Shown one piece after another: positions 1 through 34,802 of a DNA stretch of 34,802 nucleotides (positions within the stretch are counted from its first letter, which is position 1; each line of letters starts with the position of its first letter). The DNA lies in the IMG/VR virus record IMGVR_UViG_3300033149_001862, positions 1 through 34,802 of that record. One strand, given 5' to 3'. The notes under the pieces were generated by a model, which did no database searches, had not been told where the DNA came from, and was given only the letters and a program-made list of their open reading frames with translations. This stretch comes from a virus. A program made the translations under genes and the position numbers.

Positions 1-114
1 GCGAACTGGACCTCGGGCTGGATGACCTCGCGGACGGAGATGTTGTCCCATTCGGTGTAACCTGAAGATGATACATCAGCATAGACATAGATTGGTCCGG
101 TACTATTTGGGGTG
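1..114. repeat. Left copy of the 114-bp contig-end direct repeat
   Basis: Bases 1-114 are identical to 34689-34802. An exact repeat confined to the two ends of a contig is the usual sign of a circular or terminally redundant molecule. Removing one copy leaves a unit of 34,688 bp. The repeat lies inside the tail-fibre coding region, which stays open across the junction when the ends are joined. This supports closure and makes these bases an arbitrary cut point, not a biological terminus. Confidence 0.95.
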
Positions 115-410
115 CAAATGAAATCGAACCGCTGCCAACTGGTAGAAGATACCCCTTCCCACTTGCCATTCCTTACACGTATAAATGGATATGCAGAACC
201 ATCACCCCTGGCCCATCCAGATACTCTATATGTGACTCCGGAAATAACAGGTATATTTTGTCCAGTTCCTGGGTTGGCAACACCGTTATAAGCTATTCTT
301 AATACTTGGTTTCCATCAAACACGTTTCCTAGTTCTTTCGTGACGGTGCCACTTAGCCCAGACTGCCAACTCCCCGTCCGTAGACCCCCTTGGTCCTGAT
401 GAAACCCCGG
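1..410 (-). CDS. Tail fibre, carbohydrate-binding-like segment (continues across contig end; no start of its own)
   Basis: On the minus strand this frame is open from a TAG at 411-413 down through base 1. After joining the contig ends it continues into 34802-34286. The translation reads like a beta-sandwich carbohydrate-binding module (WQSGLSGTVTKE, then NVFDGNQVLRIAYNG, then TYRVSGWARGDGSAYPFIRV, then YTEWDNISVREV). There is no ATG before the conserved part. The only start-type codon near its beginning is a GTG at 321-323 without a Shine-Dalgarno. It lies in the -1 frame relative to the LamG gene 353-1087, which ends just where this module begins. I infer that the two are parts of one fibre separated by a frameshift or a small deletion. 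A genuine separate gene with an unusual start is less likely. Confidence 0.6.
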
Positions 411-1087
411 CTAGGCCACCGCATGCTCGATAGCTCGGCGTAGAGTTCGGCGTGCTCGGATGCGGTTAATTTTCTATTCACGATCAGGGCGGCGGTGAGG
501 GTGGAATCGAGGTTTTTCGAGCCTGCATACATATTGCCTATCACTATGGGTGCGTCATCGCTGGTTATGGTTGACGTGTCATTGAACAGGCCAATGCTTA
601 TGCCATCTGCAAAGCCCTCGCATTTTTCACCGGACTTCATGTTTATGGCAATATATTTCTTTCCGGTAATATCAGTTGTCACGCTTCTGCCAGCAGTTCC
701 ATCGTACAGAAATATCCTTAGCGGAACAGTGAAAAAATACATGTCGTAGTTAGTACCACCAGCATCCCTCTTGCTGATTAGCCGATTATCTCTCCCTTGG
801 CTCAAAAACTCCCCGAACACCACCAGCGTCCCCTCCGTCAACTGGAGTTCCGGCGAATCGGACACGGTGATCTTGCTAGTCGAGGCCGGGAATCGGACAC
901 CCCGGTTGCCGGCGAAATGGACATTGGTGGGCGTGCCGTCGTTGCCGTTGCCCGAGAAGTCGTGGAACGAGCGGGAGGCATAAAAATGAGCGAGAACCAG
1001 CGCCCCCTCGGCCTTGAGGTCGTCGATGATACCAGCCCGCGCCGGCCAGGCACAGGCCACCAGCAATACCAGCGCAAGCCGTCTCAT
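353..1087 (-). CDS. LamG/concanavalin A-like lectin-fold protein with signal peptide (tail-fibre N-terminal part)
   Basis: The protein has 244 aa. Residues 1-18 are a clear Sec-type signal peptide: RR at the start, a hydrophobic core LALVLLVACAW, and a PARA-G cleavage site. Residues 35-230 look like a LamG/laminin-G jelly roll: FHDFSGNGNDGTP is the typical entry strand, and FADGISIGLFND and the LTASEHAELYAEL ending are typical of phage LamG proteins. Such domains usually bind carbohydrate on virion surfaces. AGGAG lies 7 bases before the ATG. It follows the 120-aa gene by 10 bases. The frame stops at 353 just as a second binding module begins in the -1 frame. A signal peptide on a presumed fibre is odd; see the findings. 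Confidence 0.8.
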   Translation of the reverse strand: MRRLALVLLVACAWPARAGIIDDLKAEGALVLAHFYASRSFHDFSGNGNDGTPTNVHFAGNRGVRFPASTSKITVSDSPELQLTEGTLVVFGEFLSQGRDNRLISKRDAGGTNYDMYFFTVPLRIFLYDGTAGRSVTTDITGKKYIAINMKSGEKCEGFADGISIGLFNDTSTITSDDAPIVIGNMYAGSKNLDSTLTAALIVNRKLTASEHAELYAELSSMRWPSRGFIRTKGVYGRGVGSLG

Positions 1088-1097
1088 GTCCGCGCTC

Positions 1098-1460
1098 CTA
1101 CTCGATTTCGCCGGGCTCGGGCTCGGCCGGGTGCAGTTCCCGGAGCCGCCTGTCCCGGGCCTGCTTGATCATCTTCACTTGGTCCAGCGAGCAGCCGAAC
1201 TCGCGGGCGATTCCCAGCAGCCCGTTGTGGGCCTCCGGGTCGCGCAGCGCGCCGACGATCTGCCGCACCTGCTGCGGAGTCAACTCGGGCGGCCGCGACG
1301 GTCTCTCCGGCCGGACAGCGGGCGTCAGCTCCTGCTCGCTCATGCTGTCCACGGTGTTGTCCACCACTTCCCGGTCTCCCTTTTGGGCCATCAACAGTCC
1401 TGCCCCGCCCACGGCCATGCCCAGCGCGGCGGCCATTACCAGTGCGATTCGCGTGTTCAT
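1098..1460 (-). CDS. Small exported or membrane-anchored protein with a helix-turn-helix-like C-terminus
   Basis: The protein has 120 aa. I chose the ATG at 1460 because AGGAGG sits 7 bases upstream; an upstream in-frame start at 1493 has no such support. Residues 5-25 form a hydrophobic segment (IALVMAAALGMAVGGAGLLM) that could be a signal peptide or an anchor. After a Pro-rich linker (PERPSRPPELTP), residues about 75-105 (LLGIAREFGCSLDQVKMI) resemble a helix-turn-helix. The function is unknown. It lies in a run of four genes that all begin with export-like segments. Confidence 0.75.
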   Translation of the reverse strand: MNTRIALVMAAALGMAVGGAGLLMAQKGDREVVDNTVDSMSEQELTPAVRPERPSRPPELTPQQVRQIVGALRDPEAHNGLLGIAREFGCSLDQVKMIKQARDRRLRELHPAEPEPGEIE

Positions 1461-1474
1461 CTCCGTTCCTCCTG

Positions 1475-2074
1475 TCAGTCGATCTCGTACCACGAGCCCA
1501 GGTAGGTCAACGTGGCACCGTCCTCGTTGGACGTGATCTTGTAGTAGTAGGTCTCCGACTGTTTCAGCACCATCTCGTTTTCGCGGCTGTCGGCTACTTC
1601 CGTGGCCGACGCAAACTTGCCACCAGCGCCTATGGCGATCTCCAACAGCTTCGTGGCGCTCCCGGTGTCAACGGTCGTCGGGTTCTTCTTCACCGTCAAC
1701 GCGGCGGTGTTCGTGCTCTGCCGGTTGCTGTTCACCGGGTCCACTGAAGTGCCCCCGGTGTACGATGCCCCTTCCCACAGCTCCAACGTGTACGCCTTAT
1801 TCGAACTGTAGGCGAACTCCATATGCACCTCGCCCGTGGCCGGCGTGTCGATCACAAACTCCGTGGTATCCCCGTTGTTCAGCGCGTCGTAGCCGCCGAC
1901 GAAGTAGTGGTCGCCATCATGGATATGGTGGTGCACCTCCTGAATGGAGACAACCGACTGGCTGTTCTGGTCCACTCTGACCCGCCACCACTTCGAGCCG
2001 TCCCAGCCAAACACACCTATCCCGGCAAGCAACACTCCGGCCAGGCCCAGGAATATCGCGCTACGACGGGGCAT
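1475..2074 (-). CDS. Phage structural protein, HHxIHxGxHYF family, with an N-terminal hydrophobic leader
   Basis: The protein has 199 aa. Its start overlaps the previous stop (TGATG), so translation is probably coupled. From residue 37 it reads SQSVVSIQEVHHHIHDGDHY, a pattern I recall from a common phage virion protein family (usually HHEIHSGSHY) that is predicted to be all beta. Here it carries an extra N-terminal hydrophobic stretch (residues 5-23, SAIFLGLAGVLLAGIGVFGW) after PRR, resembling a signal anchor. It is probably a virion or tail-accessory protein; the exact role is unknown. Confidence 0.75.
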   Translation of the reverse strand: MPRRSAIFLGLAGVLLAGIGVFGWDGSKWWRVRVDQNSQSVVSIQEVHHHIHDGDHYFVGGYDALNNGDTTEFVIDTPATGEVHMEFAYSSNKAYTLELWEGASYTGGTSVDPVNSNRQSTNTAALTVKKNPTTVDTGSATKLLEIAIGAGGKFASATEVADSRENEMVLKQSETYYYKITSNEDGATLTYLGSWYEID

Positions 2075-2637
2075 CAGTACAGCCTCTTGGCGAAGATCGT
2101 CCAGTCGGCGTCATCGGCACCGCTGGTGTCCGCCACCACCTTGATGCGCACGTACTTGCACTGGCCGAGCATGTGGTTGCTGTCGAACAGCGCGGCGCTG
2201 GCCGTCCAGTTGGCGGCCCCGTACACGGTATTCGAGACGTCGTGGTAGTTGCAGCTTGCCGGAGCGGTGCCATCGTCTTGTAACGTGCACTCGACCGTCA
2301 CGGTCACGGTGCCCGAACCGCCGTTGAGCACCAGCTGCAAACCCAGCGCCTTGTACCCGTCCATGTCCAGGTAGTAGTAGTACGTTCCGTCCGCCCCGTT
2401 GGTGACGTCGGCCGGGGTGGTCTCCACATGGTGCTCGCTCAGGGGGTCGACCTCGCTCACGCTGGTTGCCCCGGTGGTGGAGCTGTAGCCGGCCATCTCA
2501 ACGCGCCCATCCGTGGTTGTGCGCACAACCCGCATGTGCTCGTTGCTGTCCTGCCCCTGGATCACGGTGCCGGCGATTGCCAGACCGCCCAGCAGCAGGA
2601 ATCCGATTATCGCCAGCCAGGTTTTTGTGGTTCTCAT
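2074..2637 (-). CDS. Putative virion-associated beta protein with signal-anchor leader
   Basis: The protein has 187 aa. Two ATGs compete. The one at 2643 overlaps the preceding stop as ATGA but lies only 2 bases after AGGAGG. The one at 2637 is 8 bases away, so I chose 2637. Residues 7-22 (WLAIIGFLLLGGLAIAG) form a hydrophobic leader. The rest is Thr/Gly/Tyr-rich with alternating strands (GTYYYYLDMDGYKALGLQLV, SGTVTVTVECTL) and a C-terminal part resembling a beta-sandwich (KYVRIKVVADTSG). It lies directly after the largest ejection protein and before another leader-bearing gene. I do not recognise the family. Confidence 0.7.
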   Translation of the reverse strand: MRTTKTWLAIIGFLLLGGLAIAGTVIQGQDSNEHMRVVRTTTDGRVEMAGYSSTTGATSVSEVDPLSEHHVETTPADVTNGADGTYYYYLDMDGYKALGLQLVLNGGSGTVTVTVECTLQDDGTAPASCNYHDVSNTVYGAANWTASAALFDSNHMLGQCKYVRIKVVADTSGADDADWTIFAKRLY

Positions 2638-2639
2638 GT

Positions 2640-5456
2640 TCATGTCCTCCTTGCTTCCAGTGCCTGTGTTCCGGTCAGTAACTTCTCGGGTTCGATTTTT
2701 GCAACCGCCGCGGCAACAGGTGTCGGCGGCGTGGTCACGCTTTCCGGCGACGGCATGCTCATCTGCGCCTGCTGCATTGAGGCAACAAATTCGGGCGCCA
2801 TCGTTGGGTCAACAGGGATGCCCAGCAGCAACGATAGTTGCACGCGCTGCTGGTAGTTCATGGTGTCCTGTATTTTGTCCATGTTGGCGACCACCTCGTT
2901 GACAAGCCGCTCGTACATGCGCGGGTACACCTCGCGCAGCGCCTCGACCGCCTCATGGGTCAACCGGCCGGCCGCCAGATCGTCAAGCACGCTGGCCGGA
3001 TTGTCAACCGCCCGCACGTAGCGCGCCCACTTCGACAGTTCCGACGGGGACGGTCGCCACTTCCGGGCAAGTATGCTGTGCGGCTGTGGGTTCTTGGGTG
3101 CCTTTTCGAGCAAAAACCGCGTGGCGCCCATCACCTTCTGGTTCACCGCCAGAGCAACACGGGGCGCGGCGTTGGCGATCTGCTTGTTGGCTTCCTCCAG
3201 CCGTTCGGCAGTGCGGTTGATTTGCTGGTGGATGCGCTGCAACTCTCCTAGCTTGCGCGTGTACCACTTTTGCCGCTGCTCATCGTTGCCATGCAGGATA
3301 ACCGCGCCCGGGCCGACAAGTCGCTTTGCCCGGGTGGTCCCGCGCTTCGCCTGGTCGATAAACACGCGCAGCTTGCCGCCTAGCCGGGCCTCGAATTCCC
3401 CGGAGATGCGGCGCAGGGTTGCCAGCATGCGCATGGTGGTGCCCGGGCGCAGGATTGCGCTCGCGGCGCCGCCTATCAGCATTCCTGGCAGACCGGCAAC
3501 CAGCCCGCCAGCCAGGGCTCCGGTGCCCATGGTGATGCCGGCCCGAGCGGTTGCCTTGTCGATGCGCTCCAGGGCGGCCCGGGCTTGCATGATCTCGCCG
3601 GTGCGATCCAGGTTTTCTTCAAATGCCTTCTTTGCCTGCCGGTACTTTTTCAGCGCCTCGGCAGCCCCGGGCATGTCGTACTGACGGGCCATTTCCTCCA
3701 GCAGTTCTTCCCGACGACGAAGCTGGGTGAGCACATAGTCCTTGTCCAGGTGTACCTTGGCTTCGTCGCCCAGGTCGCGCACAAACTGCCGCCAGCCAGC
3801 CGGATCGTGGGTATAGACGTACTGGCCTTCGCGGGCGGACACGGCGCCCCAGTCCTTCGATGCCACCCGGCGGCGGAAGCGGTAGCCCAGCTTTTGCGCC
3901 TCGCGCTCTAGGTAGGCCGACCACTTCCTGTTGACCGCCTGCTGCATGGTGGCGGCCTTCTCGCCCCACAGGGTTGCGTCCTCCAGAGTGTGCTGCACAT
4001 TTTTGTACAGGCCGCTCAGTACGTCCATTGTCTCGGCCATCTCGGGCAGGCGGTTGTAGCTGTACGCCTTGCTCATGCGGTCTCGCAGGTGGCCCAGAGT
4101 GCGCTTGAAGTCGTCGAGCATGTTGAACGCCTCGCCGATGGCCTGCCGGTCGCCGCTGGCAAATGCACCCTCGGCCTTCTCTAGTTTCCGGCGGGCACCC
4201 TTCAGGTAGTCGCGCAGACGCTTCAACGGCCCCTGGAACTCGTATGTCCCACGTCCGGCGGCGATCATGTCGTCCACCTGGCGTTGCAGACCGGTCAACA
4301 GGCCGTCGTCCGCCAACACCGCGTTGAACGCCGTTGCACCGTCCCCCTCGCTGGCGATGTCGCGCATGACCGACGCCTTGTGCTTGCCCGTCGCCTTGAA
4401 AATGATGTCATCAGCGGCATCGTCCAGCGTGTTCTGGATGTCGGCCATCTTGAACGCAAACTGGTCAATCGTCTCATCCGGCGCAACGGCATCCATGAGT
4501 GCCTGCCGACGGCGTAGCAACTGCTCGAAGGCTTCCTTTTCCCCGGTGAGTTTACCAGCCGTTTTGATATACGCCTCGCCCAGGGGATTGATTTTTCCTT
4601 CGACCTTGGTTAGTGCCTCGGCGGCCATGTCCGCGGCCTTGCCCCTGGCTCCCGCCATCTCGGCCAGTCGCTTTGCCACGGCCTTTGTCGAGCGGCCGGC
4701 GGTGCGAAGCGCGGAGCCCACGACCTCGGCGCCGCCAGTCAGTGCGCCGCCCGCAATGCCGCCCACCAGGGCGCCCATTCCGACGTGTCCTAGCAGATCC
4801 TCGGCCGTGCCCTCGATGTCTCCTAGGGCGGCCTCGGACACGTACTGCCCGGCCCCGTACAGTGCGCCCTCCACGGCTGCCCCGGTGGCGGCCGGCAATG
4901 CACGGGCAGCCACTCGAGCTGCCAGTCCCCGCCCGGCGGCCTCGCCAACCACCCGGGCAACGCCCCGCTCAGCCGCCCGGCCCACAGCGGCAGCGGCACG
5001 GGGAGCTACGCCCACACGGCCCATCAGGCTCCCAGGGCCGGCCAACAGTGACCCGGCGATGGCGGCGATTTCCCCGGCGGTTGATGCGTCCGGATTGGCC
5101 TCCTTGAGCCCGCTCAGTGTCTCCCGGTCTACCAGTCCCAGGTCTTGCAGTGCGACGTCGGACAGCCCGAAGGTCAGGCCCCGGAGTCCGCCCAGCAGTG
5201 CCGCTGTGCCCTCGCTGTCGCCGTACTTTTCCTGCACCTCGCGTGCGCGGCGCATCTGCTCGGTTTCGTACTGCCAGCCCTCACCGGCCAGCTTGACGGC
5301 ATCGGCGGGGTCCATTTCGTAAACCGCGCCTTCCTGGTTGACCATGCGTAGCTTGCTGCCCCTGGGTAAGCCGTACTGCCCGGAGGCCAGGGCGTCAAGC
5401 ACCTGGTCATCTGGCACTTCGATGGGTGTACCGTCTGGCCGGTAAAGGGTCGCCAT
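2640..5456 (-). CDS. Large internal virion / DNA-ejection protein (T7 gp16 / P22 gp16 position)
   Basis: The protein has 938 aa and is the third and largest of three ejection-type proteins. Its start immediately follows the upstream stop (TAGATG), with a purine-rich AAGGAAGG upstream. Residues about 85-100 (LLGGLRGLTFGLSDVALQDL) and the following Ala/Gly-rich stretch to about residue 260 contain several possible membrane-inserting helices. A second such block is near residues 640-670 (GALAGGLVAGLPGMLIGGAA). Between them are long charged helices with coiled-coil character. Podovirus ejection proteins of this size leave the capsid and form a channel through the cell envelope. No lytic transglycosylase motif is visible. 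The placement and composition support the call; no single diagnostic domain does. Confidence 0.75.
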   Translation of the reverse strand: MATLYRPDGTPIEVPDDQVLDALASGQYGLPRGSKLRMVNQEGAVYEMDPADAVKLAGEGWQYETEQMRRAREVQEKYGDSEGTAALLGGLRGLTFGLSDVALQDLGLVDRETLSGLKEANPDASTAGEIAAIAGSLLAGPGSLMGRVGVAPRAAAAVGRAAERGVARVVGEAAGRGLAARVAARALPAATGAAVEGALYGAGQYVSEAALGDIEGTAEDLLGHVGMGALVGGIAGGALTGGAEVVGSALRTAGRSTKAVAKRLAEMAGARGKAADMAAEALTKVEGKINPLGEAYIKTAGKLTGEKEAFEQLLRRRQALMDAVAPDETIDQFAFKMADIQNTLDDAADDIIFKATGKHKASVMRDIASEGDGATAFNAVLADDGLLTGLQRQVDDMIAAGRGTYEFQGPLKRLRDYLKGARRKLEKAEGAFASGDRQAIGEAFNMLDDFKRTLGHLRDRMSKAYSYNRLPEMAETMDVLSGLYKNVQHTLEDATLWGEKAATMQQAVNRKWSAYLEREAQKLGYRFRRRVASKDWGAVSAREGQYVYTHDPAGWRQFVRDLGDEAKVHLDKDYVLTQLRRREELLEEMARQYDMPGAAEALKKYRQAKKAFEENLDRTGEIMQARAALERIDKATARAGITMGTGALAGGLVAGLPGMLIGGAASAILRPGTTMRMLATLRRISGEFEARLGGKLRVFIDQAKRGTTRAKRLVGPGAVILHGNDEQRQKWYTRKLGELQRIHQQINRTAERLEEANKQIANAAPRVALAVNQKVMGATRFLLEKAPKNPQPHSILARKWRPSPSELSKWARYVRAVDNPASVLDDLAAGRLTHEAVEALREVYPRMYERLVNEVVANMDKIQDTMNYQQRVQLSLLLGIPVDPTMAPEFVASMQQAQMSMPSPESVTTPPTPVAAAVAKIEPEKLLTGTQALEARRT

Positions 5457-7004
5457 CTACTTGCTCACCTTCCTTGCGCCGCCGGGGGCCTGGCCGCTCA
5501 AGGTGTAGCCGTAGGGCATGAGCCCCTGCAATGTGGCCCGGGTGATGAGTTCCCGGACCTTCTTGAGCCGGGGCAGCACACCGATCCAGTCTTTCGGGTC
5601 CGCGGGCAAGCCCATCATCTCGATTTCTCCCGGGTCGATGCGGGCGCCGGTTTCGTCCAGCTTGCGCATCACCGACTTGAGCCGGTTGAAAGTGGCCATG
5701 AGTTCCTCCCGCTTCTTGGGTGACACCCGGGCGCCCAGCTTGAACGTTTCCCGCTGCTTGATCAGGTCGTTCAGGATGTCATAGGTCATGCCGTAATACT
5801 GGCGCATTTGTTGCGCCTTCTTCTTGTCGTCCTTGGTAGGCATGTACTTCTGTGGCTGTGCGATTTTCAACCCGGGCGGCTCCAGGCTCTGTGACAGCAC
5901 CTTGGCCTTGGCCTGCATGGCTCGCTGCTGCTGCTGGGTAAGCGCCTGCCGAGCGCGAAATTCCTGTGCCCGCTGCCGGGCGCCGACCTCTGCCTGTGCG
6001 CCGCTCAGTGCGGCCGTACCCGCCTGCAAGGACAACTGAGCCTCGTTCTGTTGCAGTTGGTTTTCCAACTCGGCGGCCCGCTGCTCGGCGGCGGCCGCGA
6101 ACTGACCGGCCTTGGCCTGCTCGACCGGGCTTTTGTGTTCCAGGCCGATAACCTGCGCCTGCTTGGCGTACCGATCCCAGGCCATCGCCTCGGCGGCAAG
6201 CTGCTGACTTCGCTCATCGGCGAATAGTTGCCGCGCAAGCTGTACCTCGTTCTGTGCCGCGCCGACCATCTGCCTGCGCTTTGCCATTTCCGCCCGCTGG
6301 GCCTCCAGATCGCGCTGGATGGCCCCGTTGACTATCGCAAGCGCGGTGTTCGGGGTTCTGCTCAGCGCCGAGCCCATCGCGCCGAACGCAACAGCCAGGG
6401 CGGCCAAGGCCGATTTGCCGCCCGCCAGTGCGCGATCCGGGTCCAGGTGAAACTCGCCCAACTTCTGTTTGGCCGCCTGGTATTCGGCCATTTTGCTCTC
6501 CACCTGCTGCCGGGCGGTGTCTACACGCTGCTGGTATTCCTGGCGCACCTGGTCAATGGCGGCCAGGCCGGTCTTGAGTGCACCAGCCTGTTCGGCCGCC
6601 ATCCGCCCCACGGCCTCGGCGTGCTGCTGGGCAGCCTGCTTGACCTGCTCGGTTGTGCCGCGGATGCGCTGCATGCCCGCCTGGGTGGCCTGCTGAAACT
6701 GTCCGGGCAACGCCTCCAGCGTCTTGCGGGCGCGCGTCAGCGGGGCCACGCTGGCCGGGGCGAAGGTCGGAAAGGAGGGTTGCTGGAGTTGTAAACCCTG
6801 CTTCTGCTGCGCCCCGAGAAGGCCCGCGGTTGGGAACGTCAACGACTCGGGGGTGACTGGCTCAGGCAGGCTAAACGTGGGGATCATTGTCTCCGGATCA
6901 ACTGGCGTTACTGATGCCAGCGGCGCTTCTGCTGGCGCTTCGGTGCCAGCAGTGCCCGGCTGCTGCAACTCCGCGCCGAGCCATCTTCCTTGAAGCAGTC
7001 CCAT
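5457..7004 (-). CDS. Internal virion / DNA-ejection protein, coiled-coil rich
   Basis: The protein has 515 aa from the ATG at 7004, which is 7 bases after AAGGAGG. A GTG at 7010 is in frame but too close to that site. After a Pro-rich N-terminus (residues 15-90), the middle (about 90-370) is almost entirely Ala/Gln/Glu helix with coiled-coil character and a short Ala-rich hydrophobic patch (ALAALAVAFGAMGSAL). The C-terminus is more globular (MTYDILNDLIKQRETFKLGA, then GEIEMMGLPADPKDW). Its position between the small and the large ejection proteins matches T7 gp15 or P22 gp20. The evidence is gene order and composition, not a diagnostic motif. Confidence 0.7.
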   Translation of the reverse strand: MGLLQGRWLGAELQQPGTAGTEAPAEAPLASVTPVDPETMIPTFSLPEPVTPESLTFPTAGLLGAQQKQGLQLQQPSFPTFAPASVAPLTRARKTLEALPGQFQQATQAGMQRIRGTTEQVKQAAQQHAEAVGRMAAEQAGALKTGLAAIDQVRQEYQQRVDTARQQVESKMAEYQAAKQKLGEFHLDPDRALAGGKSALAALAVAFGAMGSALSRTPNTALAIVNGAIQRDLEAQRAEMAKRRQMVGAAQNEVQLARQLFADERSQQLAAEAMAWDRYAKQAQVIGLEHKSPVEQAKAGQFAAAAEQRAAELENQLQQNEAQLSLQAGTAALSGAQAEVGARQRAQEFRARQALTQQQQRAMQAKAKVLSQSLEPPGLKIAQPQKYMPTKDDKKKAQQMRQYYGMTYDILNDLIKQRETFKLGARVSPKKREELMATFNRLKSVMRKLDETGARIDPGEIEMMGLPADPKDWIGVLPRLKKVRELITRATLQGLMPYGYTLSGQAPGGARKVSK

Positions 7005-7016
7005 CGCCACACCTCC

Positions 7017-7796
7017 TTACAGCAAGCCTCCAAGCAAAGAGCCCAGGCCGGACATCATTGCCCCCTGGTAGGTCATGGCATTCTGAGACCCGGTCTGCCA
7101 TGCCTGTTGTGCAAGACCCGCCCGGGCCTGCGCGTCCTGCTGCATCATCTGCTCGTACATGATTTGCGCCTGCCGGTCGGCCTCGGCAGCAGACAACCCC
7201 ATGCCAGTGAAGGCACTCACCAGCCGGTCACGCAGCGCCTGTGCTTGCAGTGCCAACTGTGCCTGTGACTGCGCCAGTCCGATATCCTGGGCACGTGCGC
7301 CGCCGATCATGCCCGCGTATGCCTGTTGTGCCCTGGCCTGTTCAGCGGCACGCATGGCCGCAGTCTGGGCGATTCCCTGTTGGGAGAGCTGCGACTGTGC
7401 GGCCATGGCCTGTCGCTGCGCCAGTGCCGGGCTGACGCCAGCCTGGGCGGCCATTCCACCCACCTGCCGGCGAGCGGTATCCAGCCCGGCCCGCATTTGC
7501 ATTTCAGCGGCGCTGGCAGCCTGCCCGGTGGCCTGCGCCCGCAACAGGTCGGCGGCCTCCTGCTGGCGCTTGCGCCACTCGGCTTGCTGGGCGGTGTCGA
7601 TCTCGCCGGTGGCTCGCGGCGTCCCCCACAACTGCTGCATGCCCTGCCAGAGAAACGGCTGCCACTGGCGCTGGCTCATGAGATTGCCGAACGCGCCCTG
7701 GCGCACGTTATACCCCTGGTACTTGGGCGCATCACTGTCACCCATGGCGCCACGAACCAGAGGGCCAATCACAGGTATTGCATCCCACCAAGCCAT
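7017..7796 (-). CDS. Small internal virion / DNA-ejection protein
   Basis: The protein has 259 aa and begins MAWWDAIPVIGPLVRG, a start typical of small podovirus internal proteins (T7 gp14 or P22 gp7 position). Residues about 60-245 are Ala/Gln-dominated helix (AAEMQMRAGLDTARRQVGGM and on). The protein ends in a Gly/Leu tail (MMSGLGSLLGGLL) that could insert in a membrane. GAGAGGTGAAAC precedes the ATG. It is the first of three ejection-type genes. It has the shortest length and lies directly after the tail hub gene, as in P22-like and T7-like gene orders. Confidence 0.7.
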   Translation of the reverse strand: MAWWDAIPVIGPLVRGAMGDSDAPKYQGYNVRQGAFGNLMSQRQWQPFLWQGMQQLWGTPRATGEIDTAQQAEWRKRQQEAADLLRAQATGQAASAAEMQMRAGLDTARRQVGGMAAQAGVSPALAQRQAMAAQSQLSQQGIAQTAAMRAAEQARAQQAYAGMIGGARAQDIGLAQSQAQLALQAQALRDRLVSAFTGMGLSAAEADRQAQIMYEQMMQQDAQARAGLAQQAWQTGSQNAMTYQGAMMSGLGSLLGGLL

Positions 7797-7806
7797 GTTT
7801 CACCTC

Positions 7807-10800
7807 TCATCCGTAAGAGTTTGCGTCCTTCAGCTTCATTCTGGTGCCCAGTGTACCGATATCCAGCTCGATGCGCGACAGGCGCCAGTCCAGAGCCGCA
7901 CCGGATATGTCGTGCAACCGTAGTTTGATCGCCTGACACCGCTGCCGGGCGGGCATGACGCGAAAGCTGGACTGAGACGTGGTGCCGGACACGCCGGAGA
8001 AGTTCACCGTCTGGGTCGCCACGCTCTCGTAGTCATAGAATATCTCCAGCCGATAGTTGGAGTGTGGCAGCTTGCCCACCAGGTATATCCACCAGACACG
8101 CTGATACGCCGACAGCTCGCCCAGGTTGATCCACGGCGTCTCAATCAGCGCCTGATAGGCGCCCCCGGGGTCCTGGTATATCGACATCGGACCGGCGTAC
8201 CGCTCGCGCATCCACTGGAGTGTACCCGGGCTGCCAGTGGCCAGATAGTACACCCGGGTATCGTCTCCGTCACGTAGCGACGCAGCCAGGTGCGACAGTG
8301 TACCGGACGACAGGGAGACACTCCACCGATACCAGTGATTTACCGAGTAGTCCCACACCAGTATTTCGCCGTTGGCGGTCACCATGTACACACGCTTTGC
8401 CCGCGGCTCCGTGATGCCCGCGATAATCGCTTCATCCTGGTAGCCCTCCACCGGGCCACCGATGTATTTCAGCCCCGCCGGACTCGCCAGATGAAAGCCG
8501 TTGCGCGACCGGAAAAGCACGCCCATTGGTGTTTCAACCACGACCTCGGTTGACTCGATACCCAGCGAGTCGGTCAGCACGCGGATGGGCGGAAATTGTC
8601 CAACTCCGGCATTGTTCGGGCCGCCGACTGCCTGCCTGGAGTACACGGCGCCGCCCTTGAACACCACCACCGACTCGCCGGCTGCGGCGAGCGCGTAAAT
8701 ATCGCCCCGCTGGTATGTCTCCTGCACAAGGGCGTCGTTCCAGTCGACCGACACGCCGGCGCTGATCTCCTTTGACGGCAGAATCTTCTCTGGCAGTTCA
8801 CTGGACACGGCAAAAAGCCGATTGCACGCCTGCGCCAGCTTGGTACACGCGAAGTTGCAGGCGTTTTCCAGTATCCCGCCGGTGGTATACAGTACCTCGT
8901 TGAGCTGGATGTCACTGTCGCTGTTGTTGTCGTCGATGGTCACCGTGGCGGCCTGTAGATCGTTATCCTCCCCGTCCACGTCGATTTTGTAGTGCACCGT
9001 GCCCGCGTTTGTGGTGCGGTACAGGTGTATTTTTAGCTCCCGCTTGTCGTAGTCGGTGCCGGCCACCTGGTCGACTTGCCACTTGCTGCCAGTCTGGTAT
9101 GTCTGCACGATGATCCGCAGCCTGTAGGGGCCGCCGGATGACGATACGGTGTGACTCACCGGCTGTGACGGCTGCGAGCGATGCACGCGGCCGACGCGAT
9201 CCACCCATTCGTATACCGCCCGGTATACCACCGTCTCGCCGCCGGAGAATACACCGCTACCGTCTGCGATGTCGCTCACGCTGTCGATTTTCGGAGGCTC
9301 ATAAAACAGCGCCTCTTGCAGCGTGCCGTCAAACAGGTAAAGCTGTCCGCCGCCGATTATCAACCCGTCTGCAACCTCCCGGGCGGGCGCGGGCGCCGGG
9401 TCCAGGTCGATGTCCACCGAGTAGGCGGCGCTTTCGGTAAGCGCCCCGCCCTGGGCGGTAGACGACAGGACGCGGGTACGCTTCGACAGTGCCAACAGCA
9501 CCCTATCCTCGGCCGATGACACCACCGGCCTGCCCTTGCGGCTCAGCATTGCCAGCCGGGTAACCGCGTCATCCTTGCAAACCACCGCCTCGGTAAGCCA
9601 GCGGTAGTAGGCGTCATTATGCAGGTCGAACCGGCCCATAAGCCAGGTGGATTGCTGGAACCCGTCCAGAGCATCCTCGAACGAGGCAATAATCACTCGG
9701 CTGTACTCGCCGAACGTAAACGCCTGACTGACCAGCCAGTGGTTGTAAACCACCCCATTTGTAGACGATCCGGTGCCGTCATAGGCAATCACCTGGCGAA
9801 AGATGCTGGGATGGGTGCCACTGGTGGTCTGAACATAAACATCTAGCTCGCACTTTCCAGCCGTAGCGGTTAGTTTCGGGTTGTGAGATATGGCAATCGC
9901 GGCGGCAACGCTGCCCATGCCGGTAATCGTGGTTGGTGCCGTTACCTGTGTAAGCGATTCGTCGTACACGGCCATCCTGACGTTTAGCGCCGTGCCGTCG
10001 CACCAGCCGAATACCAGCAACCAGCGGCTGTTGGGCTGGTCGTAAACCCGATTGACCGTCAGCGCCACCGGGGTGGTCTCGCCAGTGATGCTCACGGTTC
10101 TGCGCAGCGTGCCGGCCCCGTCGTAGCCGCGGATCTCCAGGTTGCCGGTCGAGTTGTCGCGCCAGAACACCACGGAAGAATTGCCGTGAGTCGAATCCTC
10201 GTAGTAGCACGAATCGTGCGCGTTGAGCTGGGCCGACGTGATCGTGGTTACAAAAGTCCGCTGCGCGCTGCTGGCGTCCCACACTTCCAGATACAGGCTT
10301 TTGGTGGCACCCGATGACGCCGAGTAGCTATGGGCATGAGTCGTGGTGACCGCGTGAATCTGCGGCTGATATCCGCCGTTCAGAAAATGCCGATCCAGGT
10401 ACACGTTGCCCGTGTCGGCGTCGTAGATGGTAATCATGCCCCGCAGGGCGCCATGGTAATCTTCTTCACTGTGTACCACCAACCTGCGGCCGCCGACTTC
10501 CGCGATGTCGGCGTATGACAACTGGCGCCGGGCAGACACAACCTGCCGGTGCTTGAGTGAGCAAGGAAAGTACATGCCCGCCCGATGCCAGATGTCGGTT
10601 GTCCCGAGTTTTAGCGCGTACAGGTACCAGGCGCCGCCGGTTTTCTTGGCCGCCATAAGCACTTGGTCACGATACGACCACAGGGCATGCAGTTTTTCCA
10701 GCGAGCCGCCTTCGTTCGGCGTCAGGTCCACCTCTTGCAGCGGATAGCGCACGCGCGCCGAGCCCGTTTCGTCCAGGATTATGTTTTGCAGGTCCGCCAT

Positions 10801-10887
10801 GTGGGGCAGGGCAATCTGCTTCGGGTCGCTCCTGGTGTCGATGCCCGCCACCAGGGGGATGCTGATTTTTTGCTTTTGCAGTGGCAT
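7807..10887 (-). CDS. P22 gp10-like tail hub / stabilisation protein
   Basis: The protein has 1026 aa. The start is the ATG at 10887, which overlaps the upstream stop as TGATG; an open extension to 11004 has no start support and covers the previous gene. The N-terminus (KISIPLVAGIDTRSDPKQIA, then MADLQNIILDETGSARVRYP) matches the pattern of podovirus head-closure/stabilisation proteins related to P22 gp10. The body is mostly beta with repeated Tyr/Trp/Gly-rich strands that suggest propeller blades (for example VYMVTANGEILVWDYSVNHW). In P22 the protein extends the portal-gp4 channel and seats the tail spike and needle. Its place right after the adaptor genes agrees. Confidence 0.75.
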   Translation of the reverse strand: MPLQKQKISIPLVAGIDTRSDPKQIALPHMADLQNIILDETGSARVRYPLQEVDLTPNEGGSLEKLHALWSYRDQVLMAAKKTGGAWYLYALKLGTTDIWHRAGMYFPCSLKHRQVVSARRQLSYADIAEVGGRRLVVHSEEDYHGALRGMITIYDADTGNVYLDRHFLNGGYQPQIHAVTTTHAHSYSASSGATKSLYLEVWDASSAQRTFVTTITSAQLNAHDSCYYEDSTHGNSSVVFWRDNSTGNLEIRGYDGAGTLRRTVSITGETTPVALTVNRVYDQPNSRWLLVFGWCDGTALNVRMAVYDESLTQVTAPTTITGMGSVAAAIAISHNPKLTATAGKCELDVYVQTTSGTHPSIFRQVIAYDGTGSSTNGVVYNHWLVSQAFTFGEYSRVIIASFEDALDGFQQSTWLMGRFDLHNDAYYRWLTEAVVCKDDAVTRLAMLSRKGRPVVSSAEDRVLLALSKRTRVLSSTAQGGALTESAAYSVDIDLDPAPAPAREVADGLIIGGGQLYLFDGTLQEALFYEPPKIDSVSDIADGSGVFSGGETVVYRAVYEWVDRVGRVHRSQPSQPVSHTVSSSGGPYRLRIIVQTYQTGSKWQVDQVAGTDYDKRELKIHLYRTTNAGTVHYKIDVDGEDNDLQAATVTIDDNNSDSDIQLNEVLYTTGGILENACNFACTKLAQACNRLFAVSSELPEKILPSKEISAGVSVDWNDALVQETYQRGDIYALAAAGESVVVFKGGAVYSRQAVGGPNNAGVGQFPPIRVLTDSLGIESTEVVVETPMGVLFRSRNGFHLASPAGLKYIGGPVEGYQDEAIIAGITEPRAKRVYMVTANGEILVWDYSVNHWYRWSVSLSSGTLSHLAASLRDGDDTRVYYLATGSPGTLQWMRERYAGPMSIYQDPGGAYQALIETPWINLGELSAYQRVWWIYLVGKLPHSNYRLEIFYDYESVATQTVNFSGVSGTTSQSSFRVMPARQRCQAIKLRLHDISGAALDWRLSRIELDIGTLGTRMKLKDANSYG

Positions 10888-11189
10888 CAGAATACCCACA
10901 GGCTGACCGTCGCGCCAGCAGATGTGTTCAGGTAAAGATACCTGTCGTCCGGGTCCTGGGCTTCGTACACCGTGGCCGCGGCGTTGATGCGCACGATGAT
11001 CCAACCCTGGGGAGTTCTGCCAAGTCCGTGTGCCACGTAGTTTGTCGCTGCGCGTGACAACTCCTGGTCTGTCAACAGCACGCCGTCAACCAGATCACAA
11101 TGCCGATAGGGCAGCAGGTGGGATTCCAGGCGATCCTGGATTTCTCTCAGTCCCTCGTCCGGCAGGCGCTCGAACTCGGCGGGCTTCAT
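10887..11189 (-). CDS. Small conserved podovirus head-tail protein
   Basis: The protein has 100 aa. A helical N-terminus (ERLPDEGLREIQDRLESHLL) is followed by a C-terminus ending LYLNTSAGATVSLWVF, an ending I recall from small proteins in podovirus genomes near the tail-hub gene. GAGGG lies 9 bases before the ATG. It sits between the adaptor and the gp10-like gene and overlaps the latter by one base. It is probably a minor head-tail or fibre-attachment protein; the biochemical role is not known to me. Confidence 0.7.
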   Translation of the reverse strand: MKPAEFERLPDEGLREIQDRLESHLLPYRHCDLVDGVLLTDQELSRAATNYVAHGLGRTPQGWIIVRINAAATVYEAQDPDDRYLYLNTSAGATVSLWVF

Positions 11190-11192
11190 GCG

Positions 11193-11888
11193 TCACACCC
11201 TCGGCAGCGGGAAGTTACGACGACGGCGGTATCTGCCCGACACGTCCGGCGTAACGCGCGGGCGTGATGCGTCCCTGTTGGACGCCGAGCTGATTATGTG
11301 CTGCCGTGCACGCTCCCGCATCATCGTGGCCGGCCTGGTGTCCCGCTCCTGCCTGGTCAACACGTACTCGGCAATGTGGGCGACAACGAACGACTCCCAG
11401 CCGCGCGGGATTTCCGGGCTGATTTCGTCCTCCCAGTGAGTGAGATCCTTGAACTGCCTGACGTACCACATCTCGACATCCCTGTCTGATGCTGGCAGCG
11501 GGTGCCAGACAATCCTGTTGCCGCGCACTTGGTAGCGCGGATAGGAATCGGTCTCGGTGGTTTCCGTGCCCGACAGCTCCTCGAACCCCCACGGGTCGAT
11601 CTCGATCCGCTGACTGCCCTCTATCAGGTACAGGTGTTGCAGTTTGAAGAAGTCGTCCGGCAGCGTGGTGTATCTCTCGCCCGAGCGCATCTTGACTGTG
11701 TCGTCCGTGGCAAGAAATCCCTCCCACGCCTCAACCAGTAGGTCGCGCAGTTCGGCGAGTCCTTCGTTTGCTACCGCCTGTAGTTCTCCGGCCGAGTAGG
11801 CGTTGCCCGTCGCGGTATCGTCACCAAAGGGGATATCCGCGAGCATGAGCGCCCGAGCGCATATGGTGTACAGGGTCACTCGGGCCAT
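11193..11888 (-). CDS. Head-to-tail adaptor (P22 gp4 / T7 gp11-like)
   Basis: The protein has 231 aa. The N-terminal helices (VTLYTICARALMLADIPFGD) and a middle segment LPDDFFKLQHLYLIEG resemble podovirus adaptor proteins that bind under the portal and form the first tail ring. WHPLPASDRDVEMWYVRQF and the following ISPEIPRGWESFVVAHIAEY fit that family, in which a compact helical core assembles as a dodecamer. The C-terminus is Arg-rich (SGRYRRRRNFPLPRV). GAGGTGAG precedes the ATG. Gene order (capsid, small protein, adaptor, tail hub) supports the call. Confidence 0.75.
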   Translation of the reverse strand: MARVTLYTICARALMLADIPFGDDTATGNAYSAGELQAVANEGLAELRDLLVEAWEGFLATDDTVKMRSGERYTTLPDDFFKLQHLYLIEGSQRIEIDPWGFEELSGTETTETDSYPRYQVRGNRIVWHPLPASDRDVEMWYVRQFKDLTHWEDEISPEIPRGWESFVVAHIAEYVLTRQERDTRPATMMRERARQHIISSASNRDASRPRVTPDVSGRYRRRRNFPLPRV

Positions 11889-11896
11889 CGCTCACC

Positions 11897-12283
11897 TCAC
11901 GACCAGGAAGAGGTATTGCGCAGGGTCAGGCTGACCATCACCCGGTTGTTGGCGTGGGCAGCCACGTCGGCCGCGGCGCCGGCACCCTTGTCAACGATCC
12001 GGATGTCCACGTAGGGAGTCGAGCCGTCTACATCCTCGGCCGCTAACTCGGCGACCTCGCTGCCAGCGGCGTTGAGCATCAGGGTCACCTGCCCGGAAAT
12101 GAGCGCCGCGTAGGCGGTGGACAGTACCAGGCGAAAGACGCCCACGCCGGTGCGGCTCACCGAGGCGACGCCCTTGCCGGTCAGGCCGGTCGGGGCACCG
12201 GTGCCGGCGGGCTTGAACGTGCAATCGATCTTCATGAGCCCGGGCGCCGGGGCCTGTGGCTCGAAATAGCTTGAGTTCGGCAT
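11897..12283 (-). CDS. Small head-associated protein, unknown function (possible decoration protein)
   Basis: The protein has 128 aa. The ATG at 12283 has GGAGG 7 bases upstream. The open frame reaches back to 12349, but that extension has no ribosome site. It contains beta-strand-like stretches (VASVSRTGVGVFRLVLS, SGQVTLMLNAAG, NNRVMVSLTLRNTSSW), suggesting a small beta-sandwich. Immediately downstream of a capsid gene this position often holds a decoration or stabilising protein. That role is an inference from position only. Confidence 0.75.
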   Translation of the reverse strand: MPNSSYFEPQAPAPGLMKIDCTFKPAGTGAPTGLTGKGVASVSRTGVGVFRLVLSTAYAALISGQVTLMLNAAGSEVAELAAEDVDGSTPYVDIRIVDKGAGAAADVAAHANNRVMVSLTLRNTSSWS

Positions 12284-12351
12284 TTTTGATCCTCCACTTG
12301 CAAGTATGCCCGGGGGCGAGCCGAAGCCCACCCCCGGGCGCACGGTCACGG

Positions 12352-13596
12352 TCAGGCCAGCTTGATCCGCACGATGCTGGCGGGGTTCTGGGTGGCGAGC
12401 TGCGGGTATCCGCCGATTCGCGCCTCCACAGAGTTGTCGTTGTAGACGCGCAGCACACGCTGTCCGTCGTCGTCGATGATCGCCGGGTACTCACCCATGC
12501 CCATGAACACCAGGGCGTCCGGGTCAAACATCCAGGCGACATCGATCGGGCAGTACGGATGAGACAGCACGTCGATTTCCCCTTCGTCGCCGTAGACCTT
12601 CACCGACTTGAAACCGATGTCCGCCAGTGGCCCCTCCCTGCCCTGGGCGGGTACGAGGCCGTATTCCTTCTTCGAGCCGAGCAGGTTGACCAGCTTGCGG
12701 TAGTTGACGTTGCTCATGAAGCAGATACGCGGCAACGCGCCGTTCATGGCACCTTCGCTCTGCGCGTTGATCAGCGCTTCGTCCAGGTTTTCGTTGTTGG
12801 TGGTCGCGTCGTAGCGGGTGCCTGCCAGGCGCTGCACGTCCACCGACCGATCCACGCCGAAGAAGCTGTCGCCGGCGCTGGGCGCGGTGGCCGGGCACCA
12901 GGCTTCCAGACCGTAGATCTTCTTCCGATCGTTGGCGGCGGTGAAGTCGCCTTGCGGGGCCAGGTAGTCGTTGGCGGTCAGGCCGGTGATCTGGCTGGTC
13001 CAGTTGCTGTCCGACTCCAGAGTACCGGCGTCCCGGTCGATGGCGGTGATGGTCGCACTGCCCGACCGCGGATTCGCGCCACTGCCGGTGGTAGCCACCA
13101 CCTCCATGCCGACCTCGAACAGGTGGGCATCGGCTGCGTTTGCCAGCGTCAGGGTCGTGGTTGACACGCTTGCCACCTGTGCCAGCAGGCCGTGGCCGTC
13201 ACGGAATAAGTCGCGCTCGGTGTCCTTCAGGATGGAATCGTAGGCGCCATCGATCTCGCCCTCCAGGGCCTTCAGGAAGGCGACTTCGTTGTTGCGGGTG
13301 GCGGCGATCATCTTGCCGGTCACCCGGGCCAGCGAGTAGTTCTCCTGGCAGGTGACCTCGAACGCCCGGCGAGTGCCGGACAGGCTGGCGGCCAGGCTCT
13401 GTGCGGTGGAGAACGTCGCCGACCGAGCCTGCACGCTCGCCACGTCCACGGGGATCTTCTCCTGGTCACCGCCGGCGCCGAAGTCCTTTCGCAGGATCAT
13501 GAAGAACTTGTACTTGCGCCAGCCGAGCTTCAAAATGCGGTCGAAGTTGTACCGCTCTTTCAACATTGCGCTGGTTGCGCTCCAATCAAGGGCCAT
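12352..13596 (-). CDS. Major capsid protein
   Basis: The protein has 414 aa. It follows the scaffold gene and precedes adaptor genes, the standard place for the coat protein. The N-terminus (SATSAMLKERYNFDRILKLG) and a Met-rich central segment (ALPRICFMSNVNYRKLVNLL) resemble coat proteins of the HK97 fold that use a separate scaffold. About residues 150-260 form an inserted beta-rich domain (HLFEVGMEVVATTGSG, then GSATITAIDRDAGTLE). The ending QLATQNPASIVRIKLA is typical of this class. GGAGG lies 9 bases before the ATG. A 105-bp untranslated gap (13597-13701) precedes the gene and contains a short hairpin (AGCGC-GTAG-GCGCT, about 13674-13687). Confidence 0.85.
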   Translation of the reverse strand: MALDWSATSAMLKERYNFDRILKLGWRKYKFFMILRKDFGAGGDQEKIPVDVASVQARSATFSTAQSLAASLSGTRRAFEVTCQENYSLARVTGKMIAATRNNEVAFLKALEGEIDGAYDSILKDTERDLFRDGHGLLAQVASVSTTTLTLANAADAHLFEVGMEVVATTGSGANPRSGSATITAIDRDAGTLESDSNWTSQITGLTANDYLAPQGDFTAANDRKKIYGLEAWCPATAPSAGDSFFGVDRSVDVQRLAGTRYDATTNNENLDEALINAQSEGAMNGALPRICFMSNVNYRKLVNLLGSKKEYGLVPAQGREGPLADIGFKSVKVYGDEGEIDVLSHPYCPIDVAWMFDPDALVFMGMGEYPAIIDDDGQRVLRVYNDNSVEARIGGYPQLATQNPASIVRIKLA

Positions 13597-13701
13597 TTTG
13601 TGTTACCTCCGTCAAAACAGGGTTCTGGTTTCCGCTTGTTCCCGCTTCCGCGCTGTCTTGACGGCTGTGTGGTTGGAGCGCCTACGCGCTTGGTGGGTCG
13701 G

Positions 13702-14577
13702 CTACTGCTGGCGGACGGCACGTTGTTTCACGTACTCGATCCACTCCTTCGTCGTCATCTCGGCGGGGTTTTTGGGCTGTGCGCTGTTGGTACCCACCCC
13801 GTCGATGGCTGCCGTTCCGGTCGGAGTTTGCTGTTGCGGCTGCGAGCCGAGAATCTGCCTGATGGTCTCGCTCTTGCGAATGCGCTCCACCAGTTCCGCG
13901 GCTCTGGTTTTTAGCTTACCGGCGATTTCCTCCGGTGTCAAGCCCCTTCCGAACGTCTGCTGTGCCTCGGTGTAGGGTTGCTGCACCAGGGCGGCCAGAT
14001 CGGGCTCCCTGCCGAACAGGTCACGCTCGATGGCCAGCGCCAGCTTGAGTTCCTGCATGTCCGGGCTGCTCTCGGCCAACTCGCGCACCTTGCCGCCGAC
14101 CTCCTGGAAAAACGCCCGCTGCTTGGCTTCCTGCTCGCGCTGTTCCTCGGTTTTCATGCGCTCGTCCAGCCGGCTCTGGAGCTGGCTGATCTGGTCCTTG
14201 AGTGTCTGCACCTCGTTTTCGACCTTCGGCGCGCCGTCGCTGTTCAGGATGGTGTCCACCACCACCCCGGGGTCGATACCCAGGTCTTGGAGCGCCTGCG
14301 TGGGGTTCGACTTCCATGCGTCGAGTCGCTGCTGGTACTCGGCCAGTTGCTGTTCGAGCTGCTTTTTCTGTTGGCTGAGCTGGAACGTCTGCGCCTCGTG
14401 CTTTGCCACGGCCTCCAGGTACCGCTGCTGCAACTCGGCCGGGTCAACACTGGTTCCCGGGGTGGGCTGTGGTTCGCTTCCAGCCGGGGGCGTGGTCTGC
14501 GTCCCAGCGGAAGGGGTCTGCGGCTGTTGGGTACCACTTCCCGCGTCCTGCGGGGGTGTTGCGGTTGTGTCCGGCAT
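13702..14577 (-). CDS. Capsid scaffolding protein
   Basis: The protein has 291 aa and is highly charged. Residues 1-45 are a disordered Pro/Thr/Gln-rich tail; residues about 48-90 and 115-160 are coiled-coil-like (LSQQKKQLEQQLAEYQQRLD; LKDQISQLQSRLDERMKTEE). The C-terminus has a helical ending rich in Lys/Arg (TTKEWIEYVKQRAVRQQ), the kind of element that binds coat protein in scaffolds. It has no Cys or obvious enzyme motif. It lies between portal and capsid genes, the usual location. GGAGGAG precedes the ATG. Confidence 0.85.
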   Translation of the reverse strand: MPDTTATPPQDAGSGTQQPQTPSAGTQTTPPAGSEPQPTPGTSVDPAELQQRYLEAVAKHEAQTFQLSQQKKQLEQQLAEYQQRLDAWKSNPTQALQDLGIDPGVVVDTILNSDGAPKVENEVQTLKDQISQLQSRLDERMKTEEQREQEAKQRAFFQEVGGKVRELAESSPDMQELKLALAIERDLFGREPDLAALVQQPYTEAQQTFGRGLTPEEIAGKLKTRAAELVERIRKSETIRQILGSQPQQQTPTGTAAIDGVGTNSAQPKNPAEMTTKEWIEYVKQRAVRQQ

Positions 14578-14586
14578 GTGCTCCTC

Positions 14587-16398
14587 CTATTGCATGCCCG
14601 GCGGCATCTGGCCGGGGATGGGTTGCTGCTGCGGCTGCTGTTGGGCCATCTGCATGGTCATCTGTTGCTGCTGCACCTCGCGGATCATCGAGTCCACGGA
14701 TAGCAGGTACTGACGGAAGCCCTCCAAGATGTGCTCTGGCGCGTTGTTGTTGCGCGCTCGCAGGTATGCCGCCAGTACAAGCTGCTTGGCCGTCTGCAAG
14801 TCCAGGAACGACTCGGGCTGCACCGGCTTGCCTGCCTGTAGCTGCTCGATGTCGTACTGCACGGCCTGCACGCTGGCGGTCATCATGCTCATGGCGTCGT
14901 CGACGTCCGGGTGGTCGATCTTCGACGCCAGCAACGGTGCCGCCTGCGGAAAAATGCCCAACATCTCCTGGATGGTGCTCAGCCGACCGGCAGGCTCCCG
15001 GGGAAGTAGCGACGCCGGGCGAATCTGCACCATGTACCGACTGCGGTCACGGTCGAGGTCGCTCAACAGCACTTCCGCGAGTCCCTTTCCGCGCGGCACC
15101 AGCAACTTGACATTCTCGCCGCCCACGGCTTCCACCAGGTCGGTCGCAGCGTCAAGAATGCGCTCCGCGACCTCGACCCAGAAGTCATCCCAATCCTGGC
15201 CGATGTCCAGAAACCGCTGGCTCTCACTGTCCTTGTATTGGCGTAAGGCCTCGCCACTCGCCAAGCTGCCGGGCTTGCGCGAGTAGGCAAACAGTTGCGA
15301 GATGCCGAGAGCTTCGAATATGGCTTCCTTTTTCTCCCCGCGCTCGCTGAATAGTACCTGTGGCGGCCCCGGGTCCGGATTGAACACCGGGGGCGTGCCG
15401 GTGTACTCGACCACCAAAAACCCGCCCTCGTCGTTGCCCAGGTCGGTGATGTTTATCTTGCTGCCCTTCTCGGCGAACACGCGGGTTGTGCTTGCGTTGA
15501 GCAGTCGGCCGATGCGTCGGTCAAGGAAGGTCACCTGCTTCTGCTGCTGCACCACATCCTCGATGGCGCCCATGCCATGCCAGCCGAGGGTGCGCTTTTT
15601 CCACCGCCAGATGACGAACGGGAACGCCTCGCGCTCCCAGTCATCGACAAACAGCGTGCCCGCGGTGGTGCTGATTACGTGCAGGCCGTCTCCCGCGCCC
15701 GGCGCGCTCGGCAGGTGCCATGCCTCGAACACGGACACGGGCTCGTCGATCTGCCAACTGCCACCCTTCAGCTCGCGGTGGAGCTGCGCGTTGTTCACCG
15801 CATGGGCATACTTCTTTCCCTTCCACCGGGCAGCCAACTCCGAGCGGGAAACCACGCGGGTCTGAAACATACTCTTGGGGGCACCGTCCTTGCCATCCAG
15901 GTAATCAACCAGCAGTTCCGACGCCAGCACCCGGCGCAACCGGATTCGCTTTGCCATCGGGTCGGCGTAGACCTTCATGGCCGCCACATCCCAGATGCAG
16001 CCGTCAAGGAATATCTGCCGGCCGAGTGCATAGCCCTTTTGGTCGGCGATTACCCCCTCGACCAGCAGTGTCTGCTGCTTGGCCTTCTTTTGCAGTTCGT
16101 AGTCGCCGGCGTTTGTGAGCACGATGGGCCGCGGTCGACTGCTGGCAATCTTGGCAACAATCGAGTCGATGGCCTGTTTGAGCACGTTCTCCTTGCTGTC
16201 CTCATCGTCGATGATATCCGTCTGTGATTCGGCCCAACTGAGCCCATCCAGGCTTGGGATGTGCCGCCCCTCGTACAGGCTCAGGTAGTACGCATATCGC
16301 TGCCGACGCTCCTGCTGTTGGTTTTCGATAGCCCGCACGGCCTCGGTGATCTCACCGTGCAGCAGTGTCCTGTCTGCCTCCCACCAGCGGCCGGCCAT
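14587..16398 (-). CDS. Portal protein
   Basis: The protein has 603 aa from the ATG at 16398, which overlaps the preceding stop (TGATG); a GTG one codon upstream is also possible. Portal-like features are an N-terminal helical part (YYLSLYEGRHIPSLDG), a wing region with strands (DVAAMKVYADPMAKRIRLRR), PFVIWRWKKRTLGWHGMGAI before a long helix (IEDVVQQQKQVTFLDRRIGR), and a Gln/Met/Pro-rich tail at the end. The length and the position between terminase and scaffold are standard. The portal is the dodecameric DNA entry and exit vertex and the dock for the terminase. Confidence 0.85.
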   Translation of the reverse strand: MAGRWWEADRTLLHGEITEAVRAIENQQQERRQRYAYYLSLYEGRHIPSLDGLSWAESQTDIIDDEDSKENVLKQAIDSIVAKIASSRPRPIVLTNAGDYELQKKAKQQTLLVEGVIADQKGYALGRQIFLDGCIWDVAAMKVYADPMAKRIRLRRVLASELLVDYLDGKDGAPKSMFQTRVVSRSELAARWKGKKYAHAVNNAQLHRELKGGSWQIDEPVSVFEAWHLPSAPGAGDGLHVISTTAGTLFVDDWEREAFPFVIWRWKKRTLGWHGMGAIEDVVQQQKQVTFLDRRIGRLLNASTTRVFAEKGSKINITDLGNDEGGFLVVEYTGTPPVFNPDPGPPQVLFSERGEKKEAIFEALGISQLFAYSRKPGSLASGEALRQYKDSESQRFLDIGQDWDDFWVEVAERILDAATDLVEAVGGENVKLLVPRGKGLAEVLLSDLDRDRSRYMVQIRPASLLPREPAGRLSTIQEMLGIFPQAAPLLASKIDHPDVDDAMSMMTASVQAVQYDIEQLQAGKPVQPESFLDLQTAKQLVLAAYLRARNNNAPEHILEGFRQYLLSVDSMIREVQQQQMTMQMAQQQPQQQPIPGQMPPGMQ

Positions 16399-16850
16399 CA
16401 CTCAGCCCCCAGGATGACGACGGTACAGTACGCACCGTCTACCGCGTGCATGCTGCCCACGGACAGGTCCGCCGTCTCGTCAACGTCCGCCAAGCACACC
16501 CAGCCGCCGGGTGGCACAGTGATGGTATCGGCGGCCACGGTGCCGTACTTGGCCGTGAACTCCACGGCAATGCGGTTGGTGTCATCGTGGTTGATTACCA
16601 CCACCTGGCGGACTGTGCTCAGGGTGTTTGCGGCGTAGACCACCTCCTTGCTGCTGCTGCTGTTGGGCGCTTCGATGCGCGACAGCACGCGAGCGTCTTT
16701 CATGCCCGTGCTGTCCTGGTATCCCTCGCCGTCCGCCTGTGGCACCGTGTACTTGTCACACCGGTAATCGGTCGGCGCGAAGTCGCTGTTGGTTGCCACC
16801 TCGACAACCGGGTATGTCCGGATGTACCGGCTGCTGCCTAGTTCGGCCAT
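16398..16850 (-). CDS. Hypothetical beta-rich structural protein between terminase and portal
   Basis: The protein has 150 aa. The ATG has GGAGGA 8 bases upstream, and the first 13 bases overlap the end of the terminase gene. The sequence has alternating beta strands (STVRQVVVINHDDTNRIAVE; TITVPPGGWVCLADVDE), reminiscent of small beta-barrel or carbohydrate-module folds. It has no membrane segment or enzyme motif. Its place suggests a minor head protein. I do not recognise the family. Confidence 0.7.
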   Translation of the reverse strand: MAELGSSRYIRTYPVVEVATNSDFAPTDYRCDKYTVPQADGEGYQDSTGMKDARVLSRIEAPNSSSSKEVVYAANTLSTVRQVVVINHDDTNRIAVEFTAKYGTVAADTITVPPGGWVCLADVDETADLSVGSMHAVDGAYCTVVILGAE

Positions 16851-18268
16851 CGTCGTGTCCTCCGTATTTTTTTTGCCCGCATCCTGCGCAGCTCGCGGGC
16901 GACGTGGTCAGCGTAATCCTCGTCCTCCGGTGTAGGTATATCATCCGGCGGCTCGTATGTCCAGTGCTTTGACTCCCGCCAGCCGTAGAGCGCCGCGTCG
17001 GCCAGGTCGTTCGGATAGCGCGGGTCCTCCCGCTTGTGATCTTCGTCCCACTGGATAAGTTCCATTTCCCGGGCCAACATGCCGTCTCGTAGCAACCAGG
17101 CGCGGGCAGCGTGGAAGTCGCTGTTCAGTATTTCGATGTAGTCGGCCTTGTTTTTCTTCTCCGCGGCATGCAGGGTCAGGCCGTGCCTGCTGCGCATTTC
17201 CTCGACAATGGCCTTGCCCAGCCCGCCGGTGTCGACCACGGTTTTCACGGGCTGGTATTTATCCTGCCAGTCCTTTATCAGCTCGGCCCACTGTGAGACG
17301 GTCAGGCCGCTCCGCTTGTACTCGGCCACCTGGTAGGTGTCCGGCAGGTCGTCACTCATTGCCCACACGCACATTGCAAACGCATCGTCATGCCCCAGGT
17401 CCACGCCGAGCACATGCCGCCAGGCATAACCTTCGGGGATGCGGCCGTCGTAGCCGTTGCGCTGCCGGTCGTAGTGGTAGACCAGTCCCGTATCGTCTCG
17501 CACCCAGCGGCCCATCCACTCGCGCAAGTATGTGGGATGGTGGTCATCCCAGCCCTTGCGCTTCAACAGCCGCTCAAGCCACTGCTGGGCCTTCTGTTTC
17601 CAGTCGTCCAGTTCGTTGCGCCAGGCGGGAAACATGCGGTTGTCGAGCACCGTCCAGTGATACGCTTCCCATCCGGGCAGTGCTCCGGTAGACGCATCGT
17701 GCAGGTATCCGCGGCAGGACGCATGCGGCGTGCCTGCCAGAATGAGGTCACCCTGCCAGTCCTCCAGGGCGGGCTCTAGCACCTCGTCGATGAGATCCTC
17801 GAACGTCGCCCCGACGGCCTGAGCTTCGTCGATGACCACTCGCCGGTAGGCGAAGCCGCGTAGTCGCGCAACATCCCGGTCGTCGTTGGCCCCCATCAAC
17901 CAGATTTCCGAGCCGTTCTGATGCCGGGCGATTAGCTCGGTGCTATTGTACTCATACTGCATACCCAGAGCATCCGCTGTCACCTGGAGCCTGCCCCACA
18001 TGAGCCGCTTCGCCTGGCCCCTGGTCGGCGCGATGTAGACGATGATTGACTCATCCTCGCCCTGCCGGGGGTTTGCCTCTGCCGCCTGGTGCAGCAATCG
18101 GTTGAGCACGGTGGTCTTGCCGCCACGACGACCACACACGGCGACCTTGCGTTTCGCCGGACTGCCGTACAGTGCACGCTGTACGTCGGTCAGCCCCGCC
18201 GAGGGGTCAACTCCACGGTGGGCGTCGACGAACTGGTTGAGCAGGTATATTTGCTCGGGCAGCAGCAC
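16838..18268 (-). CDS. terL: Terminase large subunit (packaging ATPase and nuclease)
   Basis: The protein has 476 aa with a GTG start 3 bases after the preceding stop. Walker A is GRRGGKTT (residues 46-53), Walker B VVIDEAQ (144-150) and the coupling motif LAGTPH (about 177-182). The C-terminal RNase H-fold nuclease shows LGVDLGHDDA (D290), VVDTGGLG (D346) and DLADAALYGW (D421/D424), all acidic metal ligands in the expected order. It pumps and cuts DNA during packaging with the small subunit encoded at 18943-19461. All motifs are intact. The sequence alone does not tell whether packaging is headful (pac) or cohesive-end (cos). Confidence 0.93.
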   Translation of the reverse strand: MLLPEQIYLLNQFVDAHRGVDPSAGLTDVQRALYGSPAKRKVAVCGRRGGKTTVLNRLLHQAAEANPRQGEDESIIVYIAPTRGQAKRLMWGRLQVTADALGMQYEYNSTELIARHQNGSEIWLMGANDDRDVARLRGFAYRRVVIDEAQAVGATFEDLIDEVLEPALEDWQGDLILAGTPHASCRGYLHDASTGALPGWEAYHWTVLDNRMFPAWRNELDDWKQKAQQWLERLLKRKGWDDHHPTYLREWMGRWVRDDTGLVYHYDRQRNGYDGRIPEGYAWRHVLGVDLGHDDAFAMCVWAMSDDLPDTYQVAEYKRSGLTVSQWAELIKDWQDKYQPVKTVVDTGGLGKAIVEEMRSRHGLTLHAAEKKNKADYIEILNSDFHAARAWLLRDGMLAREMELIQWDEDHKREDPRYPNDLADAALYGWRESKHWTYEPPDDIPTPEDEDYADHVARELRRMRAKKIRRTRRWPN

Positions 18269-18271
18269 GGC

Positions 18272-18580
18272 CTACTTGGTACGCTTGGGCGGGCGTCCGC
18301 GACGTCGGGCCACGGGCTTCGCCGGCACGGTCGCTTTCTCGGGAGACGGGAGTTGGTGCGGGCTCGCGCTGTTCTGGTCGGCGGCCGCGTCCTGGACGTG
18401 CAGCAGGGTCACCGCATGCAACGGCAGCAGGTACACGCTGCCCGTGTCCAGTTCGACCATTACGCACTCGCCTTCAAGCTCCAGTCGCTTGATCTTCGGA
18501 TGGTCCGCCAGAATGCGCCTGGTCCCTCTGGGGGTGACGAAATACACCACGTCCCTTGTGTCCACTGCTTGCAGTCTCAT
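18272..18580 (-). CDS. Small protein with AT-hook-like C-terminus
   Basis: The protein has 102 aa. The ATG at 18580 has AAGGAGG 10 bases upstream. The longer open frame to 18643 lacks support. The N-terminal half is a small beta domain (DVVYFVTPRGTRRILADHP; ECVMVELDTGSVYLLPLHAV). The C-terminus ends ARRRGRPPKRTK, which carries the GRP core of an AT-hook flanked by basic residues and could bind DNA. It lies directly before terL, so a role in packaging-site recognition is possible, but that is speculation. It overlaps the end of the acetyltransferase gene by 107 bases. Confidence 0.75.
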   Translation of the reverse strand: MRLQAVDTRDVVYFVTPRGTRRILADHPKIKRLELEGECVMVELDTGSVYLLPLHAVTLLHVQDAAADQNSASPHQLPSPEKATVPAKPVARRRGRPPKRTK

Positions 18581-18980
18581 GATTGAAAAACCTCCTTGGC
18601 TTCCAGCGATGCATCCCGAGCGCCAGTGCCAGCGCCAGACCATCCGGCGTCAGGCAAGACATTTCCACGCTCGGCGCACCGAGGTGTTGTGCGATGTACC
18701 GGCCTAGTCCCAGCCGGCGGTACTGGCTCTTTACATACACGTAGTGCAGCACGCCCTTGCCCGCGGCCCCCCAGCCGAGTATCAGCGCCGGCGATTCGGG
18801 CAGGCAGGCGACAGCAACGTGACAGCGCCTTGCCAGTCGGCTCACCTCACCGCGATAAATACGCTCGGCGGTCGCCCTGTGCACGGCCGGCAGCAGCGGG
18901 CGCATGCTCTTTGTCCAGGTCATCACGATGTAACCAAGATCGTCACTGGTCATCGGTCGTAGCTGGTAGCTCACCGGCAA
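18474..18980 (-). CDS. GNAT-family N-acetyltransferase
   Basis: The protein has 168 aa and probably starts at TTG (18980), with GAGGGAGGG 7 bases upstream. A GTG two codons later is the alternative. SYQLRPMTSDDL is a typical GNAT first strand, and VLHYVYVKSQYRRLGLGRYI (residues 78-96) contains motif A, the acetyl-CoA pyrophosphate loop (Q-x-x-x-x-G-x-G). The substrate is unknown. GNAT genes near terminase genes are seen in other phages; I do not know their role. The last 35 residues overlap the next gene and look less protein-like, so the functional domain probably ends near RWKPRRFFN. Confidence 0.75.
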   Translation of the reverse strand: MPVSYQLRPMTSDDLGYIVMTWTKSMRPLLPAVHRATAERIYRGEVSRLARRCHVAVACLPESPALILGWGAAGKGVLHYVYVKSQYRRLGLGRYIAQHLGAPSVEMSCLTPDGLALALALGMHRWKPRRFFNHETASSGHKGRGVFRHPQRDQAHSGGPSEDQATGA

Positions 18981-19461
18981 TGTGTGGCCCTCCCTCTACG
19001 GCTGTTTTGATCTCCTGCCACAGCTCGGGGTTGTTGCGAAACAGTTCGATCACCTTGCCCTGGATAACCGCAGGCTCGTGTATCACCCGGGCGTCGAGCT
19101 TCAGTGGCGCGTCCAGGCCGAGCAGTTTGGCGCGTCGTTCTACGATACGCAGCCCGGTCTTGATCAACTCCGGCAGGTTGCCGTTGGCTGACTTCAGTTT
19201 CTTGTTGATTCGAACCAGCCAGTCGTCCAGTCGGCTCAACTCGATTTCCCGCAGGCCGTCGGCCGACTCCCGGGCGGTTGATTTCAGCAGCTCGGTGACA
19301 GCGCGGCAGGCGTTGCCCTCGCTGGAGTATTTCAGCTTCTCTTTGATCTGCCGGTAGGTATAGCCCTCTTTGCGCATCTCCAGCGCGGCCAGTGCCCGCT
19401 CCCGTTTTTTTATCATGGACGCTGACGTTCTGTCCTTGTCGCGGGTCTTGTTCCTGGGCAT
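18943..19461 (-). CDS. terS: Terminase small subunit
   Basis: The protein has 172 aa. A Lys/Arg-rich N-terminus is followed by a helix-turn-helix-like segment (LEMRKEGYTYRQIKEKLKYS, residues about 28-47). A long helical oligomerisation part (ADGLREIELSRLDDWLVRIN) and RIVERRAKLLGLDAPLKLDA follow. That last pattern (ERRAKLLGLDAP) is common in phage TerS proteins of the KfrA/Terminase_2-like type. The protein recognises the packaging site and regulates TerL. It is separated from terL by the GNAT and AT-hook genes, whereas terS and terL are usually adjacent. No strong ribosome site precedes the ATG, and a promoter-like element ends 8 bases upstream. Confidence 0.8.
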   Translation of the reverse strand: MPRNKTRDKDRTSASMIKKRERALAALEMRKEGYTYRQIKEKLKYSSEGNACRAVTELLKSTARESADGLREIELSRLDDWLVRINKKLKSANGNLPELIKTGLRIVERRAKLLGLDAPLKLDARVIHEPAVIQGKVIELFRNNPELWQEIKTAVEGGPHIAGELPATTDDQ

Positions 19462-19469
19462 GTTTTCAG

Positions 19470-19496
19470 CCTATACGGGTGGATGCGGGTTGTCAA
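19470..19496 (-). promoter_or_regulatory. Candidate promoter before terS
   Basis: On the minus strand a perfect -35 TTGACA (19491-19496) is followed after only 15 bases by TATAGG (19470-19475). The spacing is shorter than ideal. The -10 is 8 bases from the terS ATG, so a transcript would be almost leaderless. The -35 overlaps the stop of the 59-aa gene. It could start late transcription independently of the replication genes. Confidence 0.4.
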
Positions 19497-19672
19497 GGCT
19501 GGCTGGGCTGCATCTTGCCTAGCAGGATCAGGACGAGTCTTTTTGAGACGACTATATCGATTGCGTAGCTTATCGCCTTGGCGACTTCCTCGTGGTCCCT
19601 GTATCTCCCAGCCATCTCTATCAACTCGACCAATGCCTTTGATAGTGCTTCTTTCTTTTCTTGGTAATCCAT
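19493..19672 (-). CDS. Small helical hypothetical protein between dnaB and terS
   Basis: A 59-aa frame starts at ATG 19672 with AAAGGAGA upstream and ends TGA at 19493. The product is helical and charged (MDYQEKKEALSKALVELIEM, then HEEVAKAISYAIDIVVSKRL, then VLILLGKMQPSQP). Other frames here give low-complexity Arg/Pro-rich translations, so I consider this the real gene. Function unknown. Confidence 0.7.
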   Translation of the reverse strand: MDYQEKKEALSKALVELIEMAGRYRDHEEVAKAISYAIDIVVSKRLVLILLGKMQPSQP

Positions 19673-19684
19673 TCCTGTCTCCTT

Positions 19685-20938
19685 TCACAGCTTCGGCAGA
19701 AACAGCCCGTATTTCTTCTCAAAAATCAACTCAACGACGCCAGTTGGTCCGTTGCGGTTCTTGGCAATGCCAACCTGGAAAGACTTGTCTGTGTGATCCT
19801 TGGTGTAGTAGCTGTCACGGTACAAAAACCACACCATATCGGCATCTTCCTCGATGCGCCCAGAATCCCGCAGGTCGGACAACATGGGTACCTTGTCGGT
19901 TCTGTTCTCCAGCTTCCGGTTAAGCTGTGATAGTGCGAACACGACCATCTGCTCATCCTTGCAGAGTCGTGCCAACTGTGTGGTGAACCTGCCGATTTCA
20001 AGTTCCCATCGTTCTCCCTGCGGGTAGTCGATCTTTGTCAGGTGGTCTATGAACACCACTTTGACGCCAAGGCCGGTCTTTGCCCGTCTGATTTCCGCAA
20101 GGATGTCGGCCGGCCGGTAGCTTCCGGCTGCAACATGGAACGGCGCATCTTTCAGGTGCTGCTGACAACTTTCGGTGACACGGTTCCAGTCGTCTTTTTC
20201 CATTGCCCCGGCGGTGCGCATTCTCGACAGGGATACACGGTTGTAGGCTGCAAGCCTGCGCTGGTGGATTGCCGAGCCCGACATTTCCATGGACACGAAA
20301 AGCACGGGTATTTTTCTCGCCGCGTATCGCTCTCCCAGATTTACCGCCAGCGCCGTCTTGCCCATTCCGGGCCTGCCAGCCACAACAACAAGCTCATCGG
20401 CTGCCGGTGCGTATTCGTCCAGATCGTTGAGGCCGCAGTTTATCCGCCCGGGCAGAAGTCCTGACTGGTACTCATCCAGTTCCCGGAATGCGTCGGAGAT
20501 TGTTGGCGTCTGGCGCTTGGTCTCGTCGAGTATTGCCGGCACGACGGAAAGCATATCCAACACTTCATCGGTCGTCTTTCCGTTGTCAACAGCGGCCGTG
20601 ATCTCCTGTGCCCAGGCTCGCACCTTGCGTTTGACCGACCGGTTTTTGATCCGCCTACAAAGCGCCGGTCCTTCATGGCGGAAGAAGGATAGTTCATCGG
20701 TTACGCGGGATGCCAGCACCGCAGCGTCTTTGATTCCCGCCTCTTCTAGGTCTTTCCAAAGTGTCAGGTATGTTGGCGATTCCCCTTGTTCGAGGCACCT
20801 CTGGCAGACCTCGAACATCCGCCTTGGTAGTTCATGGTAGAAGTCGGCGGCAGTCAACCCGTGGGGTATTTCGCTGTAGGAGATAATCCAGCCGACCATT
20901 GCTTCTTCTGCTTCCCTGCCGACTGAGATGTGGTCCAT
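19685..20938 (-). CDS. dnaB: Replicative DNA helicase (DnaB family)
   Basis: The protein has 417 aa from the ATG at 20938, which overlaps the preceding stop as TAATG; an open extension to 20989 lies inside the initiator gene. The N-terminal helical DnaB-N domain occupies residues about 5-110. The RecA-like motor has Walker A GRPGMGKT (188-195), FVSMEMSG (214-221), Walker B KVVFIDHL (293-300), the FALSQLNR motif (334-341) and an arginine-finger region near LRDSGRIEEDADMVWFLYRD. It unwinds DNA at the phage fork and is probably loaded by the upstream gene product. It is similar in length to host DnaB but slightly shorter. Confidence 0.92.
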   Translation of the reverse strand: MDHISVGREAEEAMVGWIISYSEIPHGLTAADFYHELPRRMFEVCQRCLEQGESPTYLTLWKDLEEAGIKDAAVLASRVTDELSFFRHEGPALCRRIKNRSVKRKVRAWAQEITAAVDNGKTTDEVLDMLSVVPAILDETKRQTPTISDAFRELDEYQSGLLPGRINCGLNDLDEYAPAADELVVVAGRPGMGKTALAVNLGERYAARKIPVLFVSMEMSGSAIHQRRLAAYNRVSLSRMRTAGAMEKDDWNRVTESCQQHLKDAPFHVAAGSYRPADILAEIRRAKTGLGVKVVFIDHLTKIDYPQGERWELEIGRFTTQLARLCKDEQMVVFALSQLNRKLENRTDKVPMLSDLRDSGRIEEDADMVWFLYRDSYYTKDHTDKSFQVGIAKNRNGPTGVVELIFEKKYGLFLPKL

Positions 20939-21603
20939 TAGAGCCTCCACTTGGTTTTCTTGTGTTCGGGTTCGACTTCGTCTGCCCACCTACCTTGGCT
21001 TATCCACGTCTTGGGGTGTGGTATATATTGCCCATCATCCTTGGTCCATTGCTTCGATTTCTTCTGCTGCTCGATGGCCTCCAGAATGGTGTCGATGTCC
21101 GGCTTGTCTTTTTTTCGCAGCCACTCCCTCTTGGCCGCGTCCTTGCCGATCTTTCTGGGGTAGGCCGACCAGAATTTTTCAAAGTTGTCCTTGCACTGTT
21201 TCAGGGAAGGGGAATCAGGTTTCAGGAATCCGGAATCAGCAGGGCTAGTACTAGGCTTTCCCTGGGCTTGTCCCGGAATTTCCGAGGCTAGCCTCGTACT
21301 TTCCGAGGCTTTCCCTGGGCTTTCCCTGGGCTTTCCCTGGGCTTCAATGTTTTCAATTACTTGCGGGTCAGGGATCACCGATTCTGTTTCCCGATGATGG
21401 GGGTTTTGGTGCTTCAGGAAATTCTGCACCTGAATGTAACTTGAACCATCGACATTGTAGATGATGATAAACCCGGCATCATGAAGCTGCTTGAGAAGCT
21501 CCTCGACCTTGCTTGTCTTGATAAATAACAGTCTTCCAAGTGGCTCAATGTCTGCAAGATCCTCGTTCTTGAAAAATCCGGGCTTGATGTTTCTGGAGCG
21601 CAT
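20938..21603 (-). CDS. Replication initiator / helicase loader
   Basis: The protein has 221 aa. AGGAGG lies 8 bases before the ATG. The N-terminus (RSRNIKPGFFKNEDLADIEP) and QLHDAGFIIIYNVDGSSYIQ, then QNFLKHQNPH, are hallmarks of phage replisome-organiser proteins with a winged-helix DNA-binding domain. The C-terminal part (FEKFWSAYPRKIGKDAAKRE, then GQYIPHPKTWISQGRW) is the usual helicase-loader-like tail of this group. Between LGRLLFI and KTSKVEELLKQ, a segment of roughly 30 residues that family members carry appears to be missing in frame. The linker (about residues 85-120) is encoded by direct DNA repeats that look like iterons. It is the first gene of its unit and overlaps dnaB by one base. 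Confidence 0.8.
   Translation of the reverse strand: MRSRNIKPGFFKNEDLADIEPLGRLLFIKTSKVEELLKQLHDAGFIIIYNVDGSSYIQVQNFLKHQNPHHRETESVIPDPQVIENIEAQGKPRESPGKASESTRLASEIPGQAQGKPSTSPADSGFLKPDSPSLKQCKDNFEKFWSAYPRKIGKDAAKREWLRKKDKPDIDTILEAIEQQKKSKQWTKDDGQYIPHPKTWISQGRWADEVEPEHKKTKWRL
21254..21360. other. Putative replication origin: 11-bp iterons, palindrome and AT-rich flank inside the initiator gene
   Basis: GGCTTTCCCTG occurs three times in tandem at 21307-21339 (period exactly 11 bp) and once more at 21254-21264. Between them is the perfect 14-bp palindrome CGAGGCTAGCCTCG (about 21283-21296). An AT-rich stretch (TTCAATGTTTTCAATTACTT, 21343-21362) follows. The 11-bp period is not a multiple of three and matches one helical turn, so selection at DNA level is likely. 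Iterons beside an AT-rich element in the middle of the initiator gene is the arrangement of the lambda origin in gene O. Function is inferred from this layout. Confidence 0.6.
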
Positions 21604-21626
21604 ATCCCGGCCCTCCTAAAAGCCAA

Positions 21627-21671
21627 CCTCCCCCTGGCCGCGGCAATGGCGGGGACACGACCAGGGGGAGG
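21627..21671 (-). terminator. Leader hairpin between promoter and replication operon (possible attenuator)
   Basis: CCTCCCCCTGG (21627-21637) and CCAGGGGGAGG (21661-21671) form a perfect 11-bp stem with a 23-base loop in the minus-strand transcript. TTGGCTTTT follows before the AGGAGG of the initiator gene. It lies between the promoter at 21714-21742 and the first gene. The U-tract is only moderate, so it may be a weak terminator, a pause site or a protein/RNA-binding leader. Confidence 0.55.
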
Positions 21672-21713
21672 ATTTACGGCCTATCTGTATGCTTGCTTGC
21701 CATTGCGAGCCAC

Positions 21714-21742
21714 ATCATACACAGCCCACCACTCCTTGTCAA
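21714..21742 (-). promoter_or_regulatory. Strong sigma70-type promoter for the replication/late unit
   Basis: On the minus strand TTGACA (21737-21742) and TATGAT (21714-21719) are separated by exactly 17 bases. It is the best promoter match seen in the window. It would give a leader of about 100 bases that includes the hairpin at 21627-21671 before the initiator gene at 21603. Confidence 0.75.
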
Positions 21743-21786
21743 GCGCTTTCTTGCCGCGTATTTCCCTTCGCACCTGCGAACTTAGC

Positions 21787-21860
21787 TACGCACCGCCAAC
21801 CTGCCGAGATTGTTGTGCATGTGGGCAAACAGGTGCGTAATCGGTTACGCGGTTGGCGGT
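21787..21860. promoter_or_regulatory. Cluster of inverted repeats between the divergent units (possible operator)
   Basis: In the 330-bp gene-free region 21604-21933, several perfect inverted repeats lie between the two promoters. ACCGCCAACC (21792-21801) pairs with GGTTGGCGGT (21851-21860). TACGCACC (21787-21794) pairs with GGTGCGTA (21832-21839). GCGTAA-TCGG-TTACGC spans 21835-21850. A TACGC core recurs three times. Such dyads usually bind a dimeric regulator. No obvious repressor gene was recognised in the window, so the binder could be a host protein or an unknown early protein. The rest of the region holds the minus-strand promoter and leader and the plus-strand promoter. Confidence 0.5.
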
Positions 21861-21900
21861 TCGCGCCGCTGTAAGTGCCTGAAATCGTTAGCCCGCCCGG

Positions 21901-21928
21901 TTGGCACGCGGTATGCATGCAATATAAA
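21901..21928 (+). promoter_or_regulatory. Candidate promoter for the first plus-strand gene
   Basis: TTGGCA (21901-21906) and TATAAA (21923-21928) are 16 bases apart. The ATG of the next gene is at 21934, about where transcription would begin, and no Shine-Dalgarno is visible. This suggests a leaderless mRNA, or that the true start is further in. Confidence 0.45.
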
Positions 21929-21933
21929 GTGCT

Positions 21934-22320
21934 ATGGCAAGGCACCGAAAAATCAAGACCGTCAACGAGCTGGCCGGGCTGGCTGCCGGCCGCACCGTGT
22001 ATGTCCGCTATAGCCGCAGCATCGCCCGCGACATCAAGCGCGGCTACAGCCTCGACCACTCTCAGATGTCCCGGGAGCCGGGGCTGAGCGCCATGGACAT
22101 CAGGCCGGACGACTGGGACGAGGGACGTGGATGGATCGCGCGCCTGCTGGTGAGCTACGGGCACCTGAGATATGACGGTGCCCGCGCCTATGTGCTGACC
22201 GGCGAGGTGGCCGGCAAGACGGACATGGTGGAGTCGGCCGCCAACTACTCGCGGGCCGTGGCTCGCTGGCGTGAGGATTGTACCGGGCCGTGTCCGCGCC
22301 CGGAGGACTTTGACCTGTAA
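21934..22320 (+). CDS. DUF6098-like hypothetical protein, first early gene
   Basis: The protein has 128 aa. TVYVRYSRSIARDIKRGYSL, REPGLSAMDIRPDDWDEGRG and WIARLLVSYGHL, then AYVLTGEV, follow a pattern I associate with DUF6098 proteins (LYVRYS, GLSV, WLARQL, WVLTGE). The function of that group is unknown to me. It has a basic N-terminus and no membrane segment. The gene lacks a ribosome site upstream of its ATG and lies right at a promoter-like element. Confidence 0.65.
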   Translation: MARHRKIKTVNELAGLAAGRTVYVRYSRSIARDIKRGYSLDHSQMSREPGLSAMDIRPDDWDEGRGWIARLLVSYGHLRYDGARAYVLTGEVAGKTDMVESAANYSRAVARWREDCTGPCPRPEDFDL

Positions 22321-22358
22321 CCATGGCCGTGAAAGCGGCCGCTTAAGGGAGGTGCCAA

Positions 22359-22649
22359 GTGAAAACCGCCGTCCGCTACTTCGACGAGCTCACCGAAGTC
22401 CTGTGCACCGTCGCGCAGGCAACGCGCACCGGCCGCTGGCCTGCGGGATGGGATGCGCAAGCGGCCGCGCGCGTGCGCTGCTGGTTGGTGCGCCGGATAT
22501 TCGACGCGATGTCCAAGCTGCCGCCTGCGCCGCCTGAGTCCGATGACTGGCAGGAGCGAGTGAACCTGGTGGCCTGCACACAGGCGGTACGAGACCAGAT
22601 TGACCGGTTGCTGGACGCCGCACCGGTGTCAAGCTGCTGTAATCATTGA
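22359..22649 (+). CDS. Hypothetical early protein
   Basis: The protein has 96 aa with a GTG start preceded by AAGGGAGGT at good spacing. The helical product has VRYFDELTEVLCTVAQATRT, a Trp/Arg-rich middle (CWLVRRIFDAMSKLPPAPPE) and a Cys-Cys near the C-terminus. It lies in the short first early unit before the promoter at 22662. No family recognised. Confidence 0.65.
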   Translation: MKTAVRYFDELTEVLCTVAQATRTGRWPAGWDAQAAARVRCWLVRRIFDAMSKLPPAPPESDDWQERVNLVACTQAVRDQIDRLLDAAPVSSCCNH

Positions 22650-22661
22650 GAAACTTTTTTC

Positions 22662-22690
22662 TTGACAACGGCCGCCTTGCGTGGCATGAT
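22662..22690 (+). promoter_or_regulatory. Sigma70-type promoter for the main early operon
   Basis: TTGACA (22662-22667) and CATGAT (22685-22690) are separated by 17 bases and preceded by a T-rich stretch (ACTTTTTTC). No gene lies between it and the DUF7666-like gene at 22803. The 100-base leader contains the hairpin at 22724-22779. Confidence 0.7.
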
Positions 22691-22723
22691 GGTCCGTGCT
22701 ATGCGGGATTCAACACAAGCAAC

Positions 22724-22788
22724 AAGTCGCCGCCCGGTGGGTCCTGCCTCCCCCGCCCGCATAGCCCGGGCGGCGGCTTCCTTTTGTT
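22724..22788 (+). terminator. Leader terminator-like hairpin upstream of the early operon
   Basis: AAGTCGCCGCCCGG (22724-22737) pairs with CCGGGCGGCGGCTT (22766-22779) over 14 bases with one G-U pair and a 28-base loop. CCTTTTGTT follows. This is an intrinsic-terminator shape placed about 35 bases after the predicted transcription start and before the GGGAGGAACC ribosome site. It may stop early transcripts unless antiterminated, or define a small RNA of about 90 bases. Confidence 0.6.
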
Positions 22789-22802
22789 GACCGGGAGGAA
22801 CC

Positions 22803-23432
22803 ATGCTAGCCTGGCATTTCTTAAGAAAGGACGGCACGTCAGGTGCCGATAGAAAATACCGCCCCAGCGGCACGGAGGTTCACGACGGGCCGCTGGAGCT
22901 GTGCGAGATCGGCCTGCATGGCAGTCGCAGGGCGCTTGACGCGCTTGCCCACGCGCCTGGTCCGGTTGTCCGCCGAGTGGAGTTGGCGGGCAATATTATT
23001 GAGGGCAAGGACAAGGCATGCGCCTCAATCCGCCGCGAACTGTGGCGCCTTGACGCCACAGACATCCTGCGCAAGTTTGCGCGCTGGTGCGCCATCGGCA
23101 TGATCATCGGCCACTGGCCTGATGCGCCCGAGGTAGTTAGGCGGTGGCTGGCGACCGGAGATGAGTCGCTACAGGACGCCGCTGGAGACGCTGCTCGGAC
23201 CACCACCTGGACCACCCCCCAGTCCACTGCCCGAGACACTGCCAAGCATGCTACTTGGCAAGTTGCCTGGGATGCCGCCCGGCGAGCTGCCTGGGATGCC
23301 GCTGGGGTCGCCGCCTGGGGCGCCACAGGGGACGCCGCTTGGTGCACCGCCTGGGGCGCCGCCTGGGCAGCCATGAACTTCAAGCTGGAGTCCATGCTGC
23401 TCGACGCACGAAGGGAGAAATCATGTACGTGA
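22803..23432 (+). CDS. DUF7666-like protein with C-terminal Trp/Ala repeats
   Basis: The protein has 209 aa and GGGAGGAACC precedes the ATG. The N-terminal domain (LAWHFLRKDG, then ELCEIGLHGSRRALDALAHA, then PGPVVRRVELAGNIIEGKDK) matches my memory of the DUF7666 family (AWHFL, CE-GLHAS, DAL-YAPG, V-L-G). The family's function is unknown. From about residue 135 the sequence becomes AW-rich repeats (WDAARRAAWDAAGVAAWGAT and on) forming a low-complexity, probably helical tail. The same DNA read in another frame gives a Gly/Pro-rich collagen-like peptide, a by-product of the repeat. It starts the main early operon. Confidence 0.75.
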   Translation: MLAWHFLRKDGTSGADRKYRPSGTEVHDGPLELCEIGLHGSRRALDALAHAPGPVVRRVELAGNIIEGKDKACASIRRELWRLDATDILRKFARWCAIGMIIGHWPDAPEVVRRWLATGDESLQDAAGDAARTTTWTTPQSTARDTAKHATWQVAWDAARRAAWDAAGVAAWGATGDAAWCTAWGAAWAAMNFKLESMLLDARREKSCT

Positions 23433-23773
23433 TCGAAACTCCAAGCGGCCTGCGCCGCACCATGGGCGCGGTGCTGGTCTATAAATCCCGTGAAGCCGCC
23501 GCCGACGAGGTGGCCCGCTGCGCCGCCCCGGGCTCCGACTGGCGCATCTGGCCCGCCCGGCTCCAGGTGCAGCGTTACCGTGACCTGCCGTTGCCGGCCA
23601 AAGTGTCGGGGCCGGATGATATGGTCTGCGACGTGCATGTCACCGGCTGGAAGCGCGACGGCGGCGTGTTGCTGCGGCTGGAGCAGTCGAACGGCGAGCC
23701 GTGGCCGCAGTGGGAGCCGCTCGACCAGGTGAAGCTGATGGCCGAGGGACCGTACCCGTGGGAGGTGGAGTGA
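23423..23773 (+). CDS. Hypothetical early protein
   Basis: The protein has 116 aa. AGGGAGAAATC precedes the ATG, and the first 10 bases overlap the previous gene. The product has YVIETPSGLRRTMGAVLVYK and SREAAADEVARCAAPGSDWR, and a C-terminal strand-rich part (MVCDVHVTGWKRDGGVLLRL). It ends in TGATG overlap with the next gene. No family recognised. Confidence 0.7.
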   Translation: MYVIETPSGLRRTMGAVLVYKSREAAADEVARCAAPGSDWRIWPARLQVQRYRDLPLPAKVSGPDDMVCDVHVTGWKRDGGVLLRLEQSNGEPWPQWEPLDQVKLMAEGPYPWEVE

Positions 23774-23952
23774 TGAAGCTATATCACCTGTGCCTGATCC
23801 CAGAAAAGTTTCCATGGCCCCTTTACGACTGCATGCTCTCACTGATAGTCCGCGCCGAGGATGAGCAACAGGCGAGGGAGATCGCGCAAGAAAAGGCGGT
23901 TGACGAGGCGGACTGCCATCCAAGCAGGACCCCATGGCTTGACCCCGAGTAG
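23773..23952 (+). CDS. Small early protein with in-frame amber stop; coding sense continues to 24003
   Basis: The 59-aa frame starts in a TGATG overlap. The product (KLYHLCLIPEKFPWPLYDCM, then LSLIVRAEDEQQAREIAQEK) resembles small phage proteins with a VVRAEDE-AREIA core. After the TAG at 23950-23952 the same frame continues for 16 codons (TAAGEPGPIVVDVWEA) to TAA at 24001, and that tail looks like the normal end of this family (GEPGVVL-DF-A). The gene may therefore be a full-length version carrying a nonsense codon, or may use readthrough. The next gene's ribosome site lies in the extension. Confidence 0.65.
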   Translation: MKLYHLCLIPEKFPWPLYDCMLSLIVRAEDEQQAREIAQEKAVDEADCHPSRTPWLDPE

Positions 23953-24005
23953 ACGGCAGCCGGGGAGCCAGGCCCCATCGTTGTCGATGTCTGGGAGGCA
24001 TAACC

Positions 24006-24197
24006 ATGCCCTGCATGTGCGGTGCCCTTGACTGCCCCTCCTGTGGACCAGCCCAGGGAATGCCCACCTGCGAAGAGTGCGGCCGCGTGCTTGACTGTGA
24101 CGACTGCCCGGATCGGGAACGCTGCGAGCGCGGAGACGACGTGCCGTGCCTGTGCGAGCGGTGTCGCGATCCAGGGAAGGAGGTGTACGATGACTGA
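24006..24197 (+). CDS. Small Cys-rich, probably zinc-binding protein
   Basis: The protein has 63 aa with 12 Cys in several C-x2-C or near-C-x2-C pairs (PCMCGALDCPSCG, TCEECG, DCDDC, CLCERC). GGGAGG lies 7 bases before the ATG. It is likely to fold around two or more zinc ions. It overlaps the start of the exonuclease gene by 8 bases. Function unknown. Confidence 0.65.
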   Translation: MPCMCGALDCPSCGPAQGMPTCEECGRVLDCDDCPDRERCERGDDVPCLCERCRDPGKEVYDD

Positions 24198-25110
24198 GTT
24201 GAATATGGAACTCCGAAAGAAGGGCGTCACCGGCTCGGAGATTGCCGCGGTGGCGGGGCTCAATCCATACAGTTCTCCCGTCGAGGTGTGGGAGCGCAAG
24301 GTTGGCCTGCGCGATGAGCCGAAAGACAACTATCACATGCAGCGTGGCCGACACCTGGAGGCCGGCCTGCGTGCTTGGCTGGCCGAGCGCCAGGGATACG
24401 AGGTCCGCGAGGTGCCCACCCTGCAAAGCAAGTCTCATCCGCTGGTAATCGCCAGTCCGGACGGTGCGGCCTACGAGAAGAACAAACTGGTTGCCGCCGT
24501 CGAACTAAAAAGCCCGACCACCGGTCGCGACTGGGAACCGCCCGAGGTGAAGGCCGACGGTATTCCAATCTATTACCTGCCACAGGTTACCTGGGAGATG
24601 GCCGTGCTGGACATCGACCGGGCAGACGTAGCGGCGCTCATTGCTGGAAACCTTGCTGTCTACCACGTACACTTCAACCAGCGCCTGTTCGAGTTATTGC
24701 TACGAGAGGCCGAGAAATTCTGGCACTATGTAGAAAAACAGGAGCCACCCCCGCTCGACCACACAGACGCCAGCAAGCGGTTTCTGGAGCGCGAGTTTCC
24801 GCGCCACCAGACCGATGAACTGGTTGTTGCCGACACCGAAACAGAGGGGCTGATCCTTGAATACCGGGAAATACGCGCCAAGGCGGAAGAACTGGAGCGC
24901 AAGCGCAAGGAGATGGAGAATCTAATCAAAGCCAACATCGGCGACAAGGCTGGTCTGCGCGGCCCCTGGGGCAAGATAACCTGGAAGGCCACCAAGGATC
25001 GTACCAATATCGACCTGAAGGCCCTGCGGGCCGAGGTGCCCGAAATAGCCGAGCGGTACACCATAACCAAACCCGGCAGCCGCGTGCTGCGGGTCTACTG
25101 GGAGGATTGA
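24190..25110 (+). CDS. YqaJ-type viral recombination exonuclease
   Basis: The protein has 306 aa. AAGGAGGT precedes the ATG at 24190. GVTGSEIAAVAGLNPYSSPV and EVWERKVGL (residues 12-40), the catalytic SPDG (D91) and VELKSP (E105, K107) are the YqaJ/lambda-exonuclease active site (PD-(D/E)XK fold). The C-terminal 100 residues are a helical, charged region (REIRAKAEELERKRKEMENL). It digests double-stranded ends 5' to 3' to give a strand for RecT, encoded 3 bases downstream. Together they form a phage single-strand annealing pair like lambda Exo and Beta. Confidence 0.88.
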   Translation: MTELNMELRKKGVTGSEIAAVAGLNPYSSPVEVWERKVGLRDEPKDNYHMQRGRHLEAGLRAWLAERQGYEVREVPTLQSKSHPLVIASPDGAAYEKNKLVAAVELKSPTTGRDWEPPEVKADGIPIYYLPQVTWEMAVLDIDRADVAALIAGNLAVYHVHFNQRLFELLLREAEKFWHYVEKQEPPPLDHTDASKRFLEREFPRHQTDELVVADTETEGLILEYREIRAKAEELERKRKEMENLIKANIGDKAGLRGPWGKITWKATKDRTNIDLKALRAEVPEIAERYTITKPGSRVLRVYWED

Positions 25111-25113
25111 GCC

Positions 25114-26199
25114 ATGGCAAAGAACCAGGACAGGCAACTAACAATCTCCGAGTTGCGCGGGGCGCTTGCAGGGATCAAGAGCCACATCGAGCAGGCCCTG
25201 CCGGCAACGGCCCGGAGGTATCTCACGCCCGAGCGAGTGACAAAGATCGCGTTAATGGCAATCAGTCGCCAACCGATGCTAATGGCCTGCACCAGGGAGA
25301 GTATCCTGCGGTCGGTCATGGACGCCACCACGCTGGGCCTGGAGCTTGGCGGGCCGCTCGGCCAGGCATACCTTGTGCCCTACCGCAACAAAAACACCGG
25401 CCGCCTGGAGGCAAATTTTATCATCGGTTACCGCGGCCTGATTGCGCTTTCCCGGCGCAGCGGCGAGATTCAGAGCGTCAACGCCAACATCGTCTACGAG
25501 AAGGACACGTTTGAAATCGACCTGGGCAGCGGTGAGCCGCCGAAGCATATCCCGTATCTGGACGGCCCCCGCGGAAAGCCCCGGCTGGTTTACAGCATCG
25601 CCCGATTCAAGGATGGCGGCATGCATGTCGAGATGATGACCATGGATCAAGTGGATGCCATCCGTGAGCGCAGCCGTGCCAAAAACAATGGCCCGTGGGT
25701 CACCGACTACGAGGAAATGGCCCGTAAAACCGTGGTGCGTCGGGCCGCGAAGTATTGGCCTATCAGTATCGAGATGGCCGAGGCGTTGGCTATGGAGGAT
25801 CGCGCCGAGGGTGGGGACGTGATTGACGCCGAGTACACCGAGCAGGCCGTTGAGCAGGCGGCAAGCCGTACCGACGAAGCCATCGAGGCGTTGACTGCCA
25901 ACGAAGGCAAACTGCCAGCCGACGACACCGAGCCCGAGAAACCCAAAAAGCGAAGCCGCAAGAAGGCCGAGCCCGACGTCACCAAGCGCAAGGCCGAGAT
26001 CGCGCAGCACATCCTTGACATGGCCCGCACCGCCGGCTGGTGCGAGACCATGGACGAGTTGTTGGCCACGCTCAAGGACAACGGGCAGGTGGCGGCGGAC
26101 CTGAAAGACCTGACTCACCTGGCGACCGATGAGCTGGAAAAGCTGGCCGACGACGTGGAGCGGGCGTGCGTGCCACCCGAGCAGCAGGAGCTGGTGTGA
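25114..26199 (+). CDS. recT: RecT-family single-strand annealing protein
   Basis: The protein has 361 aa. GGGAGG precedes the ATG 3 bases after the exonuclease stop. The RecT core spans about residues 20-230: ALMAISRQPMLMACTRESIL, then SVMDATTLGLELGGPLGQAY, LVPYRN, FIIGYRGLIALSRRSGEIQS and ARKTVVRRAAKYWPIS, all typical of the family. A Lys/Arg/Glu-rich linker (PEKPKKRSRKKAEPD) leads to a C-terminal helical part absent from minimal RecT proteins. Pairing with the YqaJ nuclease upstream indicates a homologous recombination module. Confidence 0.9.
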   Translation: MAKNQDRQLTISELRGALAGIKSHIEQALPATARRYLTPERVTKIALMAISRQPMLMACTRESILRSVMDATTLGLELGGPLGQAYLVPYRNKNTGRLEANFIIGYRGLIALSRRSGEIQSVNANIVYEKDTFEIDLGSGEPPKHIPYLDGPRGKPRLVYSIARFKDGGMHVEMMTMDQVDAIRERSRAKNNGPWVTDYEEMARKTVVRRAAKYWPISIEMAEALAMEDRAEGGDVIDAEYTEQAVEQAASRTDEAIEALTANEGKLPADDTEPEKPKKRSRKKAEPDVTKRKAEIAQHILDMARTAGWCETMDELLATLKDNGQVAADLKDLTHLATDELEKLADDVERACVPPEQQELV

Positions 26200-26465
26200 T
26201 GGGCCTGCTCGACCGTGCCCGGGAACTGGCAGCCACGTGGCGAAGCATTGGTGCCAGCGAGACGGCTGACGTGCTAGCCAAGCTTGTGTTAGAAGTAGAG
26301 AGGCTGACGAAAGCGGTAGAAATAATGATACCGTCAGCAGCGGCAGACGCTAGGTGTCCACCTCCCTATTATGGGAAGGGATGTGCATATAATGACGGCG
26401 AATTCACCCTGAAACAAATAGACGATCCGTGCCTCGTCTGCTGGCGCCGGTGGCTGGAGGGATGA
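26199..26465 (+). CDS. Small protein ending in CxxCWxxWLE, paralogous to the gene at 30482
   Basis: The protein has 88 aa with a TGATG overlap with recT. The N-terminus is LLDRARELAATWRS and the C-terminus CLVCWRRWLEG, with further Cys in CPPPYYGKGC. The gene at 30482-30868 shares the RARELAA start and the CRKCWQEWLE end, so the two look like diverged copies of one module. It is probably zinc-binding. Function unknown. Confidence 0.65.
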   Translation: MGLLDRARELAATWRSIGASETADVLAKLVLEVERLTKAVEIMIPSAAADARCPPPYYGKGCAYNDGEFTLKQIDDPCLVCWRRWLEG

Positions 26466-26467
26466 CC

Positions 26468-26671
26468 ATGACCTGTCCCGAGTGCGGACGCCGTTTTGAT
26501 TCGTGGCGCGCCCTGAGCCAGCATGTCAACCGCGGTTGCCCGGCGGCGCTGTACGACTGCTTCGTGGACGGCGAAGACGTGGCCGTGCTGGCCCGGCGGT
26601 TTCGGCAGAGCAGCCAAGTGGTTTGGCAGAAGATCAAAAGCTGGCGCGTGCAGTTGGAGGTGGGGAGATGA
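26468..26671 (+). CDS. C2HC zinc-finger protein with DNA-binding-like C-terminus
   Basis: The protein has 67 aa. TGGAGGGATG precedes the ATG at 26468; another ATG at 26462 overlaps the previous stop. CPECGRRFDSWRALSQHVNR plus a following GC makes a C-x2-C-x12-H-x4-C zinc finger. The rest (VDGEDVAVLARRFRQSSQVV) resembles a helix-turn-helix of the sigma or resolvase type. It is a plausible small DNA-binding regulator of the early operon or host genes. Inferred, not recognised as a named family. Confidence 0.65.
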   Translation: MTCPECGRRFDSWRALSQHVNRGCPAALYDCFVDGEDVAVLARRFRQSSQVVWQKIKSWRVQLEVGR

Positions 26672-26940
26672 AATCATCCTTGCCACCGCTAGAAGTCGGG
26701 CTCCGCGACTTGGAGCGCAAACTGGTGCTATTCTGGACACGCATGGCGTGGGTGGAGGAATCCCTCGACGAAGCCGCAAGGTTGTGGCTCGACAGGCATC
26801 CAGGCGCCACAACTGGGGATCTGGTAGTCAATATTCACCCTGACGGTGTTCATGAATTGGTGGTTGCTGACGGGTCGAAATACGGGGAGGGGATTGTTGT
26901 GGTGCGAATAGACCCGGACGACTGGAGGGATGAGAAATGA
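26668..26940 (+). CDS. Hypothetical early protein
   Basis: The protein has 90 aa with an ATGA overlap with the previous gene and GGAGGTGGGGAG upstream. It has a helical N-terminal half (PPLEVGLRDLERKLVLFWTR) and a strand-like C-terminal half (ATTGDLVVNIHPDGVHELVV), ending VRIDPDDWRDEK. No family recognised. Confidence 0.65.
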   Translation: MKSSLPPLEVGLRDLERKLVLFWTRMAWVEESLDEAARLWLDRHPGATTGDLVVNIHPDGVHELVVADGSKYGEGIVVVRIDPDDWRDEK

Positions 26941-27539
26941 AACCCTACTGCTCCGACTGCACCCACTACCGCCCGGGCCGGCATTGCCCCATCACCGGCC
27001 AACCCTTTCTGGGCAGTCGCCAGGCGTGCGCACAGTTCCGGCCGCTCAAACTGCCCCCGCTGAGCGACATGGATGCCCAGCATGTCGGCCGCCGGCTGGC
27101 CGCGGAGATGCTGCTGTGCGCACTACGCGACGACGCCAAGCGATACCGACCGCGACAGTCGGGCGAGTACCGGGCCGACCGCTGGGTGCAGCGCGTGAAC
27201 GAACAGCCCCCGGGCTTCGACTGGTGCTGCAACGTGCTTACCTTAGAGCCCGGCTGGTTGCGTGGCCGCTGGTCCCGGCTGGTCGGCCTGTGTCGTGAAC
27301 ACGGTGGCCCCGGCAGGGTTCGGCATGTATTCGTGGCCGCCGCCCGCCGGCAGGGGATGAGCTGGGCCGAGGTAGAGGACCGCTGGGGCCTGCCCAGCAA
27401 GGGGTTTTTGTACGGCAAGGTTGAAGACGACCTGCCGGATGAAGAATTTGTACGCAAGCTCGATGCCGCGCTGGCCCGGCTGGAGAACCCGGGGAACAGC
27501 AACCCTAACAGGTTTTTGATGCTCAGGAGGGCGGGGTGA
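26937..27539 (+). CDS. Hypothetical protein with N-terminal Cys/His metal site
   Basis: The protein has 200 aa with an ATGA overlap. The N-terminus (YCSDCTHYRPGRHCPITGQP) has C-x2-C and further Cys and His that may hold zinc. The rest is helical (RRLAAEMLLCALRDDAKRYR) with a C-terminal AARRQGMSWAEVEDRWGLPS segment that could be a helix-turn-helix. Function unknown. It overlaps the next gene by 4 bases (GTGA). Confidence 0.65.
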   Translation: MKPYCSDCTHYRPGRHCPITGQPFLGSRQACAQFRPLKLPPLSDMDAQHVGRRLAAEMLLCALRDDAKRYRPRQSGEYRADRWVQRVNEQPPGFDWCCNVLTLEPGWLRGRWSRLVGLCREHGGPGRVRHVFVAAARRQGMSWAEVEDRWGLPSKGFLYGKVEDDLPDEEFVRKLDAALARLENPGNSNPNRFLMLRRAG

Positions 27540-27745
27540 CAAAGGCCAAGATTCCTAATGTGGTACTAACAGTTATCATCGCTGATGATCAGCCACTTGT
27601 CATATTCGGCGACCCACCGACGCACCGAAGCGTTCGGCTGGAACTCACCGAAGAGCAAAAGAAAGCGCTAACACTCGATGCGAAGCACGAAAGAATATCA
27701 CACTGCTTCCTGGAGGATGTAGATCATGACCAAAACATGCGGTGA
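27536..27745 (+). CDS. Hypothetical early protein
   Basis: The protein has 69 aa with a GTG start in a GTGA overlap, preceded by GGAGGGCGGG. It begins with two strands (NVVLTVIIADDQPLVIFGDP) and ends with charged helix. It overlaps the next gene by 20 bases. Not recognised. Confidence 0.55.
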   Translation: MTKAKIPNVVLTVIIADDQPLVIFGDPPTHRSVRLELTEEQKKALTLDAKHERISHCFLEDVDHDQNMR

Positions 27746-28121
27746 GTGTCCGTGGCTGAAATTCGCATCCGTCATGCTTGATGGCGATGGGGCCTTGTTT
27801 GATGGAGTGCCAGTAGGGGAATGTCGCTTTGGTGTCAACGCTGGACGATTGGCCACAGATCCCGTATGCACCGCCCGCCGCGCCTTCGAGGTTCTGCGCG
27901 ACGAGGTGCGGCGGTTGCGGGCGGAAAACAAGAGGCTGGTTAGCATGGTGCTATCCGTCCACCCATGTTTCGGCTACTTCGACAGTGGCGTATCTTCGTG
28001 CGACGACCACGGCCCGGAAGATTGCACCACCAAAGAATCGGGCGAAACATGGAACACTTGTCCGTATGGCCGGTTGTCGCCCCAATACGTGCGCTTGATG
28101 GATAAGGAGGACGACGAATGA
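27726..28121 (+). CDS. Cys-rich hypothetical protein
   Basis: The protein has 131 aa. GGAGGATGTAGATC precedes the ATG. TCGECPWLKFA at the start has a C-x2-C, and further Cys and His are in HPCFGYFDSGVSSCDDHGPE and NTCPYGRLSPQ. A helical middle (FEVLRDEVRRLRAENKRLVS) looks like a short coiled coil. A zinc-binding role is likely, but no family is recognised. It overlaps the resolvase gene by 4 bases. Confidence 0.6.
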   Translation: MTKTCGECPWLKFASVMLDGDGALFDGVPVGECRFGVNAGRLATDPVCTARRAFEVLRDEVRRLRAENKRLVSMVLSVHPCFGYFDSGVSSCDDHGPEDCTTKESGETWNTCPYGRLSPQYVRLMDKEDDE

Positions 28122-28555
28122 CCACCCTCGCCATCGACCCGGGCAAACGCTCCGGCTGGTGTCTGCTGTGGAACGACAAGCCCACCTCGGGCGTCGTCGA
28201 CGGAGACGACCTGCCCGCCGTGTGGGCGGTGCTCGACGAGGCGGCGCAGTTTTCCCTGGGCGGGCTGACGGTGGTCATCGAGGACCAGTACCACGCGCGC
28301 ATGCGCGGCCAGGGCCTGACCACCCTGTTTCGCCGCCGGTTCGCGTGGGAAATTCTAGCCCGCTGGTTGGACCTGCCGGTGAAGATAGTTCACCCGATGA
28401 CTTGGCAGAGCTACTTCAAAATCCGCAAGGGCGACAAGCAGGGCATCTGCCAGGTGGCCCGCGCACTGTGTGGCTACGACGTCGAGCAGGACGAAGCGGA
28501 TGCCGTGTGCATGGCGTACTGGAGGGAGATGCGGAGGTCCCATGAATCCAACTGA
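28118..28555 (+). CDS. RuvC-like Holliday-junction resolvase / RNase H-fold nuclease
   Basis: The protein has 145 aa with an ATGA overlap. TLAIDPGKRSGW carries the first acidic residue (D7), TVVIEDQY the second (E55) and DEADAVCMAYW the last ones (D125, E126, D128), in the order of RuvC-type RNase H-fold nucleases. The length (about 145) is like phage RuvC-type resolvases. It probably cuts branched DNA made by recombination or replication before packaging. All expected acids are present. Confidence 0.82.
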   Translation: MTTLAIDPGKRSGWCLLWNDKPTSGVVDGDDLPAVWAVLDEAAQFSLGGLTVVIEDQYHARMRGQGLTTLFRRRFAWEILARWLDLPVKIVHPMTWQSYFKIRKGDKQGICQVARALCGYDVEQDEADAVCMAYWREMRRSHESN

Positions 28556-29288
28556 AAAGCGCACGTCCAAGGGCCTCTGGTGGGACCGTGCGTGGAGCCT
28601 GGTGGACGGCTGCACCCCGGTCTCGGAGGGGTGCGCACACTGCTGGTCTGCCTCGATGGCCCGACGGTTCGGTAAGGACTTTTCCAATGTCCGCCCTAAG
28701 TGGGACCGGTTGTCAAGGCCGTATGGAGTCTCCAAGCCCGCAGTGTGGGCGGTGTGGAACGACCTGTTTCACGAGGAAGCCCCGCCAAGTTTCATTGAAG
28801 CCGCTATCAGGGTCATGCGTAACTGTAAACATCACTTGTTCCTGGTGCTCACCAAACGGCCCGAAAGGGCAATGTTCGTTCTCCACGAGCTTGACCTGCC
28901 AGACAACCTTTGGCTCGGCGTCACCGCCGAGAACCAGAAGCAGGCAGACAAGCGCATCCCGGTGCTGCTGCGGATTCCGGCGGCCAAGAGGTTTGTTTCG
29001 GTCGAGCCGATGCTGGGGCGGGTGAAGTTGGGCGATATTCAAGACGGTACCGGAGGGATAATAAAACCACTTTGTGGTCTACACTGGCAACCGACACCGA
29101 GTAGCTGGCCACATCAGGGGTTGACGGTGCTTGAGCCGGTTAGTTCTAACAAGCGGCCGATGGATCTCCAGTGGGCGCGCGACCTGCACGAGCAGTGCCA
29201 GGAGGCCGGCGTGCCCTTCTGGTTCAAGCAGGACGGCGATGGCAACAAAACTCTGGACGGAAAGGTGGTGAGAGAATGGCCGAGCTGA
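28542..29288 (+). CDS. DUF5131 (Gp37/Gp68-like) protein
   Basis: The protein has 248 aa from the ATG at 28542 (GGAGGTCCC upstream), with 14 bases overlapping the resolvase. GCTPVSEGCAHCWSASMARR is the three-Cys motif of the phage Gp37/Gp68 group (DUF5131), and WNDLFHEE, FLVLTKRPERA, WLGVTAENQKQADKR and SVEPMLGRV are other conserved blocks. The family resembles radical-SAM/photoproduct-lyase proteins but its reaction is unknown. Family members usually have a GGESG block before RPM. Here the corresponding stretch reads LTVLEPVSSNKRPM. Confidence 0.85.
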   Translation: MNPTEKRTSKGLWWDRAWSLVDGCTPVSEGCAHCWSASMARRFGKDFSNVRPKWDRLSRPYGVSKPAVWAVWNDLFHEEAPPSFIEAAIRVMRNCKHHLFLVLTKRPERAMFVLHELDLPDNLWLGVTAENQKQADKRIPVLLRIPAAKRFVSVEPMLGRVKLGDIQDGTGGIIKPLCGLHWQPTPSSWPHQGLTVLEPVSSNKRPMDLQWARDLHEQCQEAGVPFWFKQDGDGNKTLDGKVVREWPS

Positions 29289-29542
29289 TCAAAACGGTCA
29301 AGATACTTGAGTTCACCGGCGGCACCGGCCGCTGGCGTGATGCGCGGGCTACGGTGGTCCGCGAGTACAAGGTCAAGCGGGTTGGCTGGACCGACGAGCA
29401 GCGTGTCACCGAGTGGTGTGACAAGGGCGACCGGGAGATTGCCCACAGTTGGTTCGACTGGCTGAAAAAAGGCGGTGTCCCCTGCGCCCTGGTCGAGGTG
29501 GCCGGGCATGGGCTGGCCGTGTACCGGGAGCCGGTGAGATGA
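29276..29542 (+). CDS. Hypothetical early protein ending in EPVR
   Basis: The protein has 88 aa and overlaps the previous gene by 13 bases. Strand-like VKILEFTGGTGRWRDARATV and KKGGVPCALVEVAGHGLAVY suggest a small alpha/beta protein. It ends YREPVR. The last 16 bases and the next start codon (GGAGCCGGTGAGATGAA) recur at the next gene junction. Not recognised. Confidence 0.6.
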   Translation: MAELIKTVKILEFTGGTGRWRDARATVVREYKVKRVGWTDEQRVTEWCDKGDREIAHSWFDWLKKGGVPCALVEVAGHGLAVYREPVR

Positions 29543-29790
29543 ACAAGAGCGACATCATCGAGAAGATCAAAAAAGAAGCCGGCCGCCTGCGGGAAATAGG
29601 GGGCGGCAAGACCCCAATTGTAACCATGGGCGCAACCGCATTTACAGACCTCGGGCTGGCAGATGTTGACCTGGGGTGCGAGGTTGAGATTGACCACTTT
29701 TGCCCGATTCAAAGGGTGTATGTCACGTACAAGGGAGCGCGACAGATAGACAAAAAGTGGCTGATGATCGTAAAGGAGCCGGTGAGATGA
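29539..29790 (+). CDS. Hypothetical early protein ending in EPVR
   Basis: The protein has 83 aa with an ATGA overlap. The N-terminus is a charged helix (SDIIEKIKKEAGRLREIGGG) and the rest has short strands. It ends VKEPVR, as the preceding gene ends with EPVR. This and the shared 17-bp junction suggest a recombination or duplication boundary. Function unknown. Confidence 0.6.
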   Translation: MNKSDIIEKIKKEAGRLREIGGGKTPIVTMGATAFTDLGLADVDLGCEVEIDHFCPIQRVYVTYKGARQIDKKWLMIVKEPVR

Positions 29791-29990
29791 AGCCCTACCA
29801 CTGGACGGGCAAACGAGGCTGCGGTCTCTACGGCTACCACCACAAGGGCCGCCGTCGCATGGACGCCATGGTCAGCCGTGAGTGGTATGGCTGGGCCGTG
29901 GTTCTTATGGTCAACCCAGCGACCGGGAGGCGGTGGACGATCAAGGACGGCAAGCGGTTCGTCGAGCGGTTGTACGGGGGGACAAAATGA
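29787..29990 (+). CDS. Hypothetical basic protein
   Basis: The protein has 67 aa with an ATGA overlap. It is Lys/Arg/Tyr-rich (KPYHWTGKRGCGLYGYHHKG), with a strand-like WYGWAVVLMVNPATGRRW segment and a basic C-terminus. No domain recognised. GGAGCCGGTGAG precedes the ATG. Confidence 0.55.
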   Translation: MKPYHWTGKRGCGLYGYHHKGRRRMDAMVSREWYGWAVVLMVNPATGRRWTIKDGKRFVERLYGGTK

Positions 29991-30277
29991 CCATCTCCGA
30001 ACTCAAGCGGTTCATTGACGGCCCGTTGGCGGTGTACCTGGCCGGCGAGGCCACCTACAGCCGGTTTATCGAGCTGCTGCGTCACGAGTTCCCCGAGATG
30101 GGCGTCCGGTACGCACACCTGTATCCCCGGCTGTTCAACTTGGACGCCCGGGCGCCGGATGACCCGGAACTTCCCTGCTGGGATGTGTGGGCGGCAGCCG
30201 AGAAATATCTGGAGAAGGTCGGCCCGGTTGACGCCGGGGCACTCAAGCGGGCGCTGGAAAGGAGGCGGAAGCCATGA
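29987..30277 (+). CDS. Hypothetical early protein
   Basis: The protein has 96 aa with an ATGA overlap; GGGGGGACAAA precedes the ATG. It is a helical product (ISELKRFIDGPLAVYLAGEA, then TYSRFIELLRHEFPEMGVRY) with a basic C-terminus. No named family recognised. Confidence 0.6.
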   Translation: MTISELKRFIDGPLAVYLAGEATYSRFIELLRHEFPEMGVRYAHLYPRLFNLDARAPDDPELPCWDVWAAAEKYLEKVGPVDAGALKRALERRRKP

Positions 30278-30495
30278 GCGAGACGGGAACACCCACCGAC
30301 CACGACGGGGCGGAGATGTCCATGTTTCTGGCGCGGCTCAACTCAGAGGTGCGCGATTTTTTGGCCTGCCTGTTGCCGTCACAAGTACCACTTGGGGTAT
30401 ACAGAAGGCTTGTCGATGACGTGGCAGACCTGATACGGGAACGATGCATGGTGGTGACCTTCCCCGACAAGGAGGACGACCATGAAAATTCTTGA
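30274..30495 (+). CDS. Hypothetical acidic protein
   Basis: The protein has 73 aa with an ATGA overlap. It is acidic and helical (MSMFLARLNSEVRDFLACLL, then LVDDVADLIRERCM). It overlaps the next gene by 14 bases. Not recognised. Confidence 0.55.
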   Translation: MSETGTPTDHDGAEMSMFLARLNSEVRDFLACLLPSQVPLGVYRRLVDDVADLIRERCMVVTFPDKEDDHENS

Positions 30496-30868
30496 GCGGG
30501 CACGGGAGTTGGCGGCCCTGGCCGAGAAGGCGACCAGAGGGCCGTGGAGGGTTGGCAAGTGTTACGGCGCCGTGGTTGCAGACTACCCTATTGGTGACGT
30601 GAGAGGGGCCGACGATGACAACGCGGTGGCTGACTACGGTGGGCACCTGGTCGGCGAAAGCATAAGCTCCAAGAATTGCCCGCTCATCGCCGCCGCCCCC
30701 GAGATGGCCGAACTGTTGGGCAAGCTGGCCGATAAGCTGGAGGAAGGAATAAAAGAGATACCGAATGCATGTCCGCCGCCGCTATCACAGACTCCGCCGT
30801 GGTGTCCGCGCACAGATGATATGCACGGAAACTGTCGCAAGTGCTGGCAGGAGTGGCTTGAGCGATGA
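30482..30868 (+). CDS. Ead/Ea22-like early protein with C-terminal Cys motif
   Basis: The protein has 128 aa. AAGGAGGACGACC precedes the ATG. LAEKATRGPWR and NCPLIAAAPEMAELL are the core pattern of the phage Ead/Ea22-like group (ATPGPW, IAAA-P). The C-terminus (CPPPL, WCP, NCRKCWQEWLE) matches the gene at 26199. In lambda-like phages ead genes are non-essential early genes of unclear function. Confidence 0.65.
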   Translation: MKILERARELAALAEKATRGPWRVGKCYGAVVADYPIGDVRGADDDNAVADYGGHLVGESISSKNCPLIAAAPEMAELLGKLADKLEEGIKEIPNACPPPLSQTPPWCPRTDDMHGNCRKCWQEWLER

Positions 30869-31056
30869 CCATCCTCGACCGTTGGCTCGACCAGCCGAAG
30901 CCCAGCCCGCTCACCCGCTCGCGGGCAATCAGGCTCAAGTGCTTGGACTGCATGGGCAACCAGCCGGCCGAGGTGGCCAGGTGCCCGGTGCGTCGCTGCC
31001 CGCTCTGGCAGTACCGGCTGGGGCGAAAGGCGGCGGTGGCCGGGGACTGGGAGTGA
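30865..31056 (+). CDS. Small zinc-binding-like protein with basic N-terminus
   Basis: The protein has 63 aa with an ATGA overlap. RAIRLKCLDCMGNQPAEVAR followed by CPVRRCPLWQYRLG has two C-x2-C or C-x4-C pairs, a pattern common in small phage proteins. It is probably a zinc ribbon. The next gene starts 2 bases after its stop. Confidence 0.65.
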   Translation: MTILDRWLDQPKPSPLTRSRAIRLKCLDCMGNQPAEVARCPVRRCPLWQYRLGRKAAVAGDWE

Positions 31057-31058
31057 AT

Positions 31059-31493
31059 ATGCTGCATCTACAGCCCATTACATACAAAGAGGCGTGTGAA
31101 TTTATCAAAAGGCACCACCGACACCACCTTCCGCCTCAAGGGTGGAAATTTGGCATTGGCGTAAACGACGGCAAAAGAATAGTTGGTGTAATTACGGTAG
31201 GCAGGCCGGTGGCTAGATGCCTCGATGACGGATGGACGCTAGAAGTTACAAGGTGCTGCACTGATGGGACAAAAAATGCACCATCAATGTTATATGGCGC
31301 TGCGCGCCGGGCTGCATTTGCCCTTGGATACAAGCGCATTATCACATACATACTCAGAAGCGAACCGGGAACATCCCTAAAAGCCAGCGGCTGGAAATTG
31401 ATCGGCACCGCCGGCGGTGGGACATGGAACAGGAAAAGCAGGCCGCGGGTTGATAAAGCACCAACCGGGCAAAAACTTCTGTGGGAAGGCTGA
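31059..31493 (+). CDS. XF1762-like protein (GNAT-like fold), last early gene
   Basis: The protein has 144 aa. GGGAGTGAAT precedes the ATG at 31059. FIKRHHRHHLPPQGWKFGIG, ITVGRPVARCLDDGWTLEVT, RCCTDGTKNAPSMLYGAARR and ALGYKRIITY are the conserved blocks of the XF1762 family found in phages and bacteria, which has a GNAT-like fold. Its substrate is unknown. It ends the early unit next to the converging late genes. Confidence 0.82.
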   Translation: MLHLQPITYKEACEFIKRHHRHHLPPQGWKFGIGVNDGKRIVGVITVGRPVARCLDDGWTLEVTRCCTDGTKNAPSMLYGAARRAAFALGYKRIITYILRSEPGTSLKASGWKLIGTAGGGTWNRKSRPRVDKAPTGQKLLWEG

Positions 31494-31590
31494 AACGCCC
31501 CTGATTCCTGAAAAAGTGCCGAAACGGGGTGGTTTTTGGAACCGGGAGGCCGGGAAAAAGCCCTTTTTCGTTTTCGTGCCCCCCGGTAGC
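31494..31590. terminator. Probable bidirectional terminator region between converging units
   Basis: In the 111-bp gap, CGCCCC (31496-31501) pairs with GGGGTG (31526-31531) and is followed by GTTTTT on the plus strand. A second stem, CCGGGAGGC (31542-31550) with GCCCCCCGG (31578-31586), has one mismatch and flanks an A-tract/T-tract pair (31552-31570). The plus-strand early and minus-strand lysis transcripts meet here. The stems are modest, so exact terminators are uncertain. Confidence 0.4.
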
Positions 31591-31604
31591 GCCAGCCCCC
31601 AAAA

Positions 31605-32012
31605 TCACCGAATTTGCATACCCACCACGACACCGGCGCCGAGAACCACGCCGATTGCTACTCCCAGCGCCCCCCATATCCACCTATGCCGGCGGTATTC
31701 TTCAGCTTTTTCTTCCGCCACCGCCACCTTCCCCCGCTCTACCGCCAGGTCCAGGCCGCCCAGCTGCCGGCACTGCTCCAGGTCGGCCCGACAGAGCCCG
31801 GCGGCCCGGTAGAGTTCGGCGCAGCCGGTCAGCGCGGTGATCAGCGCCGGACGCTCGCACGGGGCGTACATGCCCTGCACCTGGCAGCGGCCAAGCAGTG
31901 CCTCCACGTCGGCCAGCCGGGCCTCGAGGTCGGGCTGTGGTCGGCTGGCGGCCGGCCGCACATGGGCGCAGGCGGACAGCAACAGGGCGAGCACCAGGGC
32001 CAGCCTACTCAT
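31605..32012 (-). CDS. Probable unimolecular spanin (lipoprotein with C-terminal membrane segment)
   Basis: The protein has 135 aa. MSRLALVLALLLSACAH is a lipoprotein signal with lipobox LSAC (Cys at about residue 15). The C-terminal 25 residues (RWIWGALGVAIGVVLGAGVV plus VGMQIR) are a transmembrane segment. A protein anchored in the outer membrane by lipid and in the inner membrane by a helix is the design of the T1 gp11 u-spanin, which fuses the two membranes at the end of lysis in Gram-negative hosts. It has six periplasmic Cys. It is the last gene of the lysis cluster. Confidence 0.75.
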   Translation of the reverse strand: MSRLALVLALLLSACAHVRPAASRPQPDLEARLADVEALLGRCQVQGMYAPCERPALITALTGCAELYRAAGLCRADLEQCRQLGGLDLAVERGKVAVAEEKAEEYRRHRWIWGALGVAIGVVLGAGVVVGMQIR

Positions 32013-32133
32013 CGCCCAACCTCTCCCGTATCGCGTCCACCAGATTGTCCGCCCGCTCGTTCACGCGCTCCCGCTCGGCCTCGGCGTGGGCGCGGATGCG
32101 CTCCCGTTCGGCCTCCACGCGCCGAGTGTCCAC
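32005..32133 (-). CDS. Small charged helical ORF between the 83-aa gene and the spanin; start uncertain
   Basis: A frame open to the stop at 32005 encodes a strongly charged helix (DTRRVEAERERIRAHAEAER, then ERVNERADNLVDAIRERLGD). Codon third positions are almost all G or C, as in neighbours, so it is probably translated. The GTG at 32133 has no ribosome site. Upstream the frame is still open and overlaps the end of the 83-aa gene, whose own frame ends at 32150. This may be the lost C-terminus of that gene after a frameshift. The TAG overlaps the spanin ATG (ATGAGTAG). Confidence 0.5.
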   Translation of the reverse strand: MDTRRVEAERERIRAHAEAERERVNERADNLVDAIRERLGDE

Positions 32134-32149
32134 CCGGGGGGCGACGGGC

Positions 32150-32401
32150 TCACGGTTCGGGCCCCACCACGGGCAGGCCGAGCAACCACCACCGACGGCG
32201 CTTGGCCCAGTCGAACAGTCTGATATACCAGGGCTTTTCCATTTTCAATATCTCCTTGATCACCACCCGGACGAAGCTGGGCGACCAGCCGTGCAGCAGC
32301 TCTTCGTCGAACACCACTGCCGTGTAGTCGTCCTGTCCCCAGGTGGTCGCGTGCCAGTCGGCCCGCAGGGGGCGGGGCAGGTCACAGACGGCGCCGGTCA
32401 T
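32150..32401 (-). CDS. Hypothetical protein in the lysis cluster
   Basis: The protein has 83 aa. The ATG at 32401 is in an ATGA overlap with the zinc-ribbon gene and has AAGGGGGA upstream. The product has RADWHATTWGQDDYTAVVFD and VRVVIKEILKMEKPWYIRLF, then a basic Trp-rich end (WAKRRRWWLLGLPVV). It could be membrane-associated near its C-terminus. The frame ends at 32150 while a +1 frame stays open into the charged helix at 32005-32133. Confidence 0.6.
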   Translation of the reverse strand: MTGAVCDLPRPLRADWHATTWGQDDYTAVVFDEELLHGWSPSFVRVVIKEILKMEKPWYIRLFDWAKRRRWWLLGLPVVGPEP

Positions 32402-32601
32402 GGTTCCCCCTTGTGCCCGCACCAGGGACACCGGCCGGGCACGTGCGGCCGCCCGCACTCGGGACAGGTTTCGAGCGGCAAATACCCGGGGTCCGGGCGG
32501 ATGGGGTAGCGGCAGATCGAGCACGGGTAGCCGACCTGCTGGATGGTCCCGCACTTGGGGCAGGTGGTGGTTCTGTGCTGTTTACGCAAGCCAGCCATCA
32601 T
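32398..32601 (-). CDS. Zinc-ribbon protein
   Basis: The protein has 67 aa with four C-x2-C pairs (CPKCG, CSIC, CPECG, CPWCG), enough for two zinc ribbons. It begins with a double Met (MMAGLRKQHRT). The start overlaps the 35-aa frame by 20 bases and the end overlaps the next gene as ATGA. Its role in a lysis cluster is unclear. Confidence 0.65.
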   Translation of the reverse strand: MMAGLRKQHRTTTCPKCGTIQQVGYPCSICRYPIRPDPGYLPLETCPECGRPHVPGRCPWCGHKGEP

Positions 32602-32689
32602 CGACCCCGCCGTGGAGGAAAAAGAGCCGGGCCAAAAGCCAAGCCGCGAGGAATGGGAGCACGACGAGCAGGCACAGCAGGTCGCGCAT
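32582..32689 (-). CDS. Small single-membrane-segment protein
   Basis: A 35-aa frame begins at ATG 32689, two bases after the holin stop (TAGGCATG). MRDLLCLLVVLPFLAAWLLA and then RLFFLHGGV form one hydrophobic helix. It is short and could be a holin partner, an antiholin or an inner-membrane accessory. There is no strong ribosome site, so translation may be coupled to the holin. Confidence 0.45.
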   Translation of the reverse strand: MRDLLCLLVVLPFLAAWLLARLFFLHGGVDDGWLA

Positions 32690-32691
32690 GC

Positions 32692-32883
32692 CTATCGCCC
32701 CCCGGCGACCTTCTTGACCTTCTGAATGGTGATGCCCGTGGTCCAGATGGCTACGAAGCCACCACAGGCGGCCGCCCATTCGGTGAACGACACCTTGTCC
32801 ATGGTGAACAGGGCCACCGAGGCCACGACCATCAGGGCCAGGCTTACCAGAAATTCACGACTCAGGAACTTTCGCCAGTCCAT
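32692..32883 (-). CDS. Putative holin (two membrane segments)
   Basis: The protein has 63 aa. CGGAGGTAACCC precedes the ATG. Two hydrophobic segments (FLVSLALMVVASVALFTM at about residues 11-28 and WAAACGGFVAIWTTGITI at about 36-53) and a Lys/Arg-rich end (QKVKKVAGGR) give a class II holin profile. Such proteins make the inner-membrane hole that releases the endolysin. It is the first gene after the promoter and terminator at 32898-33011. Confidence 0.7.
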   Translation of the reverse strand: MDWRKFLSREFLVSLALMVVASVALFTMDKVSFTEWAAACGGFVAIWTTGITIQKVKKVAGGR

Positions 32884-32897
32884 GGGTTACCTCCGAG

Positions 32898-32942
32898 AAA
32901 AAAGGCCGGCCGCTACCTCGCATCGCGATCCAGCGACCAGCC
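32898..32942 (-). terminator. Intrinsic terminator between the lysis promoter and the holin gene
   Basis: On the minus strand GGCTGGTCGCT (32942-32932) pairs with AGCGGCCGGCC (32914-32904) over 11 bases (two G-U pairs), with a 17-base loop containing the palindrome ATCGCGAT. TTTTTT (32903-32898) follows. It is the best terminator in the window. It ends about 15 bases before the holin start and about 35 bases after the predicted transcription start, so it acts on the leader. Confidence 0.8.
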
Positions 32943-32981
32943 CCGTGCCGACCGCCCAGCCACGAGTCAATCGGCTCAAGC

Positions 32982-33011
32982 ATTGTAACACCACCGTCTC
33001 CGAACTGTCAA
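32982..33011 (-). promoter_or_regulatory. Sigma70-type promoter for the lysis genes
   Basis: On the minus strand TTGACA (33006-33011) and TACAAT (32982-32987) are separated by 18 bases. The 293-bp gap 32884-33176 holds it and the terminator. The rest (33012-33176) has no convincing gene. A 63-aa frame there, in line with the endolysin beyond its TAG, is poorly supported. Confidence 0.7.
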
Positions 33012-33176
33012 GCAATCCTTGACGGTTGCCAACATCCCCAGCAGCCCCAACCGCCGGGCGTCCCCGACGGCGACCTCGCGCGGACTGTGGGGTCTCCGGG
33101 TAGCTCGCGCCATCCCGGCGGCCGTGCACGGTCGGCGAGGTCCGGTCTGGTCCGAGCGGGATACCATGTGCTCATC

Positions 33177-33620
33177 CTACAGGCTGTCGGGCGCAGCGTC
33201 AAGCCAGAATAGCGCGTCCTTGAGCGAGCAGTACCGCCCCTCGATGCGTCCCCATCGTGCCCGGTGTCCCCGGACATCCAGGTGCACAAACCCGTTGCTA
33301 TACAGGCCGATTCCCCCGTGGAAAAACGCGGGCACCTCGCAGGCCAGCCGGTACATGCCCAGCACGTCCTGGCCGCTGATGACCACGTCGGCGGCCAGGC
33401 CTTGCGTGTGGTAGCTGTTGCGGGCGCCGCCGATTTGCCGGTTGTAGCGGGGGCACCGATAGCCCGAGGTCACCCGGATGGGCACGTTGCCCGCCCGGCG
33501 GCGCAACGTTTCGAGCCCGTCGATCAGTTCCTGTGCCGCGTCCGCCCGGCCGCAGCAGGGACAGGCGAACTCGCGGCGCAGGAAATGCGCGCTCAGCCGA
33601 CCGTTCTGGCCAGTGCCCAT
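33177..33620 (-). CDS. Peptidase M15 (VanY-like) endolysin
   Basis: The protein has 147 aa from the ATG at 33620. The open frame extends to 34124, but that part overlaps two other genes. LSAHFLRREFACPCCGRADA and PIRVTSGYRCPRYNRQIGGA, then NSYHTQGLAADV and NGFVHLDVRGHRARW, are the Peptidase_M15_3 signature. The zinc ligands are H71, D78 and H113. The enzyme cuts peptide crosslinks in peptidoglycan. It is a compact single domain without a wall-binding part, as usual for phages of Gram-negative bacteria. Its start overlaps the preceding gene by 28 bases. Confidence 0.9.
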   Translation of the reverse strand: MGTGQNGRLSAHFLRREFACPCCGRADAAQELIDGLETLRRRAGNVPIRVTSGYRCPRYNRQIGGARNSYHTQGLAADVVISGQDVLGMYRLACEVPAFFHGGIGLYSNGFVHLDVRGHRARWGRIEGRYCSLKDALFWLDAAPDSL

Positions 33621-33889
33621 AACGCGGCCCCCATGGTTGCCGCCATGGCCACGATGGTGCCGATGGTGCGGATGCTGGCCGTGACGCTGCTTGCCTTCCG
33701 CTCGGCCCCTTGGTGCCAGGCGGCGTGACTGTCGACCTTGACCTCGATGCGGGCCAGCCGCTTGTTGGTTTCCCGGCCGATCTGCTCGACCTTGTCGATC
33801 AGCCGCTGTGTGCGCTCCCGGCAGGTGGCCTCGCTCACCGGGATGGTGCGCAGGTCGATGTTCGGGCTTGTGATCTCTCCGTTGGCCAT
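33593..33889 (-). CDS. Holin-associated membrane protein (XhlA-like topology)
   Basis: The protein has 98 aa. GGAGGGGACAAG precedes the ATG. A coiled-coil-like middle (RERTQRLIDKVEQIGRETNK) and a C-terminal membrane segment (SIRTIGTIVAMAATMGAALW, about residues 72-93) resemble small phage lysis-accessory proteins such as XhlA. It overlaps the endolysin start, which supports a lysis role. It might also be a second holin. Confidence 0.65.
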   Translation of the reverse strand: MANGEITSPNIDLRTIPVSEATCRERTQRLIDKVEQIGRETNKRLARIEVKVDSHAAWHQGAERKASSVTASIRTIGTIVAMAATMGAALWALARTVG

Positions 33890-33919
33890 CTTGTCCCCTC
33901 CGTGCGGCCCCCCTGTGGT

Positions 33920-34096
33920 TCACTTGCGGCGACGGCCCTTGGCGGCCAGCTTGGCCATCTTCTTCTTGCCGTACTTCTTGCGGCCAATGGACGCGGCCAG
34001 AGCAGCGGGGTCGTCTACCCCCTGCCGGGCCAGCTTGCGCTTGAGGTTGGAAAACCGCTTGCCACTGCCGAGCTTCGGTTTCTTTCTGGTCGCCAT
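33920..34096 (-). CDS. Small basic phage protein (GSGKRF...IGRKKYGKKK family)
   Basis: The protein has 58 aa. AAGGAGG lies 6 bases before the ATG at 34096. LGSGKRFSNLKRKLARQGVD and DPAALAASIGRKKYGKKKM are a recurring pattern in small phage proteins that I have seen without function. It is very Lys/Arg-rich. The same frame is open upstream to the tail-fibre frame, but the Shine-Dalgarno marks this start. It lies between the fibre and the holin-associated gene. Confidence 0.75.
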   Translation of the reverse strand: MATRKKPKLGSGKRFSNLKRKLARQGVDDPAALAASIGRKKYGKKKMAKLAAKGRRRK

Positions 34097-34107
34097 CGTG
34101 GGCCTCC

Positions 34108-34284
34108 TTACGGCGCGTTGACACCGCGCCACTTGACCATCTGCCTGCCGCCCTTCAACGCGCCGAGGGATACCTTGTCCCCGGCGTCCAGGTCGAGAGC
34201 CAGCACCACCGCCGTGGTCACATCGTTGTTGGTCACCGGGTTGCTGCCACCGGCCACGGTCATCAGCGAGCCGTCGACGTAGAC
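34108..34284 (-). CDS. Tail fibre, C-terminal segment (shifted frame)
   Basis: In the minus-strand frame ending at TAA 34108, from about 34284 the translation reads SVYVDGSLMTVAGGSNPVTN, DVTTAVVLALDLDAGDKVSL and GGRQMVKWRGVNAP. This is the expected end of the beta-sandwich whose start (GTWEWWANKG to AWHRYRV) lies in the other frame just upstream. The frame is open upstream only to 34353 and has no suitable start. The ribosome site of the 58-aa gene follows. See the findings for the frame change near 34282-34288. Confidence 0.6.
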   Translation of the reverse strand, partial: VYVDGSLMTVAGGSNPVTNNDVTTAVVLALDLDAGDKVSLGALKGGRQMVKWRGVNAP

Positions 34285-34285
34285 G

Positions 34286-34802
34286 GACGCGGTATCGGTG
34301 CCATGCGGACGCGCCCACGTAGGATGACGCCGAGTAGGCCAGGTCTGTGCTGGCTAGCTTTTGCAGGTATACCGATTCGTCGGCCTTGAGCTTGATTTGG
34401 TAGCCAGCGGTCCCGGCAGAGTTGGACACAAAGATCACGTTCGGGATGGTGCTGGCCCCCTTGTTCGCCCACCACTCCCACGTCCCGTAGGCATCCTCCG
34501 TCGGGCTTCCGGTTGCGAACGAGGTATCCAGGTAGACGATGCCCGCGCTGTCGCACCGCAAGACCTTCGAGAGTTTGCCGTCCACCTGCTCGGTGATCAC
34601 GCTCCAGGTGCCGCTGGAGATTCGGAGCGGCGTGTTCGGAATCCAGCCGCTTGTCAGGCTGTACGATTCTTCCGCCGCCCAGGTGGTCGCGAACTGGACC
34701 TCGGGCTGGATGACCTCGCGGACGGAGATGTTGTCCCATTCGGTGTAACCTGAAGATGATACATCAGCATAGACATAGATTGGTCCGGTACTATTTGGGG
34801 TG
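34286..34802 (-). CDS. Tail fibre, central segment (continuation of 1-410 across the contig end)
   Basis: This is the rest of the frame that enters through base 1 (34689-34802 duplicates 1-114). It reads FATTWAAEESYSLTSGWIPN, then GKLSKVLRCDSAGIVYLDTS, DAYGTWEWWANKGASTIPNV, IFVSNSAGTAGYQIKLKADE and SYVGASAWHRYRV. GTWEW, GYQIKL and W-x-YRV are marks of a beta-sandwich receptor- or glycan-binding domain recurring in phage tail proteins. The frame stays technically open down to 33920, but from about 34285 it turns into Arg/Gly-rich noise while another frame becomes protein-like. Confidence 0.65.
34689..34802. repeat. Right copy of the 114-bp contig-end direct repeat
   Basis: Identical to bases 1-114; see that entry. 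Genome unit length is 34,688 bp when one copy is removed. Confidence 0.95.

Follow-up and report, generated by a model that had tools for sequence, protein, structure and literature searches.

A phage virion-surface gene block apparently re-routed out of the cytoplasm

The window analysed here, that is, the whole stretch of 34,802 bases, is a complete, circularly permuted virus record. Bases 1-114 recur exactly, as a direct repeat, at 34689-34802, and this 114-base terminal repeat identifies the record as a complete circular assembly. The late genes lie on the minus strand, as do all the window features given below, and profile support was obtained for a large terminase (16838-18268), a portal (14587-16401), a capsid protein (12352-13596) and an adaptor-like protein (11193-11888). 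These are followed by an open reading frame for a large protein (7807-11004) and by the genes of three large, putative ejection proteins (7017-7796, 5457-7010 and 2640-5456), which are named from their position and have no convincing family match in profile searches. The last of the three, a protein of 938 aa without a leader, is encoded directly upstream of, and in the same operon as, four consecutive genes at 353-2637 for the proteins p187, p199, p120 and LamG, which we refer to as the cassette; an endolysin gene (a peptidase, phrog_894; 33177-33629) comes after them. No tail-fibre gene was recognised outside the cassette in the profile searches, which also returned no tape-measure match in the window and left its capsid and portal in families of their own, and the large terminase, used as a query, found no relative in IMG/VR. 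A further gene at 31605-32012 encodes, as judged by eye, a lipobox (LLSAC), then a coiled segment and then a C-terminal membrane helix. This layout resembles that of a unimolecular spanin and suggests that the host has an outer membrane.

Each of the four cassette proteins begins with a predicted Sec-type N-terminal leader. The leader test used here is a crude one, which asks for a basic n-region and an uncharged 12-residue window of high hydropathy; all four proteins pass it, with hydropathies of 2.4-2.7 over the 12 residues and at least one basic residue ahead of them. Among the controls, the test called textbook Sec signals in 7/7 cases and 5/82 proteins of T7, lambda and P22, namely three Rz proteins, Lom and one helicase. 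The Rz proteins and Lom are known to be membrane or exported proteins, and the helicase is a false call. Not one virion protein of these three phages was called. None of the window's remaining main genes for structure or replication was called either, so that four leaders in a row are far beyond chance. An earlier note on this DNA, made from the sequence alone, had described four successive proteins with a basic stretch and a hydrophobic run, and had regarded such leaders as unusual for virion proteins; the test and its controls bear out both statements. Finally, every leader start either has a plausible ribosome-binding site or overlaps the preceding gene by ATGA/TGATG, so that the leaders are translated from within one tightly coupled late operon.

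The p187 gene (2074-2637, stop included; 187 aa) encodes the leader MRTTKTWLAIIGFLLLGGLAIA at 2572-2637, with predicted cleavage before GT, and an alternative ATG at 2643, which overlaps the stop of the gene for the 938-aa ejection protein, would extend the product to 189 aa. The C-terminus of p187 is confidently predicted to be a β-sandwich (jelly-roll), as the AlphaFold model has a mean pLDDT of 81.6 overall and of about 97 in this domain (residues about 68-187). In the PDB, the folds that match it best are jelly rolls of a generic kind, at low TM values, among them a capsid turret chain of HFTV1; an unnamed viral model, A0A516LVJ1, is 49% identical to p187. The family alignment of p187 has 24 members. 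In p199 (1475-2074), the leader MPRRSAIFLGLAGVLLAGIGVFG at 2006-2074, with possible cleavage before WD, precedes an HHHIHDGDH motif and a β-rich domain; residues 92-197 match the phrog_5335 profile with E=5e-6, and the protein has no cysteines. The p120 gene (1098-1460) encodes the leader MNTRIALVMAAALGMAVGGAGLLMA at 1386-1460, with possible cleavage before QK, and a small helical, HTH-like protein. The fold search with p120 gave no significant match, just HTH-like folds, and we therefore do not claim a DNA-binding role. In the LamG protein (353-1087, 244 aa), the signal peptide MRRLALVLLVACAWPARA spans 1034-1087, with predicted cleavage before GI. The A-x-A cleavage sites are clear in p187 (AIA) and LamG (ARA), the latter as the earlier note had it, and weak in p120 (LMA) and p199 (VFG). 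On this basis the p187 and LamG leaders look like cleavable signal peptides, and those of p199 (VFG/W) and p120 (LMA/Q) could be either cleaved or retained as anchors.

Two further records carry the cassette with leaders. The first, L001, is a 61.8-kb viral contig (whole record, G001) with p187, p199, p120 and LamG in the window's order and leaders on all four. Identity to the window is 93% for its p199, which likewise has the leader, 95% for p120 and 76% for LamG, and its p187 homologue carries a signal peptide that is different from the window's and equally clear. The second, L024, is a complete circular record (whole record, G002; 42 kb with a 144-base terminal repeat) that encodes p187, p120 and two LamG proteins in this order, with leaders on all and without p199. 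In both records the cassette comes after capsid genes, whereas in the window it comes after the putative ejection proteins. The head, portal and tail genes differ among the three phages (a podovirus-like window, T4-type head genes, a long-tailed phage): the virion genes of G001 include a phrog_138 head protein, a head maturation protease and a tape measure, and those of G002 another capsid protein and a tape measure. The three have some replication and accessory genes in common, at about 30-55% identity, an overlap suggestive of a shared host range. A small zinc-ribbon-like protein (CPKCG...CSIC...CPECG...CPWCG; window 32398-32601) is also common to the window and L001 (near 10526-10695), and is encoded downstream of the cassette in both. 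G001 further encodes a second p187-domain protein (L055:16950-17543), which has its own leader and all of the leader-type cysteines described below, far from the structural block.

Comparison with these relatives shows that the window's LamG gene is interrupted. Intact copies (L024, 587 aa) consist of LamG1, a carbohydrate-binding-like part and LamG2. Relative to L001 and L024, the window has a frameshift near 355, and a short stretch is missing near 34.2 kb in the second half of the gene, so that just LamG1, the front half, is joined to the leader. The CBM-like middle part lies in another frame at 1-323 and runs on across the circular junction into the LamG2 part (34089-34802), which is 90% identical in DNA to L001, contains the frame-breaking deletion and ends in the 114 bases that repeat 1-114. 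The window protein scores 18.2 bits (E=0.0029) against Laminin_G_3, below the gathering cut-off of 27.6 bits, and its L001 counterpart scores 43.1 bits (E=6e-11), above that cut-off. The LamG protein appears to contain a concanavalin A-like lectin domain. A tree of LamG proteins did not resolve their branching. Both in the window and in G002 the ends of the circular contig fall within the LamG gene, perhaps owing to population variation at this point.

The leaders themselves are maintained. Between the window and L001 the changes within them are mostly silent, over few sites. For the p199 leader dN is 0.08 and dS 0.58, and for the LamG leader the values are 0.04 and 0.11, again from few sites in each case; the p120 leader shows no amino-acid change over its 25 codons. 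With dN lower than dS, the leaders are under purifying selection.

The cassette is a version of a widespread module, which looks different in other phages. Profiles and scans yielded about 23 further uncultured-phage loci with p187, p120 or LamG homologues, and no leader was found on any p187, p120 or LamG orthologue in them. By the leader test, the module bears leaders throughout or not at all: 12/12 module proteins in the three genomes have a leader, as against 0/61 elsewhere, although with just three leader-bearing genomes that have genes in common these counts are not independent trials. The leaderless homologues start at about the mature N-terminus, near residue 33 of the window's p120 and near residue 19 of its LamG protein, and the leaders are therefore additions ahead of conserved proteins. 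The organisation is otherwise alike: homologous genes for p187, p120 and LamG are arranged in one order, in the window within its virion structural block and in the leaderless module (L004, L020, L016, L018, L023, L039, L044 and others) near capsid genes. In L004, a capsid protein is followed by a p187 homologue, two other proteins, a p120 homologue and two LamG proteins, the p187 homologue being 59% identical to the window's over the C-terminal domain; the near-identical L002 runs on, as judged by eye, into neck- and tail-like genes. The order p187, p120, LamG recurs in L020, L018, L023, L039 and L044, and leaderless p120 homologues adjoin LamG genes in many phages. A tblastn search of the phage collection gave no matches for p187, p120 and LamG and one match for p199, and relatives of p199 were found in L001 and in Vibrio phage 172P1 and nowhere else, L024 included.

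Two candidate homologues were rejected. A 163-aa protein of L004 has just an HHI...H motif in common with p199, and a protein of L054, found with the L024 p120, matches within the leader only. The latter (L054:13092-13469, minus strand) bears a leader and a tail-like 'QTGPVVLTIP' stretch, and, given this sequence, exported virion-like proteins may be commoner than the p187/p120/LamG module. In L033, two predicted exported, cysteine-rich proteins of 171 aa (1754-2269) and 975 aa (2266-5193), the larger of them LamG-like by eye, lie beside a leaderless p187/LamG module, and a strict all-or-none leader rule for the whole neighbourhood is weakened by this locus.

The p187 proteins with and without leaders also differ in their cysteines. 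The leader-bearing copies have 2.68 cysteines per 100 aa, as compared to 0.79 in the leaderless ones (p=1.2e-5). A cysteine that immediately follows the conserved E of 'VEx..QDDGTAPASC' is present in 4/4 leader-bearing and 0/21 leaderless copies (p=8e-5), and two further cysteine columns are exclusive to leader-bearing copies, at 3/4 each; the fourth leader-bearing p187 in this column count is the G001 paralogue encoded away from the structural block. Given the small number of genomes, these counts, too, are not independent of one another. For LamG and p120 the corresponding difference in cysteines is not significant. In the p187-domain tree the window protein clusters with leaderless ones, such as that of L004, and those of L001 and L024 cluster with others; a single clade of leader-bearing p187s, as expected of one origin, was rejected (AU p=0.0007). 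The leader-bearing p187s thus reflect at least two changes of leader state, or recombination swaps, and the leader-specific cysteine moved along with the leader. The earlier note had treated relatives that start downstream of the hydrophobic stretch as telling against the leaders. Most relatives do start there; the three phages nevertheless keep leaders on every member of the module, and these 12/12 leaders, the purifying selection and the gain of cysteines in p187 together mean that the leaderless relatives do not dissolve the finding.

The position of the leaderless module and its domain types suggest that it is a virion surface appendage, perhaps a glycan-binding head or tail fibre. As the relatives in most other phages have no leader, the block in the leader-bearing phages seems to have been redirected to a place outside the cytoplasm. 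Export of the cassette proteins is probable from their sequences, and we consider it likely, with some reservation, that a former virion module has been converted to an exported one. The reservation concerns p199 and p120, which are without a textbook A-x-A site, the absence of cysteine in p199 and of a significant cysteine gain in LamG and p120, and the exported p187 paralogue of G001, whose place outside the structural block is no less compatible with an envelope role.

We propose that a Sec leader was added ahead of each otherwise intact protein of an adhesin module (p187, p199, p120 and LamG), and that the cassette would be made late, together with the virion genes. Its proteins would cross the inner membrane, presumably with cleavage of the leaders, and fold in the oxidising periplasm, where p187 would form its added disulfides. 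There they would probably assemble, and virions could then acquire the adhesin from the periplasm once lysis has opened the inner membrane. We tentatively favour this lysis-time pick-up over a cassette that masks the envelope. It would explain why the genes are kept in the late virion operon, why the proteins are exported jointly and why there is no other recognisable fibre gene. Against it stands that no route is known by which tailed virions could receive proteins from the periplasm ahead of lysis. The fuller proposal, in which a Sec-exported, disulfide-bonded, periplasm-assembled adhesin complex joins the leaving virions and the trick has spread among podovirus-, myovirus- and siphovirus-like phages, is more speculative.

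The alternative to be taken most seriously is that the exported complex was exapted to act on the infected cell or its debris rather than on virions. It would mask a surface glycan or receptor, and in this way block superinfection and keep progeny off the debris after lysis, much as the earlier note had envisaged with its envelope display or superinfection coat. We regard this as possible, though the lesser prospect. The signal peptides and the cysteine gain of p187 fit it, as do the predicted exported paralogue outside the G001 structural block and, in L033, the two cysteine-rich, predicted exported proteins encoded separately from the leaderless module next to them; it needs no new assembly route, and phage-coded exported proteins are known in principle from Lom of lambda and from Porphyromonas phages (PMC10367356). 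However, ATGA/TGATG overlaps tie the cassette genes to virion genes and they do not form a separate accessory unit, the window would be left without a recognisable fibre gene, and a Sec signal by itself takes a protein no further than the periplasm, short of the outer surface.

The remaining explanations fare less well. The leaders might be uncleaved anchors on virion proteins, inserting into membranes during assembly or DNA ejection. The weak cleavage sites of p199 and p120 and the position of the window's cassette after putative ejection protein genes are consistent with this; but the A-x-A sites of p187 and LamG and the p187 cysteine gain argue otherwise, the cassette of L001 and L024 follows capsid rather than ejection genes, and leaderless homologues are common. 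We therefore regard anchoring as improbable, and insertion during ejection, one of the meanings offered by the earlier note, is the least supported of those meanings. A surface lectin displayed in a lysogenic or pseudolysogenic state, aiding host attachment or biofilm to the benefit of the host, is in keeping with the predicted exported lectin-type domains; but inspection of the window's frames brought no recognisable integrase to light, and the genes belong to a late operon, which makes this reading more doubtful still. Finally, it is very unlikely that the leaders are artefacts of translation or annotation with true starts downstream, as the segment's absence from most homologues might suggest: the starts of the leaders have ribosome-binding sites or overlap a preceding stop, the amino acids are conserved with dS in excess of dN, and 12/12 module genes in three genomes have the leader.

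The accepted view is that tailed phages put their virions together entirely in the cytoplasm. If the proposal is true, either some virion parts are finished outside it, or virion adhesins can be turned wholesale into exported weapons or shields for the infected cell. As every member of the module has a leader in three phages with different virion genes, and leaderless counterparts and matching cysteine gains are at hand, this question can be tested directly. The module also lends itself to a natural comparison between leader-bearing and leaderless versions, and its cysteines offer a signature by which further exported phage proteins could be sought.

Signal peptides are already known in phage-coded proteins, among them Lom-like exported envelope proteins, endolysins and spanins. 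Lom of lambda resembles the cassette in being a late-region gene product with a Sec leader that the leader test calls; it is, however, a single protein, without homology to the cassette and not from a virion module. The coat proteins pIII and pVIII of the filamentous phage M13 are virion proteins made with signal peptides, as the cassette proteins would be, but M13 is extruded through the membrane and its virion is of an unrelated type. A complete tailed-phage virion module with Sec leaders had no precedent in the literature searched, which covers the field in part. In Porphyromonas phages, several Sec-signal proteins of unassigned function have been described, and the signals predicted on capsid proteins were assumed to be cleaved off by the prohead protease (PMC10367356). 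The capsid turret of Haloferax tailed virus 1 (HFTV1) protrudes from the capsid and consists of a base protein and an outer binding head (PDB 8QPG; PMC12494034). One turret chain is matched by the p187 fold (E=0.0056; TM 0.50 by target and 0.35 by query), a likeness that is not significant and too weak for homology; HFTV1 is an archaeal virus, and the text of the paper mentions no signal peptides (PMC12494034). The closest parallel for p199 is PODOV061v2_0015 of Vibrio phage 172P1 (Zobellviridae), which has the same phrog_5335 domain and, as in the window, is encoded after two large genes at the ejection-protein position. Unlike the window's p199, it is without a leader, in agreement with the earlier note's description of p199 as a member of a phage protein family to which a leader has been added.

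Follow-up and report, generated by a model that had tools for sequence, protein, structure and literature searches.

The window analysed here, the whole 34,802-nt IMG/VR virus record IMGVR_UViG_3300033149_001862, raises the question of how RNA polymerase enters three transcription units whose first genes each lie behind a promoter and a terminator-like hairpin. The first-pass annotation had proposed that the same promoter-hairpin-gene leader is used three times as one antitermination or attenuation switch, and that polymerase is carried through by an unrecognised factor. An exact 114-base terminal direct repeat and a minus-strand ORF continuing across the joined record ends indicate that the genome is very likely complete and circularly closed (34,688 bases). 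Genes on the minus strand are arranged in the order initiator, DnaB, then terminase, portal, capsid, further long ORFs, and endolysin. The plus strand carries the recombination genes YqaJ/RecE, RecT, and RuvC-like, as well as a Mom-like gene. The 63-aa protein behind the third leader is likely a holin, judging from its position and sequence. Close relatives were found neither by megablast nor by distant blastn against phages and plasmids, and searches with DnaB, terminase, the likely holin, and portal revealed no relative among the viral contigs searched.

The three sigma70-like promoters annotated earlier are present at the positions given for them (Table 1). With 10–11 of 12 consensus matches, they are the three best of the genome and top the window's list of matches to a sigma70-like consensus. 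A perfect TTGACA occurs in all three and in no other promoter site listed for the window; one further 10/12 match, at minus 23643, has GTGACA instead. The three hairpins were confirmed as well, each located between a strong promoter and the Shine-Dalgarno/ATG of the first gene (the initiator, the DUF7666 protein, and the 63-aa likely holin, respectively). A genome-wide scan gave only eight sites with T-tailed hairpins at E <= −18 kcal/mol, and the leader hairpins are the strongest three of these when the full leader 3 stem is counted. A simple terminator scanner omits all three because their loops are longer than 8 nt. At −27 to −33 kcal/mol, the three leaders have the stable GC-rich hairpin of an intrinsic terminator. 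Since the three best promoters and the three strongest hairpins stand together before start codons, the joint occurrence of promoter, hairpin, and start codon is far beyond chance, and the promoter-hairpin association is secure. Termination at the leader hairpins is predicted, and the earlier suggestion that polymerase would need to read through a hairpin to reach the first gene in each of three units is well supported by hairpin position and strength.

Table 1. Positions of promoters, leader elements, and genes in the window.
Feature	Position	Strand	Remarks
Promoter P1, TTGACA-17-TATGAT	21714..21742	-	11/12 consensus matches
Leader 1 S1a GCAATGGC	21699..21706	-	at the predicted 5' end of the transcript
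Leader 1 terminator hairpin	21671-21627	-	16 pairs, −33.4 kcal/mol
Leader 1 S2a, terminator 5' arm CCTCCCCCTGGTCGTG	21656..21671	-	
Leader 1 S1b GCCATTGC	21643..21650	-	terminator loop, abuts S2b; perfect 8-bp complement of S1a
Leader 1 S2b, terminator 3' arm CGCGGCCAGGGGGAGG	21627..21642	-	
Leader 1 interrupted T tail TTGGCTTTT	21618..21626	-	weak tail, d = −4.3
Initiator Shine-Dalgarno AGGAGG	21617-21612	-	
Replication initiator gene	20938..21603	-	phrog_16167 1.1e-29, phrog_270 3.6e-29; heads the replication/late unit
Promoter P2, TTGACA-17-CATGAT	22662..22690	+	10/12 matches, TG ahead of −10
Leader 2 S1a GCTATGCGGG	22698..22707	+	at the predicted 5' end of the transcript
Leader 2 terminator hairpin	22724-22779	+	14 pairs, −32.7 kcal/mol
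Leader 2 S2a, terminator 5' arm AAGTCGCCGCCCGG	22724..22737	+	
Leader 2 S1b CCCGCATAGC	22756..22765	+	terminator loop, abuts S2b; perfect 10-bp complement of S1a
Leader 2 S2b, terminator 3' arm CCGGGCGGCGGCTT	22766..22779	+	
First early gene, DUF7666 N-terminal domain	22803..23432	+	PF24703 7.9e-7
Promoter P3, TTGACA-18-TACAAT	32982..33011	-	11/12 matches, TG ahead of −10
Leader 3 5' hairpin GCCGATTG...CGGTCGGC	32947..32975	-	not interleaved with the terminator
Leader 3 terminator hairpin	32942-32904	-	about −27 to −29 kcal/mol; then T6 at 32903-32898
63-aa protein, two hydrophobic stretches	32692..32883	-	just downstream of the endolysin gene; no match in family search
Endolysin gene	33177-34124		

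Terminator quality was assessed by the d'Aubenton-Carafa score (threshold about 0). Of the T tails claimed earlier, that of leader 3 held: its terminator is strong (d = +33.0, T6). Leaders 1 and 2, by contrast, are marginal (d = −4.3 and −9.8, respectively) owing to interruptions of the T tract (TTGGCTTTT in leader 1, TTCCTTTTG in leader 2), and these terminators may be weak in termination.

Comparison of the leaders did not bear out the view that one leader is used three times. No sequence beyond 7–8-mers is common to the three, and a first-class terminator tail is found in leader 3 only; the leaders represent one layout, not one repeated sequence. Pairing in trans among them yielded only long imperfect duplexes of GC-rich RNA. 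Leaders 1 and 2 possess an interleaved RNA architecture, formed by an additional helix (S1), which is absent from leader 3. The 5' hairpin of leader 3 was equalled in stability in 0.028 of shuffles and its weak alternative pairings were reached in 0.36, both near chance; no significant alternative fold competing with the leader 3 terminator was detected by the shuffle test. Since leader 3 lacks S1, one common switch for the three leaders is unlikely. The likely holin gene would be preceded by an ordinary strong terminator behind its promoter, with read-through by some other route.

The S1 complementarity of leaders 1 and 2 was missed by the first-pass annotation. In both leaders, the segment at the predicted 5' end of the transcript (S1a), starting 8 nt past the −10 element, is complementary to a segment of the terminator loop (S1b), which is followed by the 3' arm of the terminator (S2b) with a spacer of 0 nt. 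Together with the 5' arm (S2a), the order is S1a-S2a-S1b-S2b, i.e., interleaved and pseudoknot-like. S1 in these two leaders was first spotted by eye. The observed arrangement score was reached in 0/3000 whole-leader dinucleotide shuffles for leader 1 and 0/3000 for leader 2, and under a stricter null, with only the part upstream of S2a shuffled, the observed S1 length occurred in 2.7% and 0.03% of cases, respectively.

Small ORFs begin within S1a of both leaders. That of leader 1 (MASKHTDRP) ends ahead of the terminator, and that of leader 2 (29 codons) runs through it; because of this difference in reach, a common ribosome-stalling scheme was set aside.

Diverged viral contigs with the initiator were found by tblastn, and in two of them, L037 and L004, the S1a-S2a-S1b-S2b order also occurs upstream of the initiator gene, with unrelated sequences. 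Both cases turned up after leaders 1 and 2. L037 has the promoter TTGACA-17-CATACT, S1 CTGTGGAAGGAC/GTCCTTCCACGG of 12 bp including one G-U (11 Watson-Crick pairs), and a strong terminator followed by TTTTTT. In the AT-richer L004, the promoter TTGACT-18-TATGAT precedes S1 GAATCTCGAT/GTCGAGATTC of 10 bp including one G-U (9 Watson-Crick pairs) and a terminator, again with TTTTTT. As read from the sequence, a GTG start lies in S1a of L037 and an ATG overlaps S1a of L004. Another candidate in L037, at 3856, probably reflects chance in GC-rich DNA. Scan scores were 57–63 for leader 1, leader 2, and L037 and 43 for L004; the control records HK022, P4, and HK639 gave weak matches with scores of 31–39. 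About 100 other initiator-bearing loci are without the element, mostly because the gene is inside an operon. Initiator relatives (about 100 viral contigs, 41 genome contigs) are mostly intra-operonic and without a leader, and in named Pseudomonas phages the initiator gene is inside a lambda-like operon. For the protein encoded first after leader 2, two relatives were found (L156 and L157), both without this leader.

As background, about 2 Mb of sequence provided 47 distinct leaders with both promoter and terminator. Four of them have an S1 of 8 or more Watson-Crick pairs (0.54 expected), three reach 9 or more (0.13 expected), and two reach 10 or more (0.03 expected). The four with at least 8 pairs are exactly leader 1, leader 2, L037, and L004; when the two leaders of the window are left out, two with at least 9 pairs stand against roughly 0.1 expected. 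S1 is likely a real element, though the examples number just four. If it had instead arisen incidentally from GC richness and freedom in the search, leaders 1 and 2 would simply carry leaky terminators that lower expression. The 2.7% obtained for leader 1 alone would agree with that, but with the 0.03% for the 10 bp of leader 2, the identical geometry of leaders 1 and 2, the two cases found later, and three leaders against 0.13 expected at 9 pairs, we regard such an origin as very improbable.

The additional cases also bear on whether the hairpins terminate at all. The hairpins or pseudoknots could instead act within the 5'UTR on mRNA stability, insulation, or translation, as might be supposed from the interrupted T tracts and sub-threshold scores of leaders 1 and 2 and from the location of every hairpin just ahead of a Shine-Dalgarno sequence. 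This is quite unlikely, given that T tracts are clear and d'Aubenton-Carafa scores positive in leader 3, L037, and L004 and that in L037 and L004 the interleaved architecture sits on T-tract terminators.

When the RNA was folded up to S1b, S1 was the minimum-energy structure in leader 1 (−16.4), leader 2 (−26.1), and L037 (−22.5). Once S2b was added, the terminator became the minimum-energy structure (−37.8, −37.5, and −38.5, respectively). The corresponding prefix of L004 folded into a neighbouring 5' helix, GGGTGAGA/TCTCACCC, rather than S1. By these prefix folds, leaders 1 and 2 have the alternative pairing ahead of the terminator that characterizes an attenuator. We suggest, with a probability of roughly 0.45, that they are promoter-proximal transcription attenuators acting via their own RNA. 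Host RNA polymerase would initiate at the strong sigma70 promoter, and once S1b emerges, S1a at the 5' end of the transcript would pair with it in a hairpin enclosing S2a in its loop. S2b would emerge directly afterwards, with no spacer, and the terminator would have to form inside or through the S1 hairpin. As long as S1 persists, S2 would be delayed or topologically hindered, and polymerase would run on over the T tract to transcribe the initiator or early genes. Loss or invasion of S1 would allow the far more stable S2 to form, with release of a transcript of roughly 90 nt. The outcome would be set by whatever occupies or releases S1a, such as a ribosome at the start codon within S1a, an RNA-binding protein, an antisense RNA, or a leader RNA. 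Because S1 pairs with the terminator loop and not with an arm, S1 and S2 have no bases in common and are not sequence-exclusive. They might coexist as a pseudoknot aiding termination; we favor the model in which S1 could hinder S2 by kinetics or topology, i.e., antitermination. This antagonism and any signal acting on it are putative.

A protein could also modify polymerase near the promoter so that it ignores the terminator, as in processive antitermination of the lambda N/Q type or by a new factor. The promoter-terminator-gene layout is that of lambda pR'-tR', such a mechanism would cover leader 3, with its strong terminator and no S1, and many early proteins belong to no family. The first-pass annotation had recognised no N- or Q-like gene, and family searches agree: no N, Q, or NusG-like protein was found in the early region (three frames) or in the lysis and replication regions, although N-like proteins that are small and rich in Arg could be missed by such family/HMM searches. 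boxA is absent from the leaders (best sites with 4–6 mismatches of 12), no sequence is common to the three, and S1 would be left unexplained. The window genome, L037, and L004 have little protein in common beyond the initiator and DnaB, and therefore no common regulator stands out. We consider protein-mediated antitermination unlikely. As regards the unrecognised read-through factor postulated earlier, an N/Q type is thus unsupported by family matches, boxA, or put similarity, and for leaders 1 and 2 the evidence favors attenuation by the leader RNA.

The promoter-hairpin units could further be small-RNA genes whose roughly 90-nt RNAs act in trans, with downstream genes served by readthrough. 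Compact promoter and terminator and exposed loops fit such genes, and Gifsy-1 IsrK is a phage precedent for a short terminated RNA plus readthrough mRNA (PMC4825925). On the other side, the leaders matched no Rfam covariance model at the gathering score, and S1b complements its own 5' end, which points first to a role in cis; small-RNA genes therefore seem improbable.

Beyond the attenuator reading, leaders 1 and 2, L037, and L004 may belong to a new class of leader RNA in phages, in which the very start of the transcript pairs with the loop of the terminator just before the 3' arm, so that the terminator is timed or gated by the nascent RNA itself. This class would serve initiator genes of diverged phages and the early operon of this phage; we put this forward tentatively and as rather doubtful. 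No description of the interleaved S1/S2 arrangement was found in the literature, in which subscription papers were covered in part. If true, the decision on replication entry and early expression in these phages would be made by RNA, free of protein, within the first 90 nucleotides. The scheme promoter, S1a, S2a, S1b, S2b, T tract is computationally easy to recognise and searchable in other phages.

Among known systems, lambda pR'-tR' has a strong promoter and then a terminator ahead of genes, about 200 nt from the start. The leaders described here share this order with the Q-controlled leader of lambda but differ from it in the distance of the terminator from the start (about 75–95 nt), in the extra interleaved helix of leaders 1 and 2, and in that no Q-like protein was found in the early, lysis, and replication regions. 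HK022 put is a structured RNA near the early promoter which requires no phage protein and acts on downstream terminators. The leaders resemble HK022/HK639 put in being structured RNAs close behind the promoter; similarity to the annotated HK639 putL-like RNA was limited to 7–8-nt matches. With Gifsy-1 IsrK, where a phage promoter and terminator yield a short RNA as well as a readthrough mRNA and IsrK regulates small-ORF translation via a distant helix (PMC4825925), they share promoter and terminator; no counterpart of the distant helix was identified here. In position and proposed function, the leaders are reminiscent of plasmid copy-number attenuators. In pT181 repC, a terminator stands just upstream of the initiator start codon, and in the pT181/pIP501 rep attenuators an alternative upstream pairing (pre-emptor) can prevent the terminator from forming (PMC5703833); both the terminator before the initiator start codon and the alternative upstream pairing recur here. 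Antisense promoters with at least 7/12 matches were absent for leaders 1 and 3, and leader 2 had one weak 8/12 match. The pre-emptor of pT181 binds the 5' arm of the terminator and a counter-transcribed RNA decides the outcome (PMC5703833), whereas the partner of the 5' end in leaders 1 and 2 is the loop segment beside the 3' arm. If the proposed attenuation holds, its purpose would be like that of the plasmid attenuators and its pairing scheme different.

An exact direct repeat of 114 bases was found at both ends of the window (1-114 and 34689-34802), and when the ends were joined, one minus-strand ORF continued across the junction. The record, which is classified as linear, is therefore probably a complete circular assembly of 34,688 bases.

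Replication, head, and endolysin genes, together with further long ORFs, appear to form a single same-strand unit downstream of P1, the promoter heading the replication initiator gene. Such coupling of late genes with replication genes behind P1 is unusual. The gene matching phrog_645 was located immediately downstream of the DnaB gene. Between P1 and P2, the promoter of the early genes, lie two small genes that are possible regulators.

Features of the window
Feature	Position	Strand	Match
Replication, head, further long ORFs, endolysin genes	21603 to 353, continuing from 34739 to 33177	minus	
Protein annotated 'RNase E'	18943-19461	minus	phrog_645, 1.9e-26
Small ORF MASKHTDRP, start within S1a of leader 1	21703-21674	minus	
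Small gene between P1 and P2	21934-22320	plus	DUF6098 domain, 2.8e-13
Second small gene between P1 and P2	22359-22649	plus	
Small ORF MRDSTQATSRRPVGPASPARIARAAASFC, start within S1a of leader 2	22701-22790	plus	
Mom-like DNA modification protein	30765-31493	plus	phrog_1384, 1.2e-39

Given the match to a Mom-like protein, the DNA of this phage may carry modifications. The scanned regions of the window yielded no recognisable integrase, CI-like repressor, or excisionase, and the phage may be virulent.

Small ORFs start within S1a, the 5' strand of the S1 helix, in leaders 1 and 2. In two diverged phage contigs, S1a contains GTG (L037) or is overlapped by ATG (L004). Through these start codons, ribosome binding could be linked to S1.

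In a further initiator-bearing contig, L193 (Pseudomonadota REEB109), a strong terminator with T7 was observed upstream of 2050, immediately 5' of the initiator start codon, and was preceded by a short hairpin. This arrangement resembles leader 3 of the window.
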